In this document: piece by piece, positions 1 through 55,743 of the stretch
Numbering within the stretch: the first letter of the stretch is position 1
How the letters are laid out: each line of letters opens with the position of its first letter
Origin: Noviherbaspirillum sp. Root189
Lineage (GTDB): Bacteria > Pseudomonadota > Gammaproteobacteria > Burkholderiales > Burkholderiaceae_D
Direction: 5' to 3'
Length of the DNA: 55,743 bases
Assembly: GCF_001428545.1 (NCBI RefSeq)
Contig: NZ_LMHZ01000023.1
Coordinates: 262,235 to 317,977, forward strand
Notes under the pieces: generated by a model
The model's database searches: none
Seen by the model: the letters and a program-made list of their open reading frames with translations, nothing else
Told to the model about the DNA's origin: nothing
Position numbers and translations under genes: made by a program

Positions 1-233
1 TGATGGCGGTCGGCGGCGCTGCTTACCTCGTTTCGAAAGCAATCAGGGGCGCCAAGGTCGTGGGCTTCGCCGACCTCGGCATGGAAGCGATCTACGAGTT
101 TGAAGTCAAGGATATGCCAGTCACAGTGGCTGTCGACTCCAATGGCATTTCGGTGCACAACACCGGCCCGAAGGAATGGCAGGAGCGCATCTCGACCGGC
201 AAGCTCGCCAGCATCCCGGTCACGGTAGCGTAA
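1..233 (+). CDS. Class I fumarate hydratase, C-terminal fragment (5' end outside window)
   Basis: The 76 visible residues end a class I (iron-sulfur, oxygen-labile) fumarase, which interconverts fumarate and malate in the TCA cycle. Seen: the strings GGAAYLVSKAI, GFADLGMEAIYEFEV and DMPVTVAVD, followed by HNTGPKEWQ, are the conserved end of the beta (C-terminal) domain of the single-chain enzyme. The reading frame is open to the left edge, so the real start lies upstream and the first in-frame ATG at position 3 is internal. The 19-base gap to murI suggests co-transcription. Family assignment is firm; whether the upstream part is intact cannot be seen. Confidence 0.9.
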   Translation, partial: MAVGGAAYLVSKAIRGAKVVGFADLGMEAIYEFEVKDMPVTVAVDSNGISVHNTGPKEWQERISTGKLASIPVTVA

Positions 234-252
234 GCGAACCGGTGTCAAACCA

Positions 253-1101
253 GTGAACGTCACTTCTCAAGCGACGAACCTGATGGGGGCCGAGGCCCCC
301 ATCGGCGTTTTTGATTCAGGCATCGGTGGCTTGTCGGTCCTGAAATATATTCATGCCAGCCTGCCCAACGAACAACTTTTGTATTTCGCCGATTCCGGAT
401 TCGCACCCTATGGGGGCCGGCCGGAATCCGAAATCGTTGCGCGTTCGCTGGCAATCGCGGAATTCCTCATGCAGTACGGCGCCAAGGCGCTCGTGGTGGC
501 GTGCAACACCGCGACCGCGGCGGCAATCAAGGCGATCCGTGAGCTCTACCCTTCCCTGCCTGTCGTGGGGGTCGAACCCGGACTCAAACCTGCGGCCGCA
601 TTGACCAGAACAGGTACCGTCGGCGTGATGGCAACTAAAGGCACGCTGTCGAGCACCAAATTCAACCTGCTGCGCGAGCAGATCACCGCCGCGACCAACG
701 TGGTATTCCTGCCCCAAGCCTGCATCGGGCTGGCGGACCAGGTTGAAAAAGGTGAGCTGCACTCAGCGGCGACTGCCGCGCTGGTACGCGGCTATCTTCA
801 ACCCCTGATCGAGCAAGGCGCGGATACGCTGGTGCTTGGCTGCACCCACTACCCTTTTGTGCAACCCTTGATTGAAGAACTGATTGCCCATATCACGTCA
901 AAGCCCATCACCATCGTCGATACCGGTGAACCGGTCGCGCGGCAACTGGTGCGCTTGCTGACTGAGAAAGGCTTGTTGCGGCAAGAAGGTGTCGGGACGA
1001 TCACCGGATTTACGACTGGTAGCCAGACCGCACTGGAAAGCGCATTTGCCAAACTGTTGGGATTGCATCCACCGGTGATGCCAATTGCGGCAAGTGCCTG
1101 A
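253..1101 (+). CDS. murI: Glutamate racemase
   Basis: Converts L-glutamate to D-glutamate for peptidoglycan; cytoplasmic, cofactor-independent. The 282-residue product has the family order: IGVFDSGIGGLSVL near the N-terminus (catalytic Asp region), YFADSGFAPYG, the first catalytic cysteine in VVACNTATAAA and the second in LVLGCTHYPF. Length is normal for the family. The start is taken as GTG at 253; an in-frame ATG at 283 (MGAEAPIGVFDSG) would give a compact N-terminus and is a real alternative, since no strong ribosome site precedes either. It lies just after the fumarase gene and is closed by the hairpin at 1150-1181. Confidence 0.95.
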   Translation: MNVTSQATNLMGAEAPIGVFDSGIGGLSVLKYIHASLPNEQLLYFADSGFAPYGGRPESEIVARSLAIAEFLMQYGAKALVVACNTATAAAIKAIRELYPSLPVVGVEPGLKPAAALTRTGTVGVMATKGTLSSTKFNLLREQITAATNVVFLPQACIGLADQVEKGELHSAATAALVRGYLQPLIEQGADTLVLGCTHYPFVQPLIEELIAHITSKPITIVDTGEPVARQLVRLLTEKGLLRQEGVGTITGFTTGSQTALESAFAKLLGLHPPVMPIAASA

Positions 1102-1149
1102 AACCTAGCCTAAAAACAAGGATTTTCAGTAACGTAGAAGGCAAAAAGC

Positions 1150-1181
1150 AAAAAGCCCGGTTCGCGAGAACCGGGCTTTTT
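1150..1181. terminator. Bidirectional intrinsic terminator between murI and tRNA-His
   Basis: A perfect 14-base inverted repeat (AAAAAGCCCGGTTC, loop GCGA, then its complement) has A-run and T-run flanks built into the stem ends, so it reads as a Rho-independent terminator from both sides. It lies between the convergent murI and tRNA-His transcripts and would stop both. Confidence 0.9.
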
Positions 1182-1192
1182 GTTGAATTCTT

Positions 1193-1269
1193 TGGGGTGG
1201 CTGACGGGACTCGAACCCGCGACAACAGGAATCACAATCCTGGACTCTACCAACTGAGCTACAGCCACC
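1193..1269 (-). tRNA. tRNA-His (anticodon GTG)
   Basis: On the minus strand the sequence folds as a complete tRNA. The acceptor arm is GTGGCTG paired with CAGCCAC, the D-arm begins AGCTCAGTTGGTAGAG, and the anticodon stem CAGGA/TCCTG carries loop TTGTGAT with anticodon GTG. The T-arm contains GGTTCGAGTCC. The 3' CCA is encoded at 1193-1195. An extra G before the first acceptor base (position 1269) pairs with discriminator C73, the identity feature of tRNA-His. It transcribes towards murI and ends at the shared terminator. Confidence 0.97.
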
Positions 1270-1447
1270 AATGAAACGGCTTGCTTGAAGTGACATCAAG
1301 CAAGCCCGCCATTATACAAACTTCACTCCAAACTGGCAAATCCAATTGCACCTCTTCCATCATTACGCAAACTGACCACCTTTCCGACGCAGAACCGCCC
1401 GCTCTTCCCCGCATCTAATGTTGATAAATTGTCTTTCCGGAGCTGCC

Positions 1448-1651
1448 ATGATTACCAGAATACTCGCAGTCGCTCTTGCCATGATCCTGATCGGATGCGC
1501 CACCGCGCCGAACGGCGACAACCCGAGTCAGGGTGCCAACAGCGTCTACAACGATCCGACCTATCCCGGCGCTGGCGCCCATATCGGCATCGGCGGCGGC
1601 ACGTGGGGTGGTCGCAGCGGCGGTGGTATCGGTATTGGCCTGGGCTGGTGA
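1448..1651 (+). CDS. Small glycine-rich lipoprotein
   Basis: 67 residues. MITRILAVALAMILIGCATAP is a lipoprotein signal sequence with lipobox LIGC, so the mature protein should be lipid-anchored at Cys17. The mature part is Gly-rich (GIGGGTWGGRSGGGIGIGLGW) with no recognised domain. The ATG at 1448 is preceded by CGGAG at good spacing, so the upstream in-frame ATG at 1418, which would add residues before the signal peptide, is rejected. Its TGA overlaps an in-frame GTG and lies six bases before the next lipoprotein ATG, implying coupled translation. Function unknown. Confidence 0.7.
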   Translation: MITRILAVALAMILIGCATAPNGDNPSQGANSVYNDPTYPGAGAHIGIGGGTWGGRSGGGIGIGLGW

Positions 1652-1656
1652 ACGCC

Positions 1657-1875
1657 ATGACGCGCCTGTTACTGCCACTGGCCCTTCTTTTCACGCTCAG
1701 CGGCTGCATGATCACCCGCGACGGTGCCCATGTCAGCCAGCCGCCACCTGCGGTCCAGGGCTCCAATGATGTACAGGGTAATCCACTGTCCACACCAGGG
1801 TCTGGCATGGGTGTCGGTTCCGGGAACCCTGCGGCGCCCGGCCCGAGCGGTCTTGGCGGCTCGTCCAGGAAGTAA
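1657..1875 (+). CDS. Small Pro/Gly/Ser-rich lipoprotein
   Basis: 72 residues. MTRLLLPLALLFTLSGCM is a lipoprotein signal with lipobox LSGC. The mature part is a low-complexity Gly/Pro/Ser/Asn chain with no domain recognised. The ATG at 1657 follows the previous stop almost directly; a GTG at 1648 overlapping that stop would add three residues. The pair forms a two-gene envelope lipoprotein unit. It could be a spacer or assembly factor, but no function can be assigned. Confidence rests on the signal peptide and the tight coupling, because the low-complexity mature part itself is weak evidence. Confidence 0.6.
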   Translation: MTRLLLPLALLFTLSGCMITRDGAHVSQPPPAVQGSNDVQGNPLSTPGSGMGVGSGNPAAPGPSGLGGSSRK

Positions 1876-2133
1876 ATTTCCGGCACCTTGCCCACATAGC
1901 TCGCTCCGGCTCGGTTGACGAATAGATCGTACAGGTTGCCGCCGAGGCGTTCGGACGGCAGTTCGGACGAATCATGCCCGGACGCAAGCGACTATCGTTT
2001 GCACAGGAAGTGCTGCGGCGTCCTCAACGACAAACAGTGCCGGCAAGGCGGGCACTTATCACTTTCGCCATAGTCACACAAGTTCAGCTAAAGGCAACAA
2101 GCCGGGCAAACTTGAACAGGCAGGGTCACGACT

Positions 2134-2538
2134 ATGGGAAATACACTGGTACGCGTTTACGACCATTTGGCCGACGCAGAACAGGTGCGTCAGCAACTAT
2201 TGGGCAAAGGTTTTCCGGAATCCAGCGTCCATCTCACCGCTACAGGAGATGAGGCGGGCGCCGTACAAGGCAACTTTGTTGTTGACCGGAAGGAAGACAT
2301 AAATCCGGACAGCACGAGTTTTCTGGATAGGCTGCATGGCACCGATCCCGACGGAGGAGATGACATTAGCCGCCGGCCGGATACCAGCGCGCCGCAGGAA
2401 GCAGTCTACCGCGGCAACATCATCCTGACAGTCGATGCTGAAACCGATGAACAGGAAAACCAGGCAGCCATCATTCTGGACCGCTCCGGCGCCGTGGACG
2501 TCGATGGACTGGTCTACCGCAGGAACCGCGAAGGCTGA
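2134..2538 (+). CDS. Hypothetical stress-type protein
   Basis: 134 residues, soluble, acidic, no signal peptide. The N-terminal segment (TLVRVYDHLADAEQVRQQLLGKGF) has the beta-alpha pattern of small general-stress domains in which a strand is followed by a helix that pairs adjacent residues. The C-terminal part (GNIILTVDAETDEQENQAAIILDRSGAVDVD) looks like a second ferredoxin-like half ending in an Arg-rich tail. I do not recognise an exact family. The frame is clean, with ATG at 2134 and a purine-rich CAGGCAGGG upstream. It stands alone between the lipoproteins and the convergent PLP enzyme. Confidence 0.65.
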   Translation: MGNTLVRVYDHLADAEQVRQQLLGKGFPESSVHLTATGDEAGAVQGNFVVDRKEDINPDSTSFLDRLHGTDPDGGDDISRRPDTSAPQEAVYRGNIILTVDAETDEQENQAAIILDRSGAVDVDGLVYRRNREG

Positions 2539-2611
2539 CGATGGCTTGCTGCGACTCACCGTAACCGGTTCGGGGCTTATCGAAGGATAAGCGATACGCT
2601 TTACCAACCTG

Positions 2612-3754
2612 TTACCAACCTGTTGCCTTACTCCATTTCTGCAAGGACTGACCATCAATGACGTGATAGGCATCGTAGGGCGCGACCGTCATGCATGCAT
2701 GGTTCGGCAATACACGTAGGCGCGTACCGACAGGGAATCGTTCAAAGTCCGGCATCCCGTTGACGTTTTTGACGAAGCCATGTTCCTGGTGCGCATCGGC
2801 GACATACATACCCGGAAGAGGAAGGCCATCCAGGTCGCAGACGAGTCCATAGCCGACATGCTCATGAAACTCGCTGGCGCTCACGTCCTTGGAGAGCGCC
2901 AGGGCACCGGCATCGATCAGCAAATGCCCTGCTTCGCGATGATGACCAATCACGGTTGCCAGCACACTCACGGCGATATCGTCGATGTCGCAGACGCCCA
3001 GTGCGGCCTGCGCCAAATCAAAGAACACGTATACACCGGGTCGGATTTCAGTGACGCCGTCTAGCGGGATGTCGGTCAGCGCCGTCGGTGTGGAACCAAT
3101 ACTTACGGTCGGACAGTCATGGCCGGCCGCGCGCAAGCGTTGCGCGGCAAGTACCGCAGCGTCGCGTTCCGCAATGGCGATCGCTGTCCGTGAGGCCATG
3201 TCGTTGGCATGATAAGCATGTCCGGCATGTGTGAGCACACCATCCAGCACCAGTCCGGGTGCGGCCACGATGCGCTCGGCAATGGCCAGCAACTGTTCAG
3301 ATTGTGGCGACACACCGGCGCGATGTCCGCCGCAATCGATCTCGATCAGTACCGGCACTGAGACCGCCACGTTTTGATGCACGGGCCGCTCGGCAAGCGC
3401 CTCGACCGCTTCCACCGAATCAAGCACGACACGGATGCGCGCGCCCTGCTCCATCAGCTTTTCTATCGCCCCCATCTTTCCCGGCACGATTCCGACTGCA
3501 TAGGTCAGATCGCTGTAACCGGCATCAAAAAAATACTGCAGCTCCGCCAACGTGGATACGGTAACTCCGCCAGGCTGTCCCGCGGTTGCCAGTGCGGCGA
3601 CTTCTGCGCATTTGGCAGTTTTCAGGTGTGGGCGCAACTGCACATTGGCCTCGCGTGCACGCGCCGTCATACGTTCGCAATTGGCCTGCAGGCGTCGCTT
3701 GTCCAGCAGCACTGCGGGCGTCGCGAGTTCGGAAAGTAATTGATGAAGGCTCAT
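2612..3754 (-). CDS. DSD1-family PLP enzyme (D-threonine aldolase / D-serine dehydratase-like)
   Basis: 380 residues, alanine-racemase-like PLP barrel followed by a beta domain. Seen: the probable Schiff-base lysine in RPHLKTAKC near residue 47, IEIDCGGHRAG, a glycine-rich phosphate site SIGSTPTA, and near the C-terminus LPNHACMTVAPYD, whose His and Cys match the metal ligands of eukaryotic-type D-serine dehydratases. Family members cleave or dehydrate D-threonine, D-serine or D-3-hydroxyaspartate; the exact substrate is not readable here. Start ATG at 3754 gives the normal N-terminus (ATPAVLLDKRRLQAN). It lies downstream of pilU on the same strand but 158 bases away, with a long hairpin between. 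Confidence 0.88.
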   Translation of the reverse strand: MSLHQLLSELATPAVLLDKRRLQANCERMTARAREANVQLRPHLKTAKCAEVAALATAGQPGGVTVSTLAELQYFFDAGYSDLTYAVGIVPGKMGAIEKLMEQGARIRVVLDSVEAVEALAERPVHQNVAVSVPVLIEIDCGGHRAGVSPQSEQLLAIAERIVAAPGLVLDGVLTHAGHAYHANDMASRTAIAIAERDAAVLAAQRLRAAGHDCPTVSIGSTPTALTDIPLDGVTEIRPGVYVFFDLAQAALGVCDIDDIAVSVLATVIGHHREAGHLLIDAGALALSKDVSASEFHEHVGYGLVCDLDGLPLPGMYVADAHQEHGFVKNVNGMPDFERFPVGTRLRVLPNHACMTVAPYDAYHVIDGQSLQKWSKATGW

Positions 3755-3839
3755 GGATTCGCTCGTTGATCGGGGAAGGATGGCACCTGTATCGCGGGCG
3801 CCCTATACGGCGATCCTAGCATGAGTGGGATGGGCTTGC

Positions 3840-3878
3840 GGCGCTGGATTGCACAGCCTCGCCGTGCAATCCAGCGCC
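3840..3878. repeat. 15-bp perfect inverted repeat between pilU and the PLP-enzyme gene
   Basis: GGCGCTGGATTGCAC at 3840-3854 and its exact complement at 3864-3878 enclose nine bases. There is no T-run on either side, so it is not a classical terminator, although it sits where the leftward pilU transcript should end. It may be a factor-assisted terminator or an mRNA-stabilising hairpin. Confidence 0.7.
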
Positions 3879-3912
3879 TTGTCTACCCTGCTGAAAACCT
3901 AACGTAACTGCA

Positions 3913-5085
3913 TTACTTCTTTACCTCTTCCTCGGCTTCCTTCTCTTCATCGATCGCGAGATTGAAGCCGGATGCTTCTTCCCGCTGACCGCGCGTGGCG
4001 CGCAGCTTGATCTGCAGGCGCAGTTCATTGGCCGAATCAGCATTGCGAATCGCCTCGTCGTAACCGATGTGGCCGGCGTTGTACAGGTCGAACAGCGCCT
4101 GATCAAAGGTGCACATGCCGAGTTCGCGCGACTTGCCCATGATTTCCTTGATACCCTGGAACTGCCCTTTCAGGATCTGTTCGGCAATGGTCGGTGTGTT
4201 GAGCAGGATCTCGATGGCGGCACGGCGGCCCTTGCCGTCTTCGGTACGCACCAGGCGCTGCGAAATGATCGCGCGCAGGTTTGACGACAAGTCCCCAAGC
4301 AGCTGATTGCGCCGTTCTTCCGGGAAGAAGTTGATGATGCGGTCGATGGTCTGGTTGGCATTGTTTGCATGCAGGGTACCGAGACAAAGGTGCCCCGTTT
4401 CTGCAAAGGCGATGGCATGCTCCATCGTTTCGGTGTCACGGATTTCGCCGATCAGAATCACATCCGGCGCCTGCCGCAAGGTATTTTTCAAGGCATGGTG
4501 CCAGGACAGCGTGTCGACACCGACTTCGCGATGCGTGATCAGGCAGGATTTGTTTTTATGGACGTACTCGACCGGGTCTTCGACCGTAATGATGTGGCCG
4601 GAAGAGCTGGCATTGCGATGATCGATCATCGCCGCCAGCGTGGTCGACTTGCCGGAGCCGGTACCGCCCACGACCAGCACCAGCCCGCGCTTGGTCATGA
4701 TCACATCCTTCAAGACTTCAGGCAGCTGCAGCTTTTCAAAGTTGGGGATCTCGGCGGCTATCGTGCGAATCACCATGCCGGTCTGTTGCTGCTGTACGAA
4801 GACGTTGACGCGGAAGCGGCAGACGTTTGGCAGCGAAATCGCGAAGTTACATTCCAGCTCGGTCTCGAATTCATTGCGCTGTTTATCGTTCATCAGACTT
4901 AGCGCAAGCTTCTTTGTAATATCACCGGTAAGCTTTTGCTGGCTCAGCGGCTTCATGGCGCCCTGATGCTTCATGCTCGGTGGGAAGTCTGCGGAAATGA
5001 ACAGATCGGAGCCTCCCTGCTGATGCATGACCTTGAGCAGTTGATGCATGTAGTTACGCGCTTCGTCAGGGCCGAAGGTAGACAT
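3913..5085 (-). CDS. pilU: PilU, PilT-like type IV pilus retraction ATPase
   Basis: 390-residue hexameric secretion-type ATPase that acts with PilT at the inner face of the pilus machine. Seen: an N-terminal PAS-like segment (LLKVMHQQGGSDLFISADFPP), Walker A GGTGSGKST, the Asp box ITVEDPVEYVH, Walker B APDVILIGEIRD and the His box TLHANNANQTIDRI. The start (MSTFGPDEAR) and the long acidic, Lys-rich tail (EEKEAEEEVKK) favour PilU over PilT. No pilT is adjacent in this window. The ATG at 5085 is preceded by AAAGG. Plasmid-encoded or secretion-type PilT relatives are the alternative. Confidence 0.9.
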   Translation of the reverse strand: MSTFGPDEARNYMHQLLKVMHQQGGSDLFISADFPPSMKHQGAMKPLSQQKLTGDITKKLALSLMNDKQRNEFETELECNFAISLPNVCRFRVNVFVQQQQTGMVIRTIAAEIPNFEKLQLPEVLKDVIMTKRGLVLVVGGTGSGKSTTLAAMIDHRNASSSGHIITVEDPVEYVHKNKSCLITHREVGVDTLSWHHALKNTLRQAPDVILIGEIRDTETMEHAIAFAETGHLCLGTLHANNANQTIDRIINFFPEERRNQLLGDLSSNLRAIISQRLVRTEDGKGRRAAIEILLNTPTIAEQILKGQFQGIKEIMGKSRELGMCTFDQALFDLYNAGHIGYDEAIRNADSANELRLQIKLRATRGQREEASGFNLAIDEEKEAEEEVKK

Positions 5086-5602
5086 AAGTGCAACCTTTCA
5101 ATGCGATGTGATTAACTGATTCAACAATTATGTTTCCTGGTGGCCATACCCGCAAGAAATTTGTCCGGCATGCTGTCGCGCCCCGAGGTAACAAAGTCAC
5201 ATGCAGACAACAACAGGTTGCAAGAATTACATGGCCTATGTACAAAAATAGTGGTGCCGTTTTTACATTCGGGCCGCTCAGGAAGGCAAAGCATGATCTT
5301 TTTTTCCGGTTTGCCCGAGCATCCCTGTTCTTGCTCGAATGTTCACGCCATGGCACACCGTTTGCTGAGTCAACCGGTGGACATCAGGGAACCGGAGACC
5401 GATGCTGTCTGCGCCGTTGTAACGAATGATCACCGGGCTGGTATCCGACAAGCCCGGTATGGACGGTGCAGCCGGAATCGCAAGCATGTGTCTCTCGTTT
5501 TTGTTGCGTTCCCCGCAGACTTCCCGCTGCGGGCCTGGCACGGTGACTGAGTTTTCTTTCATCGTCTTTCAAATCTGGTCAAACCTCGTCAAGGAGCGAT
5601 TC
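5086..5602. other. Non-coding stretch upstream of pilU and the DUF883 gene
   Basis: A divergent intergenic region of about 0.5 kb. Open frames here have no coding character and no ribosome sites. It should hold the promoters of the leftward pilU and the rightward stress operon. A weak 7-bp palindrome (CCCGCAG/CTGCGGG) near 5513-5534 is the only structure noticed. Confidence 0.5.
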
Positions 5603-6004
5603 ATGGAAACTAATCCCATCACTTCCACAACCGGAAACGGTAGCGACAAGGCATCGGCAACGATGCAATCAATGAAGGGCTCGATGAATGAAATCAAGGG
5701 CACTACACAAAAATCGGCTGCATCGCTGCGCAGCGATCTTTCCAACCTGAAAAGCGATCTGGACTCCCTGGTCAACCGTTCGTCCAGCCTTTCCGATGAT
5801 GAACTGGCACAGGCCCATGCACAACTGATGGCGAAATTCAGCTCGGTACGTTACGCCGCCAAGGGCATCGCCAACCAGGCAAGCCAGCAACTGAATCGCG
5901 GTATGGAAACCACCACCGAATATGTGAAGGACAAGCCGATGCAATCGGTCGCCGTTGCCGTAGGCACCGGCCTGCTGCTCGGTCTGTTGTTCAAACGTCG
6001 CTGA
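5603..6004 (+). CDS. DUF883 (ElaB/YqjD-type) membrane-anchored ribosome-associated protein
   Basis: 133 residues. An acidic/polar helical region with coiled-coil pattern (SAASLRSDLSNLKSDLDSLV) and Gln-rich helices is followed by a C-terminal hydrophobic hairpin SVAVAVGTGLLLGLLFKRR, the signature end of ElaB/YqjD proteins. Family members anchor to the inner membrane and can bind ribosomes in stationary phase. The start is fixed by AAGGAG at 5591-5596, seven bases before the ATG. The frame runs on upstream to 5426, but that part lacks coding character. First gene of the DUF883-YqjE-YqjK set. Confidence 0.88.
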   Translation: METNPITSTTGNGSDKASATMQSMKGSMNEIKGTTQKSAASLRSDLSNLKSDLDSLVNRSSSLSDDELAQAHAQLMAKFSSVRYAAKGIANQASQQLNRGMETTTEYVKDKPMQSVAVAVGTGLLLGLLFKRR

Positions 6005-6137
6005 TCGATACCGCCGCGTTCCCTGGTTAGCCACAGCGCGGCCATTCACATTGCCGATGATTCTGGAGCCTACAGCCGCGCTTCGGAATCACTGGTATCC
6101 GATCGAATTTTTGCGACCACCTGAAAGGACGACCGCG

Positions 6138-6509
6138 ATGTTTGCAGCCCTTCAAAAATCCAAACAGCTTTACCTGATCACGCTTGATCGCATCGGGGAT
6201 TACATGGACCTGTTGCGGGTGGAAATGAAGATCCGCGAACAGCAGCTTGCCATCCGCATCGCGGGCTTTACCATCGCCCTGTTGTTCGCGCTGCTGGCGA
6301 CCATCTTCCTCGGACTGGCCATCATCATCAGTTTCTGGGACAGCGACTATCGCGCGCTGGCGGCCTGGTTCGTCGTCCTCCTGTATGGCGGCATCGCGGG
6401 CGCTGCAGTGGCGGTTTGCATGAAACAATTCAAGTCACCATCATCGCTGACCAGCACCATCCGTGGTGAATTGCAGCGTGATATCGATGTCATCAAGGGG
6501 AGCATATGA
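6138..6509 (+). CDS. YqjE/holin-like (phage holin family 6) inner-membrane protein
   Basis: 123 residues with two predicted membrane helices, LAIRIAGFTIALLFALLATIF and the segment around LAAWFVVLLYGGIAGAAV. They are preceded by an amphipathic N-terminal segment rich in Lys/Arg (QKSKQLYLITLDRIGDYMDLL). This is the YqjE-type arrangement, named for holin similarity but chromosomal and unrelated to lysis as far as known. The start at 6138 is chosen for AAAGGA upstream; the frame is open from 6051. Its stop overlaps the next ATG by four bases. Confidence 0.8.
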   Translation: MFAALQKSKQLYLITLDRIGDYMDLLRVEMKIREQQLAIRIAGFTIALLFALLATIFLGLAIIISFWDSDYRALAAWFVVLLYGGIAGAAVAVCMKQFKSPSSLTSTIRGELQRDIDVIKGSI

Positions 6510-6946
6510 GCATACAGTCACTTGAAGCGGAAAGGCAGGCAATCCTCGAGCGGATGCGGATGCGGCGCGAGAACTATCGCCGCATGCTGACCGATGGCGA
6601 TGAGCTTGGCCAAATACCCGTCGGCCAGGCTATTCAGGTCGATCACACCTTTGCACATAGCTACACGCCGGCGCTGCGTCCAGTGGCGGCGCATCAAACA
6701 GTGCCTGATGTTTTTCCACGCAGCACTGTTGTACGTACATTGATGCAGCATCCGATGTACATTGCCCTCGGAGTTGCGGCCATTCTCGCCATTGGCCCGA
6801 AACGCATCATGCGCACGGCCGTGACTGGCACCACCGCTCTGGCAACTTTGACCGGGCGCAACGAATCGAACGCAGACCTTGTTGGTCGACTCATAACAAT
6901 GGCAGGGGCATATTTGCAAGGCCATAGCAATTCCCAGTCGCAGTAG
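6506..6946 (+). CDS. YqjK-like conserved protein
   Basis: 146 residues. N-terminal charged helix (LEAERQAILERMRMRRENYRR), a polar middle and one hydrophobic helix (MYIALGVAAILAIGPKRI) near residue 95. Position directly after the YqjE-like gene with an ATGA overlap, plus the N-terminal coiled helix, matches the YqjK slot of the ElaB/YqjD-YqjE-YqjK operon. Sequence identity to YqjK cannot be judged by eye. Probably works at the inner membrane with its two partners in stationary-phase or osmotic stress. Confidence 0.7.
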   Translation: MSIQSLEAERQAILERMRMRRENYRRMLTDGDELGQIPVGQAIQVDHTFAHSYTPALRPVAAHQTVPDVFPRSTVVRTLMQHPMYIALGVAAILAIGPKRIMRTAVTGTTALATLTGRNESNADLVGRLITMAGAYLQGHSNSQSQ

Positions 6947-7036
6947 TGTTGCAGGGGAGCATGCTGAACGGGTTGGGCATGATCATTGCAGCGTTTTGGA
7001 AAACCCGTCTTTTTAATAACCTGAAAGGAAAAAATC

Positions 7037-7174
7037 ATGAAAAAAATTATCTCCGTACTGAGCATCCTGATGGTCACTATCGGCCTGTCCGCTTGTAACA
7101 CCATGTCCGGCCTCGGCAAAGACGTTGAGCGCGGCGGCGAGAAAGTTCAAGGCGCTGCTGAAAAGAACAAATAA
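7037..7174 (+). CDS. Entericidin-like small lipoprotein
   Basis: 45 residues. MKKIISVLSILMVTIGLSACN gives a lipoprotein signal with lipobox LSAC. The mature peptide, NTMSGLGKDVERGGEKVQ then GAAEKNK, has the GxGKDVxxGGxxxxxAA pattern of entericidin A/B family peptides, which are small stress-induced outer-membrane lipoproteins. The ATG is preceded by GAAAGGAAAAA. A strong terminator follows at 7199. It probably has its own promoter in the 90-base gap after the YqjK-like gene. Toxin or antidote roles known for enterobacterial relatives should not be assumed here. Confidence 0.88.
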   Translation: MKKIISVLSILMVTIGLSACNTMSGLGKDVERGGEKVQGAAEKNK

Positions 7175-7198
7175 GCCAGTCCTGGCTGTGAGGTAAAG

Positions 7199-7232
7199 GG
7201 CAGGGTCGGCCTTCAGGCCGGTCCTGCCTTTT
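7199..7232 (+). terminator. Intrinsic terminator of the entericidin-like gene
   Basis: GGCAGG at 7199-7204 pairs with CCTGCC at 7223-7228. The stem continues inward (two G-T wobbles, then CGGCC/GGCCG) to a TTCA loop, and TTTT follows. It lies 25 bases after the stop codon. Confidence 0.88.
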
Positions 7233-7352
7233 GTGTTTCAGGACGTCACCGCTTCGCCTCTGTGGCAGCAACGAGGCGACCAATAAATAAGCAATGAAGC
7301 AAATAAGCAATAAAGCTTTACGCAACCTTATCGTGCGTCGTAGTCCCTTGTT

Positions 7353-8024
7353 TCATCGTGTTCCCGTTCCGGTGTGCCCTTGCCCAGACCCGGATTCGCC
7401 GGACGTTACTGGCCCTGCCGGCGCCTCGGCCACTTGTTGGGGCCATACCAACACGGCCTGCGTGAGATGTCGACTGCCCTTTCGCTTCGCATCCACCTTC
7501 ACCTGGCGCTGCAGCGAATAACCTGCCGCATCGGCAGTCACCCGATAGCTTCCGCTTTTCGGAAGGTCCACCAGCAGGATGGGTGAATCACAGCGTGTCT
7601 GCAGCAACGAAGCGCCGTTCGGACCGCTGATCGTCACATTGACATCGGCGAGATAGGCGCCGTCGCGCGCGGCGAAAGTCAGCATCAGGTCATAGCCTTT
7701 CGCCTCCTGCTTCATGAAATTGGCTTCTTCCTCGCCTATACCACCGCACAAATAAGTAATGTCATTGGTCACCACCGGTTTCAGACGGTCTGTCGGCGAT
7801 GGCAGCGTGGCCGTGTCGACGCCGGCTTCGGAGTTGGTCGCGTTGGCGCCACCGGACGACAATTCGCGACTCGGCTCGGGAATGCCTTGCGATGTAATAC
7901 CTGCTGCCGATGATTCTTCCGCAGGTGCGGTGGCCGACGCAGGCGCACCAGGCGACACCTGCGCGAGCGAAAACGCAGGTGCCGCAAGGCCGATCATCAT
8001 CAAACCGCGCATTCTTTCTCTCAT
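7353..8024 (-). CDS. Secreted protein with carboxypeptidase-regulatory-like fold
   Basis: 223 residues. MRERMRGLMMIGLAAPAFSLAQV is a cleavable signal peptide, followed by a Pro/Ala/Ser-rich linker to about residue 85. The globular part contains ITYLCGGIGEEE, FAARDGAYLADVNVTISGP and LVDLPKSGSYRVTADAAGY; the last two resemble a beta-sandwich repeat of the carboxypeptidase-regulatory (transthyretin-like) type. The start at 8024 is chosen because GGAGGT lies seven bases upstream; an extension to 8093 would hide the signal peptide. It is transcribed away from the amidoligase cassette and shares its upstream region. Periplasmic or surface; function unknown. Confidence 0.72.
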   Translation of the reverse strand: MRERMRGLMMIGLAAPAFSLAQVSPGAPASATAPAEESSAAGITSQGIPEPSRELSSGGANATNSEAGVDTATLPSPTDRLKPVVTNDITYLCGGIGEEEANFMKQEAKGYDLMLTFAARDGAYLADVNVTISGPNGASLLQTRCDSPILLVDLPKSGSYRVTADAAGYSLQRQVKVDAKRKGSRHLTQAVLVWPQQVAEAPAGPVTSGESGSGQGHTGTGTR

Positions 8025-8263
8025 GATGCACCTCCAATCATTGTTGTGGCTGTCCAGCTCCATCAAAGCACCATCCATGCCGTATTCCACCACACGCCAG
8101 GATCGGCGCTTACCGTCGCTGGAAACTTTTACACGCGACCGGTATCAGTAGCCAGGTACATTAACCACGTAGGCCGCTCTGTCAGCAAGAGTAATCGCGC
8201 CTCCATGGGCCTGCTTTGACTGGCACCAAAAATGCTATGCACTAAGAAGGAGTGCCTGTTCCC

Positions 8264-9040
8264 ATGAGACAGTTCAACCACAAAGACAGCCCAGCACAAT
8301 TTCCAGTGAGCCATGCAATTTTGCAGTTGCCGGTCAACATCCTGCCGCAGCCGGACGAAACCACCTGTGGCCCCACGTGCCTGCACGCCTTGTATCGCTA
8401 CTGGGGGGACGACGAACCCTTATCGGAAGTCATATCACGTACCGGCAGGCTGGAGCACGGCGGTACCTTTGCGGTTTTCCTTGCCTGCGACGCGCTGCGC
8501 AAGGGGTACATGGCCAGCATCTATACGTACAACCTGACGGTGTTCGATCCGACCTGGTTTACCGAACCCGGCGTCGATATTGCCGATCGCCTGCGCTCGC
8601 AGCGCGAACACAAGATGGATTACCGCCTGCAGCATGCGACCAACGGTTACCTGGAATTCCTGAACCTGGGCGGGCGACTACGGCTGTTTGACCTGTCGCG
8701 CTATCTGATACGCAATATCCTGTTGCGCAGGATGCCCATCATTACCGGCCTTAGTTCCACTTTCCTGTATCGCGCGGCACGAGAGTTCGGGCCGGAAGAT
8801 GAAGCTGATGATGTTCGGGGCCTGCCATCAGGCCACTTTGTCATCATCGGTGGCTACGACAGCGAACGCCGCAAGGTTCTGGTCGTCGATCCCTACCAGG
8901 CGAACCCTTATGACAGCAAGCATGCCTATTGGTTAAGCGTGGACCGTGTCGTCAATGCGGTGCTGCTCGGCATTGTCACCCACGATGCCAACCTGCTGAT
9001 CATTCACCCCAAGCGCAAGCCGCGACAGGAAGCGCCATGA
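8264..9040 (+). CDS. C39-like cysteine peptidase of the amidoligase cassette
   Basis: 258 residues with papain-fold C39-like landmarks. The nucleophile is in DETTCGPTCLHALYRYWG near residue 35, the His in GHFVIIGGYD and the Asp/Asn position in VVDPYQANP near the C-terminus. There is no signal peptide and no ABC-transporter domain, unlike bacteriocin-processing C39 proteins, so it should act in the cytosol. It could trim or load a peptide made by the ligases encoded next. The start is the ATG at 8264, with AAGGAG at 8247-8252. The GTG at 8252 would lie inside that ribosome site. Its stop overlaps the next ATG (ATGA at 9037). Confidence 0.8.
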   Translation: MRQFNHKDSPAQFPVSHAILQLPVNILPQPDETTCGPTCLHALYRYWGDDEPLSEVISRTGRLEHGGTFAVFLACDALRKGYMASIYTYNLTVFDPTWFTEPGVDIADRLRSQREHKMDYRLQHATNGYLEFLNLGGRLRLFDLSRYLIRNILLRRMPIITGLSSTFLYRAAREFGPEDEADDVRGLPSGHFVIIGGYDSERRKVLVVDPYQANPYDSKHAYWLSVDRVVNAVLLGIVTHDANLLIIHPKRKPRQEAP

Positions 9041-10500
9041 ACATTCTTTTCGTTGTGAGTCGAGAGCAGGACTGGCCCAACGACATTCCGGGCGTCACGG
9101 TCATACCCGCCCAAACCTACCTGATGGATCCCGCCTACGGCGACACCCGTTCCACCAAAGTCTTCAATCTCTGTCGTACCTACCGTTATCAAAGCAAGGG
9201 TTACTACGTATCCCTGCTGGCGGAAGCACGCGGACACCAGCCCCTGCCGGATGCAGAGGCGATGAAAGACCTGCATTCGGAGACGCTGGTGCAGGACGTG
9301 TCGGACAAGCTTGGCAACCTGATCGATTGCTCGCTCTCGCGCACGCACGAGGAGATGGTCGATCTCAACATCTATTTTGGCCGCGATGCCGACGGCGCGC
9401 ACCAGCACCTGTGCGAACAGTTATTCAAACTGCTGCGCACGCCGGTGCTGCATGCACGCTTCGAGCGCGCCAACGATCATTGGCATCTATGCAGCATTCA
9501 TGCTGGCAGCATCTGCGATATTCCTCCGCATCACAATGACCTGGCAACACAGGCCGTGATCGCGCACCTGAAAGAACAAAAGATCCGGACCAGCACTGCG
9601 GCACGCAAGCCCTGCCTGGCAATACTGCACGATCCGCAACGCGCCGAGTCGCCATCGAACGACGAGGCGATGCGTAAATTTCTGGAAGCGGCGGCGCTGC
9701 TTGGCATGGATGCCGAACTGATCACGCCGAAAGACATGCGCCGCCTGACGGACTTTGATGCGCTGTTCATTCGCGACACCACCAACGTCGATCACTACAC
9801 CTATCAGGTTTCGCGGCAGGCGGCCGCCGCCGGCATGGTCGTCATCGACGATCCTGATTCCATCCTGCGCTGTACCAACAAGATTTATCTGAACGAACTG
9901 TTGACGCGCCATCATATTCCGACCCCGAAAACACTGGTGGTTCATCAGGGTAACGTCGATCAGATCGTGTCGACGCTGGGTTTGCCCTGCATCCTGAAGC
10001 AACCGGATGGCGCGTTCTCGCTGGGCGTGGTCAAGATCGAATCGGAACAGGACTTGCTGGTGAAAGTGAACGAATTGTTGCAGCAGTCCGAGCTGGTGCT
10101 GGCCCAGGAATATCTGCCAACGCAATTCGACTGGCGCATCGGCGTGCTGGACCAGCGCGTCCTCTTCGTCTGCAAGTACTACATGGCGCCCGGCCACTGG
10201 CAAATCATCAAGCATGACCATCACCATACCAGCGAAGGACGCACGGAAGCGCTGTCGGTGGGCGAAGTGCCGGACGATGTCGTCAAGATCGCCTTGCAAG
10301 CCGCCAACCTGATTGGCGATGGCTTCTATGGCGTGGACCTGAAGCAGGTTGGATCGCAGTACTACGTCATCGAAATCAACGACAACCCCAACGTCGATGC
10401 CGGCAATGAAGATGCCGTGCTCGGCGATGCGCTGTACCGCGAGGTCATGGGTGTATTTCGCAAGCGCATCGAATCCAGCAAAGGAAACTGCACGCTATGA
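9037..10500 (+). CDS. RimK-family ATP-grasp ligase with RLAN N-terminal domain
   Basis: 487 residues. The N-terminal ~190 residues (FVVSREQDWPNDIPGVTVI, YLMDPAYG, RSTKVFNLCRTYRYQSKGYYVSLLAEARGH in parts) match what I know as the RimK-like ATP-grasp N-terminal domain. Residues from about 200 form the ATP-grasp: PCILKQPDGAFSLGVVK, VLAQEYLPTQFDWRIGVL and the Mg-binding EINDNPNVDAGNED. Enzymes of this fold join a carboxylate to an amine through an acyl-phosphate; the substrate is unknown. This is not the ribosomal S6 glutamate ligase, which lacks this N-terminal domain. It is coupled by ATGA overlaps to the peptidase before and the GCS2 enzyme after. Confidence 0.88.
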   Translation: MNILFVVSREQDWPNDIPGVTVIPAQTYLMDPAYGDTRSTKVFNLCRTYRYQSKGYYVSLLAEARGHQPLPDAEAMKDLHSETLVQDVSDKLGNLIDCSLSRTHEEMVDLNIYFGRDADGAHQHLCEQLFKLLRTPVLHARFERANDHWHLCSIHAGSICDIPPHHNDLATQAVIAHLKEQKIRTSTAARKPCLAILHDPQRAESPSNDEAMRKFLEAAALLGMDAELITPKDMRRLTDFDALFIRDTTNVDHYTYQVSRQAAAAGMVVIDDPDSILRCTNKIYLNELLTRHHIPTPKTLVVHQGNVDQIVSTLGLPCILKQPDGAFSLGVVKIESEQDLLVKVNELLQQSELVLAQEYLPTQFDWRIGVLDQRVLFVCKYYMAPGHWQIIKHDHHHTSEGRTEALSVGEVPDDVVKIALQAANLIGDGFYGVDLKQVGSQYYVIEINDNPNVDAGNEDAVLGDALYREVMGVFRKRIESSKGNCTL

Positions 10501-11753
10501 ATGACGACGAAGAGGGGGAGCCCCCGATACTGCATGCCTTCATGGGCTATGGCATTGAACTGGAATACATGATCGTCGACCGTGACAGCCTGTCGGTGCT
10601 GCCCTGGTCGGACCGACTGCTGCGCGACGCACCGGGCAGCGAAAACAATGAAATGCGGCGTGGCCGCATGGGCTGGTCCAACGAGCTGGTGATGCATGTC
10701 CTGGAGGTCAAGAACCTGCGCCCTACCGTATCGCTGTCCATGTTGCCGGAAGCATTCGATGCGGAAGTACGCGAGATCAACCGTCTTCTTCAACCCATGA
10801 ACGCCAGGCTGATGCCAACGGCGATGCATCCCTGGATGGACCCGGTGCGCGAAACGCATTTGTGGCCGCATGACAACGAAGAAATTTATCGCGCGTACGA
10901 CCGCATCTTCAATAGCAAGTCGCATGGATGGGCCAATCTGCAAAGCATGCATATCAACCTGCCGTTTGCCAATGACGATGAGTTCGAGCGGCTACATGCG
11001 GCGATACGTCTGGTGTTGCCAATCCTTCCGGCGCTTGCGGCCAGTTCACCGTTTGCGGATGGCCGCGCCACCGGCATGGCGGATTACCGCATGCATGTCT
11101 ACAGCCACAATGCGGATGCGGTCCCTTCCATCGCCGGCAAAGTGATTCCCGAAACGATCACCAGCCGCGCGGCCTATGAACAGCGCATCCTTGCGCCGAT
11201 GTACCGGGATATTGCGCCTTACGATCCCGAGGGGGTACTGCAAAAAGAATGGCTGAACTCGCGCGGCGCCATTGCGCGCTTCGACCGCAACGCCATCGAG
11301 ATCAGGGTCATCGACACGCAGGAATGCCCGCGTGCCGATCTTGCGGTGGCAGCCGCGACTGTCGATGTAGTGCGGCGCCTGTATCGCGTGGGACGGGAAG
11401 AATTGATCGCACAGCAAGAGATGTCTACCGCCGCACTGGCGGCCGTGCTGCACGCCTGCCTGCGCGATGCCGAGCAAACGGTGATCGACAACGCCGCCTA
11501 CCTGCGGCTGCTGTCCTATCCGGGCCAGCGCTGTACGGCACAGGAACTGTGGTATCACCTGATCGGACAAATGCTGAACGAAGACGATGGCCATGCCCAG
11601 CACTGGAGCGTCCCGCTGCAGACCATGCTCGAGCATGGACCGCTGGCGCGCAGGATACTGCGGGCAGCCGGAGATGGATCGGCCGGAAAACTCCATGCGG
11701 TCTACCAGGAACTGTGCGACTGCCTGCAGGAAGGGAGGATGTTTCTGGCATAG
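10497..11753 (+). CDS. GCS2-type carboxylate-amine ligase
   Basis: 418 residues of the glutamate-cysteine ligase family 2 fold. Seen: FMGYGIELEYMIVDRD at the N-terminus (the E-x-E metal and nucleotide motif), ELVMHVLEVKNLRP, THLWPHDNEEIYRAYDRIF, WANLQSMHINLPF and AIEIRVIDTQECPRADLAV. Members ligate an amino group to a gamma- or alpha-carboxylate using ATP. With the ATP-grasp ligase it would give two successive amide bonds. Not a bona fide GshA: length and motifs fit the YbdK-related side of the family. The start overlaps the previous stop. The next gene follows after a gap of about 80 bases. Confidence 0.85.
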   Translation: MNDDEEGEPPILHAFMGYGIELEYMIVDRDSLSVLPWSDRLLRDAPGSENNEMRRGRMGWSNELVMHVLEVKNLRPTVSLSMLPEAFDAEVREINRLLQPMNARLMPTAMHPWMDPVRETHLWPHDNEEIYRAYDRIFNSKSHGWANLQSMHINLPFANDDEFERLHAAIRLVLPILPALAASSPFADGRATGMADYRMHVYSHNADAVPSIAGKVIPETITSRAAYEQRILAPMYRDIAPYDPEGVLQKEWLNSRGAIARFDRNAIEIRVIDTQECPRADLAVAAATVDVVRRLYRVGREELIAQQEMSTAALAAVLHACLRDAEQTVIDNAAYLRLLSYPGQRCTAQELWYHLIGQMLNEDDGHAQHWSVPLQTMLEHGPLARRILRAAGDGSAGKLHAVYQELCDCLQEGRMFLA

Positions 11754-11835
11754 CGATCAGTGTAATAGTGTAATCTCAACTTCAGCGATCGCTGGGTCAT
11801 CCCCAGCCTGCAATGACGTCAACGATGACATCAAC

Positions 11836-12543
11836 TTGAGCCGACCCGACTTCTACCTCATCAGCTGCGAACATGGCGGCAATCGCATACCGTCCCGTTA
11901 CCGCGACTTCTTCCTTGGTCGTGAAGACGTTTTGCGCACGCACCGGGGTTACGATCCGGGCGCACTGCGCATGGCGCATGACATGGCAAAGACGCTCGAT
12001 GCACCGCTGGTCGCTGCGACCGTCAGCCGCTTGCTCATCGATCTTAATCGCTCGATTGGCCATCCTCATGTGTACTCGGAAATGACGCGCGCCGCCGAGC
12101 CGGAATTGCGTGAAGAGATTTCCCGGCGCTATTACCAGCCTTACCGTACCAAGGCCGAAAGCCGCATCCGGCAAGCCATCGAGAGCGGCGCGCGGGTGGT
12201 GCATGTGTCCTGTCACAGCTTCACGCCGGAACTCAATGGTGAAATGCGCAATGCGGATATAGGGTTGCTGTACGACCCCGCGCGGCCTGGCGAGGCGGAG
12301 CTAAGTCGGCGCTGGCGTCAGGAGATGCGGGAGGCGTTACCGGAGATGAGGGTGCGGATGAACTACCCTTATAGCGGGACGGCGGACGGGTTTACCGTGC
12401 ATCTGCGCCGACGGTTTGCGGCTGAGAATTATGTGGGGATCGAGTTGGAGATCAATCAGAAGCACGTGTTTGAACGTGGGGGACATTGGAAGGAGTTGCG
12501 TGCCGGGGTGATTGGGGCGTTTGTGCGGGCTTTGGGTTTGTAG
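11836..12543 (+). CDS. N-formylglutamate amidohydrolase-like hydrolase
   Basis: About 235 residues. LISCEHGGNRIP, HRGYDPGALRMA, SRLLIDLNRS and VVHVSCHSFTPEL are the zinc-hydrolase motifs of the N-formylglutamate deformylase (HutG) family, related to the aspartoacylase/M14 fold. No hut genes are nearby, so an amide of the cassette product is a likelier substrate than formylglutamate. Start uncertain: there is no in-frame ATG between the previous stop and the first motif. TTG at 11836 gives MSRPDFYLISCEHGG, which begins where the family usually begins, but it has no good ribosome site. Fourth gene of the amidoligase cassette. Confidence 0.8.
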   Translation: MSRPDFYLISCEHGGNRIPSRYRDFFLGREDVLRTHRGYDPGALRMAHDMAKTLDAPLVAATVSRLLIDLNRSIGHPHVYSEMTRAAEPELREEISRRYYQPYRTKAESRIRQAIESGARVVHVSCHSFTPELNGEMRNADIGLLYDPARPGEAELSRRWRQEMREALPEMRVRMNYPYSGTADGFTVHLRRRFAAENYVGIELEINQKHVFERGGHWKELRAGVIGAFVRALGL

Positions 12544-12598
12544 TTTTGCTGGGCTGGCAATCGCAGGCGGCTGATCGACCTTCGCCCCCCCACCCTAG

Positions 12599-12627
12599 CC
12601 CTCCCCCTAAAAGGGGGAGGGAATTTT
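12599..12627 (+). terminator. Intrinsic terminator of the amidoligase cassette
   Basis: CCCTCCCCCT at 12599-12608 pairs perfectly with 12612-12621 around an AAA loop and is followed by AATTTT. It lies about 55 bases after the last cassette gene and faces the convergent hydrolase at 12672. Confidence 0.75.
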
Positions 12628-12671
12628 ACGGTGCGTGTTTCTATCCTGACATTTCAATAATTGAGGCCTTT

Positions 12672-13559
12672 CTACTCCGGATACGCCGTTGCCGTCCCAA
12701 AGTAAAACCACTCTCCCCCTGTTGCCGCCGCTTCCTTCGGCAGTACGATGAACCCGTCTTCCGGCGCTACCAGCTTCTCGCCATTGGCATAGCTGGCAAT
12801 CGTCTCGCCTTTGGCAACTGCATCAAAATGCCGCCACGGCTTGCAGAAGCTGGCGCCTTCATCCCGGTAAAACACGCTTTTCATGCGTACGCAACGCAGG
12901 TCGGCTGCCGCTGCGGATTGACCCAGGCCGGAGGCTGCCGGGCACGATGCATCCAGCATGCCAAGATGCGACAGCGCCATCAGGATCGCACGGTAGCCGA
13001 CGTCTGCCGCATCCGTATTCAGGTGCTGGCCGCATTCCAGCGTCACGGCCAGTGCGCCGCGCGTACGGGCATACTCGGTCGTGCCCTGCGATTCCTTGCT
13101 GCCGCCACCGCCGTACGCTTCCGCCCAGCCATAGACGAAATCCGACACGCCAAGCGACTTGGCATAAGCCAGTTCATCGGGGTTTTTTCCACTCAGGAAA
13201 ATGAAGGGTCCGCCCGGCGACGCGAAGGAATGCAGGTCGAGCAGCACGTCGGTCCGGTCGAGCAGGTCGCAGACTATCGGGTCAAGATGATCTTCGTAGT
13301 GGACTTTCTCGTCCTTCGGATACAGCTGGCGATTCAGGTTGCGTTCGACGAAGCGCACGTTCTGCGCATAGGCTTTCGGATTCACGACTGGCATCAGTTG
13401 CAGGCTGCCACGGCTTAGCGCCACGGTGCCGTCTTCCACGTCGCCAATCAAGCGGCGGATGGCTTCGGGGCCGCAGCGTTCATTGCCGTGAACGGCGCCC
13501 AGTACAGTCAGTGCGGGCCCGGTTTCCAGTGCATGAAAGACAACGGTTTTGACGGTCAT
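12672..13559 (-). CDS. Succinylglutamate desuccinylase/aspartoacylase-family zinc hydrolase
   Basis: 295 residues of the AstE/AspA branch of the M14 fold. Zinc motif GAVHGNERCGPEAI near residue 24, the downstream LLDLHSFASPGGPFIF with a ligand His, substrate-site Arg in VERNLNRQLYP, and TLECGQHLN carrying the catalytic Glu. The C-terminal beta domain (EGASFCKPWRHFD, EDGFIVLP) is present. It removes an acyl group from an N-acyl amino acid; the substrate is not evident, since no ast genes lie here. The start at 13559 has AAGGAAAACC before it and gives MTVKTVVFHALETG; the frame extends to 13679 without support. It faces the amidoligase cassette and may serve it. Confidence 0.85.
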   Translation of the reverse strand: MTVKTVVFHALETGPALTVLGAVHGNERCGPEAIRRLIGDVEDGTVALSRGSLQLMPVVNPKAYAQNVRFVERNLNRQLYPKDEKVHYEDHLDPIVCDLLDRTDVLLDLHSFASPGGPFIFLSGKNPDELAYAKSLGVSDFVYGWAEAYGGGGSKESQGTTEYARTRGALAVTLECGQHLNTDAADVGYRAILMALSHLGMLDASCPAASGLGQSAAAADLRCVRMKSVFYRDEGASFCKPWRHFDAVAKGETIASYANGEKLVAPEDGFIVLPKEAAATGGEWFYFGTATAYPE

Positions 13560-13794
13560 GGTTTTCCTTCCCTTGCTTGTTCGGTAATGTGGCCTTTGCC
13601 GGTTTGCCAAGATGCGGCAGACCCGGTGGCGAGTAAAAAGGCGCATTGTCGCATTCCTTGGCAACACCCGTCCAACCATGCCCCTGGCGAAGCGGCGTGC
13701 CGGATGCGGGCAATGTCGCTGGAATCGGCGTTACAATTTCGCAAAACCTTTTCAGGAGAGCCATTGTGTTATTCCGTGTAAACCGCCGTACCTC

Positions 13795-14469
13795 ATGATG
13801 ATCCTCTATCACTGCATCAGCGCACGTTCCTTCCGTCCCTTATGGGCATTGGAAGAGCTCGGGCTTCCTTATGAGCTGAAGATGCTGCCGTTTCCACCGC
13901 GCGCCCTGGCACGGGAATACCTGGCGGTCAATCCGCTCGGCACCGTACCGGCACTGTTTGATGGTGCGCTATGCATGACGGAGTCAGCAGCGATCTGCCA
14001 GTATCTGGCGTCCCGCTTTGGCAAGGGCAACCTCGATGTCGCTCAGGACGACCCGGATTACGGCCGTTACCTGAACTGGCTGCATCTGGGTGAAGCCACG
14101 CTCACCTTTCCACAGACGCTGGTACTGCGTTATGGCCGGTTTGAACCACAGGATCGCAAACAGCCGCAGGTCGTGGAAGACTACAGCCGCTGGTTCCTGG
14201 CACGACTGCGTGCGGTGGACGCGGTAGTAGCACGCCAGGATTTCCTGTGTGCGCAGCGCTTCACGGCAGCCGATATTTCAGTCGGCTACGCGCTGATGCT
14301 GGCCGACTATCTTGGCATGGCTGAACGCTTTTCTGAAGCTGTGCTGCGTTACTGGCAACGACTGCAACAACGAGACGGATTCCAGCGTGCGCTCGCCGCG
14401 CAGGAAAAGGCCGCACTGGCGCAGGGCGTCTCCCCGGTCCCGGCACCGCTCGCCGACCCCGCGGCATGA
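13795..14469 (+). CDS. Glutathione S-transferase family protein
   Basis: 224 residues. The N-terminal thioredoxin-like domain carries SARSFRPLWALEELGLPYE and the GSH-binding NPLGTVPAL and MTESAAICQYLA. The all-helical C-terminal domain contains FTAADISVGYALMLADYLG (N-capping box). The start is uncertain: ATG at 13795 or 13798. A ribosome site CAGGAG lies about 35 bases upstream in front of a GTG that opens a 10-codon leader frame ending over the ATG (TGA at 13796-13798), so translation may be coupled to that leader. The stop overlaps the ferredoxin ATG, which suggests a shared redox job. Confidence 0.88.
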   Translation: MMILYHCISARSFRPLWALEELGLPYELKMLPFPPRALAREYLAVNPLGTVPALFDGALCMTESAAICQYLASRFGKGNLDVAQDDPDYGRYLNWLHLGEATLTFPQTLVLRYGRFEPQDRKQPQVVEDYSRWFLARLRAVDAVVARQDFLCAQRFTAADISVGYALMLADYLGMAERFSEAVLRYWQRLQQRDGFQRALAAQEKAALAQGVSPVPAPLADPAA

Positions 14470-14777
14470 ACAGTGACAAGCCAGTCCAGCAATTCTCGGT
14501 AGGTATCGAACCTTCCGGCTGGCGCTTTACGGCTCCGTCGGACGGCTCCCTTCTGGTTGCCGCACGTACGGCAAGCATCGACCTGCCCGCCTCATGCCGG
14601 AACGGAACATGCCGCACTTGCCTCTGCAAGCTGGTCGACGGACGCATCCGCTACAGCATCGAATGGCCGGGCGTCAGCCCCGAAGAAAAGCGCGATGGCT
14701 ATATTCTCCCCTGCGTTGCTGTGGCCGAATCGGATCTGGTCATCCATGTTCCGCATGCGAGGCGCCTGCCCGGTTAG
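14466..14777 (+). CDS. Plant-type 2Fe-2S ferredoxin
   Basis: 103 residues. Cluster cysteines lie in ASCRNGTCRTCLCKLVDG, spaced C-x4-C-x2-C, with the fourth in GYILPCVAVAESDLVI, the plant-type pattern. One-electron carrier in the cytosol. It overlaps the GST gene by four bases, so the two are co-translated. No oxygenase reductase is adjacent; its partner is unknown. The FAD-Rieske protein 1.4 kb away is on the other strand. Confidence 0.9.
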   Translation: MNSDKPVQQFSVGIEPSGWRFTAPSDGSLLVAARTASIDLPASCRNGTCRTCLCKLVDGRIRYSIEWPGVSPEEKRDGYILPCVAVAESDLVIHVPHARRLPG

Positions 14778-14813
14778 AGGGACATTTCCCCTCTTCTTTG
14801 CGCACTGTAATGT

Positions 14814-14870
14814 AATACCAATCACTAACCATAACGCAACATGAGATCCCACTGATTTCATGTTGCGTTA
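14814..14870. repeat. Palindromic repeat resembling the repeat beside the IS110 element
   Basis: A 13-bp perfect inverted repeat (TAACGCAACATGA at 14832-14844, complement at 14858-14870) with a 13-base loop lies between the convergent ferredoxin and hydrolase genes. It is preceded by ATACCAATC. The left 35 bases align with 54707-54741 at roughly 28 of 35 positions, so this looks like one copy of a dispersed repeat. Confidence 0.65.
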
Positions 14871-14956
14871 CAGGCTGGAATTGGCATACGTTCCGCGCAG
14901 AGCAGAAGCGATTACCGACCTCGCTGCCCGGATTTACACAACCCGCAATGTCAACG

Positions 14957-15613
14957 TTACACCAGTGCGAAATGCGTATGCTGCAAGAACCAGCCACGTG
15001 CCAGCCTGGCGACGACTTCCAGGCTGCCCGGTTCATCGAACGCATGGGTGGCGCCGGGAATAATTTCAAGTCGCTTCTTGCATTCCAGTGCTGCGTACGC
15101 GCTCCGATTGGCATTGAGCACGCCATCATCCAGGCTGCCAACGATCAGCAGCGTCGGCGCAAGGACTTTGGCCAGCATCTGGCTACCGAGATCCGGTCGC
15201 CCTCCGCGCAACACGATCGCGCAAATAGTACGCTGTCGCAACACCGCCAACTGCAGTGCCGCGGCGGCACCATAACCTGAGCCGAACAAGGCAATGGGCA
15301 GCTCCCGTGTCGACTCATTAAGCTGCAGCCAGTCGCAGGCCGCCTGAAGACGCTCCGCAAGCAGGGCCACGCTCGGGCGGGGCTGGTAAGTGCGGCGCTC
15401 GTCAAGCGTGACCATGTCCAGCCACAGCGTGGCAAGGCGGGCATTGTGCAAGACGCTGCCGACATAGTCGTAAGGCGGCTTGAGTCGATTGCTGCCGCTG
15501 CCGTTGGCGAATAACACAACGCCGAGATGGTTCTCGGGAAGCCAGAGTGCGCCCTCCATGTGGATGTCTCCGCACGGGACGCGGATCGCCGTGCTTTGCA
15601 TTGATAAAACCAT
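14957..15613 (-). CDS. Dienelactone-hydrolase-like alpha/beta hydrolase lacking the usual nucleophile
   Basis: 218 residues of the alpha/beta-hydrolase fold, cytosolic. Seen: GVVLFANGSGSNRLKP (oxyanion strand-loop), LLAERLQAACDWL, the nucleophile elbow LFGSGYGAAAAL, the acid-loop IVGSLDDGV and the His loop GATHAFDEPG. In this family the elbow normally reads G-x-S-x-G. Here it is G-S-G-Y-G, so the central residue is Gly and Ser is one place early. It may be inactive or use shifted chemistry. The start at 15613 is supported by GGAG six bases upstream; the upstream frame to 16027 has no coding character. Confidence 0.8.
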   Translation of the reverse strand: MVLSMQSTAIRVPCGDIHMEGALWLPENHLGVVLFANGSGSNRLKPPYDYVGSVLHNARLATLWLDMVTLDERRTYQPRPSVALLAERLQAACDWLQLNESTRELPIALFGSGYGAAAALQLAVLRQRTICAIVLRGGRPDLGSQMLAKVLAPTLLIVGSLDDGVLNANRSAYAALECKKRLEIIPGATHAFDEPGSLEVVARLARGWFLQHTHFALV

Positions 15614-16175
15614 TGTTTTTCTCCAACAGGCCCATGGCCTGTGAAACGCGAGGATGACGGGCAGGACTGAACTTGCCCGTGTAAGTGGTTGACGAAATGC
15701 CTGGCAGCGACGACTTGACACCGCCGCGCGGTGGAACGCAGCTGCCGAAGCGGTTATACAGGCGTAGGTGGTGTTGCGCTGCTGCTGCAGCACCGGGGGC
15801 GAGGGACAAAACAGGAAATTCCATAACAGCTGAAATTCCTGCCGCCGCATTGCGACGATTACATCGATCTGCCATTGCGAAAACAAAGGAATTTCTTCAC
15901 GGCCTGCGGTAACGCAAAGTTTGTGCCATGAGGATAAGCGTGCTAAGGGCCTGGGCGCGTTAGAAGCCTGAACCGCTTGCGAGTGGCGTAGCTGGAGAGG
16001 GAACGAGATGGATGGGGTGTATTGCAAGGCCGGCTAATTCATTTTCCCGGCCTGTCAGCTCTCCTCCCGCCGGCCACGATGGAGAGAAGTTTTATGCTTC
16101 AGCAATGTCATCAGGCACCTCGTGTCCGGGCAAATTAGACCACTACAAAGCGCACCTATTCACCACTAAATTTTA
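15614..16175. other. Gene-free stretch
   Basis: About 560 bases between the alpha/beta hydrolase start and the FAD-Rieske stop, both leftward. No open frame has coding character, and I see no strong hairpin. It should carry the hydrolase promoter and the end of the carbamoyltransferase operon transcript. Confidence 0.5.
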
Positions 16176-17747
16176 TTACTCGCTCACCGTCCCCTCGCCT
16201 GGCTTCATCGGCTCCTCGGGCAATGCCAGCTTTTTCAGTCCGGATAAAGCCGGCCCCTCAAGCACCGTACCCTCGACCGAGAAGCGACTGCCATGACATG
16301 GGCAGTCCCATGTGCGCTCCGCCTGGTTGAAATGCACCAGGCATTTCATATGGGTGCAGACCGGGGAAACCACATGCAGCTGATATGCCTCGTCGCGATA
16401 GACCGCCAGCTTGTTGCCGGATACCTCGACAATCCGCCCTTCCCCGCGCGCGACCTCGGAAATCTCTTTCGCTTCCGGTGCTTTCAGATAGTCCTTCACG
16501 TAATAGCTGGCGATGTTCAGGTTTTCCTTGATGAAAGTCGGTGCCGCCTTCATCGGATTGAAACGACGCGGCGTGTATAGCTCGGCGTATGGATTGCTCA
16601 CCCCATTGATTTCGTCGGCAATCATCATGGCGGCAACCGTACCGTAAGTAAGCCCGTCCGCGGCAAAACCCGTCGCATGCAGGAGTCGCGACCCGGCGGT
16701 CATTCTGCCGATATAAGGCAAGCTGTCGGCCGGCCGGTATTGCTGGGCGGACCAGCGATAGGCAACGTCGCCGCTATTAAAATTCCGGCGCAGCACAGCT
16801 TCAAGCTTTAGATATTCTGCCTGCGCATCTTCCTTCTGCCCGGTCTTGTGCTTGCCGCCGATGATCAATACATGCGGTGTGCCATCAATTTCGACCAGGC
16901 GCGTTGAATGTTTCTCGGGACCGGCGCTCCAGAAAATCCCGCCAGACAGCTGCGCTTCGTGCAAGGGTGCAGCGACCGCGTATTCCCGGTACACGCCCAG
17001 CTCGGTATGCAACAGGCTGATGCCCAGCGGGGTATGCGTTGCCATCACAATATGCTGTGCACGCACCCTGCCCTGCAGTGTCTTGATCAGGCCAATGTCT
17101 TCATCGACATCGGTGACCGGGCTCATTTCATAGATTTCGCAACGGCCCGACCGGATCGCCGAAGCCAGTTGCCGCACATAGCTGAGCGGATGGAATTGCG
17201 CCTGGTTGGAGACGATCAGCGCCTTATGCACCGGATAAGGAACCGGCAGGTCATTGCTGATCCTTGCCTGCAGGCCAAAGCGCATTGCCGCCTGGTATTC
17301 GTGTTCAATGGTGTTGTTGGCGGTCGGATCGGCATTCATGCTGTAGAGCGTCCATGGTTGCCGCGAAAAGCCGCATTGAACGTTGTGCTGGTGCACCAGG
17401 CTTTCGATGAGGTCAACCGCGCGGCGACGCGAATCAACCACTTGCCGCGTCTTGAGCTCTCCCCATTTGGCACTCAGCTTATGGAGATTCTGGTCGACCG
17501 TCGCATACAGGTTGCCGGTCGAGTGGCCGGTCGTGCCGGACCCGATCTGCGCAGCTTCCAGCACCGCGACCCGCAGATTGGACTGCGCGAGCAAGGCGGC
17601 AGTCGTAATCCCGGTTATACCGCCGCCAATGATCGCCACATCAACGTCGATCTCCGCAGCCAGTGCCGGAAAATCGGGCTTGGGCGAAGCTGCTTCCCAG
17701 ATCGGTCTGCGGGCCAGGGCAAAGCCGGTATTGTCGTCAAGGTCCAT
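16176..17747 (-). CDS. FAD-dependent oxidoreductase fused to a Rieske 2Fe-2S domain
   Basis: 523 residues. The N-terminal DAO-type FAD domain begins VDVAIIGGGITGITTAALLA and continues with ATVDQNLHKL and HATGFAADGLTYGT. The final ~100 residues form a Rieske domain with ligands in CTHMKC and CPCHGSRF. This architecture resembles gamma-glutamylputrescine-oxidase-like proteins with Rieske tails, but the substrate is unknown. No signal peptide. Last gene of the leftward carbamoyltransferase operon, 14 bases after the lipoprotein gene, so electron transfer may be coupled to envelope or glycan chemistry. Confidence 0.88.
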   Translation of the reverse strand: MDLDDNTGFALARRPIWEAASPKPDFPALAAEIDVDVAIIGGGITGITTAALLAQSNLRVAVLEAAQIGSGTTGHSTGNLYATVDQNLHKLSAKWGELKTRQVVDSRRRAVDLIESLVHQHNVQCGFSRQPWTLYSMNADPTANNTIEHEYQAAMRFGLQARISNDLPVPYPVHKALIVSNQAQFHPLSYVRQLASAIRSGRCEIYEMSPVTDVDEDIGLIKTLQGRVRAQHIVMATHTPLGISLLHTELGVYREYAVAAPLHEAQLSGGIFWSAGPEKHSTRLVEIDGTPHVLIIGGKHKTGQKEDAQAEYLKLEAVLRRNFNSGDVAYRWSAQQYRPADSLPYIGRMTAGSRLLHATGFAADGLTYGTVAAMMIADEINGVSNPYAELYTPRRFNPMKAAPTFIKENLNIASYYVKDYLKAPEAKEISEVARGEGRIVEVSGNKLAVYRDEAYQLHVVSPVCTHMKCLVHFNQAERTWDCPCHGSRFSVEGTVLEGPALSGLKKLALPEEPMKPGEGTVSE

Positions 17748-17761
17748 GATGTTTTCCTTGT

Positions 17762-18022
17762 TCAGATTAAACCAGGCACCCGGGGCATCGGCCGTGCGGG
17801 CACAATGAACGGTACGGTCACCACCTCTCCCTCCGGCACGTCGTTGCTATCGTCATCATCAATGGCCGGGATATGTACTGTGGGCCGTGGCATGGCTTGT
17901 GGTAGCGGTGGATCGGTGCGCCGCTCACTGCATGCGACGGTTGCCAGCGCCAGTGCGGCAAGCAGAAGGGAGGACGTCCAGCTGATGCGATTTTTCTTCC
18001 AGGACTCGGGGGAATGTTTCAT
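17762..18022 (-). CDS. Small Pro-rich lipoprotein
   Basis: 86 residues. A charged N-terminus, SSLLLAALALATVACSERR as lipoprotein signal with lipobox TVAC near residue 31, then a Pro/Asp-rich mature chain (DDDDSNDVPEGEVVTVPFIVP) with no known domain. It lies 40 bases after the epimerase stop and 14 before the FAD-Rieske gene, so it belongs to that operon. A small triplicated GGTTAAGCGG-like tract at 18041-18070 separates it from the epimerase gene. Confidence 0.7.
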   Translation of the reverse strand: MKHSPESWKKNRISWTSSLLLAALALATVACSERRTDPPLPQAMPRPTVHIPAIDDDDSNDVPEGEVVTVPFIVPARPMPRVPGLI

Positions 18023-18062
18023 GGGCTTGCCTTGCGCTCTGGTTAAGAGGGGTTAAGCGGGG

Positions 18063-19103
18063 TTAAGCGGGTGACGGTGATCCGCCATGCAAGCCCTGTT
18101 CCTGCATGCCGGTCGTGAAGCCGGCCGGGACATCAACATCCTCATCATCGAGCCCGGCACGCATTCCCTTGAAGTAATCGATCGTGCGCTGCAATCCCTC
18201 ATCAAGACTGACCCTGGGTTCCCATTCGAGCACGCTGCGTGCGAGCGAGATGTCCGGCTTGCGGCGTACCGGGTCATCGCTGGGCAAGGGTTTGAACACA
18301 ATACTCGAGCGCGAGTTGCTCAAGGCAATCACCCGTTCGGCCAGTTCGAGCATGGTGTGTTCGGTCGGGTTGCCCAGGTTGACAGGACCGCAAAATCCGT
18401 CCGGGCTATTCATCAACTTGTCGAATGCAGCGATCAGATCATCGACATAACAGAACGAGCGCGTCTGCGAACCGTCGCCGTAGATCGTCAGCGGCGCATT
18501 GGACAATGCCTGCATGATGAAATTGGACACGACCCGCCCATCATTGGGGTGCATGCGCGGACCGTAGGTATTGAAGATGCGCGCGATCTTGACATGGAGA
18601 TTGTGCTGGCGCCGGTAATCCATGAACAGGGTTTCCGCGCAGCGCTTGCCTTCGTCATAGCAGGAGCGGATGCCGATCGGATTGACATGTCCCCAATAGT
18701 GTTCGGTCTGCGGATGCACCTGGGGATCGCCATAGACTTCACTGGTGGATGCCTGCAGGATCTTGGCCTTCACCCGTTTGGCGAGGCCCAGCATATTGAT
18801 CGCCCCGTGCACACTGGTCTTGGTTGTCTGTACCGGATCGTTCTGGTAATGCACAGGCGACGCCGGGCAGGCCAGGTTATAGATTTCATCGACCTCGACG
18901 TACAGCGGAAAAGTAACATCGTGCCGCATCAGTTCAAATCGCGGATGCGCAAGCAGATTTGAAATATTGTGCTTGCTGCCTGTGTAAAAATTATCGACGC
19001 ACAACACGTCGTGGCCCTGGCGCAGCAGGTATTCGCACAAATGCGAGCCAAGGAAGCCGGCGCCGCCGGTCACGAGAATACGTTTGCAGTCGGCTTCTTT
19101 CAT
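18063..19103 (-). CDS. NAD-dependent epimerase, UDP-glucuronate decarboxylase (UXS) type
   Basis: 346 residues, extended [23 protein letters not shown] is the NAD-binding site, the catalytic Tyr/Lys are in [15 protein letters not shown], and [16 protein letters not shown] plus [12 protein letters not shown] are the sugar-nucleotide motifs typical of UDP-xylose synthase. The preserved EVYGDP and SCYDEGKR strings support UXS, which makes UDP-xylose from UDP-glucuronate; other UDP-sugar epimerases are possible. It overlaps the GT9 gene by four bases (ATGA). The tail ([13 protein letters not shown]) is an unusual extension past the family end. Confidence 0.88.
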
Positions 19104-20260
19104 GAATGCATTTCCCTTAGAGCTGATTTTGATGGATTCAGTGTGTTCAAGCGGTTCGCCGCGTTTGACAGGTGTGCTTGCTCATCGAGAAGACTAGCAG
19201 CCATCCCGAAAACCTGATCCACCGTGACATCCTGCGCGCACTGGTGTCCGATCGGACATACCAGGTGCATGCAGGGTCGGCATGCGACTGGTGCCGCGAT
19301 GACACGATGACGCGAGCGGTCGAGCGGCGCCCAGCGGACCGCGTCCGACCCGCAGGACACAATGACGCTGAGCGTCGCCACCGCCGCCGCGACATGTGAA
19401 ATGCCGGTATCGTTGGACACCACCAGCCTCGCTTGCGACAGCAAGGCGGCAAGGCCGCCAAGGTCCGTCTTGCCGCAGAGATTGCGCGCGGGCAAGCGCA
19501 TGGCGCGCTGCACGGCGTTCACCACATCGGCCTCATCCGGCGATCCGGTCAACACCACCTGCAATCCGGTCAGTGCAAGGCGATCGGCCACTTCCGCAAA
19601 ACGCTGCGGCAGCCAGCGCCGCGATGGCAAGCGCGCACCGGGATGAACACAGACATAGGTGCCTGGCGCCGGCAGATCGGAAACGCTCTGCTGCAAGGAC
19701 GTGACATCGGCCTCGGTCAACGGAAATTCCAGCTGCTCGCCCTGTGCCGGCACACCGAGAAATTCCATCAGGCGCAGGAACCGCAATACCTCATGCTCGC
19801 GTTCATCCCACAGCGCGAAAGTTTGCGGGTCCGGACAATACTCGCCGGGTGCGATATAGCCGGCATTACGCTGTGCACCCATCAATACCGTCAGCGGATT
19901 GCTGAGGCCGCCGCTGCCGTGCATCTGGATCGCCAGATCGAAGCGCCTGGCCTGTGCGTCGGCAAGGAAGGCGGGAAAAGCATCGATGCGTGCCTCCTGC
20001 TCCGGAAAACCCGGATAGCCGGGAAACACCAGCAGCTCGTCGATGTATTGGCTGAAGCGGCTAACAAAGCTTGCGGCCCACGGCATACCAATCAGCGTAA
20101 TACGTGCATCCGGTGCGGCTGCACGCAACGCGCGCAAGGCCGGCACCGTGCACAGCATGTCGCCTAACTGCAATGCCCGGAATACCGCGATGTTTTGCAC
20201 GGACGGGTTGACGATGGACTGCCTCTCCGGCAGGCCGATAATGTGCGTCGTCCCCGTCAT
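19100..20260 (-). CDS. Glycosyltransferase family 9 (heptosyltransferase-like)
   Basis: 386 residues, GT-B fold. [20 protein letters not shown] is the N-terminal motif, [24 protein letters not shown] the donor-site region and [15 protein letters not shown] the conserved D-x-G-x-x-H motif. Relatives transfer ADP-heptose in LPS core assembly, but this protein stands in a carbamoyltransferase operon outside a core-LPS cluster. The start at 20260 overlaps the carbamoyltransferase stop by four bases; the frame extends upstream inside that gene without support. The Cys-rich tail ([15 protein letters not shown]) is unlike typical WaaC/WaaF and could hold a metal. Confidence 0.85.
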
Positions 20261-21972
20261 GGCTTCTGCACGATGAAGGAACCGATGGCCAATGCATCGA
20301 GCGGTGTCGTGCAGAATGATTCGACAGCGTCGCGCGGACTGCATACCACCGGTTCGCCGCGTGTATTGAACGAGGTATTGATCAGTACCGGCACCCCCGA
20401 ACGTTCTGCAAATGCCGTGAGCAGATCGTAATACGCCGGATTCTGCGAGCGGTTGATGGTCTGGATGCGTGCGGTGCCATCGACGTGGCGCACCGCCGGA
20501 ATCTTGTCTTCCTTGTCGGCACGCACGTCGTACACAAAAACCATGAAAGGCGACACATCGCCGTCGACGAACCAGTTGGCGGCTTCTTCCTCCAGCACTA
20601 CCGGCGCCACGGGACGGAAGTCTTCCCTGTCCTTGATGGTATTGAGGCGCTGCTGCATAGCCGGATCGAGTGGCGAGGCAAGAATGGAACGCGCACCGAG
20701 TGCGCGCGGGCCAAATTCCATGCGTCCCTGGAACCAGCCGATGACCTTGTTTTGCATCAGCAACTCGGCGACCTCCTTCGACAAGTTGTCGGCACGGCGG
20801 TAGCTGAGCTTGGCCTGCTTCAGGAATTCCTCGATTTCATCATCGTCATACGATGGGCCAAGGAAGGCATGGTCCATTTGCCAGCTACGCTTGGACATGC
20901 CACGTTGTTGGCCATCGATCCACAGTGCAGCACCCAGCGATGTACCCGAATCTCCCGATGCCGGCTGCACCCACACTTTCTTGAAAGGACCACGGTCGCG
21001 CACCCTCGCATTCATCACGCAGTTCAGTGCGACACCACCCGCCATCGCGAGCTTCTCTGCACCGGTCTGCTCGTGCAGCCAGTGCACCATCTTCAGCACC
21101 GTTTCTTCGAGCACGATCTGCAGCGACGACGCGATGTTCATGTGATGCTGGGTAAACTCCGCGCCGCGTTCGCGTGCCGGACCGAACAGCTCAGCCCAGT
21201 TCGCGGGATTGACTTCGTAGTCGCCATCGCCGCGATATTGCAGGATGTCATGAAACTGTTCGGCGAACACCGGCTTGCCGTAAGAGGCCAGCGCCATGAC
21301 TTTGTATTCATCGGAAGAATGCAGGAAGCCGAGGTAGTCGGTGACGTTTTCGTAGAGCAGACCAAGCGAATGCGGCAGGTTGACCTGCTTGAGCCGGTGA
21401 TAACGCCGGTCCTGGTAATAGCCGTAACTGGTGGTCGCCATTTCGCCCCGGCCATCCATGGTAAGCACCGCGCATTCGTCGAAGGGAGCGGCAAGAAACG
21501 CGCTCGCTTCATGCGCAAGGTGATGTTCGACGAAGTGCCATTTGAACGGGCCATCGTGCTGCACACCGCGAAAACGTTTGCGGATATGATGCGGTGCACC
21601 GCTTGCCAGCTGGCGTGGCGCATTGACGATGGACGACAGGAATAAAGGATCCCAGGGTGACAGCCAGTCGCTCTTGTGCGCGGAAGGCTCCAGCGGCAGC
21701 GTGATGGTTTCATTGCCCTTGCGCTCACCGAGCAGCAGCCATGGATTGTACGAATACGCGACATGGTCCACGTCAGCTAGTGCGATACCGCCTTCCTTCA
21801 GGCAATAGTCGATCGCATGGAAAGGGAGCTGCCATGTTGAAAACGGCACCGGCCGTTTTCCGTGCTTGATGCGAGTGAAACGTTCCTCTTCCGCAGCGGC
21901 GATGACTTCACCGTCGCGGACCAGGGTAGCAGAACAATCATGGTAAGCAGCATTGATTCCAAGCGTATACAC
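20257..21972 (-). CDS. NodU/CmcH-family carbamoyltransferase
   Basis: 571 residues, two domains. N-terminal Kae1-like part: TLGINAAYHDCSATLVRDG, AAAEEERFTRIKHGKRPVP, with metal ligands in FVEHHLAHEASAF and GGVALNCVMNARV. C-terminal YrdC-like part: GRMEFGPRALGARSILASP, FRPVAPVVLEEEA and PVLINTSFNTRGEPVVCSP. The enzyme transfers carbamoyl from carbamoyl phosphate, via an adenylate, to a hydroxyl, often on a sugar. The start is GTG at 21972 with GGAGGG just upstream; it begins MYTLGINAAYHD as usual. It heads the operon carbamoyltransferase-GT9-epimerase-lipoprotein-FAD/Rieske. Confidence 0.92.
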   Translation of the reverse strand: MYTLGINAAYHDCSATLVRDGEVIAAAEEERFTRIKHGKRPVPFSTWQLPFHAIDYCLKEGGIALADVDHVAYSYNPWLLLGERKGNETITLPLEPSAHKSDWLSPWDPLFLSSIVNAPRQLASGAPHHIRKRFRGVQHDGPFKWHFVEHHLAHEASAFLAAPFDECAVLTMDGRGEMATTSYGYYQDRRYHRLKQVNLPHSLGLLYENVTDYLGFLHSSDEYKVMALASYGKPVFAEQFHDILQYRGDGDYEVNPANWAELFGPARERGAEFTQHHMNIASSLQIVLEETVLKMVHWLHEQTGAEKLAMAGGVALNCVMNARVRDRGPFKKVWVQPASGDSGTSLGAALWIDGQQRGMSKRSWQMDHAFLGPSYDDDEIEEFLKQAKLSYRRADNLSKEVAELLMQNKVIGWFQGRMEFGPRALGARSILASPLDPAMQQRLNTIKDREDFRPVAPVVLEEEAANWFVDGDVSPFMVFVYDVRADKEDKIPAVRHVDGTARIQTINRSQNPAYYDLLTAFAERSGVPVLINTSFNTRGEPVVCSPRDAVESFCTTPLDALAIGSFIVQKP

Positions 21973-22195
21973 ATTTCCCTCCGGAGTTGGATTTGCCGTG
22001 CAGGTAGTGCTCAAGCGACAGGATGCGCGGAGCCGACGGCGTAATGCAGGACATCGCAATGTATGGACAATTAAGCAAGCGATATACCTATGCCGAATGT
22101 GCGTCCTTTGTCCATGGAACAGTCATCCAGAGTGATACCGCAGGAGAATTTGCACGTAACTTCTACAGGCGTATGTAATTAAGACACTGTGGCAT

Positions 22196-22513
22196 TTACC
22201 TTCCGGCCGCATGAGCGGTGCCGGAAGGATTTTCCTGAGTGGTAGCCTGCCGCTGGGCATGTCGCTTGTTGCTGAGATAGATAAATTCACCTACCACGGC
22301 GGTCAGAAACATGAAAAAGTTAGTAAAGACGAACACCCAGTTATCCACCAGGTAACTGTAAATCGTGAAGCCAAATGATGCGCTCAACTGACCAATAAAT
22401 AGCCACTTGGATACACCATCGACGCGCTTGGTGCGCCACTGCGTATAGACCTGCCTGGAAATCGTCGACACGAGTACGAGCGAACTGATCCAGCCGACAA
22501 TATCGGCATTCAT
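22196..22513 (-). CDS. SemiSWEET-like three-helix membrane protein
   Basis: 105 residues with three hydrophobic segments: ADIVGWISSLVLVSTISRQVY, KWLFIGQLSASFGFTIYSYLV and WVFVFTNFFMFLTAVVGEFIY. The layout fits PQ-loop/MtN3 half-transporters (SemiSWEET), which dimerise to pass sugars. The classical PQ pair is not obvious, since the helix reads SRQVYTQWRTK, so the assignment is tentative. The start at 22513 has AAAGGAG before it. The Gln/Thr/Ala-rich tail is disordered. It lies 223 bases upstream of the carbamoyltransferase start on the same strand. Confidence 0.7.
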   Translation of the reverse strand: MNADIVGWISSLVLVSTISRQVYTQWRTKRVDGVSKWLFIGQLSASFGFTIYSYLVDNWVFVFTNFFMFLTAVVGEFIYLSNKRHAQRQATTQENPSGTAHAAGR

Positions 22514-22860
22514 TGTGACTCCTTTCAAAATGGAAGAGCTGATAAGCTATCCGGGGTGCGCGCCGCAATCGTCATGCCTGCTTGCGAGATTTTCTTGAAG
22601 GAATGGTTTCCGTTGCGCCGTCCCTGTAGTCCGTATCAGCGTCACGAAGACACGATGACGTATAGAAAAGCAGGTGCCCGGAACTTGTGTGCCTGCACAA
22701 GTATCCCATTCCCTTCACCGGCGACTACCATCAACTCCTACCCTGGCCTGACCTGGCCTGAAATAGCTCCGGAATAAATTTCAGCGCCCAGGTGTAAGGA
22801 TTACAGTGATCAATACCGAGGCGGCGAGCCGGAATCGCCACCCTGAAGGACACAAGCCTT
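22514..22860. other. Divergent promoter region, no gene seen
   Basis: About 350 bases between the leftward SemiSWEET-like gene and the rightward ABC exporter. Open frames here are short and lack coding character. No clear hairpin or operator was found by eye. Confidence 0.5.
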
Positions 22861-24663
22861 ATGTCGGATGCAAGCACGGAAAAAGGCGGTGATATCAACG
22901 TCGTGAAAGACCTGTGGCGAGTCGTGTCCGCCTTTCGCGGCAGGATTTTCCTCGCACTTTTTTTCCTGATCCTCGCCAAGCTGGCGGTCGTGTCGGTTCC
23001 GCTGGCGCTCAAGCGCATCGTCGATGAACTGTCACGGCCCGAGCATATCGTCGCCCTGCCCGTCGTTCTGCTGATCGGCTATGCGCTGCTGCGCTTTGCC
23101 AGCACTCTGTTTAATGAACTACGCGACCTGTCGTTCTCGCGGGTGACCCAGCATACGGTGGCCACCTATGCACTGAATACCTTTTCCCATTTACATGCAC
23201 TCGGTGCGCGCTTCCATGCAAAGCGGCGGATCGGCGGCCTGCTTCCCGACATTGATCGCGGCACCAATGGCATCGCGTTCCTGCTCGGTGTCGGTCTGTT
23301 CACGCTGGTGCCGACCCTGCTCGAAATCGGCATGGTCATCGCCATCATGACAGCCCGGTACAGTGACTGGTTTACCGTGATACTCGGCGTGACCTTTCTG
23401 ATTTATTGCGGCTTCACGCTGATCTTTACGCAGCGTCGATCCATCTTCCAGCGGCGCGTGAACCGGCTGGACTCGAATGCAAAGAGCTTGCTGGCCGACA
23501 GTCTGATCAATTACGACGCGGTCAAATACTTCACCAATGAGCGCGGCGAAGCACAGCGCTTCCAGCACATCATGGATAACTGGGCAGAGGCAGCGGTGAC
23601 CAACCAGCGCGCCTTGTTTATCCTGCACGTCGGCCAGAGCGCAATCATTGCGATGGGCGTCGCCTCGGTGATGCTGCTTGCAGGAAAATTCGTACTCACA
23701 CGCGAGATGACTGTCGGCGACCTTATCCTGATCAATGCCTATGTGATCCAGATCTGTCTCCCGCTCAATGCCCTCGGCTTCGTCTACCGCGAAGCAAAAG
23801 ATGCACTGGTCAATGCGGAAAAGCTCTTCCAGTTGCTGCGTGAAAAACCGGAAATCGATGAAGCACCCGGTCTGCCTTCACTCAAGGTGACACGCGGCGA
23901 GGTCCTCTTCGACAACGTCGTGTTTGCCTATGAAGCGGCACGCCCGATCCTGCACGGCATCAGCTTCCGCATACCGCCCGGCGGCACGGTGGCCGTAGTC
24001 GGCGGCAGCGGCTCGGGAAAATCCACGCTGGCGCGCCTGCTGCTGCGCTTCTATGAAGTCGGCGGGGGAAGCATCAGCATCGATGACCAGGATATTCGCG
24101 GTGTCAACAGCAGCAGTCTGCGGCTTGCCATCGGCGTGGTTCCACAGGAAGCACTGCTGTTTAACGATACCATTGCATTCAATATCGGCTACGGACGCAA
24201 CGGCGCCACCATGGAGGAAATTGTCGCCGCCGCCAAGGCCGCGCATGTACACGAATTGATCGACTCCCTGCCGCACAAGTACGAGACCCAGGTTGGCGAA
24301 CGCGGCGTCATGCTGTCAGGCGGCGAGAAACAACGGATAGCCATTGCGCGCGCGATTCTCAAGAATCCACCCCTGCTCATCTTCGACGAGGCCACTTCCG
24401 CCCTCGATACGGCATCGGAGCAGGCGATCCAGCATGAGCTGGACCAGCTTTCCGAAAACCGCACGACCTTGGTCATTGCGCACCGGCTTTCCACCGTAGT
24501 AGATGCCACTGAAATTCTGGTCATGGAACGCGGGCGCATCATCGAACGCGGCAGCCATGCAAAACTGTTACAGCAAGGCGGTGCTTACGCGCGACTGTGG
24601 CAATTGCAGCAGCGCGAGGATGACCAGCAACGCATTGACCATGCCCTGCATTCCATGGACTGA
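22861..24663 (+). CDS. ATM1/HMT-type ABC half-exporter
   Basis: 600 residues. N-terminal transmembrane domain with six helices to about residue 320, then an ATPase domain: Walker A VVGGSGSGKSTLARLLLRFY, Q-loop GVVPQEALLFND, signature MLSGGEKQR, Walker B PLLIFDEATSALD and switch VIAHRLST. The fused half-transporter and motifs such as VKYFTNERGEAQRF match the ATM1/heavy-metal-tolerance branch, which exports glutathione-linked compounds in relatives. Placement among glycosyltransferases would also allow export of a glycan or lipid-linked unit. ATG at 22861; AAGGAC lies about ten bases upstream. Confidence 0.88.
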   Translation: MSDASTEKGGDINVVKDLWRVVSAFRGRIFLALFFLILAKLAVVSVPLALKRIVDELSRPEHIVALPVVLLIGYALLRFASTLFNELRDLSFSRVTQHTVATYALNTFSHLHALGARFHAKRRIGGLLPDIDRGTNGIAFLLGVGLFTLVPTLLEIGMVIAIMTARYSDWFTVILGVTFLIYCGFTLIFTQRRSIFQRRVNRLDSNAKSLLADSLINYDAVKYFTNERGEAQRFQHIMDNWAEAAVTNQRALFILHVGQSAIIAMGVASVMLLAGKFVLTREMTVGDLILINAYVIQICLPLNALGFVYREAKDALVNAEKLFQLLREKPEIDEAPGLPSLKVTRGEVLFDNVVFAYEAARPILHGISFRIPPGGTVAVVGGSGSGKSTLARLLLRFYEVGGGSISIDDQDIRGVNSSSLRLAIGVVPQEALLFNDTIAFNIGYGRNGATMEEIVAAAKAAHVHELIDSLPHKYETQVGERGVMLSGGEKQRIAIARAILKNPPLLIFDEATSALDTASEQAIQHELDQLSENRTTLVIAHRLSTVVDATEILVMERGRIIERGSHAKLLQQGGAYARLWQLQQREDDQQRIDHALHSMD

Positions 24664-24842
24664 GAACTTATCCGTGCTTGCCTGGCGGCCATGGAATTTG
24701 AGGCGGGTCAAGTGTGTGTAATGGAACAGGAATTGCATGTCAAACAAAACACCATACAGCAGCGCTTCGCGCTCGACCGGCGCCTCTACTCTGATAATCG
24801 ATTGGCGTGACCCCATTTAATGGTTCTTGCAGGACAGATTCC

Positions 24843-25979
24843 ATGTCAAAAATAATAGCATTTGATCGAAACCGTAAGAACATTGCTGCCGAACATACAG
24901 ATCGCGGCGTGCAGGCCGGCGGCGTGGTCATGCGCCGCCGTAATGGCGGGCCCGCAGTAACACCGATCAACATCGGCTCGGTCCAGGATGGATCGACGGC
25001 CAGTATCGCTGCATCGATCGTGGTCCCGACGCGCGGTCGGCCGCAACTGCTTAACCGCTGCCTCGCCAGCCTCGTATTGCAGAGCTTCGATCCCGATCGC
25101 TTTGAAATCATCATTGTCGATGACGGACCGAGCAACGACACCCGCGAAGTAGTCGCGGACTGGGCCGTGCATACCGAAGAAAAAGGGGGGCCGCAGGTCA
25201 CCTACATTCCCTCCATGGGTCCGCACGGTCCCGCCGCCGCCCGCAACCACGGCTGGCGCGCTGCACGCGGCGCGATCATCGCCTTTACCGACGACGACAC
25301 CATTGCGCGCGCCGACTGGCTGCGTAACGGCCTGCAGGCATTTGCCGACGATGTGCATGCTGTCTGCGGCCGCATAGTGATGCCGCTCGAACATACGCCG
25401 ACCGATTACGAACTCGATGCGAAGAATCTTGAAACCGCGGAGTTCGTCACCGCCAATTGCTTCTGCCGCAAAAAGGTGCTTGAAGACCTTGGCGGGTTCG
25501 ACGAGCGTTTCAGATTTGCCTGGCGCGAGGATTCAGACTTGCATTTCAGGCTGCTCGATTATCGGGCCAACATCGTACGCGAGCCCAATGCGGTGATGAT
25601 GCATCCGATACGTCCCGCTGGCTGGGGCGTGAGCCTGCAGCAGGTAAAGAAGGTACAGTTCGACGCCCTGCTCTACAAAAAGCATCCGACACTGTATCGC
25701 CGCAAGATCCGCGGCAAGCCGCGCTGGGATTTTTACCTGACAGTCGGTGCGCTGCTGGTCATGCTGGTGTCACTGCCCGCCGACGCCAAAGGCGTGACTG
25801 TCCTGTCCGGACTGGTGTGGGCATTCATGACAGTCCGTTTCTGCGTACAGCGCCTGCGCAAAACCTCGAAGGCACCCGGACATGTCCTGGAGATGCTCGT
25901 CACTTCCGCGTTGATCCCGCCCATGGCGGTGTTCTGGCGCGCGGTAGGCGCCTTCCGTTACAAAGTTGGCTTCCTTTGA
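24843..25979 (+). CDS. Membrane-anchored glycosyltransferase family 2
   Basis: 378 residues, GT-A fold. SIVVPTRGRPQLLNRCL opens the nucleotide-sugar domain; IIIVDDGPSNDT and FTDDDTIARADWL hold the Asp clusters for metal and donor; FAWREDSDLHFRLLD is the catalytic-base region. Two hydrophobic stretches near the C-terminus (LTVGALLVMLVSLPA and VTSALIPPMAVFWRAVG) suggest membrane attachment. The unusual N-terminal ~55 residues (MSKIIAFDRNRKN...) precede the domain and are low complexity. The start ATG at 24843 has AGGACAG before it; a GTG or ATG at 24807 is less likely. Follows the ABC exporter. Confidence 0.85.
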   Translation: MSKIIAFDRNRKNIAAEHTDRGVQAGGVVMRRRNGGPAVTPINIGSVQDGSTASIAASIVVPTRGRPQLLNRCLASLVLQSFDPDRFEIIIVDDGPSNDTREVVADWAVHTEEKGGPQVTYIPSMGPHGPAAARNHGWRAARGAIIAFTDDDTIARADWLRNGLQAFADDVHAVCGRIVMPLEHTPTDYELDAKNLETAEFVTANCFCRKKVLEDLGGFDERFRFAWREDSDLHFRLLDYRANIVREPNAVMMHPIRPAGWGVSLQQVKKVQFDALLYKKHPTLYRRKIRGKPRWDFYLTVGALLVMLVSLPADAKGVTVLSGLVWAFMTVRFCVQRLRKTSKAPGHVLEMLVTSALIPPMAVFWRAVGAFRYKVGFL

Positions 25980-26118
25980 ACTGCCTCATCCGGTCCGGCA
26001 CGACGAGCCGGACCATCGACTGATCAGTGTTCATCATCGCCGAATTACCGCAACACCGTGTCCGGCGCGATGAGCTTGCCGATTGAATTGCAGCTTCTGA
26101 ATCGCGGATATCCGGAAC

Positions 26119-27066
26119 ATGCAGCGACGACTCAAAATTCTCACCTGGCATACACATGGCAGCTACCTCTATTACCTCACACAGGCACCGCACGATTTCT
26201 ATGTGTTGTCCAAGCCTGACCGCCCGCCAGGTTATGGCGGACGCTGTGGCCATATCCCCTGGGGCGACAACGTCATCGATATGCCGGTCAGCGAGGTCAA
26301 GGACCATGAGTTCGACCTGATCCTGTTTCAGGATGACGACCAGTACCTAAGGGACCAGCATACCTATCTGAGCGAGGCGCAACGCCGCCTTCCCAGAATC
26401 TATATCGAACACGACACGCCGCGCGAGCACCCCACCGACATGCGGCATCCGGTTGATGATCCATCCATCCTGCTGGTGCATGTCACGCCCTTCAATGCGC
26501 TGATGTGGGATAACGGCCGCACGCCGACCCGCGTGGTTGAGCACGGCGTGATCGTTCCGCCGGATGTGTCTTATCGTGGCGATCTCGATCGCGGTCTGGT
26601 CGTCATCAACAATATCGCCACGCGCGGACGTCGTCTTGGTTATGACGTCTTCAAGCAGTCCAGGGAAAAAGTAGCGCTGGACCTGGTTGGCATGGGCGCG
26701 CTTGAAGCGGGTGGTGTCGGCGAGATTCAGCATGCGCAGCTGCCCGCATTTTCCGCGCAATACCGTTTCTTCTTTAATCCCATCCGCTATACCAGCCTGG
26801 GGCTCGCCGTGATCGAGGCGATGATGATAGGCATGCCGATAGTCGGCCTGGCGACCACGGAGATGGCGACCGTCATCGATAACGGTGTCTCCGGCTATGT
26901 CAATACCGATGTGGAGATTCTCATCGCACGGATGCGGGAGATGCTAGCCGACCCGAACCATGCACGGCGACTGGGCGAAGGCGCACGTCGCTACGCCTGT
27001 GAACGTTTCCACATCGATCGCTTCGTCCGCGACTGGAACGATGCCTTCCATGCCGTGACGATGTAA
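26119..27066 (+). CDS. Glycosyltransferase, GT-B type (GT1/GT4 superfamily)
   Basis: 315 residues. KILTWHTHGSYLYYLTQAPHD at the start and FDLILFQDDDQYL belong to the acceptor domain. The donor domain shows VVEHGVIVPP, VVINNIATRGRRLGYDVF, FFFNPIRYTSLGLAVIEAMM and GMPIVGLATTEMATVI, that is, the E-x7-E-like region of retaining GT-B enzymes. It is short for GT4, lacking part of the N-terminal Rossmann domain. The ribosome site is weak. It lies 139 bases after the GT2 gene and 54 before the GlcG-like gene on the same strand, consistent with one transcription unit. Confidence 0.82.
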   Translation: MQRRLKILTWHTHGSYLYYLTQAPHDFYVLSKPDRPPGYGGRCGHIPWGDNVIDMPVSEVKDHEFDLILFQDDDQYLRDQHTYLSEAQRRLPRIYIEHDTPREHPTDMRHPVDDPSILLVHVTPFNALMWDNGRTPTRVVEHGVIVPPDVSYRGDLDRGLVVINNIATRGRRLGYDVFKQSREKVALDLVGMGALEAGGVGEIQHAQLPAFSAQYRFFFNPIRYTSLGLAVIEAMMIGMPIVGLATTEMATVIDNGVSGYVNTDVEILIARMREMLADPNHARRLGEGARRYACERFHIDRFVRDWNDAFHAVTM

Positions 27067-27120
27067 TACCCGCCACAATTACCCGCCACAATTTTTGAGC
27101 ATGACCTCAGAAAGGACAGC

Positions 27121-27618
27121 ATGACAGCAAACAGCAGTTATCTCATCGATCGCGCCGTTGCCGAAAAGGCGGTGCGCCTGAGCCTGCCCATGATTGAAGA
27201 AGCCATGAAACTCAAGGAAGTCGGAGAGAGCGGTTTTCTGTATATCGTGGTGATGGACCCGCTGCGCACGCCGGCAAATTCGTTGTTCGAGGAAGCCATT
27301 CTGTATGAGCACGCGATCGGCGATCGTGAAAAATGGGATGCGGATTATGCCGGCTTTGCCCGGGCCAAGGCGCTAGTCGCCTGGCGTACGGGAATGGATA
27401 GTCACAAGGTGCAGGAACTGCAGCCCCACTTGCTCGCGGCAAAGGATACGGTCCTGTGGGGCAGCGTCGTGGTCGATGGCATCGTGGTTGGTGTGAGCGG
27501 CGCAAACGCCTGGTATGACGAAGCGTTTGCAGGGACGGTGGCGATGTGCCTGCGCGCACTGGCGAAGGCAGGTGTGGTCGAAGCGCGGAAGGCCGGATTA
27601 TTCCTGCCGGCGCGCTGA
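27121..27618 (+). CDS. GlcG/HbpS-like heme-binding-type protein
   Basis: 165 residues. The segment FARAKALVAWRTGMDSHKVQE and then VVVDGIVVGVSGANAWYDEAFAGTVAMCL match the C-terminal half of GlcG/HbpS proteins (A-x-x-KA and a Gly-rich VVVDG-x-x-GAVGVSG). The N-terminal half (LPMIEEAMKLKEVGESGFLYIVVMD) fits the first strand-helix pair. Some family members bind heme or act in glycolate or propanediol loci; here no such pathway is nearby, so its job is unknown. AGAAAGGACAGC precedes the ATG. An imperfect hairpin at 27661 follows. Confidence 0.72.
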   Translation: MTANSSYLIDRAVAEKAVRLSLPMIEEAMKLKEVGESGFLYIVVMDPLRTPANSLFEEAILYEHAIGDREKWDADYAGFARAKALVAWRTGMDSHKVQELQPHLLAAKDTVLWGSVVVDGIVVGVSGANAWYDEAFAGTVAMCLRALAKAGVVEARKAGLFLPAR

Positions 27619-27660
27619 CCGGTTCTGCGGCTTATTCTGTGGCTTAACAAGAGGCTTCGT

Positions 27661-27692
27661 CAGGCTTCCTCCCTTTGAAAGGGGGAAGCCTG
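27661..27692. terminator. Hairpin between convergent GlcG-like and PRC-barrel genes
   Basis: CAGGCTTCC at 27661-27669 pairs with GGAAGCCTG at 27684-27692, with a further CCC/GGG pairing inside and one bulged T. There is no long T-run, but it lies between converging genes 43 bases after one stop and 8 before the other. Confidence 0.6.
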
Positions 27693-27699
27693 ACAACCT

Positions 27700-27999
27700 T
27701 TACCCCAGCGTATAAAACACCAGCCTCGCATTCGCCGCATCAAAGTACAAACCCTGCCAGGGCAACGCCACCACGGCACCGCCGCGCCTGCGCGACAGGA
27801 TGACATAACGCAGCTGTTGCGTTACCGCATCGATCATCAGATGATCGACATGTCCTATTCTTTCTCCACTCGCGGTCACGACTGCGCAGCCGGCCAGCAA
27901 TTCCGCCGTGCTCGAATCCTGTCCCGTCAACCGCACGAAGCGCTTGGGCCCATTCCTGGGCGGATCATTCCGGGGACGGCCATATAAGGTACGCAACAT
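27700..27999 (-). CDS. PRC-barrel domain protein
   Basis: 99 residues from the preferred start. ELLAGCAVVTASGERIGHVDHLMIDAVTQQLRYVILSRR (in parts) and VALPWQGLYFD are the beta-strands of a PRC-barrel, a small domain of RNA-processing and photosynthetic-reaction-centre proteins that is common in stress loci. AGGAG six bases before the ATG at 27999 decides the start; an ATG at 28020 would have its own message covering that site. It starts 36 bases after the stop of the membrane-protein gene at 28056, so the two may share a transcript. Confidence 0.8.
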   Translation of the reverse strand: MLRTLYGRPRNDPPRNGPKRFVRLTGQDSSTAELLAGCAVVTASGERIGHVDHLMIDAVTQQLRYVILSRRRGGAVVALPWQGLYFDAANARLVFYTLG

Positions 28000-28055
28000 G
28001 TCTGGCTCCTTGTCATTCACTTCGACGCTTTCCTGCCTTGCATTTTCCTGCGATT

Positions 28056-28901
28056 TCAGGCCCGCGGTCCCGCTCCGCCCGTTTCACCGGACCCGCTCGA
28101 CCAGCTTACGCGACGCGAGCCGGCAGCGCCGAGTGCGCCGCCGCCAATACCGATCGCAAGCGCCAGGGCAACCGCAAGAAAAACCACCCATGCCGCCGTT
28201 CCGGCATTCTGCATCGCAGTCTCGGCTTTTGCCTTGCCCTGTTGCGATGCGGCACCGGCTGACCCGGACACAATCAGTGCCTGGTCAACGATCGCTTCCG
28301 CACGCGCCTGCTCGACACCCATGGTGCTGGTGACCAGTTGCACAGCCTGATCGCGCTGGCCATTCTGTATATATTGCTGGAGCTGGCGCATTGCCTGCGG
28401 ATCGACACGTCCACCCTGTGCGCGCATCATCGCCGCGAGGGGAGACTCGCCGCTGGCGCCGCTGACTCTGGCCAATTGGCTCATGTTATTGAACACACCG
28501 CTGACAAGCGTGCCACCGATCGATGTGGCCAGGATCGCAAACATGATGGTGGTGACCGCCCACGATACGGCACCATGCAGGACGCCATCCGCCTTGCGCT
28601 TCAGGCCTGACATCCTTGCGGCAACATAGCCACCGAAGAAAGCGGCGACCAGCATGCTGACGCCGGCCCAGATCAACGGCCCCATGCCGACGGATTCACT
28701 TTCGGTGACTTCAATCGATGATAAACCAGTGGCAATGCCGAGCAGTGTCAGCGCGAGTTGCACCGAGATGCCAACCGCTACGCCGGCAAGCACCGCGCCC
28801 CAGCGGATGGCCGGAAACACCTGCCGGCGCATGCCGTAATTGACGACGTCGACCTGATGCACTGCCTCGCCATGCGGCGGACGTGGATCGCTGATTGCCA
28901 T
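28056..28901 (-). CDS. Conserved membrane protein with long cytoplasmic or periplasmic loop
   Basis: 281 residues, four predicted membrane helices: WGAVLAGVAVGISVQLALTLL, PLIWAGVSMLVAAFFGGYVAA, GAVSWAVTTIMFAILATSIGG and AWVVFLAVALALAIGIGGGAL. Between helices 3 and 4 lies a ~100-residue helical loop with Ala/Gln-rich repeats (MRQLQQYIQNGQRDQAVQLV). The Gly-rich last helix ends in a Ser/Gly/Arg tail. I recognise it as a recurring membrane protein of beta-proteobacterial stress loci but cannot name a function. The ATG at 28901 is preceded by AAGGAGTAAAAAAA, a strong site. Confidence 0.75.
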   Translation of the reverse strand: MAISDPRPPHGEAVHQVDVVNYGMRRQVFPAIRWGAVLAGVAVGISVQLALTLLGIATGLSSIEVTESESVGMGPLIWAGVSMLVAAFFGGYVAARMSGLKRKADGVLHGAVSWAVTTIMFAILATSIGGTLVSGVFNNMSQLARVSGASGESPLAAMMRAQGGRVDPQAMRQLQQYIQNGQRDQAVQLVTSTMGVEQARAEAIVDQALIVSGSAGAASQQGKAKAETAMQNAGTAAWVVFLAVALALAIGIGGGALGAAGSRRVSWSSGSGETGGAGPRA

Positions 28902-29156
28902 TTTTTTTACTCCTTATTAGACGTAACACGACCAAGACATACAACGACCGAATGTGCAGCGTGCATACGGCTCCCCAAAATGCCTTGGTGTCATGATGCA
29001 AACGCAACATTCATGCCTATTTGTGGCGCGCAATGTAGACTGTAGTCCCTGCATGTCACATGCGTTTCCCTCAAGCGCATGACCGTATCCGTGCCATGTC
29101 GCCGCCCGGCTTTTACATGACCGGTAAAAGCTTCTTGCTATTCCGGTGCATCATCG

Positions 29157-29978
29157 TCAGCTCGCCGTTGCGGACGGCACTTCTTCAACGGTATCGATCG
29201 CGTGCTTCATACGACGCAGAAACTCCCGCCGCACCTGCCATTGCCTGCCTGCCTGCACTTTGAGTCTGCAGCGTACCGTCACTGCCGCATCCTCCAGCTT
29301 CTCGACGCCGGCGATATCGATATCCTCCAGCATCAGTGGGCCGAATACCGCGTCCTTGCGCATGCTTTCATCCACCTTGTGCATGAGATCAAACACGCGG
29401 CCGAGGTCATCCTGCCGCTTGACGTTGATGTCCACGACCGCATAACCAAAATCACGGCTGCGGTTGGTGACAACGGTGATCATGCCGTTAGGAATGAAAT
29501 GCACGCTGCCGTCGTCATCGCGCATGCGAATATGGCGCAAGGTAACTCGTTCGACGTAGCCGCTCTTTCCCGCCGCGTCGATGATGTCGCCTTCGCTGAC
29601 CTGATTTTCAAGGAGGAGGAACAGGCCGGTAAAAAAATCCTTGACTAGGCTCTGCGCGCCAAAACCGATGGCGATGCCTGCCACGCCGGCGGTCGCCAGA
29701 ATAGGCGTGATCGAAATCCCGATCAGCCCAAGGGTCAGCATGATCGTAAGACCGACGATCACGATATTCGCGGTGTAGCGAAACACGTTCATCAATGTTT
29801 CTATGCGGCGCGAATCACGTATCTTGTCCGCATTCCGCAACACGTGCGCGTGCAATAACCTTAGTACACGTCGGATCAGACGCAATGCCACCCAGGCGAG
29901 CACCCAGACCAATAGCATATTGAACCATGGTCGAAGTGCATCGACCCATTGCTTCATGGTGTCCGGCTCAAGCGTCAT
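29157..29978 (-). CDS. Small-conductance mechanosensitive channel (MscS family)
   Basis: 273 residues. Three N-terminal helices end with the pore-lining helix ITPILATAGVAGIAIGFGAQSLVKDFFTGLF (shown in part: AGVAGIAIGFGAQSLVKD), the MscS TM3 signature with Gly/Ala packing. The beta domain follows: EGDIIDAAGKSGYVERVTLR and FIPNGMITVVTN. The C-terminal mixed alpha/beta domain is complete. Opens on membrane tension to release solutes during hypo-osmotic shock. Leftward, between the membrane protein and the glycine-zipper lipoprotein, in a row of osmotic and envelope stress genes. Confidence 0.92.
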   Translation of the reverse strand: MTLEPDTMKQWVDALRPWFNMLLVWVLAWVALRLIRRVLRLLHAHVLRNADKIRDSRRIETLMNVFRYTANIVIVGLTIMLTLGLIGISITPILATAGVAGIAIGFGAQSLVKDFFTGLFLLLENQVSEGDIIDAAGKSGYVERVTLRHIRMRDDDGSVHFIPNGMITVVTNRSRDFGYAVVDINVKRQDDLGRVFDLMHKVDESMRKDAVFGPLMLEDIDIAGVEKLEDAAVTVRCRLKVQAGRQWQVRREFLRRMKHAIDTVEEVPSATAS

Positions 29979-30004
29979 GGTGTGGAAAGATAAAAGACAT
30001 CGGC

Positions 30005-30040
30005 GGCGTACGCGTGCAGCACCTGCTGTACGCGTACGCC
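30005..30040. repeat. 17-bp inverted repeat after the glycine-zipper gene
   Basis: GGCGTACGCGTGCAGCA at 30005-30021 pairs with 30024-30040 over 16 of 17 positions (one G-T wobble) around two bases. It lies just after the leftward glycine-zipper stop (30066); downstream on that strand comes CTTTTATCTTTCC. Probably a terminator of that gene, though the U-run is not contiguous. Confidence 0.65.
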
Positions 30041-30065
30041 ACCTGCGATCGCAAGGATCGGGGGA

Positions 30066-30566
30066 TTAACGGAAACGTTCGACGATTACACCATTCTCAA
30101 GGCGCACACGCTCACCGACCTGTACGCCCGGCTGAACATCCTGCGACAGAGTCTGGATTGATCCATTGTCCATGCGTACCGCAACCCGATAAGACTGCGA
30201 GGTACCGGCAGCGCGGGAATTGTTTTCCATTGCACGACCTGCCAGCGCACCGCCGGCAACGCCGGCAACCGTCGCTGCAGTACGTCCAGTTCCACTACCG
30301 ACCTGGTTACCAAGTACACCGCCTACGACCGCACCGGCGACAGTGCCGACACCGACGCCATTGGATGCCTGCTGGCCGGGAACGACATCAATTGCCTGCA
30401 CCACGCCATAGCCGGTTGCGCTGCTCGATGTCGTGACCGGTATCGAACTGGTGGTGGTTACGGGAATAGAGCTGTTGTTCGTGGTGGTGGTCGGTGTGCT
30501 GCCGCAAGCAGCGAGCATGGCGACAACGGCAACAGAGGCAGCAATTTTCGTTTTCTGGATCCACAT
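30066..30566 (-). CDS. Glycine-zipper 2TM outer-membrane lipoprotein
   Basis: 166 residues. MWIQKTKIAASVAVVAMLAACG is a lipoprotein signal (lipobox LAAC), followed by a Thr/Ser linker with repeated SIPVTTTSS. Two glycine-zipper helices, GTVAGAVVGGVLGNQVG and TAATVAGVAGGALAGRAME, match the SlyB/Pcp-type 2TM domain. The C-terminal beta part (YRVAVRMDNGSIQTLSQD, VRLENGVIVERF) is the usual small globular end. Likely stabilises the outer membrane. Start at 30566 set by AAGGAG; upstream extension to 30701 not supported. Confidence 0.88.
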   Translation of the reverse strand: MWIQKTKIAASVAVVAMLAACGSTPTTTTNNSSIPVTTTSSIPVTTSSSATGYGVVQAIDVVPGQQASNGVGVGTVAGAVVGGVLGNQVGSGTGRTAATVAGVAGGALAGRAMENNSRAAGTSQSYRVAVRMDNGSIQTLSQDVQPGVQVGERVRLENGVIVERFR

Positions 30567-31007
30567 ATTGATCTCCTTATTGTTAAAAGTCGAAAGCGGC
30601 TTCGATTCAGGTTGAATGCAACTCCGGCACCCTGCCGAATGTGGCGCTTCCGCTCTGTAAACGGAATAAATGATGCCGGTCCGGAAATGCCAAACATGCA
30701 CTTCCTATGCCAGAGCGCAAACAGGGCCCGGCAGGACGGCATCAGAATCGACACCATGATTTGCCCGTATAAGGGTAGGTCTTTTCATTTCTACATGGCT
30801 GTTGTCGCAGTTTTTACATGGTCGCGTATTTCTTACTCGCATAAATTGCGACAGACCAAAGAGAAACCAAGTGAGTTTGCATTAAACGCAAATCACTCTG
30901 CGCACGTTGCCTTGCAGCCATATCAAAAAGATTTGGGTACATCATTTGCTTAATAAACAATGCAGCGAGAAAACTGCATTTCGACAATTCGAAGAATCAT
31001 CATATCT
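30567..31007. other. Divergent intergenic region, no gene seen
   Basis: About 440 bases between the leftward glycine-zipper gene and the rightward GT4 gene, locally more AT-rich than its neighbours. It must contain the promoters of both. Frames in it are short and lack ribosome sites. Confidence 0.5.
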
Positions 31008-32291
31008 ATGCGAAAAATTGCCCTTATCAGCGAGCATGCGTCTCCCCTTGCCCAGATCGGCAGCACGGATAGCGGCGGACAAAATGTGTACGTTGCCCAG
31101 CTTGCGAGGCACCTCGCGCGTCTTGGTTATCTGGTCGATATCTTTACCAGGCGTGACAGCGGAACGCAGGAACAAGTCGTCGACTGGTATCCCGGCATCC
31201 GTGTCGTCAATGTTCCGGCAGGCCCCGCGCATTACATACCCAAAGAGCAGATGCTCCCCTTCATGGAGCAGTTTGGTCGGTTCATGATCCGCTTTGCACG
31301 AAGACAGAAGCTGCCTTATGACCTTGTCCATGCCAACTTCTTCATGTCCGGCATGGTGGCGCGCCAGGTGCGAGATGCGCTCGGGATTCCATTCGTCATG
31401 ACCTTCCACGCCTTGGGACGGGTACGCCGCTTGAGCCAGAAGGAAGCCGACGCATTTCCGGATGTGCGCTTTGCAATCGAAGAACGGCTGATGCATGAGG
31501 CAGATCGAATCGTTGCCGAATGTCCGCAAGACCAGCGCGACATGGAACAGCACTATGGCGCGCCGAGCGATCGCATCGACGTCGTGCCTTGTGGATTTGA
31601 TCCTGAAGAATTCTGGCCGGTCACCCTCGATGCGCGTCAGCAATTAGGGCTGGACCGCAGTGAGTTTGTGGTCCTGCAACTGGGGCGCATGGTGCCGCGC
31701 AAGGGCGTCGATAACGTGATCCGCGCGGCAGCGATCCTGCGCCATCAGTACCAGGTACCGGTACGCCTGCTGATCGTCGGCGGCAATGCGGAACAGCCCG
31801 ACCCGGTAGCAACGCCGGAGCTTGGCCGTCTGATGGCGCTGACCCGGGAACTCGGCATCGAACAATGCGTGACGTTTACCGGGCAGCGTCAGCGCGGCCA
31901 GCTGCGTTATTACTATAGCGCCGCCGATGTGTTCGTCACCACGCCCTGGTATGAGCCTTTCGGCATTACGCCGGTCGAAGCAATGGCTTGCGGTACGCCG
32001 GTCGTCGGCACCGCGGTCGGTGGCATCAAGACCACCGTCGTCGATGGCGAGACGGGTTATCTTGTCCCACCCAACGATCCCGAATGCCTGGCCGAACGAC
32101 TCTTTGCGCTGTATCAGAATCCGCATATGGCGCAACGCATGGGATGGGCGGGTATGCGTCGCGCCTATCAGCACTTTACCTGGCGCAGCGTGGCGACCAA
32201 CATTGCCGCCGTGTATGAAAACGTACTCGAACCTGCAACGCAGTTCATGCATCGGCCACTCGCTTCGGGAGAAATGAGCCTGCGTAGTTGA
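31008..32291 (+). CDS. Glycosyltransferase family 4 (sucrose/inositol-phosphate transferase-like)
   Basis: 427 residues, GT-B. SEHASPLAQIGSTDSGGQNVYVAQLAR is the acceptor-domain loop shared by sucrose-phosphate-synthase and MshA-type transferases (shown in part: GSTDSGGQNVYV). The donor domain shows VVPCGFDPEEFWP, LQLGRMVPRKGVDNVIRAA, the E-x7-E site in PWYEPFGITPVEAMACGTPVV and GYLVPPNDPECLAERL. Retaining enzyme using a nucleotide sugar. The start at 31008 begins at MRKIALISEHASP; an upstream in-frame ATG (30960) lacks support. First of a rightward set GT4-SDR-HAD-GT9. Confidence 0.88.
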   Translation: MRKIALISEHASPLAQIGSTDSGGQNVYVAQLARHLARLGYLVDIFTRRDSGTQEQVVDWYPGIRVVNVPAGPAHYIPKEQMLPFMEQFGRFMIRFARRQKLPYDLVHANFFMSGMVARQVRDALGIPFVMTFHALGRVRRLSQKEADAFPDVRFAIEERLMHEADRIVAECPQDQRDMEQHYGAPSDRIDVVPCGFDPEEFWPVTLDARQQLGLDRSEFVVLQLGRMVPRKGVDNVIRAAAILRHQYQVPVRLLIVGGNAEQPDPVATPELGRLMALTRELGIEQCVTFTGQRQRGQLRYYYSAADVFVTTPWYEPFGITPVEAMACGTPVVGTAVGGIKTTVVDGETGYLVPPNDPECLAERLFALYQNPHMAQRMGWAGMRRAYQHFTWRSVATNIAAVYENVLEPATQFMHRPLASGEMSLRS

Positions 32292-32477
32292 TCAGCGGGA
32301 AAGCGCCACAGGCAAGCTTCACAAGCGCGCCCGGTCCTGCGGCGTCTGCCGTTTCTTGCCGAGGCGTTCAAATGTCACATCGATACCGGTTGCATCAACA
32401 ACGGCTGCGCCAATGCGGCGTAGCCTCAATGCGATCTTTACGATACATCTAACTTTACGGAGAAGGAATTGGGCAAC

Positions 32478-33233
32478 GTGCAAGTATCCAGCTATGTAGC
32501 AGACCCGGCCGAAGCAAACCAGCTTACGGGCAAGACCATTCTCGTCACTGGCGGCGCCAGCGGCCTTGGCGCAGCACTGTGTCATGTACTGTCCTCATCG
32601 GGCGCCAACGTTGTGGTCGGCGATCTAAATCTCGACAAGGCGCAGACCGTGGCTTCGCTGCTGGCAGAAGCAGGCGGCAAGACTCATGCACTCGGCTTCA
32701 ATGTCGGCGATCCCGTGGCAGCCGAACGCGCGGTGGCACAGACAGTCGAGCGCTTCGGCCAGATCGACGTGCTGATCAATAACGCCGGCACCGATGTCAC
32801 CCAGTCCATTGATGAACTTTCCATCAATGACTGGGACCGCGTGATGCGCACCAACCTCTACGGCCCCTTCCTGCTCTCCAAGTTCGCAGCCCGGCAGATG
32901 CAGCATGGGGGGCAGATCGTCAATATCGCATCGACCGCCGCCAAGCGCGCATGGCCGAATGCATCGGCTTACCATGCCAGCAAATGGGGCCTGCTCGGTC
33001 TGTCGCATGCATTGCATGCCGAGCTGCGCCCCAAGAAGATCAAGGTCACCGCAGTGCTGGCCGGCGGCATGCGCACGCCTTTCCTGCTTGACCGCTTTCC
33101 CAACATCGACATCAATACGCTGCAGGACCCGGTCAATGTCGCCAAGGCGGTCAAGTCGGTCCTGCTCCTGCCCGAACAGACCGTGATTCCGGAAATCATG
33201 GTGCTGCCGATGCAGGAGTCATCCTGGCCGTAA
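32478..33233 (+). CDS. SDR-family oxidoreductase
   Basis: 251 residues, classical SDR. TILVTGGASGLGAALCHVL binds NAD(P); NVVVGDLNLDKA has the Asp that favours NAD; NNAGTDV, the catalytic Ser in IVNIASTAAKRAW, and Tyr/Lys in YHASKWGLLG are in place. The start is GTG at 32478, ten bases after GGAGAAGG; a TTG at 32469 directly abuts that site. It probably works on a sugar or sugar nucleotide, as it sits between a GT4 and a heptose-type phosphatase gene. Fatty-acid or general alcohol substrates cannot be excluded. Confidence 0.85.
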   Translation: MQVSSYVADPAEANQLTGKTILVTGGASGLGAALCHVLSSSGANVVVGDLNLDKAQTVASLLAEAGGKTHALGFNVGDPVAAERAVAQTVERFGQIDVLINNAGTDVTQSIDELSINDWDRVMRTNLYGPFLLSKFAARQMQHGGQIVNIASTAAKRAWPNASAYHASKWGLLGLSHALHAELRPKKIKVTAVLAGGMRTPFLLDRFPNIDINTLQDPVNVAKAVKSVLLLPEQTVIPEIMVLPMQESSWP

Positions 33234-33393
33234 TCGGCGGCATAGACCGCTTCGGGCAAGCCGCCATAACCTATGGCGGCTGCATTGCAGCACCGAGGCC
33301 TTCAGCAGTTGCAAGTTGCAAACGCTCAAAACCACGATCATGCAAGGCTGACACTTAACGCAAATGCCTGCATGACTTCACCCCGGAATTCCC

Positions 33394-33996
33394 ATGCGAG
33401 CAATATTTCTAGATAAAGACGGCACCCTGGTCGAAGACGTTCCTTATAACGTCAACCCGGGCCTCATCGAACTGACGTGGCACGCCGGCCAGGCTCTGCA
33501 ACTGTTGCAACACATGGGATATGCCCTCTTTGTCGTTTCCAACCAGTCAGGCGTTGCCAAGGGATTGTTTACCGAAGCGGCTCTGGACCCCGTACATCAA
33601 CGTCTGACCGAACTGCTTGCGCAGTACGGTGTGGAACTGAGCGGCTTTTATTACTGCCCGCATAGCCCCGATGGCGTGATCAGCCGCTATGCGATCCCCT
33701 GTACCTGTCGCAAGCCGTTGCCGGGCATGCTTTACCGCGCGGCGCACGAGCACGATATCGACCTGTCCCAATCATGGATGATCGGTGACATCCTGCATGA
33801 TGTCGAAGCGGGCCGCCGTGCGGGATGCCAGACCATTCTGATTGATAACGGCAACGAGACCGAATGGAAACTATCAGCACAACGCACGCCGCACTTCAAG
33901 GCATCGGATCTGTATGCCGCCGCCGCCATCATCGCGGACCTGGAGATCGGGCCAAGGACCATGGACGGCATGGATAGCATGAGCCAGCAACTCTGA
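33394..33996 (+). CDS. HAD-IIIA phosphatase, D-glycero-heptose-1,7-bisphosphate phosphatase-like
   Basis: 200 residues. Motif I FLDKDGTLVED (nucleophile Asp and acid/base Asp), motif II VVSNQSGVAKG and motif III/IV MIGDILHDVEAGRRAGC. The zinc-loop segment YYCPHSPDG...CTCRKPLPGML has the Cys/His pattern of GmhB. GmhB removes the C7 phosphate in ADP-heptose synthesis; histidinol-phosphate phosphatase is the near alternative. With a GT9 enzyme downstream, heptose is the better guess. No sedoheptulose isomerase or kinase is in this window, so heptose activation must be completed elsewhere. Confidence 0.88.
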   Translation: MRAIFLDKDGTLVEDVPYNVNPGLIELTWHAGQALQLLQHMGYALFVVSNQSGVAKGLFTEAALDPVHQRLTELLAQYGVELSGFYYCPHSPDGVISRYAIPCTCRKPLPGMLYRAAHEHDIDLSQSWMIGDILHDVEAGRRAGCQTILIDNGNETEWKLSAQRTPHFKASDLYAAAAIIADLEIGPRTMDGMDSMSQQL

Positions 33997-34046
33997 CCGA
34001 CGCAACGAAACACAACCTGGAAATTTCAGACAGCAGAACCTGAACA

Positions 34047-35168
34047 ATGAGCATGAAACCCTGGCATGACGTTCGGCGGATCCTGTGCATCCGTCTCGAT
34101 TATCTCGGCGACGTGCTGATGAGCACACCGGCCATCCGCGCGCTCAAGCAGTCGCATCCCGGCAGCCACATCACGCTATTGACCTCCTCAAGCGGCGCCG
34201 TCGCTGCACGGCATGTTCCGGAGATTGACGATGTCATCGATTACGCGGCCCCGTGGATGAAGAGCAGCAGCCCCCATGAACCTGCATGTGATCACGCCAT
34301 GATCGACCGTCTCTCCGAAGCCGGATTCGATGCGGCGGTGATCTTTACCGTCTATAGCCAGAACCCGTTGCCCGCTGCAATGCTGTGCTACCTCGCCGGC
34401 ATTCCATTGCGGCTTGCCCATTGTCATGAGAATCCCTACCAGATGCTGACGCACTGGGTACGCGATCCCGAACCGGAGGAGCGCATTCGCCACGAAGTGC
34501 GGCGTCAACTGGATCTGGTAGCAACCATTGGCGCCCATACCGATGACGAGCGCATGTCGTTCAATGTGCCCTGCGACGATATGCGGGCTGCACGCAATTT
34601 GCTAAGCGCAATCGGGGTGGATTCAGAACAGCCCTGGATTGTGCTGCATCCCGGCGCCACCGCCCAATCGCGACGCTATCCCCCCGAGTACTGGCGCGAG
34701 GCCAGCCGTACCCTTGCAAGTAAGCTCGGATGCCCGCTGGTGTTCACCGGTGGCAAGGATGAAACGGAGCTTGTCGAGCAGATTCGCGCCGATATCCCGA
34801 ATGCCTTCTCCCTGGCCGGCAAGTTGACTTTGGGAGAACTCGCGGCCGTCATCACCCTGTCGCCGTTACTGATTTCCAACAATACCGGCCCGGCGCATAT
34901 CGCTGCTGCAGTGGGCACACCGGTCGTCGACCTGTACGCACTTACCAACCCGCAGCACACCCCCTGGCAGGTAAACAGCCGAGTTCTCTTTCAAGATGTC
35001 TCCTGCCGTTTCTGCTACAAGAGCGTGTGTCCGCAAGGACACCATCGTTGCCTCACAGGTGTAGCGCCACAGCAAGTCGTGGATGCGGCAGTCGAACTAT
35101 TGCAACTGCCGTCTGCCGCTCAACCGACTGTTTCGTCAGAAACATTCACGTTTTTGCAAATCGTCTGA
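34047..35168 (+). CDS. Glycosyltransferase family 9 (heptosyltransferase-like), second copy
   Basis: 373 residues. ILCIRLDYLGDVLMSTPAIRAL is the N-terminal motif; IVLHPGATAQSRRYPPEYW is the donor-side loop; PLLISNNTGPAHIAAA the conserved block that in relatives reads S-N-D-T-G-x-x-H. The C-terminal CRFCYKSVCPQGHHRC is Cys/His-rich, like the tail of the other GT9 enzyme in this window, which hints at paralogy or a shared metal site. ATG at 34047; a moderate AACCTG-type site precedes. Last gene of the GT4-SDR-HAD-GT9 run, 50 bases after the phosphatase. Confidence 0.87.
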   Translation: MSMKPWHDVRRILCIRLDYLGDVLMSTPAIRALKQSHPGSHITLLTSSSGAVAARHVPEIDDVIDYAAPWMKSSSPHEPACDHAMIDRLSEAGFDAAVIFTVYSQNPLPAAMLCYLAGIPLRLAHCHENPYQMLTHWVRDPEPEERIRHEVRRQLDLVATIGAHTDDERMSFNVPCDDMRAARNLLSAIGVDSEQPWIVLHPGATAQSRRYPPEYWREASRTLASKLGCPLVFTGGKDETELVEQIRADIPNAFSLAGKLTLGELAAVITLSPLLISNNTGPAHIAAAVGTPVVDLYALTNPQHTPWQVNSRVLFQDVSCRFCYKSVCPQGHHRCLTGVAPQQVVDAAVELLQLPSAAQPTVSSETFTFLQIV

Positions 35169-35382
35169 GCACGTCGTCTGTACGATTTACAGCGGATTGC
35201 AAAAACGGAATGAGAGGTTGCGGAGTGTAAGGATTTGCCGTGGCATCACAAGGGAATGAATCCGCCGCAAACCGGCATCTCGCCTTGGATTGAATGTCGC
35301 CCGCCTTGCTCAACACATCCTTCACGGCTTGGCACAGAGCTTGCGATGTTGCGAGCACGTAGCCAACCATAAGGAGATCACC

Positions 35383-35985
35383 ATGCCACGTAACGCGACC
35401 TCTAAAACTTCTTCCAAGTCGACCAAGGCCGCAGCTCGCGGCGCCAAGGCTTCCGCGACCGATGCCATCAAACTGCTCACCGAAGACCACAAAAAAGTAA
35501 GCGCGCTTTTTGATGAATTCGAAAAAATGAAAAAGAAAGGCGATGATGATGAAGAGGCAAAACAGCTGATCGTCGAAACCGTCTGCGCAGAACTGACCAT
35601 CCATGCGCAAATTGAAGAAGAGATCTTTTATCCGGCGGCACGTGATGCGATCGACGACATGGACTTGCTGGACGAAGCCGAAGTTGAACATGCATCCGCC
35701 AAGCAGCTGATCAGCGAACTGTCCGCCATGCAGCCTGGCGATGAACTGTACGACGCTAAATTTACCGTGCTGGGCGAGTATGTGAAACACCACGTCGAAG
35801 AAGAAGAAAAGGAAATGTTCCCGAAAGTGAAGAAATCCGATCTCGACCTCGAAGAACTGGGTGCGGAACTTGAGCAGCGCAAGATGGAACTGCGTGAAGA
35901 ACTCGGTCTTGTATCCGACGATGATGAGCTGGAAGACGAGGAAGGCAGCGCCACGAAGTCCACTTCGCGCAAGAATGTGCACTAA
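35383..35985 (+). CDS. Hemerythrin-like HHE domain protein
   Basis: 200 residues. Basic Lys/Ala/Ser N-terminus (about 28 residues), then an HHE four-helix bundle: LLTEDHKKVSALFDEF, IHAQIEEEIFYPAARDAI, AEVEHASAKQLI and YVKHHVEEEEKEMFPKV supply the His and Glu ligands of a di-iron site. The C-terminal tail is highly acidic, then SKNVH-type basic. Likely binds oxygen or NO or stores iron; soluble. The start is fixed by AAGGAG at 35371-35376 before the ATG at 35383. It stands alone before the Ku remnant. Confidence 0.9.
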   Translation: MPRNATSKTSSKSTKAAARGAKASATDAIKLLTEDHKKVSALFDEFEKMKKKGDDDEEAKQLIVETVCAELTIHAQIEEEIFYPAARDAIDDMDLLDEAEVEHASAKQLISELSAMQPGDELYDAKFTVLGEYVKHHVEEEEKEMFPKVKKSDLDLEELGAELEQRKMELREELGLVSDDDELEDEEGSATKSTSRKNVH

Positions 35986-36151
35986 TCCGCGACCGATGAC
36001 ATGCACAAGGTGACATCCATGTAAGTTTGGGAGTGCGATACGCCGCCATGCGATGCGATGCGGCGTACGAGCGTAAGCCGACGTAAGGGCGGCCTAGCTT
36101 ACGCTTCCATTTTCTGTCTCCCATATAGAAGATATTCCAGAAAGGCTTTTT

Positions 36152-36802
36152 GTGATTTCGCCAGATACGCAACGATACACGACCGCATCGCGGCCCACCC
36201 ATGCGGTGGACATTCTCGCCTTCGTGGGAGCCCAGGAAATTCCTTCTGATTATTTTGAAACACCGTACTATCTTCAACCCGCCCCGGGCGGCGAGAAGGC
36301 TTATGCGTTATTACGCGAAACGCTGCGCGAGAACCGTAAGATCGGCATCGCCTATGTGGTCATCCGCGCGCGTCAGCACCTGGCAGCGCTGGTCCCTGAA
36401 GGACAGTCGCTGGTGCTCAATACGCTGCGTTGGACAAGCGAGTCCGGATCGGCGCAACACTTTGGCTTGCCGGCAGAAGACGTGCTCGCCGCGCAAGAGC
36501 TGGCGATGATGGCCGCGCCGCTGGATACCGTTAGCTATCACGGAAACCCTGATATCGACGCGGCGGATCGGTCGCCGAATATGAGTGCCTTTGTCGAGCA
36601 ATCGGCGCTCGCCGGCGATGCGCCGGAAATCGTTGTAGAAGAACTGGACGACGTGACGGAAGACGACAACATGGCAGATGACTATCTTGCCTACGTCCTG
36701 AGCAGTAGCATGCATCCTCGCGGCGGCAGCACGCGGCGTGGCAGAACCTCTCACCAGCCTGCTTCGGCTGTGCGCCGCAGAATGACGTCAAGGCGTGGAT
36801 GA
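36152..36802 (+). CDS. ku: Truncated Ku-like DNA end-binding protein
   Basis: 216 residues matching only the middle of bacterial Ku: RPTHAVDILAFVGAQEIPS, YFETPYYLQP, KAYALLRETLRENRKIGIAY, RQHLAALVPEG and LVLNTLRW. Full Ku has about 90 residues before this, with the zinc-like Cys motif, and a conserved C-terminal helical part. Both are missing or strongly changed here: the C-terminal half is a divergent acidic stretch then an Arg-rich tail. AAAGG seven bases before the GTG at 36152 would allow expression. No ligD is in the window. Either a decaying gene or a reduced Ku relative. Confidence 0.75.
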   Translation: MISPDTQRYTTASRPTHAVDILAFVGAQEIPSDYFETPYYLQPAPGGEKAYALLRETLRENRKIGIAYVVIRARQHLAALVPEGQSLVLNTLRWTSESGSAQHFGLPAEDVLAAQELAMMAAPLDTVSYHGNPDIDAADRSPNMSAFVEQSALAGDAPEIVVEELDDVTEDDNMADDYLAYVLSSSMHPRGGSTRRGRTSHQPASAVRRRMTSRRG

Positions 36803-36940
36803 GCACTGGCCATGTCCGTTTTATCAGTGACTCAGTGACGGATCATCGCCTGTCGGTCGCTATAAAGTGAGGATTTGCATTGGTCCGGATTGGTTGGGTT
36901 TACCTACATTTGATCCGGGTTTGAAATATGCTCGAGCTGA

Positions 36941-37023
36941 GTTTGAATGAAGTTTGAATGAAGTTTGAATGAAGTTTGAATGAAGTTTGATGTGCGTTGT
37001 ACCTAGGCGCGTTGTACCTAGGC
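36941..37023 (+). repeat. Two adjacent short tandem repeats
   Basis: Four full copies and one partial copy of the 11-base unit GTTTGAATGAA run from 36941 to about 36990. Two exact copies of the 15-base unit GCGTTGTACCTAGGC follow at 36994-37023. They lie between the Ku-like gene and a strong terminator. Confidence 0.9.
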
Positions 37024-37045
37024 GAAGCTGTGTGATGTTCGGCTT

Positions 37046-37077
37046 GCAGGGCAATGAAAATTGCCCTGCTTTTTTTT
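37046..37077 (+). terminator. Strong intrinsic terminator
   Basis: GCAGGGCAAT at 37046-37055, GAAA loop, perfect complement at 37060-37069, then eight Ts. It ends a rightward transcript that includes the tandem repeats. The Ku-like stop is about 240 bases upstream, so either a long 3' end or a separate small RNA is terminated here. Confidence 0.92.
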
Positions 37078-37128
37078 GCGCGTCACATTGGCCACACCAT
37101 CAAGGCAAGAGCGTAGTCGATGGACTCA

Positions 37129-37623
37129 TTAGTTCTTTAGCACGCTAATCTGGCCATCCGATTCCATATACGCCGTTTTGACTTCCTCAATGGACTCGAT
37201 GCCATTCTCTCGAAGCTTGCTCCATAACTCGGTTTCGGTGATGAGTTCCCTGCGCATATTGTGCTTGAGCATGCGGCCACTCTGGACCAACGGTAGCGGT
37301 CGTGGCTGTGCCAGCTTCTGAATCGCCGGATATCGAAAGCTTAGCCAGTCCAGTAAAACATTCCAGCCAATCAGTGTCGAGACGAGAACCATGCCGTCCG
37401 TGATTGACGTGTATTCGCCTGACATGCCGTTTTGCGCTGCATCGGCAACAATCACGAGTACTAACATATCGGCGATGCCAACAGCACCAACGTCTCGCCG
37501 TATCACAAAGCGGAACAACAAGAGCAGGAACCAGTACATCGCGGTACCGCGTATCAGAATTTCGGTTACTGGCAGACTTAGCCCAAACAAGGCATCCCAG
37601 TCAACGGACGTAAAAGCCTCCAT
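37129..37623 (-). CDS. DUF421 (YetF-type) membrane protein
   Basis: 164 residues. Two to three N-terminal helices: ILIRGTAMYWFLLLLFRFVIRR, GIADMLVLVIVADAAQNG and ITDGMVLVSTLIGWNVLL. The soluble DUF421 domain follows: PLPLVQSGRMLKHNMRREL and TELWSKLRENGIESIEEV. The start at 37623 has AGGAGG upstream. Related proteins sit in the membrane and act in spore or stress contexts; no enzyme activity is known to me. Leftward, alone. Confidence 0.9.
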   Translation of the reverse strand: MEAFTSVDWDALFGLSLPVTEILIRGTAMYWFLLLLFRFVIRRDVGAVGIADMLVLVIVADAAQNGMSGEYTSITDGMVLVSTLIGWNVLLDWLSFRYPAIQKLAQPRPLPLVQSGRMLKHNMRRELITETELWSKLRENGIESIEEVKTAYMESDGQISVLKN

Positions 37624-37928
37624 GCTGCCTCCTGTATGCTGCTGTGCATTCGCATTCGCTGATCGCCAGCGACGACATGCGGATTGAGAATGCGGACACA
37701 GACGTTCAGGAAGGACAGGCAAGCCGCGCACGCACTCCGGAACGCCCAATCAGTCCATTGAAACATACTTGCCATGGTACGGATTTGAAATGCCGCAGTT
37801 GAGGGCAACAATACCGGAAAGCCCGCGCCTCGCAGGCAAAGGGCTAATACGGATTGAAATGCTCGCAGGACGTTGATGAACAGGCTGCTTGAAGGCGTTG
37901 CAGCCGCTTCACCGCAGTTGCTTCAGCT

Positions 37929-38501
37929 CTAGCGCCCGCTGCTCTGCATGTCGCTGCGCGGGCCTGTGCCGACGCCGACGGGCGGGGCATTGCTTGTCGT
38001 GGGGGCGGGATTGGGAACACCGGAGGTCAGCTTGTTGGTACCGAACGTACCTCTGCCAACCATGCGGCTCCAGTATCGGTCGATGTCCGCACTCCATTTC
38101 TGGTCCGACATGTCCGGCCATCTTCCCTTGTCAAATGCCGGCGCTTGGCTGATCGTTTCCCGATCCGCGTGGAGAACATATTGCCGGAGGTTGTCGCTCG
38201 GCTCCAGCGCCTGCCACGGCACCGCATGGAACTTGGGGCCCAGACCCATGATGCCGCCAAAACTCACTACGGCATACGCCACTTCACCACGTCCGGCATC
38301 CAGGATCAGGTCCTTGATGACGCCGATCTTCTTGTCCTTGGCGTCGCGTACGGTGGATCCGATGATTTTCGATCCCCGATAGAGTTGTGCCTGCGGGGCA
38401 CTCTCAGCCGATTGCGTAACTGGCGGGCGATCGGCATCAGCAGCACATGTCGTCAGCGGCAGCAGTCCCGCGAGCAGAATCACGGCGATTCCGGACTTCA
38501 T
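37929..38501 (-). CDS. Secreted PRC-barrel domain protein
   Basis: 190 residues. MKSGIAVILLAGLLPLTTCAADAD is a signal peptide. It may be lipoprotein-like, with Cys at 19, although LTTC is a poor lipobox. The PRC-barrel follows: YRGSKIIGSTVRDAKDKKIGV, IKDLILDAGRGEVAYAVVSF and KFHAVPWQALEPS. A tail WPDMSDQKWSADIDRYW and a Pro-rich end complete it. The start at 38501 has GGAGGGAC upstream. Periplasmic PRC-barrels are common beside stress genes; function unknown. Confidence 0.83.
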   Translation of the reverse strand: MKSGIAVILLAGLLPLTTCAADADRPPVTQSAESAPQAQLYRGSKIIGSTVRDAKDKKIGVIKDLILDAGRGEVAYAVVSFGGIMGLGPKFHAVPWQALEPSDNLRQYVLHADRETISQAPAFDKGRWPDMSDQKWSADIDRYWSRMVGRGTFGTNKLTSGVPNPAPTTSNAPPVGVGTGPRSDMQSSGR

Positions 38502-38732
38502 AGTCCCTCCATCTCTCCAGACATCGATGAAATGTACTGCATTATTGCAATGGAAAACCGCAATGGAAGGCAGCCATGCATAGCCGGCGCACATGGCGAC
38601 CGGTTAGCTATCCTGCGCCACCATCCAGAATTCGACCTTCTGAAAGCAACACCGTTCCCGGCGTTCGTCAGAACGCCGGCTTCAACATTCAAACTGCCTG
38701 TCCAATCTGGCTTCTTGCGCGCATACGTCTGG

Positions 38733-41351
38733 CTACTCGGCCGCCAGAGCGCTTTTCTTTTCCACCCATTTCACGGCTTCCGCCGCCTTCTTGCCTGCGA
38801 TGAAGGCATGGTCGGAGTTGTAATACTCCCATTCGCTGTAACGGCCTGCCAGAATGACGTCGTACATCGCCAGCCAGGACTTGATAGTCTCTACGTTCTT
38901 TGCCCGTGCATGGTCGTAGACCACATAGGCATAGGGCATGTCGACCTCGTTGGCGGCAATGATCTTATCGTCTTCCTTCAGCATGCCGACCTTGATGCAG
39001 TCGGCGATGCAGCGGTCGATCAACGCCTGTCCGCTCAGCTGCAGCGGCTTCCATGTCGGCGAATAAGTGATTTCGCAGGTGATGCCGAAACCGCCGGGCG
39101 GATTGCATTCGGGGCTGGCGTTGCCCTGCACAAAGATGCGGTGGAAGATCGAGTCTTCCGGGTAGTAGATCCAGTGCTTGTCGGTGATGTTTTCCCGTGC
39201 GACCCCAAGGTTCACGCAACGTACCGAGATGTGCTTGAGCCCGGCGGCGGCTTCGCGTACTTCTTCCGGGGCTTCATCACCGATCATTTTTACCAGTAGC
39301 GGCAATGGCATGGTGCTGATCAGGTTTTCATATTCGTAACGGCGCCCGTCCGCCAGCGTGATCAGGTGCTGCTTCGGCGATACCGCCACCACGTCGGCAT
39401 TCAGTTCGATTGTTCCTTTGATATGCGGGACAAAACCTGACATCAGCGCCTGAAATCCGCCGCGCAAGGGATAACCGAAACGCGCGTTCGGCCCCATGGG
39501 TTTGCCGGCCGGCTCCAGTGCGCCGCTAATCATTTCTTCCAGGTTCGGCAAGGGCACGCGTCCGCCCAGCCAGGAGGTTTCCATTTCGGTCAGTGGCACC
39601 GCCCATAGCTTGCGGTTATAGGGAATGGCGAAATGCTTGGCAATGCCCGCACCCCAGACCTGGTAAATGAATTCTTCAAAATTGGCCGGGCCACGCTTCT
39701 CAAGTGCGGCGACATTCGATCCCGGCAGCGTGACGCCGCCATCGGCGCAACAGTCGCTGGCCCTGGCTGCAGTCGGCACAGGCGCGTGCCCGGGTTTGCC
39801 GCTTCCATAGCGCGCCTCGATGGCGCCCATGATGCATTCTTTGATCACCTCGGGTGGGAGGCCATGCAGCGCTCCCTGAAACGGGTAACGCGTATAGACG
39901 TTCTTGCTGTAAATCCATGCTTCGCGATCCTGCCAGTGCATGTTGGAGCCGAGCAGAATGTCGTACAGCTCCAGCACGTAAGGATCATTCGAAAACATGA
40001 TGTGACCGGCATGATCGAAGGTAAAGCCATTGTCCTTGATCGAACGGCACCAACCGCCCACCATGTCACTCTTTTCCAGCAACACTGCGTCATGGCCGAG
40101 ATGATAAGCGGCCGATAAACCGGTCGGCCCGGCACCGATGATCGCCGTCTTCGCATAGCGGTTGGCGTCCTGCTGGCGCAAGCGGTTGACGTTGGGCGTG
40201 GCATCAGCGACGGCCAGCGCTTCGACATCGGGTTGCGGCAATGTCGCATCCTGCCGGCGCGGTGTCGTGTCAAGCAGCGTACGCATCTGCTCCACGGTGG
40301 AATCCCAGGAAGTGGCCGCCAATACCCGGCGCATGCCGTCGACCCGGCGCGCGTGTTCTTCGGGCGGCGCCAGCAGCGCCGCTTCGCAGGCCGCAATAAA
40401 CGCATCGGCATCCGCTGCAATCGCAACAATATCGCTGTAGCAGCTGGCGACGTCCGCCACCGGTGTACTTACGATCGGCAATTCCGCCGCCATGTACTCC
40501 AGCGTCTTGGTTGGACTGATGAATCTGGTGGATTCGTTCATCGCGAACGGCAGCAGGCACACGTCCCAGCCGGCAAGAAACTGCGGCAATGCCTCATAGG
40601 GTTGCTGGCCGAGGTAATGAATGTTCTCGCGCTGGGGCAGCGTCGCCGGATCAATCTTGACTACCGGTCCGACCAGCACGATCTGCCACATCGCATGGGC
40701 GTCGGCCAGCCTGCCGATCAGGTCGACATCAAAGCGTTCATCGATCACGCCATAGAAGCCAAGCCGCGGCCCGGGAATTTCACGGTGTGCGGGATGGGAA
40801 TTGGTACGATCGAGTGCCTGCAGGAAGTGCGCGGAATCAACGCTGCTGGGGAAACAATGGACGTTCGGATGTCGATCGCGTTTGGAACGGTACAGGCTTT
40901 GCCCGCCCGTAAAGACGATATCGGCCACCTTCAGCAATGCGCTCTCCCGTTGCAGGAGTTGCTTGGGCGCGTTCTTGAAAGAGGCCAGTTCATCCATGCA
41001 GTCATATACCACCAGGCGCGGTTGCAACTCCTGCAGCAGCGGCAGCGCCATCGGCGTATAGAACCATGCCATGTGATCGGGGTAATCGCGCACCACCTGC
41101 TTCAAAAGCTTTTGCAGGTGCGGTAACTGATCGTCGTGAAAGCCCGGCATGTTGACTGGCGTGTGCGGCTGGCATACAAGGACGTTGGGGATGGGTGAAT
41201 ACGTCTTCAGATAGGTGCGCTCGGCATCATAAACCGGCTCTTCCACGATGACGACCGGATAATGCCTGGCCATGCGCGATAGCAGATGCTGCGGACGCTG
41301 AAACACGAAATCCCAACGCAGGTGCGAGAACACAATGATTGCAGAAGCCAT
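38733..41351 (-). CDS. Glycosyltransferase fused to a UDP-galactopyranose-mutase-like FAD enzyme
   Basis: 872 residues in two halves. Residues 1-375, a GT-B transferase: FSHLRWDFVFQRPQHLL, VVYDCMDELASF, GFYGVIDERFD and STRFISPTKTLEYMAAELPIV. Residues ~405-872, an FAD amine-oxidase/UGM-type module: AIIGAGPTGLSAAYHLG, LLEKSDMVGGWCRS, HIMFSND, YTRYPFQGALHGLP, FAIPYNRKLW, LRGGFQALM and EWEYYNSDHAFIAGKKAAEA. The second half would interconvert or oxidise a UDP-sugar; the first would use a nucleotide sugar. The linker is Ala/Asp/Pro-rich. Start at 41351 after AAGGAGATAGC. It stands alone; a remote part of the glycan locus. Confidence 0.88.
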   Translation of the reverse strand: MASAIIVFSHLRWDFVFQRPQHLLSRMARHYPVVIVEEPVYDAERTYLKTYSPIPNVLVCQPHTPVNMPGFHDDQLPHLQKLLKQVVRDYPDHMAWFYTPMALPLLQELQPRLVVYDCMDELASFKNAPKQLLQRESALLKVADIVFTGGQSLYRSKRDRHPNVHCFPSSVDSAHFLQALDRTNSHPAHREIPGPRLGFYGVIDERFDVDLIGRLADAHAMWQIVLVGPVVKIDPATLPQRENIHYLGQQPYEALPQFLAGWDVCLLPFAMNESTRFISPTKTLEYMAAELPIVSTPVADVASCYSDIVAIAADADAFIAACEAALLAPPEEHARRVDGMRRVLAATSWDSTVEQMRTLLDTTPRRQDATLPQPDVEALAVADATPNVNRLRQQDANRYAKTAIIGAGPTGLSAAYHLGHDAVLLEKSDMVGGWCRSIKDNGFTFDHAGHIMFSNDPYVLELYDILLGSNMHWQDREAWIYSKNVYTRYPFQGALHGLPPEVIKECIMGAIEARYGSGKPGHAPVPTAARASDCCADGGVTLPGSNVAALEKRGPANFEEFIYQVWGAGIAKHFAIPYNRKLWAVPLTEMETSWLGGRVPLPNLEEMISGALEPAGKPMGPNARFGYPLRGGFQALMSGFVPHIKGTIELNADVVAVSPKQHLITLADGRRYEYENLISTMPLPLLVKMIGDEAPEEVREAAAGLKHISVRCVNLGVARENITDKHWIYYPEDSIFHRIFVQGNASPECNPPGGFGITCEITYSPTWKPLQLSGQALIDRCIADCIKVGMLKEDDKIIAANEVDMPYAYVVYDHARAKNVETIKSWLAMYDVILAGRYSEWEYYNSDHAFIAGKKAAEAVKWVEKKSALAAE

Positions 41352-42841
41352 GCTATCTCCTTGCCGCTAGGGCTTGAAATTGGGTTGAGAATGTTTGAGT
41401 GGACAGGAGCTGGCGGAATGCGCCCATGGCATTTGCCGCTTCCCGCCGACGCTGTCGGCCATCACACTCGGTCTTTTGAACGCAAGTCGGTCGAATGGAG
41501 AATGTCGTTGTCATTTCGTAGGCATGTGAGAACTTCCAGGTTGCGTGTTCGTGGCATCGGATGATATTGCGCTTACCTCCTCCTGCTGAATTGCCGCGTT
41601 GCCGGCCTGACGGTTTTCGTAAGATGCCACTACGGCATCGCTATAGCTCAATCGGTACAATTTCGCGATCGTTGGCGCAGGCGCGTTCGACGCATTGCTC
41701 TATACGGGAGCCTGTCTGCAATGCGTTTGCTTTTATCACGTGCTGCGTTACAAGCTTGCGCGGAGCGCAGATAACGCATTACGACAGGCCGACGCAAAAG
41801 CTGTGCCGACAAACCGGACTTCGTGCCCTTGCACAGCGCGCAAGAAAACAGGATGCCAAGCGGCGTCGCGAAAAGATAAAGCGGGCAAACCGGAAATGCG
41901 CCGGCAAGTGAAATCCAGCGACAAGGACGGCCTGAGCGGAGGCGCTTGCCGGGATGGTAAGAGTGGACGGACGAAGCTTGCAGCAACTCAGCAACATGAA
42001 AGACGTTTTCCGAATCGGGTCGGGCAATGAGGCTTGTTTCGATAGGGCCGCATTCGTGCAAGCTTTAATCCTGTAGTCGGGAATACCCTCTTCAGGCGTC
42101 TTGTACGAACTGCACCTACTATACGGAGCACATGGGCGGGTGCGCTGATCTTTCTCAAACCAGCAATAGCGTAAATACATGATGGATCATGCAATTTGCC
42201 TCCTCGGCATGTTTCGTGCTCAGCACAGACCAATCTCTTTCATCGGCAATACTGCGCGCTAGCCATACCACTTGACCATGCCGGGGAGCAATTAAATACC
42301 CATGTAAAAATGGCAAAACGGTGTAATCGTTACGTCACGATGTTATGACGAGGCCGTAGCGAGAAGAAAATGTGAAGAAGGGTATAAACACGATATGAAA
42401 AACATCAACCGACAGTGAGGCAACAGACGGGCAACAGATAGGAAACAGACAGGCGACAAATGATGCGCAAGCACAATGCTGCAGGATTTCGCTTCCAGCG
42501 AATGGAGGCTTTCTTCCTCACGCTGAAAAGAAAGTCATCGCTTTACCGGCACGACCGCAGACTCGCCATAGTGGCGAATACCGGCGCCGATAGGCAGGCC
42601 AATATCGTTACTTTGAAGAACATCAAACGCGCTTCTTGTCCTATGGGCTTATTCCTGTGCGCAAGCAAGGCGGCACATTCCTGGACAGCTAAGATACGCT
42701 GGGGAACTACTTACGGTGTTCGCGCGAAGGATGAAATCTGTACGTACTGTGCGTACCGTGCGGACATATCCTCCGCCGCGACTGGAATACATCACTTGAG
42801 GCGGAGAAGGAAGCATTTGTCAAAAGGAGTTGGTTTACATC
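41352..42841. other. Large gene-poor region upstream of the hybrid kinase
   Basis: About 1.5 kb, lower in GC than the flanks from 42230 onward. Open frames exist but none has ribosome sites, recognisable motifs or codon bias. It holds the promoter of the leftward fusion gene and the likely promoter region of the kinase at 42842, plus the degenerate repeats at 42419. A stretch near 41640 looks like a tRNA D-arm but cannot be folded further. Confidence 0.5.
42419..42462 (+). repeat. Four degenerate 11-bp direct repeats
   Basis: GGCAACAGACG, GGCAACAGATA, GGAAACAGACA and GGCGACAAATG follow each other without gaps about 380 bases upstream of the kinase start. The 11-base period nearly matches one DNA turn, as in stacked protein-binding sites. 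Confidence 0.6.
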
Positions 42842-45652
42842 ATGGGTATATCGAGCAATCAACGATACACAATTCGGCGCGACGGTATCCCTTCCACAGC
42901 GTCGCAGTGGCATGCGGCGCATCAGGCAATGCAGCATTTATCGGTTGAAGATACACCGCAACAGCATGCGGAACGCTTGGGAAATTTGCTTGAACGCTGT
43001 GCCGATGCGATTCTGCTGATCCGCGATGGCCGGATTGTTGGTTGCAACCAGGCGGCGGGCGAGATGTTTTCGCCTGCCGGGAGCCGTCTTGAAGGCCATA
43101 CGCTCGAAGAAGTCATCAATGCGTCGGAGAATGGCATACCCTCGCCTATCGGCCTTGCCTACTGCCCTGCCACCATGCATCGCACCCTGCAGCTGGCCGA
43201 CGGAAGTCCGATCGACGCGGAAGTCACCGTATCGCCCTACATCGACGTCACGGTTCCGGATGGCAGGCTGCTGGTCATCCGGGACGTCAGTGCGCGCAAG
43301 CGTATTGCCGCTACGCTCCTGCAGCAGGACAAGTACATCCGCCTGATAACAGACACCGTGCCGGCGTTGATCGCGTACGTTGATCATGAAGAATGCTATC
43401 GCTTCGTCAATGCTGCTTACCAGCAGTGGTTCGGACTTCCACGTGACGACATCGTCGGACGCAAGGTACGCGACGTCCTTGGCACGGCTTATCCGGATGC
43501 AAAGCCGTTCATTGCACAGGCATTGAACGGCCATCTTGTCCATTTCGAGCTGGCGCTTGACAGCGTTGCCGGCAAGCGGCATGTGATGGTGGTGTATAGC
43601 CCGGATCTGCAGGCCGATGGCCGCGTTGCCGGATTTTCCGCAATGGCCACCGACATCACGGACCGGCGCGACCATGAACAGGCATTGCGCGCGCAGGAAC
43701 GCCAGTTGCGCCTGATTACCGAGGCGCTGCCCGTCTTCATTGCGCAATGTGATCTCGACTATCGACTCACATTCGTCAACAAGACCTATGCGGACCGCTT
43801 CGGTTTTCACCCCAAGGAGATCGTCGGCAAACGGATTCCTGAAATTGTCGGCGATGAAGCATTTTCGAATGTGCGTCAGTATATCGATGCCGCCTTGCGC
43901 GGCCAGCCGCAAGAGCATGAAGTCAATGTTCCCTTGCCCGATGGTGGAAACCAGTTCATGCAAATGATGTATGTGCCGGACTTCGACGACGAAGGCAACG
44001 TACGGGGACTGCTAGCGGCAATCAGCGACATCACGCGATTGCGCGATACGGAGGAGCAGTTGCAGCGCCGTGAGCTCGAGTTTAAAACCCTGGTAGAAAA
44101 TTCGCCGGACATCATTTCCCGCATCGATCGCAAGATGCGCCATCTCTACGTGAACCCCGCGATCACCAAATTGGGAGCGCAGCCGCCGGAAGCCTACATC
44201 GGCAAGACCAAGGCTGAACTCGGCCTGCCGGAAACGGTGGTACGGGCATGGGACGAAGCCGCGTACGCCGCTTTCGACACTGGCGCCGAACAACGGCTGG
44301 ATTTCGATCTGGAGATCGAGGGCCAGATCCGCTACTTCTCCGGGCGCATTGTTCCGGAAATCGACCGCTGGGGACAAATCGATTCGGTGATCGCCATTGC
44401 CTATGACGTAACCTCCCGTGCCCGCATGGAAAAGGAGCGCGACGAGTTGCTCGCCCGTGAACGCAGCGCACGCATCCAGGCAGAGACGGCTGCCAAGGCC
44501 CGTGATGAATTCCTCGCTATCGTGTCGCACGAATTGCGGGCCCCGCTCAATGGTATCCAGAGCTGGGCCCATGTCCTGGAAAACTATGTTCAGGATGTGG
44601 TCACGGTGCCGCTTGCGCAACGTGCTCTCCAGGGAATCAAGACCGGTGTGAACCAGCAAGTGCGCCTGATCGAAGACTTGCTCGATGTCACGCGCATGAT
44701 GAGCGGAAAATTCCGGTTGATGAAGCAGCCGCTGGCGCTTCTTCCGGCCTTGCAGGCGGCGGTCAACAGTGTGCGCGCAATGGCGGCATCGAAGAAAATC
44801 AGCCTTAGCTGCAATTACCGCATCACCAGCGAGCAGATCGAGGGGGATGCGGACCGCGTACAGCAGATTTTCTGGAACCTGTTGTCCAATGCCGTCAAGT
44901 TTACGTCCGAGGGCGGCCACGTCTGGCTGACCGCATCGATCGCGGGCGAGCAGATCTGTGTGACGGTACGGGATGACGGCGCCGGGATCTCCCCGGCATT
45001 TCTGCCGCATCTCTTCAATCGTTTCAGCCAGGAAGATACTTCCAGCACACGTGACCATAGCGGACTGGGACTGGGACTGTTCCTGGTACGCCACCTGGTC
45101 GAAATGCACAACGGCCAGGTCAAGGCGGACAGTGAAGGTGAAGGCAAGGGAACAACCTTCAGCGTGTACTTCAAGCTGCGTCCGCGCACCGAACAATATC
45201 TGACGGTCGGTCCCGCTGAGCCAGCTTCCAGCATGCCGCTTCCCTCATTGGAAGGGCGTTGCGTACTGCTTATTGACGATCAGCCTGAAGCACGCGAATC
45301 GTTGACCGTGGTACTGAGTGCCGCCGGCGCCGATGTGTTCGCTGCCGCTACGGCGGGTGAAGCGATTAAATGGCTGTCGGGACTGGCACCGGATAGCTAT
45401 CCCGACGTGCTGATTTCGGACATTGCGATGCCTGGCGAAGACGGCTATGCGGTGCTAAGGCGCATCCGTACCTGGCAGGCACCGAATGGCCGCACTCCCC
45501 TGCAACGCCTGCCGGCCCTGGCCCTGACGGCCTTTGCAGAACGCGAGGACCGCATACGCGCATTAACCGCCGGCTTCCAGATGCATGTCACCAAACCGGT
45601 CGCTCCGGAAGAACTGATCATCGTAATCGATACGATGGCGGCACGTGATTAG
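42842..45652 (+). CDS. Multi-PAS hybrid sensor histidine kinase
   Basis: 936 residues, apparently cytosolic. About four PAS domains span residues 40-540, each ended by a DxT/DVS-type linker such as VIRDVSARKRIA, MATDITDRRDHE, AISDITRLRDTE and IAYDVTSRARME. HisKA has the phospho-His at residue 563 (FLAIVSHELRAPLNGI). HATPase shows NLLSNAVKF, DDGAGISPAF and GLGLGLFLVRHLVE. The C-terminal receiver has VLLIDDQPEARESL and phospho-Asp 860 in LISDIAMPGEDGY. The start is the ATG at 42842, twelve bases after AAGGAG; a TTG at 42830 abuts that site. Convergent with a sigma-54 response regulator, its possible partner. The stop codon lies in the left edge of a MITE-like element. Confidence 0.9.
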   Translation: MGISSNQRYTIRRDGIPSTASQWHAAHQAMQHLSVEDTPQQHAERLGNLLERCADAILLIRDGRIVGCNQAAGEMFSPAGSRLEGHTLEEVINASENGIPSPIGLAYCPATMHRTLQLADGSPIDAEVTVSPYIDVTVPDGRLLVIRDVSARKRIAATLLQQDKYIRLITDTVPALIAYVDHEECYRFVNAAYQQWFGLPRDDIVGRKVRDVLGTAYPDAKPFIAQALNGHLVHFELALDSVAGKRHVMVVYSPDLQADGRVAGFSAMATDITDRRDHEQALRAQERQLRLITEALPVFIAQCDLDYRLTFVNKTYADRFGFHPKEIVGKRIPEIVGDEAFSNVRQYIDAALRGQPQEHEVNVPLPDGGNQFMQMMYVPDFDDEGNVRGLLAAISDITRLRDTEEQLQRRELEFKTLVENSPDIISRIDRKMRHLYVNPAITKLGAQPPEAYIGKTKAELGLPETVVRAWDEAAYAAFDTGAEQRLDFDLEIEGQIRYFSGRIVPEIDRWGQIDSVIAIAYDVTSRARMEKERDELLARERSARIQAETAAKARDEFLAIVSHELRAPLNGIQSWAHVLENYVQDVVTVPLAQRALQGIKTGVNQQVRLIEDLLDVTRMMSGKFRLMKQPLALLPALQAAVNSVRAMAASKKISLSCNYRITSEQIEGDADRVQQIFWNLLSNAVKFTSEGGHVWLTASIAGEQICVTVRDDGAGISPAFLPHLFNRFSQEDTSSTRDHSGLGLGLFLVRHLVEMHNGQVKADSEGEGKGTTFSVYFKLRPRTEQYLTVGPAEPASSMPLPSLEGRCVLLIDDQPEARESLTVVLSAAGADVFAAATAGEAIKWLSGLAPDSYPDVLISDIAMPGEDGYAVLRRIRTWQAPNGRTPLQRLPALALTAFAEREDRIRALTAGFQMHVTKPVAPEELIIVIDTMAARD

Positions 45653-45809
45653 AGCGCTTTCGTCTGACTGTACTGTCGACGCCGGGCGCTTTGCCCGCGG
45701 CACGGCGTTGCAACTCCTTGCCATGGCTCGCCATGTCGCGTCGCTGCGCCTTGTTCCGCGGGCAAATCACCTCGGCCTCGCCCGGCCCAGTCAGGACGAA
45801 AGCGCTCTA
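45650..45809. mobile_element. MITE candidate with IS630-type TA target duplication
   Basis: Terminal inverted repeats begin GAGCGCTTTCGTC at 45652 and match the complement of the right end up to 45807 over about 20 bases, with a single extra C in the right arm. TA flanks both ends (45650-45651 and 45808-45809). A second nested inverted repeat, TTTGCCCGCGG at 45690-45700 with its complement at 45756-45766, and a central CATGGC/GCCATG make the whole 160 bp foldable into one long hairpin. It codes for nothing. It lies at the 3' end of the kinase gene and contributes its stop codon. Confidence 0.65.
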
Positions 45810-45829
45810 GTACAGGATGGCGCCAATGA

Positions 45830-45865
45830 AAAGGGCGGAATACGCTTTCGCGTATTCCGCCCTTT
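45830..45865. terminator. Bidirectional hairpin between kinase and response regulator
   Basis: AAAGGGCGGAATACG at 45830-45844, a CTTTCG loop and a perfect 15-base complement at 45851-45865. The flanks give short U-runs on both strands. It sits between the convergent kinase and sigma-54 regulator genes and would end both transcripts. Confidence 0.85.
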
Positions 45866-45926
45866 AACGTCAGCGCTGCTATGCGTAGGGCACGGCGGCC
45901 CCTAGCACAACCCTAACACAATTTTG

Positions 45927-47324
45927 TTAATGATAAGAGTCGCTGCTGCTACCCTGCATCGATGACTCGTCTTTCTTCTGTATTCCCTCGTAAGGTCCGT
46001 ATTCCTCCAGCCGGTTATAGAGCGTCTTGAGGCTGATCCCAAGAATATCCGCGGCACGCTTCTTGACACCGCCGCAGAGTTCGAGCGTTGCATAGATCAG
46101 CTTGCGGTCGACATCGGCAAGCGATGTGCCGACCGGGATGGCCAGAGTCAATCCGACCGGCGACTGGGTGGTGATCACCGGTGCCAGTGCCGCGGCATCA
46201 ATGATATGGTCGGACAGAATGAAGGCGCGTTGCATGTAATTGCGCAACTCACGTACATTTCCTGGCCAGTGATAATTGCTCAGGCATGCAAGTCCGTCCG
46301 GGGATAACAACTTGTTCGTACCGTGTGCAGCGTTAAGGTCATCCAGGAAGTGCTGCGCGAGCAATTCAATATCCGCACCGCGTTCACGAAGCGGCGGGAT
46401 CTTTAGCGGGAAGACATTAAGGCGATGGTACAGGTCGAGTCGAAGCTTGCCTTCCGCGACCGCGGCTTCAGGATCACGATTGCTCGCGGCAATGACACGC
46501 ACATCGGTCTCGATTTCCTGGTTACTGCCGATTCGCATGAAGGAGCCGGTTTCCAGGACACGGAGCAGCTTCACCTGTAATTCCACCGGCATTTCCGTGA
46601 TTTCATCCAGGAAAAGCGTGCCGCCGTTGGCACGTTCGAAATAGCCCTTGTGCTGGCGATCCGCGCCGGTGAAGCTGCCCTTTTCGTGACCAAAGATTTC
46701 GCTTTCGATCAATTGCGGAGAAATGGCGCCGCAGTTGACGGGAAGGAAGGGATGTTTCTGGCGAAGACTAAGGTCATGGATGGTTTGTGCTGCCAGTTCC
46801 TTGCCCGTACCGCTCTCCCCTAACAGCAATACGGTTGCTTCGGTAGGCGCAACGCGGCCGATGTGGTTATAGAGCTTTTGCATGGCCGGCGCCGCACCCA
46901 GCATCTGGCCGAAATGGCCAAGGCGGCGCAGTTCGCTACGCAGGACACCAATTTCTTCCTTCAGATCCACCGTGCGCGGAATGCGCGCCAGCAAAGACTT
47001 GAGGCGACGGAAGTTGATTGGCTTGGTCAGATAGTCGGCCGCGCCGAGACGCAATGCTTCCACTGCAGTTTCGACGCTGGCGTGTCCAGTGATCAATACG
47101 ATTTCAGTGGTGGCACGGGACTCGATATCATTGAACAAATCCATCCCGCTGCCGTCCGGCAATTTAAGGTCGATCAGTACGACGTCCGGGCGCTGTCGCA
47201 TGATCTCTGTCTGAGCATCGCGAATGTTGCCTGCGACGGCAGTGGTAAATCCTTCGGCCGCCGAAATTTCCATCAGCGCTTCGCGCGTGTTCACGTCATC
47301 GTCAACGATCAATACATGTGGCAT
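45927..47324 (-). CDS. Sigma-54-dependent response regulator (NtrC family)
   Basis: 465 residues. Receiver domain: VLIVDDDVNTREAL, phospho-Asp in VVLIDLKLPDGSG (about residue 54), Thr/Lys in LITGHAS and YLTKPINF. AAA+ domain: Walker [12 protein letters not shown], the sigma-54 contact loop as GSFTGA, Walker [14 protein letters not shown] and the R-finger region [23 protein letters not shown] Fis-type HTH is at the C-terminus ([23 protein letters not shown]), followed by a Ser-rich tail. Activates sigma-54 promoters after phosphorylation. Convergent with the hybrid kinase; the cognate sensor may be that kinase or one outside the window. Confidence 0.92.
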   Translation of the reverse strand: MPHVLIVDDDVNTREALMEISAAEGFTTAVAGNIRDAQTEIMRQRPDVVLIDLKLPDGSGMDLFNDIESRATTEIVLITGHASVETAVEALRLGAADYLTKPINFRRLKSLLARIPRTVDLKEEIGVLRSELRRLGHFGQMLGAAPAMQKLYNHIGRVAPTEATVLLLGESGTGKELAAQTIHDLSLRQKHPFLPVNCGAISPQLIESEIFGHEKGSFTGADRQHKGYFERANGGTLFLDEITEMPVELQVKLLRVLETGSFMRIGSNQEIETDVRVIAASNRDPEAAVAEGKLRLDLYHRLNVFPLKIPPLRERGADIELLAQHFLDDLNAAHGTNKLLSPDGLACLSNYHWPGNVRELRNYMQRAFILSDHIIDAAALAPVITTQSPVGLTLAIPVGTSLADVDRKLIYATLELCGGVKKRAADILGISLKTLYNRLEEYGPYEGIQKKDESSMQGSSSDSYH

Positions 47325-47979
47325 ATATCACTGTCTCGTACGGTGTTAATCCGAACGGCGATTGCTTATTGCTGCTTGCTGATTGCAATGGCAATACCGG
47401 TCGGCAAAAGCAGCAGGCAAGTCTTCATGAATCAAATCATGTCGGCGGCCTGCTGTCGTCAAAAAGCGAAGATGTCCGGCATGGAAACACCTTTACGCGC
47501 TTTCTGTGGCAGCCATTGCCGTCGTGCCCCAAGGGTACGAACGTCAATATGCGTAAAAACAGTTATTGGAATTGTGCGAACTTGTTGACTCTGCTTTGGA
47601 CAGCGATTTCAACAGAATATTCAGCATATGACTTCGACTCTTATTGTCCAAGCACGTATGCATTTTCTTATTGAGCCAAAACAGTGATCCATGAAATTGC
47701 CTTCGTGTTCCTGCAATGAATTTCATGTTGAGGGATACGCTTGCGCTTGCTACGTTAGATAGCCTGATGGTTTGAAACTATGATCCGGTCTGAACCGGTT
47801 GAGGAATGTGCTGTACGCCAATATACCCTTCACCATTAGGTTAGATAAGATATGTAACGCTCGTGACGTGATAGTGCAGTCATCGAGTGTTACATATCTG
47901 GGTATGCCTACAATGCGCAAGCGGTCTGCCCGACCAGCTTGCGCACTACCTTGCGGCATGGCGGAGTGCCTTGGGCGTA
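47325..47979. other. Gene-free region carrying strong inverted repeats
   Basis: About 650 bases with no credible gene. A 16-bp inverted repeat (AGATATGTAACGCTCG at 47848-47863; complement at 47884-47899, one mismatch) flanks 20 bases. A second 9-bp repeat, TGCGCAAGC/GCTTGCGCA, lies at 47914-47945. Both are downstream of the leftward lipoprotein gene. The left part holds the promoter of the sigma-54 regulator. Confidence 0.6.
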
Positions 47980-48195
47980 TTATTTCGAACCGGTACCGCC
48001 GCCCGCACCGGTTGTGCCGGAACCGCCTGCACCGCCCGAGCCGCTGGAACCCATGGAACCTGCACCACTCGAACTGCTGCCTGTAGCGCCGCTTCCGCCC
48101 GAGGTGTCGCCTGCGCGACGGTCACAACCCACTGCTGTCAGGCTCAGCGCAGCGACAACCAACAAAACTTTCGATGTCGTCTTCAGTGCATTCAT
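47980..48195 (-). CDS. Small Gly/Ser-rich lipoprotein
   Basis: 71 residues. MNALKTTSKVLLVVAALSLTAVGCDRR is a lipoprotein signal with lipobox AVGC (shown in part). The mature chain is almost only Gly, Ser, Thr and Ala (SGGSGATGSSSSGAGSMGSS), with no domain. The start at 48195 has AAAGGAAC upstream; ATG at 48210 is a weaker option. Low-complexity tails like this occur in surface-anchored lipoproteins of this group. Function unknown. Confidence 0.68.
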   Translation of the reverse strand: MNALKTTSKVLLVVAALSLTAVGCDRRAGDTSGGSGATGSSSSGAGSMGSSGSGGAGGSGTTGAGGGTGSK

Positions 48196-48744
48196 TCTTG
48201 TTCCTTTCAAAAAAGTTAACGTTGTCTGTCACGTTCTTGACCGTACCTTTTGCGATAAGTTCTATGAAGCTTTTCGCAAGGTCAGATTCTGCAGGACGCA
48301 GATTCCATGCCATCGCATGCTGATGTAAAGCAAGTACAAGCTTATTCCAGGCTTAGGCACACCTAGGATGGGGCTTATGCATGTGACAACCGGTGCGTAG
48401 CGCGACATGTATAGAGCATAGGGCCGGGGTAAAACTTACAGCAGCGACGTAATGCTTACAGTTCTTCTATTCCTGCAGTAAGAGACGTCACATCATCGAC
48501 ATCGCAATCATTGCCGGTCGTAAGCTTTGTCCCGTTTACTTTGAGCGAATATCAATCCTTGTAAGTAGCGTACACACCACCATTTAGTTATCGTGTATCT
48601 TGAAGCTTGTCGTTCTCGTCGACCATCGATGCGTAATGCCGGGAGAAGGATTCAGGCAGTACCGCACGCAACGTCAACCATGACTGGTTTGCGCACTGGA
48701 ACTGAAATAGCGCAAGTGAGTCTTCACGCTTTGATGTAAAAATC
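48196..48744. other. Divergent promoter region, no gene seen
   Basis: About 550 bases between the leftward Gly-rich lipoprotein and the rightward sigma-54 activator. It is AT-rich and likely carries both promoters. I looked for a GG-N10-GC sigma-54 promoter and found no convincing one. Confidence 0.5.
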
Positions 48745-49767
48745 ATGACGTCTTCTTCGACGCTCACGCCTGAGCGCTACGACCGGCCACACGGGAGTGG
48801 CCAAACGGAACCACACATGGCCCTCGAAAAATCACTGAAGCACTTCGGCATCATGCACGGCACGTCGCCGATCATGGAGCGGCTCTACCAGCAAGTGGAC
48901 AAAGTGGCGGCAACCGAAGCAACCGTCCTTCTGGTGGGCGAGAGCGGGACCGGCAAGGAAGTTATTGCCAATGCGCTTCACCACAGCAGTGCGCGAAGCG
49001 AGCAGGCATTTGTTGCCGTCAATTGCGGCGCAATTCCGGCACATCTGATCGAGGCTGCATTGTTCGGTCACGAGAAGGGCAGTTTCACCGGCGCAGTGCG
49101 CCAGCAGATCGGTTACTTTGAGCATGCATCCGGCGGCACCCTGTTCCTCGATGAAATAACGGAGATGCCGGTCGACATGCAGGTCAAGCTGCTGCGGGTG
49201 CTGGAGTCCGGAACTTTTCTGCGGGTTGGTGGCGATGAGGAAGTAAAAGTCGATGTGCGCCTGATAGCGGCAACCAATCGCGATCTCGATACGGCGGTCA
49301 AGCAAGGCAACTTGCGTGAGGATCTGATGTACCGGCTTGCCGTGTTTCCTATTCGGATTCCACCTTTGCGCGAGCGTGGCAACGACATCGAAGCGCTTGC
49401 CAATCATTTCCTTTTTGAACTGAACGAGAAAGACAAGGCGAACAAGGTATTTTCCAAAAGCTCACTCGATGTCATCCGCTCTTATTCCTGGCCGGGCAAT
49501 GTACGGGAGCTGAAAAATGTGGTGCAGCGTGCCTATATTCTGGCGACCGACACGCTCAATATTGAGGACTGCATTTCTGACCTGTCGACCAAAAAGCCCA
49601 CTGTACATGAAGGCTATCTGAATTTCTTTGTGGGAACGCCACTTGCCGATGCGCAAAAAGAAATCATCCTGGCAACGCTCAAACATTACAGCGGCAACAA
49701 GCGATTGACAGCCGAGGCGCTGGGCATCAGTTTGAAGACGCTCTATAACCGCCTGAAAGAGTATTGA
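48745..49767 (+). CDS. Sigma-54 activator without receiver domain
   Basis: 340 residues. AAA+ core: [18 protein letters not shown], contact loop [44 protein letters not shown] (in part) and [16 protein letters not shown] Fis-type HTH is at the end ([22 protein letters not shown]). Before the core lie only about 40 residues ([19 protein letters not shown]...), too short for a receiver, GAF or PAS input. It should be constitutively active or controlled by another protein. It is strikingly similar to the AAA+ and HTH parts of the response regulator 1.4 kb away, suggesting duplication. Ends with the final Tyr of the HTH. Confidence 0.9.
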
Positions 49768-49846
49768 GCACAGTCGATTATCCATTACGTACCAGCACGT
49801 ACCAGCGCAATGCCGAACACCGCACCGCATAGCGCTGGCAAAAGAT

Positions 49847-50707
49847 TCAGGCGTTGACTACTTCGCCGCCGTTCGGATGCAGCACCTGCCCCGTCATATA
49901 CGACGAATCTTCCGAAGCGAGAAACACATAGCAGGGTCCAACTTCATCCGGTTGTCCGGCGCGGCCCATTGGCGCCTTCTGCCCAAAGCTCGACACCTGT
50001 TTTTCGTCGAAGGTTGCCGGAATCAGCGGAGTCCAGATCGGCCCCGGCGCCACCGCATTGACCAGGATTCCGCGCTCGACTAACTGCTGCGACAGGGAAC
50101 GGGTAAAGGCGACGATTGCTCCCTTGGTCGACGAATAATCGATCAGATGCGAGCTGCCGCGATAGGCAGTCACCGATGTGGTGTTGATGATGCGGGCACC
50201 AGGCTTGAGGTGGGGTAACGCCGCCTTGACGGTGAAGAACATTGAAAAAATATTCGTGCGGAAGGTTTTCAGCAATTGGTCTTCGGTGATGTCTTCAATG
50301 CTTTGTTGCGGATACTGCTGGGCCGCATTGTTGACCAGGATGTCCAGCTTGCCGAATGATGACACGGCGGTGTCAACCATCTTGCTGCAAAACGCTGCAT
50401 CGCCGACATCCCCTGCAATCAATACGCATTCACGTCCTTCCGCCTCGATATAGCGTTGCGTTTCCTTAGCATCCTCATGCTCGTCGAGATAGGCGATAAC
50501 GACGTTCGCTCCCTCTTTGGCAAAGCCGATCGCCGCAGCGCGGCCAATGCCGCTGTCGCCGCCCGTCACCAGCGCTACCTTGCCTTTCAATTTTCCACTG
50601 CCTTTGTAATTTCGCATTTCGGCCTGCGGCTTCGGCGACATGGCCTGCTCCGAGCCGGGTTGCTTGTCCTGATGCTGGGGCGGGAAGGATTGATCCTGTG
50701 AAGCCAT
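49847..50707 (-). CDS. SDR oxidoreductase with N-terminal extension (YghA-like)
   Basis: 286 residues. A ~40-residue polar leader (FPPQHQDKQPGSEQAM) precedes the SDR domain: KVALVTGGDSGIGRAAAIGF, VIAYLDEHEDA, NNAAQQYPQ, Ser in IINTTSVTAYRG and Tyr/Lys in IDYSSTKGAIVAF. This length and the leader match YghA-type, general-stress aldehyde reductases. NAD(P)-dependent, soluble. The start has GAAAGGAAC before it. The leftward DUF6496 gene lies upstream (stop at 50745, 37 bases before this start), possibly co-transcribed. Convergent with the sigma-54 activator. Confidence 0.88.
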   Translation of the reverse strand: MASQDQSFPPQHQDKQPGSEQAMSPKPQAEMRNYKGSGKLKGKVALVTGGDSGIGRAAAIGFAKEGANVVIAYLDEHEDAKETQRYIEAEGRECVLIAGDVGDAAFCSKMVDTAVSSFGKLDILVNNAAQQYPQQSIEDITEDQLLKTFRTNIFSMFFTVKAALPHLKPGARIINTTSVTAYRGSSHLIDYSSTKGAIVAFTRSLSQQLVERGILVNAVAPGPIWTPLIPATFDEKQVSSFGQKAPMGRAGQPDEVGPCYVFLASEDSSYMTGQVLHPNGGEVVNA

Positions 50708-50744
50708 GATGTTCCTTTCAATATTGAAGCGTTCTGGTCCCCGA

Positions 50745-50939
50745 TTAATGCTTGGTTGACTTCGACTGCGTGCGGCTCTTGCCTGCTTTTTTCAGGGAGA
50801 TCGCGACCGCCTGTTTGACCGCCTTCTTTTTGGAGCCGGGACGGCTGTTGCCTATCTTGCCGTCGTGTTCGTACTCATGCACGAGCGTTTTGATATTGCT
50901 CTTCACTGCTTGTTGACTCTTTCCGCCTTTCAATGGCAT
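50745..50939 (-). CDS. Small basic DUF6496-type protein
   Basis: 64 residues, Lys/Ser-rich, no hydrophobic segment. MPLKGGKSQQAVKSNIKTLV and HDGKIGNSRPGSKKKAVKQA, then AISLKKAGKSRTQSKSTKH, match a small family found in plant-associated proteobacteria. It may bind nucleic acid given the charge, but that is inference. AGGAGGAT lies just upstream of the ATG at 50939. Probably shares a transcript with the SDR gene. Confidence 0.78.
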   Translation of the reverse strand: MPLKGGKSQQAVKSNIKTLVHEYEHDGKIGNSRPGSKKKAVKQAVAISLKKAGKSRTQSKSTKH

Positions 50940-51070
50940 GGCATCCTCCTGTGTCGGTAGGTGAACGGTGTTGCTAATTCAAGATTGACATTGAAAGGCT
51001 AAAGGCGAGCAGGTTCTGTGCCATTTGCGATATGGCACAGAAGCTTATTGAAAGGAAATGAACCGCGGAA

Positions 51071-52096
51071 TCAGGCGGCGATGGGCTGCGTTCTGGCGAA
51101 CGCTTCCATCAATAAGGCGGGATCGCCAGCGGCGAGTTTTTTAGAATCGGACAGGGTCTGCCGGAATGCGCGTGCGCCAGGCAATCCCGTCATCAGGCCG
51201 AGCATATGGCGGGTGATGCTATTGAGGCGCAAGCCACCGCCGACACTGCCCTTGCCATGGCGCGCAAGCTGATCGGCGATATATGGCAGCATGGCCTGGA
51301 GCACTTCGGCGCGCGACTTGACGGGGGACGTGTCGCCGTAATAGCGCGCGTCGAACCCGGCCATCAGATACGGGTTGTGGTAGGCCTCGCGCCCCAGCAT
51401 GACGCCATCCACATGCTGCAGATGCGCATCGATTTCCGCGACGGTCTTGATACCGCCGTTGATGATGATTTCAAGTCCGGGAAAATCGCGCTTGAGTTGA
51501 TAGGCGTAATCGGCTTTCAGCGGCGGAATCTCACGATTTTCCTTCGGACTCAAACCCTTGAGGATAGCGTTTCGCGCATGCACGATAAAAGTGCTGCAGC
51601 CGGCGTCAGCAATGGTGCCGACAAAATCACGGACGAAGTCATAAGACTCCACATCATCGATACCGATGCGGTGCTTGACCGTCACGTCAATCGAGACGGC
51701 ATCGCGCATTGCCTTGACGCAGTCTGCGACCAGTGCAGGTTCAGCCATCAGGCAAGCGCCGAATGCGCCTTTTTGAACGCGCTCAGACGGACAACCGCAA
51801 TTCAGGTTAATCTCATCATAGCCCCAGGTCTCGCCCAGCTTGGCGCTTTTGGCGAGGTCGGCGGGTTCGCTGCCGCCAAGTTGCAGTGCGACAGGATGTT
51901 CTTCGTCATTGAAGTCAAGATGGCGCGGCACGTCGCCATGGAGCAAGGCGCCAGTTGTCACCATCTCCGTGTAAAGCCAGGTGTGTCGGGTAATCTGGCG
52001 ATGAAACAGGCGGCAATGACGGTCGGTCCAATCCATCATCGGAGCAACCGATAGACGGCGGGCGGGTAACTTGGCGGAATGTGGAGAGCGGATCAT
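51071..52096 (-). CDS. dusA: tRNA-dihydrouridine(20/20a) synthase
   Basis: 341 residues, FMN-dependent TIM barrel reducing U20/U20a in tRNA. Seen: LSVAPMMDWTDRHCRLFHRQ, VALQLGGSEPADLA, INLNCGCPSERVQKGAFGA (catalytic Cys in the loop), VKHRIGID and IVHARNAILKGLSPKENREI (DusA-specific). Then IINGGIKT and DGVMLGREAYHNPYL. The start at 52096 gives MIRSPHSAKLPARRLSVAP; the frame extends to 52219 without support. Divergent from the aminotransferase gene. Confidence 0.95.
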   Translation of the reverse strand: MIRSPHSAKLPARRLSVAPMMDWTDRHCRLFHRQITRHTWLYTEMVTTGALLHGDVPRHLDFNDEEHPVALQLGGSEPADLAKSAKLGETWGYDEINLNCGCPSERVQKGAFGACLMAEPALVADCVKAMRDAVSIDVTVKHRIGIDDVESYDFVRDFVGTIADAGCSTFIVHARNAILKGLSPKENREIPPLKADYAYQLKRDFPGLEIIINGGIKTVAEIDAHLQHVDGVMLGREAYHNPYLMAGFDARYYGDTSPVKSRAEVLQAMLPYIADQLARHGKGSVGGGLRLNSITRHMLGLMTGLPGARAFRQTLSDSKKLAAGDPALLMEAFARTQPIAA

Positions 52097-52233
52097 AATA
52101 GGACGACATTTTACCGGGATGGCTTCCGGTACGTAACAAAGGTAAAAAGCTGCATAACCACGGGTCGGGCCTTCTCCCCTCAAGGGAGCGGTCCGGGCAA
52201 CACACAACAATTTCTCCAAAAGGGAAACACGCT

Positions 52234-53586
52234 ATGGCCAATACTCTGGACACCTCGCATTTCTGGATGCCGTTTACGGCGAACCGCCAGTTCAAGAACA
52301 AACCACGCTTGCTGGCGGCTGCTTCCGGCATGTATTACACCTCGGACGACGGCCGTAAGATTCTCGACGGCACTGCCGGACTGTGGTGCGTCAACGCTGG
52401 CCATTGCCATCCAAAAATTACTGCCGCGATCCAGCAGCAGGCAGCAACCATGGATTTCGCGCCGACCTTCCAGATGGGGCATCCGAAAGTCTTCGAAGCG
52501 GCGAGCGCCCTGGTTTCAATCGCGCCGGAAGGCCTCAACCGTGTTTTCTTTTGCAACGACGGTTCAGAATCGGTGGATTCCGCGCTTAAGATCGCCCTCG
52601 CCTATCACCGTATGCGCGGCGACGGCTTGCGCACACGCCTGATCGGGCGGGAGCGCGGCTATCACGGCGTCGGCTTCGGCGGCATCGCGGTCGGCGGTAT
52701 CGCTGGCAACCGCAAGCATTTCGGACCAACGTTGGCCGGTGTCGACCATTTACGGCATCCGCTCGATATCGGCAAGAATGCGTTTTCGCGCGGTCTGCCG
52801 GAGCATGGCGCGGAAATCGCCGACGAACTCGAACAGCGCTTGCTGGCGTTGCACGACCCTGCCACCGTTGCCGCGGTGATCGTCGAACCGATTCAGGGTT
52901 CTACCGGCGTTATCCTGCCGCCCAAAGGCTATCTGCAGAAATTGCGCAGCATCTGTGACAAGTACGGCATCCTGCTGATTTTCGACGAGGTTATCACTGG
53001 TTTCGGCCGCCTTGGCAGCGCATTCGCCGCCGACTTTTTCGGCGTCGTGCCGGACATGATTACCTGCGCCAAAGGCTTGACCAATGCTGCAGTTCCGATG
53101 GGCGCGGTCATCGTGCGCCAGGACATCCATGACACGTTCATGGACGCTGCGCCGGAAAACGCCATCGAATTCTTCCATGGCTACACCTATACCGGTCATC
53201 CTCTCGCCGCGGCAGCCTGTATCGCCACCCTCGACGTGTACAAGGAAGAAGGCCTGTTCGACCGCGCGGCCTCCATGGCGCCCTACTTTGAACAGGCCGC
53301 TCACAGCCTCAAGGGCCTGCCTTACGTCAAGGACGTGCGCAATCTCGGCCTGGTGTGCGGCATTGAACTGGAAAGCGTGCCGGGCAAACCGTCGGCACGC
53401 GCCTTCGACGTATTCCAGAAATGCTTCTGGGACAAGGGCGTGCTGATTCGCACGACAGGTGACATCATTGCCTTGTCGCCACCGCTGATCATCGACAAGC
53501 AGCAGGTCGACCAGTTGTTCGGCGCAATTGCAGACATCCTGAAGAGCCAGCAAGCCGTGCCGCAGTCCGAGCCTGTGGTCGCCTGA
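52234..53586 (+). CDS. Omega-amino acid:pyruvate aminotransferase (class III)
   Basis: 450 residues, PLP fold type I. HFWMPFTANRQFKNKPRLL, GTAGLWCVNAGHCHPKI, FFCNDGSESVDSALKIA, ERGYHGVGFGG, LIFDEVITGFGRLG and the PLP lysine in TCAKGLTNAAVPMGAVIV. The W-x-PF start and the downstream GYTYTGHPLAAAA are typical of beta-alanine/omega-amino acid:pyruvate transaminases. Transfers an amino group from beta-alanine or similar amines to pyruvate. ATG at 52234 with AAAAGGGAAAC upstream. Convergent with the DMT transporter, eight bases apart. Confidence 0.92.
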   Translation: MANTLDTSHFWMPFTANRQFKNKPRLLAAASGMYYTSDDGRKILDGTAGLWCVNAGHCHPKITAAIQQQAATMDFAPTFQMGHPKVFEAASALVSIAPEGLNRVFFCNDGSESVDSALKIALAYHRMRGDGLRTRLIGRERGYHGVGFGGIAVGGIAGNRKHFGPTLAGVDHLRHPLDIGKNAFSRGLPEHGAEIADELEQRLLALHDPATVAAVIVEPIQGSTGVILPPKGYLQKLRSICDKYGILLIFDEVITGFGRLGSAFAADFFGVVPDMITCAKGLTNAAVPMGAVIVRQDIHDTFMDAAPENAIEFFHGYTYTGHPLAAAACIATLDVYKEEGLFDRAASMAPYFEQAAHSLKGLPYVKDVRNLGLVCGIELESVPGKPSARAFDVFQKCFWDKGVLIRTTGDIIALSPPLIIDKQQVDQLFGAIADILKSQQAVPQSEPVVA

Positions 53587-53594
53587 GTTGCGCG

Positions 53595-54521
53595 TTATTG
53601 CACCGTCGGTTCGACCATCGGTCCGGCGGGTGCCTTCTTGCCGCCTTGCGCTCGCAGGGCGGCAATCTCATTCAGCACCAACGCCGCCATGACCACACCG
53701 CCACCCAGCAAGGTTTCCCGGGTGGGGACTTCGCCGGCGCCCAGCCATGTCCATAACGGGCCAAGCAACACCTCCAGCAACGCCAACAACGCCACCTCCG
53801 GTGCGGACAGGCTTTTGGTTGCCTTGACCATCAACAGGCAGGGAAGGCCAAGCTGAAAAAATCCGAGCACCGCCAATAGCCCCACATCATGCAGGGAGGC
53901 CTGTAGTGGCCACGCGAACGGGAGCATGAGCAGCGCGGAAAAAACACTTCCCAAAAACACGGCGGGCATCAGGTCAATACCCTGTCCTGCGCGCTTGAGA
54001 ATAATGAGATTGACGGCGGAGGCGACTGGCACGGCGCCCGCGATCAGCATACCGATGAGGTGCTGCCCACCAACATTGCTCATGCCGTTGACGAACATCC
54101 ACAAGATGCCGACGAATGCCGCGGCAATTGCCAGCCAGGTACGCTGGGGAATGCTCTGTTTCAGCACCACCCACGCAAGAAATGCCGTCAGCAATGGCGC
54201 CACGCTCATCACGATCAGCGTGTTAGCCACTGTCGTCTTGGTAAGCGCAATCATAAAGCAGACAAACATCACGCACCACATCATGCCGCTCAGGACGCCG
54301 GTCAGGCCGGCAGAACGTATGGTGTTGACCGTCCGGGCGACGCCTTGCTGACCGACCAGAACGATGGCGACAGCCATGGCTGAAAACAGGCTGCGCCAAA
54401 ACGTTACTTCAACACCACGTGCGGCGTCGAGGTGGCGCGTGATGACGCCGGCGATACTCCAGAGCGTCGGCGCAATAATCATGAGCAGCAATGCTCGCTG
54501 ATGAGTCGTCAAAAGTGACAT
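53595..54521 (-). CDS. DMT-superfamily (EamA) transporter
   Basis: 308 residues with about ten hydrophobic helices in two EamA repeats. Seen: LLMIIAPTLWSIAGVITRHL, FWRSLFSAMAVAIVLVG, MMWCVMFVCFMIALTKTTVAN, LTAFLAWVVLKQSIP and VALLALLEVLLGPLWTWLGAG. Likely an inner-membrane exporter of amino acids or small metabolites; direction and substrate not visible. The positive-inside C-terminal tail (ALRAQGGKKAPAGP) is cytoplasmic. ATG at 54521. It could supply or export the product of the adjacent transaminase pathway. Confidence 0.88.
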   Translation of the reverse strand: MSLLTTHQRALLLMIIAPTLWSIAGVITRHLDAARGVEVTFWRSLFSAMAVAIVLVGQQGVARTVNTIRSAGLTGVLSGMMWCVMFVCFMIALTKTTVANTLIVMSVAPLLTAFLAWVVLKQSIPQRTWLAIAAAFVGILWMFVNGMSNVGGQHLIGMLIAGAVPVASAVNLIILKRAGQGIDLMPAVFLGSVFSALLMLPFAWPLQASLHDVGLLAVLGFFQLGLPCLLMVKATKSLSAPEVALLALLEVLLGPLWTWLGAGEVPTRETLLGGGVVMAALVLNEIAALRAQGGKKAPAGPMVEPTVQ

Positions 54522-54545
54522 GGAACAATTGACAAAAGTTTAGTA

Positions 54546-54587
54546 TGAAAAAAACTTGGCCCGGTCTTCCAATTGGAGGGCCGGGCC
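54546..54587 (-). terminator. Leftward intrinsic terminator upstream of the DMT gene
   Basis: On the minus strand GGCCCGG and CCGGGCC (plus-strand 54581-54587 and 54558-54564) enclose a smaller TCC/GGA pairing and are followed by a seven-T run (54548-54554). It would stop a leftward transcript from the right, yet no leftward gene remains there. Confidence 0.75.
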
Positions 54588-54706
54588 TGGGTATATCAAT
54601 TCAGCGTAAACCAATAACCAAAATGCGTTGCGACTGCACCTTTGGTCACGCGCATGTAGTGCGTTCGTCGGTGCGCCCTGCCATCGTCATGTTGATCGAC
54701 ACGCTT

Positions 54707-54808
54707 ATACCAATCCCAACCCATAACGCACCATGACATCGCGTCTTTTTCCGGGGGCGCCGAGCCGCCTGCCTGCGTTGCACTCGTCGTCAATAGCCCG
54801 CTATTGAC
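54707..54808. repeat. Palindromic repeat element beside the IS110 element
   Basis: The stretch starts ATACCAATCCCAACCCATAACG, of which 54707-54741 resembles 14814-14848 at roughly 28 of 35 positions. It ends with a perfect 9-bp palindrome, GTCAATAGC, CC, GCTATTGAC, at 54789-54808. It fits a dispersed REP-like element. IS1111-group elements, a branch of IS110, often insert in such repeats. Confidence 0.55.
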
Positions 54809-54829
54809 TCCTCCTGCGCCTTGCCAGTC

Positions 54830-55743
54830 AAAAAATTGATGGGATGGACTCCCTCCGTCTTTTTGCGCCAAAGTAGACGTACTGGTTCGCATGGGCATGG
54901 GGATCAACCAACAAAAGGAGTCCGTCATGAATACTACTATCGTGGCCGTCGACCTGGCCAAATCTGTTTTCCAATTGGCTGTTGCCGATTCCGCCTGGCG
55001 TGTCATCGAGCAACACCGCCTTACCCGCACGCAATTTGAGCGCTGGTTTATCAATCGCAACGTGTCCCTTGTCATCATGGAAGCTTGTGGCTCGGCTCAT
55101 CACTGGGCTCGCCGCTTTAACGCCATGGGCATTAACGTCAAGTTGCTTCCCGCTCCGTACGTACGCGCCTACGTCAAGCGTAACAAGACCGATTCCGCCG
55201 ATGCCTGCGCGCTGCTCGAAGCGGCTCGCTGTGGCGACATGACCCCAGTGCGAATCAAATCTGTCGAACAGCAAGCGCTCCAAGGGCTGCACCGCGTTCG
55301 CTCGCTGTGGATGTCCACACGCACTGCAAGAATCAATGCCCTGCGCGGTTTCTGTCGTGAGTTCGGTATTTCCGTTGCGACTGGCAGTCGCAACGGCCTG
55401 GAGCAAATCAGTCGAGTCCTTGCCGATCCTGCTTCCGCAATCCCAATTCTCATTCGCGGCACAATGAAGCTGCTTGTGGAAGAGATTCGGCTGCTCGAAG
55501 CACGGGTGGCTCAGCTCGAACGCGAGCTCACGGCGCTGGCGAGACAGTCTCCTGCCTGCACCACGCTGCTGTCGATACCTGGCATTGGTCTGTTGACCGC
55601 TACTGCGATGGTGGCCGCCACCAGTGGAAATGTCGCTCATTTCAAAGATGCCCGGCACTTCGCCAGCTGGTTCGGGTTGACACCAAAGGAACATTCGTCC
55701 GGCAGCACCAGAAACCTGGGACGCATCACCAAGAAAGGCGACC
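54830..55743 (+). mobile_element. IS110-family insertion sequence, IS1111-like, left part (right end outside window)
   Basis: The transposase gene starts at 54927. The left non-coding end before it is about 100 bases; the exact boundary is not defined by eye. IS110 elements lack conventional terminal inverted repeats and make no target duplication, so the edge is approximate. A 12-base segment at 54843-54854 can pair with the ribosome site and start at 54915-54926. Confidence 0.7.
54927..55743 (+). CDS. IS110-family transposase, N-terminal 272 residues (3' end outside window)
   Basis: The N-terminal DEDD/RuvC-like domain starts MNTTIVAVDLAKSVFQLAVA (first Asp), with Glu in VIMEACGSAHHWARR and the Asp pair in KRNKTDSADACALLEAARCG. 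A coiled-coil LEARVAQLERELTALARQ follows, then TLLSIPGIGLLTATAMVAA and FASWFGLTPKEHSSG, the start of the second transposase domain. The string KLLPAPYVRAYVKRNKTD fits the IS1111 subgroup. The frame is open to the window end. AAAAGGAG lies six bases before the ATG. Confidence 0.92.
   Translation, partial: MNTTIVAVDLAKSVFQLAVADSAWRVIEQHRLTRTQFERWFINRNVSLVIMEACGSAHHWARRFNAMGINVKLLPAPYVRAYVKRNKTDSADACALLEAARCGDMTPVRIKSVEQQALQGLHRVRSLWMSTRTARINALRGFCREFGISVATGSRNGLEQISRVLADPASAIPILIRGTMKLLVEEIRLLEARVAQLERELTALARQSPACTTLLSIPGIGLLTATAMVAATSGNVAHFKDARHFASWFGLTPKEHSSGSTRNLGRITKKGD

Follow-up and report, generated by a model that had tools for sequence, protein, structure and literature searches.

A conserved four-gene cassette of two ligase and two hydrolase families in Noviherbaspirillum sp. 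Root189

Why would a bacterium keep two ligases and two hydrolases side by side in one cassette? This question is raised by four genes located in a stretch of 55,743 nucleotides of Noviherbaspirillum sp. Root189 (contig NZ_LMHZ01000023.1), hereafter the window. A sequence-only reading of this DNA had proposed that they build, trim and recycle a small peptide or conjugate, which is reasonable, the steps being predicted. It had also stated that no product was known, and none is assigned in the NCBIfam matches listed, in the annotation of relatives or in the literature searched. None of the NCBIfam models listed scored above its cut-off for the cassette proteins, and the relatives in Legionella adelaidensis are annotated as "RimK family protein", "glutamate-cysteine ligase family protein" and "N-formylglutamate amidohydrolase".

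Genes and protein families of the cassette

The annotation of the cassette is provided in Table 1. The four families named in the sequence-only reading all passed their Pfam cut-offs, with ORFs at the positions it gave, and the two ATGA couplings that it described are present in the sequence. The amidohydrolase gene lies 3' of the ligases, as it had indicated, and in the sequence of the window is not translationally coupled to the GCS2 gene. For the C39-like gene, the AAGGAG sequence at 8247-8252 favours ATG 8264 as the start codon over GTG 8252. The FGase start was chosen by eye as an in-frame TTG, the longest ORF beginning at 11587, inside the GCS2 gene. A promoter and terminator scan revealed nothing clearly exceeding shuffled sequences. 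An AstE/AspA-type gene adjoins the cassette on the minus strand (12672-13679); it was found in only 1 of 61 loci, that of the window, with an ORF set in which some genes are missing.

Table 1. Features of the cassette in the window
Feature	Position	Strand	Size, evidence and remarks
C39-like papain-fold cysteine peptidase	8264..9040	+	258 aa; ORF, Pfam, invariant triad, model
RLAN-RimK ATP-grasp ligase	9037..10500	+	487 aa; ORF, Pfam, model, Foldseek
GCS2 (COOH-NH2) ligase	10497..11753	+	418 aa; ORF, Pfam, invariant residues
FGase-type (PF05013) amidohydrolase	11836..12543	+	start uncertain, TTG 11836 proposed; Pfam
ATGA stop/start overlap, C39-like to RLAN-RimK	9037..9040	+	sequence
ATGA stop/start overlap, RLAN-RimK to GCS2	10497..10500	+	sequence

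The first protein belongs to the C39-like peptidases by its match to Peptidase_C39_2 (PF13529; 36.9 bits, cut-off 24, 6.5e-9), by a Cys35, His191 and Asp209 triad that is invariant in the 46 sequences of alignment A5, window included, and by its fold, the predicted structure (pLDDT 81.5) matching C39 peptidases, PeiR and phytochelatin synthase in the PDB. It does not qualify as a C39 leader peptidase of ABC exporters, being a stand-alone protein with no regular exporter neighbour; one ABC transporter family, recognised by eye among the flank clusters listed, occurred in 5 of 80 loci and varied in its position. The second protein carries both RLAN (PF14401; 147.1 bits, cut-off 25, 4e-43; residues 25-172 approximately) and RimK (PF08443; 47.5 bits, cut-off 21, 2.1e-12), with the ATP-grasp region at about 190-487, and is thus an RLAN-domain ATP-grasp protein. 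Its predicted structure (pLDDT 91.3) gave as the best 50 Foldseek matches only ATP-grasp enzymes, such as ArgX/LysX, Ddl and RimK, and among them there was no separate fold match for the RLAN domain. It reached neither the RimK alpha-L-glutamate ligase model (TIGR00768, 82.4 of 143.4 bits) nor that of the S6 ligase (PRK10446, 43.7 of 331 bits).

The third protein is a member of the GCS2 superfamily (PF04107; 99.1 bits, cut-off 21, 3.9e-28) with a conserved Glu/Arg core, residues E21, E23, E70, H111, R198 and R270 being invariant in the 48 sequences of alignment A7, window included. Its scores fell below the cut-offs for YbdK (TIGR02050, 56.3 bits, cut-off 176.4), glutamate-cysteine ligase (TIGR02048, 31.8 bits, cut-off 249.05) and EgtA (TIGR03444, 13.2 bits, cut-off 370.8). 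The fourth belongs to the FGase family (PF05013; 97.4 bits, cut-off 28.9, 1.8e-27), is homologous to the solved structure 2odf (E 7.4e-32) and keeps E19, H20, D47, H130, H134, R181 and E210 (numbering from 11815) invariant in the 39 sequences of alignment A8. A role in histidine use (hut) was considered and rejected: this protein is the sole PF05013 match in the whole genome, and it lies below the cut-off of the HutG N-formylglutamate deformylase model (TIGR02017, 22.6 bits, cut-off 278.75).

Conservation of the four-gene set

A GCS2 search of species genomes returned 421 stretches encoding relatives, of which the best 80, retrieved by way of GCS2 using two peptide patterns, were named; the counts therefore describe how often GCS2 has the partners beside it, and not the reverse. 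They derive from six-frame profile searches, with profiles built on the first 61 loci; a greedy ORF caller had picked antisense frames at several of the loci. The complete set, arranged as C39-RLAN-GCS2-FGase, was present in 65 of these 80 loci, and the RLAN ligase in 78. Among the carriers of all four genes are the soil strains Noviherbaspirillum autotrophicum and Aromatoleum tolulyticum (L124 and L169). Since so many of the loci fetched by GCS2 hold the complete set, its recurrence is well beyond chance and is no local accident. The complete set spans at least six named phyla, and GCS2 was found in 15/15 genomes searched of the genus of the source organism. A start codon no more than 30 bases from the preceding stop was available in 67/72, 75/78 and 63/68 gene pairs. 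The pairwise distances of the four proteins correlated with r values of 0.54-0.78, the largest shuffled value being 0.28; this comparison covered the 65 four-gene loci and retained near-identical pairs (L146/L147, for example).

The exceptions were an absent FGase in 12 and an absent C39 in 8 of the 80 loci, where "absent" includes contig ends, many of the loci being MAG contigs. The missing FGase coincided with a contig end at L148 and L176, and other loci that lack a gene (L168, L173 and L194) have kilobases of further sequence; in two loci (L131 and L178) FGase was displaced by 2.4 and 3.3 kb. In L080 a run of ten N interrupts GCS2 and unrelated sequence follows, so that loss of FGase and a scaffold join look alike. 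Two Microvirga loci (L134 and L174) had GCS2 with none of the other three nearby.

No fifth gene occurred in more than 13 of the 80 loci among the 25 flank clusters listed. The commonest of these were restricted to near relatives, and some of them resemble yqjD/yqjE, judging by eye. Those spanning phyla, also named by eye, were a sensor-like family (9 loci) and the ABC transporter family mentioned above, both at scattered positions. Similarly, 1598 small ORFs (18-120 aa) lying up to 1 kb from the 65 four-gene loci gave no precursor peptide family in more than 8 loci among the 12 families listed, and the 8 loci of the largest were near relatives. One listed family was nominally distributed across phyla (4 loci), and it is probably frame noise because it is arginine-rich and on mixed strands. 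A defence system was considered and rejected, no PADLOC model matching at E 0.01.

Partners of the RLAN-RimK ligase

Seen from the RLAN ligase, the neighbourhood has two versions. The own-family survey covered 24 of 29 RLAN matches, those fetched with flanks (all but G446, G465, G416, G433 and G456), and found 19 loci with GCS2, 4 with GNAT and 1 with neither. In the short loci from three of these five genomes (L056-L058, from G416, G433 and G456) the C39-like gene adjoins a shortened RLAN. In the rest of the phylum, surveyed by 37 loci from 37 hand-chosen genomes out of 71 other RLAN genomes (one copy each, three having second copies), GNAT was present in 36, and GCS2 or FGase in none within the fetched stretch. 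It must be noted that the surveys overlap, 12 of the 80 named loci apparently coinciding with own-family loci of the first set. The notion that these genes might lie separately in most genomes, raised in the sequence-only reading as an argument against the cassette, finds no support for GCS2 in the conserved-neighbourhood search that it suggested; for RLAN-RimK it holds in one sense, given the GNAT partner in 36/37 phylum loci.

The RLAN ligase tree was built from 60 of the 80 named loci and all 61 loci of the first set, leaving aside the 12 overlapping ones and those whose RLAN match was absent or under the score limit. In this tree a single branch (SH-aLRT 100) separated 40 GNAT-type ligases and 1 solo from 79 GCS2-type ligases and 1 solo. 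On the GNAT side, GNAT is often fused to the C39-like domain, while on the GCS2 side C39 and FGase are usually present too. Homology between the C39 domains of the two versions extends over the Cys, His and Asp residues (hhalign 96.5%, E 8.7e-10). The core ATP-grasp residues are common to both types of RLAN-RimK, and under the thresholds applied two positions, Gln52 and Pro69, distinguish the types. In 21/43 GNAT matches the strand was opposite to that of RLAN, so the GNAT version is frequently not a single operon, and GNAT was found without the C39 part in 10/37 non-family loci, so C39 is not obligate in the core. Weak GNAT matches also occurred in 2 of the 65 four-gene loci (L128, 56 bits; L140, 26 bits). 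The GNAT-DUF3335 and RLAN-RimK pair therefore shares with the cassette the homologous C39-like domain and the ligase, and differs in having GNAT (PF00583) instead of GCS2 and FGase and in its looser arrangement; no function was found for it.

Proposed function and rival explanations

Linked amidoligase gene sets of such a kind were reportedly described by Iyer et al. in 2009, and the cassette is therefore filed under a known, uncharacterised kind. These sets are cited in the available parts of PMC4431377, PMC10318531 and PMC12239564; the first presents ATP-grasp ligases linked with COOH-NH2 ligases or GNATs as an earlier observation (citing Iyer et al., 2009), an arrangement that the cassette has, and the fusion of DUF3335 to GNAT is a further likeness to the GNAT version. 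This agrees in outline with the mention, in the sequence-only reading, of similar gene sets predicted from genome context. In the same available text, linked peptide ligases often act in successive ligations, in pathways of peptide-derived metabolites, cofactors or storage polypeptides (PMC4431377).

From the gene content and order, their conservation, the intact catalytic residues, the partner swap and the co-divergence, we infer, with a probability of about 0.5, that the cassette is a self-contained cytosolic module that makes and dismantles a short peptide-like metabolite, probably one containing glutamate. In the predicted order of steps, GCS2 would join a carboxylate, most likely that of glutamate, to an amine with ATP, and RLAN-RimK would attach a further amino acid to a carboxylate, also with ATP. 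The C39-like enzyme may cut an internal amide, or transfer across it, through a cysteine acyl-enzyme, and FGase would act as a metal amidohydrolase freeing a terminal acyl-amino acid. The C39-like and RLAN-RimK proteins would form a core shared with other bacteria, where GNAT would replace GCS2 and FGase; as the core is the same, the second step is probably a version-specific cap, namely an acyl group (GNAT) or an ATP-made amide (GCS2). The synthesis of N-acetylglutaminylglutamine amide (NAGGN), in which an ATP-grasp ligase, a GNAT and a hydrolase yield a small capped dipeptide, is a model for the GNAT version; the four genes of the cassette differ from it in lacking GNAT and glutamine amidotransferase.

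Against a metabolite, RimK, ArgX and LysX, ligases acting on protein or carrier-protein carboxylates, are among the nearest ATP-grasp structures, and the substrates of the two hydrolases may be other than the product of the ligases. The same structures suggest that the cassette could tag a protein instead of a small molecule, which we regard as possible though doubtful. A composition of two writers and two erasers would fit this, and the HWQ conserved in RLAN-RimK aligns with HWI of LysX; RimK 7qyr, however, has EFR there (alignment listed), and RLAN-RimK is far under both RimK-type models. Characterised GCS2 and FGase enzymes are known to use small molecules, and the flank clusters and small ORFs listed contain no widely common neighbour of the cassette that could be a target or a carrier protein. 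To our knowledge the RimK-RimB system, which glutamylates ribosomal protein S6, has no RLAN, GCS2 or FGase. It resembles the cassette as a known pair of an ATP-grasp amino-acid ligase and an adjoining peptidase, although RimB is a retropepsin in the available part of PMC12239564, in contrast to the papain fold of the cassette peptidase, and the cassette ligase misses the RimK cut-offs.

The absence of glutathione genes indicated in the sequence-only reading is correct for the window and not for the genome, which carries GshA (1.3e-204) and GSH-S_ATP (2.7e-72), both on contig C34, outside the window. The cassette is not the glutathione pathway of the organism, because gshA and gshB lie elsewhere, and this candidate was rejected. 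A second thiol or metal-binding peptide pathway, in which GCS2 would make gamma-glutamyl-cysteine, RLAN-RimK would add glycine or another residue and the C39-like enzyme would act as a phytochelatin synthase, appears improbable. The cassette shares with glutathione and phytochelatin synthesis a GCS2-type ligase, an ATP-grasp ligase and a papain-fold enzyme, which in those pathways works on a gamma-glutamyl peptide. The phytochelatin synthase Alr0975 is among the matches of the predicted C39 structure (E 6.6e-5), and GCS2 matches, locally and weakly, plant glutamate-cysteine ligase (E 0.05). Nevertheless, similarly strong PDB matches of the C39-like protein are proteases, both ligases score far under the glutathione models listed, and the genome has its own gshA and gshB. 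An antibiotic or another specialised metabolite is even less probable: pathways of this type contain linked peptide ligases according to the available text of PMC4431377, but the 15/15 presence in the genus suits a physiological metabolite better than a patchy antibiotic, the gene order is fixed across phyla, transporter, regulator or resistance genes are not widely common among the flank clusters listed, and PADLOC models gave no matches. It is known that C39 peptidases cleave RiPP leaders and that ATP-grasp ligases make graspetides. The C39/PCAT1 fold match and the graspetide ligase PsnB at Foldseek rank 46 for RLAN-RimK would thus suit a graspetide-like maturation, with the ligases cyclising or extending an encoded precursor cut by the C39-like protease. 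We consider it highly improbable, since no small-ORF family was found in more than 8/65 loci within 1 kb and no exporter is widely common beside the cassette among the flank clusters listed.

The reading as a peptide-like metabolite can be extended, tentatively and with the odds against it, to a glutamate-based small peptide that would be a physiological metabolite of at least six phyla, with a single rewiring of an older C39/RLAN-RimK core separating the version with an acyl cap (GNAT) from that with a cap made by ATP and open to hydrolysis (GCS2 and FGase). That two ligases and two hydrolases form a fixed set in no fewer than six phyla argues for a metabolite or modification missed by current annotation, in which the names of the members suggest other pathways. 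In this regard, the division of the RLAN ligases according to their partner (GNAT or GCS2) offers a direct route to the product by comparison of the two versions.

Organization of the cassette and its surroundings

All four cassette proteins exceeded the Pfam cut-off, each in its own family, and none of the four reached the cut-off of an NCBIfam model among the models listed. If TTG at 11836 is the start of the FGase-type (PF05013) amidohydrolase gene, it is spaced about 80 bases from GCS2, and coupling is absent at this junction in the sequence.

Position of the cassette genes and of other features in the window
Feature	Position	Strand	Detail	Basis
Divergent protein upstream of cassette	7353-8093	-		
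C39-like peptidase gene	8264-9040	+		ORF list and sequence
RLAN-RimK gene	start 9037	+	ATGA overlap with C39-like gene	sequence
GCS2 gene	10497-11753	+	ATGA at start	sequence
FGase gene	end 12543	+	TTG 11836, possible start	sequence
Aspartoacylase/succinylglutamate desuccinylase-type gene	12672-13679	-	convergent with FGase gene	
Sugar-polymer-like region	18063-32291			
Glycosyltransferase/amine oxidase ORF	38733-41351	-		

The product of the aspartoacylase/succinylglutamate desuccinylase-type gene may be another N-acyl amino acid hydrolase; such a gene was found next to the cassette in only one of the 61 loci of the first set (60 RLAN loci and the window). The divergent upstream protein, secreted in appearance as judged by eye, had no match passing the Pfam cut-off, and its family is also present in seven other loci of Burkholderiaceae_D. 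The sugar-polymer-like region encodes an NAD epimerase, a heptosyltransferase, a carbamoyltransferase, an ABC transporter and glycosyltransferases, and a family apparently corresponding to this carbamoyltransferase likewise occurs in seven other loci of the family. The glycosyltransferase/amine oxidase ORF matched glycosyltransferase group 1 (residues 213-324) and an NAD-binding/amine oxidase domain (residues 403-464), and is either a fusion or two genes sharing one frame.

Conserved enzyme features

The Cys-His-Asp triad of the C39-like protein was invariant in 46 sequences. Its structural model, with pLDDT 81.5 overall and a weak stretch at about residues 174-187, resembled three kinds of structure to a similar degree: C39 peptidases, PeiR (a pseudomurein endoisopeptidase) and phytochelatin synthase, all at E-values between 1e-5 and 1e-4 and at TM-scores of about 0.4 when scored over the query. 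The modeled protein may therefore act either by hydrolysis or by transfer. Among the matches listed, the structures nearest to the RLAN-RimK model (pLDDT 91.3) were ArgX/LysX, Ddl and RimK, over approximately 300 columns, and the sequence matches to RimK covered profile positions 236-460. With respect to GCS2, residues 18-199 aligned with the other GCS2-family gene of the genome (hhalign 92%, E 6.7e-7), including E21, E23, E70, H111, H152 and R198, all of which were invariant in 48 sequences except H152, which was nearly so; by analogy with the superfamily, GCS2 would bind glutamate. The motif residues of FGase were invariant in 39 sequences, and its nearest solved relative is 2odf, titled 'hypothetical protein'.

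Distribution and exchange of partners

RLAN (PF14401) was present in 72 of 398 genomes sampled from Pseudomonadota and in 28 of 145 sampled from the family, with a single copy in the genome of the window. The 60 RLAN loci with their flanks and the window were searched in six frames with profiles built from those same loci. In the family (24 loci), C39 and GCS2 accompanied RLAN in 19, a GNAT replaced GCS2 and FGase in four, and one (L081) had neither. FGase was found in 18 of the 19; in the remaining one, L080, GCS2 is interrupted by a run of N and FGase was not found. Elsewhere in the phylum, 36 of 37 loci had the GNAT and one (L086) neither partner, and neither GCS2 nor FGase was found within the stretches fetched for these 37. 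The C39 domain lay in the same profile match in 26 of the 36 GNAT loci, and only the GNAT part was matched in 10. Within the genus, all 15 genomes searched, that of the window counted, carried GCS2. L081 is a second RLAN-RimK copy, solitary and divergent, in a genome (G452) that also has the full cassette. Three loci of the family (L056, L057 and L058) have a shortened RLAN domain (match 3-56 to 3-69 of 150), the C39-like gene still adjoining.

In a tree of 121 RLAN-RimK proteins (short search, no bootstrap), one branch with SH-aLRT 100 separated 40 GNAT-type proteins and one solo from 79 GCS2-type proteins and one solo. It must be noted that sampling was uneven, the GNAT-type rows coming only from Pseudomonadota and 60 GCS2-type rows having been found through GCS2; the family holds both types, and these were still placed on opposite sides. 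PF00583 was found in all six GNAT partners scanned and PF11814 (DUF3335) in four, the other two being short GNAT-only matches. The cassette C39-like profile matched the fused GNAT form across the Cys, His and Asp. Given the split of the tree by partner and this match, the core usually consists of the C39-like protein and RLAN-RimK, GNAT or GCS2 (plus FGase) being the variable part; some GNAT loci are without C39. Core ATP-grasp residues are common to both versions, and by our own thresholds only two positions separated them, both in the RLAN domain (numbered as the position in the comparison less one): Gln52, Gln in 99% of 79 GCS2-type proteins (Leu in 33, Gln in five and Met in two of 40 GNAT-type), and Pro69, present in 97% of the GCS2-type (Val in 85% of the 40 GNAT-type). 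The distances of the four cassette proteins co-vary, which fits inheritance as a unit, although shared organism history contributes too.

The GCS2 alignment, scanned against genomes of named species, yielded 421 stretches encoding relatives. In the best 80 of these 421, four genes were found in 65, C39, RLAN and GCS2 in seven, RLAN, GCS2 and FGase in three, RLAN and GCS2 in three, and GCS2 alone in two, both Microvirga (L134 and L174, 0 partners within 6 kb). Judged by the title and origin of their records, four-gene loci among these 80 include Pseudomonadota, Thermodesulfobacteriota, Planctomycetota, Nitrospirota, Acidobacteriota and Myxococcota, and one Spirochaetia contig and one KSB1 contig carry three genes each. 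Many are metagenome-assembled; isolates include Noviherbaspirillum, Aromatoleum and Lacisediminimonas. Gene order was invariable and spacing tight (the nearest possible start was chosen, which favors small gaps), and gaps between matched domains exceeded 150 bases in only 2/72, 3/78 and 4/68 successive pairs. In a 9-kb record of Legionella adelaidensis, the last three genes overlap under generic names. Two metagenome-assembled records titled Klebsiella pneumoniae (L146 and L147) carry the cassette and group with environmental Gammaproteobacteria; their titles look mislabelled.

Proposed function

Passages of PMC4431377 and PMC10318531, both citing Iyer et al. (2009), report respectively ATP-grasp ligases in operonic linkage with COOH-NH2 ligases or GNATs, and frequent fusion of DUF3335 to GNAT. 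We therefore file the cassette among linked ligase sets of an already known, uncharacterized kind. Full-text searches listed no product for the four-gene set, and neither their listings nor passages of PMC4431377, PMC10318531, PMC10092738 and PMC12239564 (Iyer et al., 2009 lying outside this literature) described the cross-phylum fixity or the partner swap. The cassette was rejected as the glutathione pathway of the host, whose gshA- and gshB-type genes sit on another contig. Moreover, no widely shared RiPP precursor was found among the families listed for small ORFs within 1 kb of the 65 four-gene loci, nor a widely shared exporter or fifth gene among the flank clusters listed for the 80 loci, and no PADLOC defense model matched the cassette.

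The genes present, their order and coupling, their conservation, the preservation of active-site residues and the partner swap were all observed. Beyond these, we infer that GCS2 and RLAN-RimK would make two amide bonds in succession, which the C39-like protein and FGase would reverse or trim, and that the product would be small and contain glutamate. Protein tagging by the ligases is still the chief competing reading, since the carboxylates on which RimK, ArgX and LysX act belong to proteins. With respect to a pathway that builds and dismantles a small peptide-like metabolite, GCS2 occurs in every genome sampled from the genus, and the set is fixed and includes no transporter, which would suit an intracellular physiological compound.
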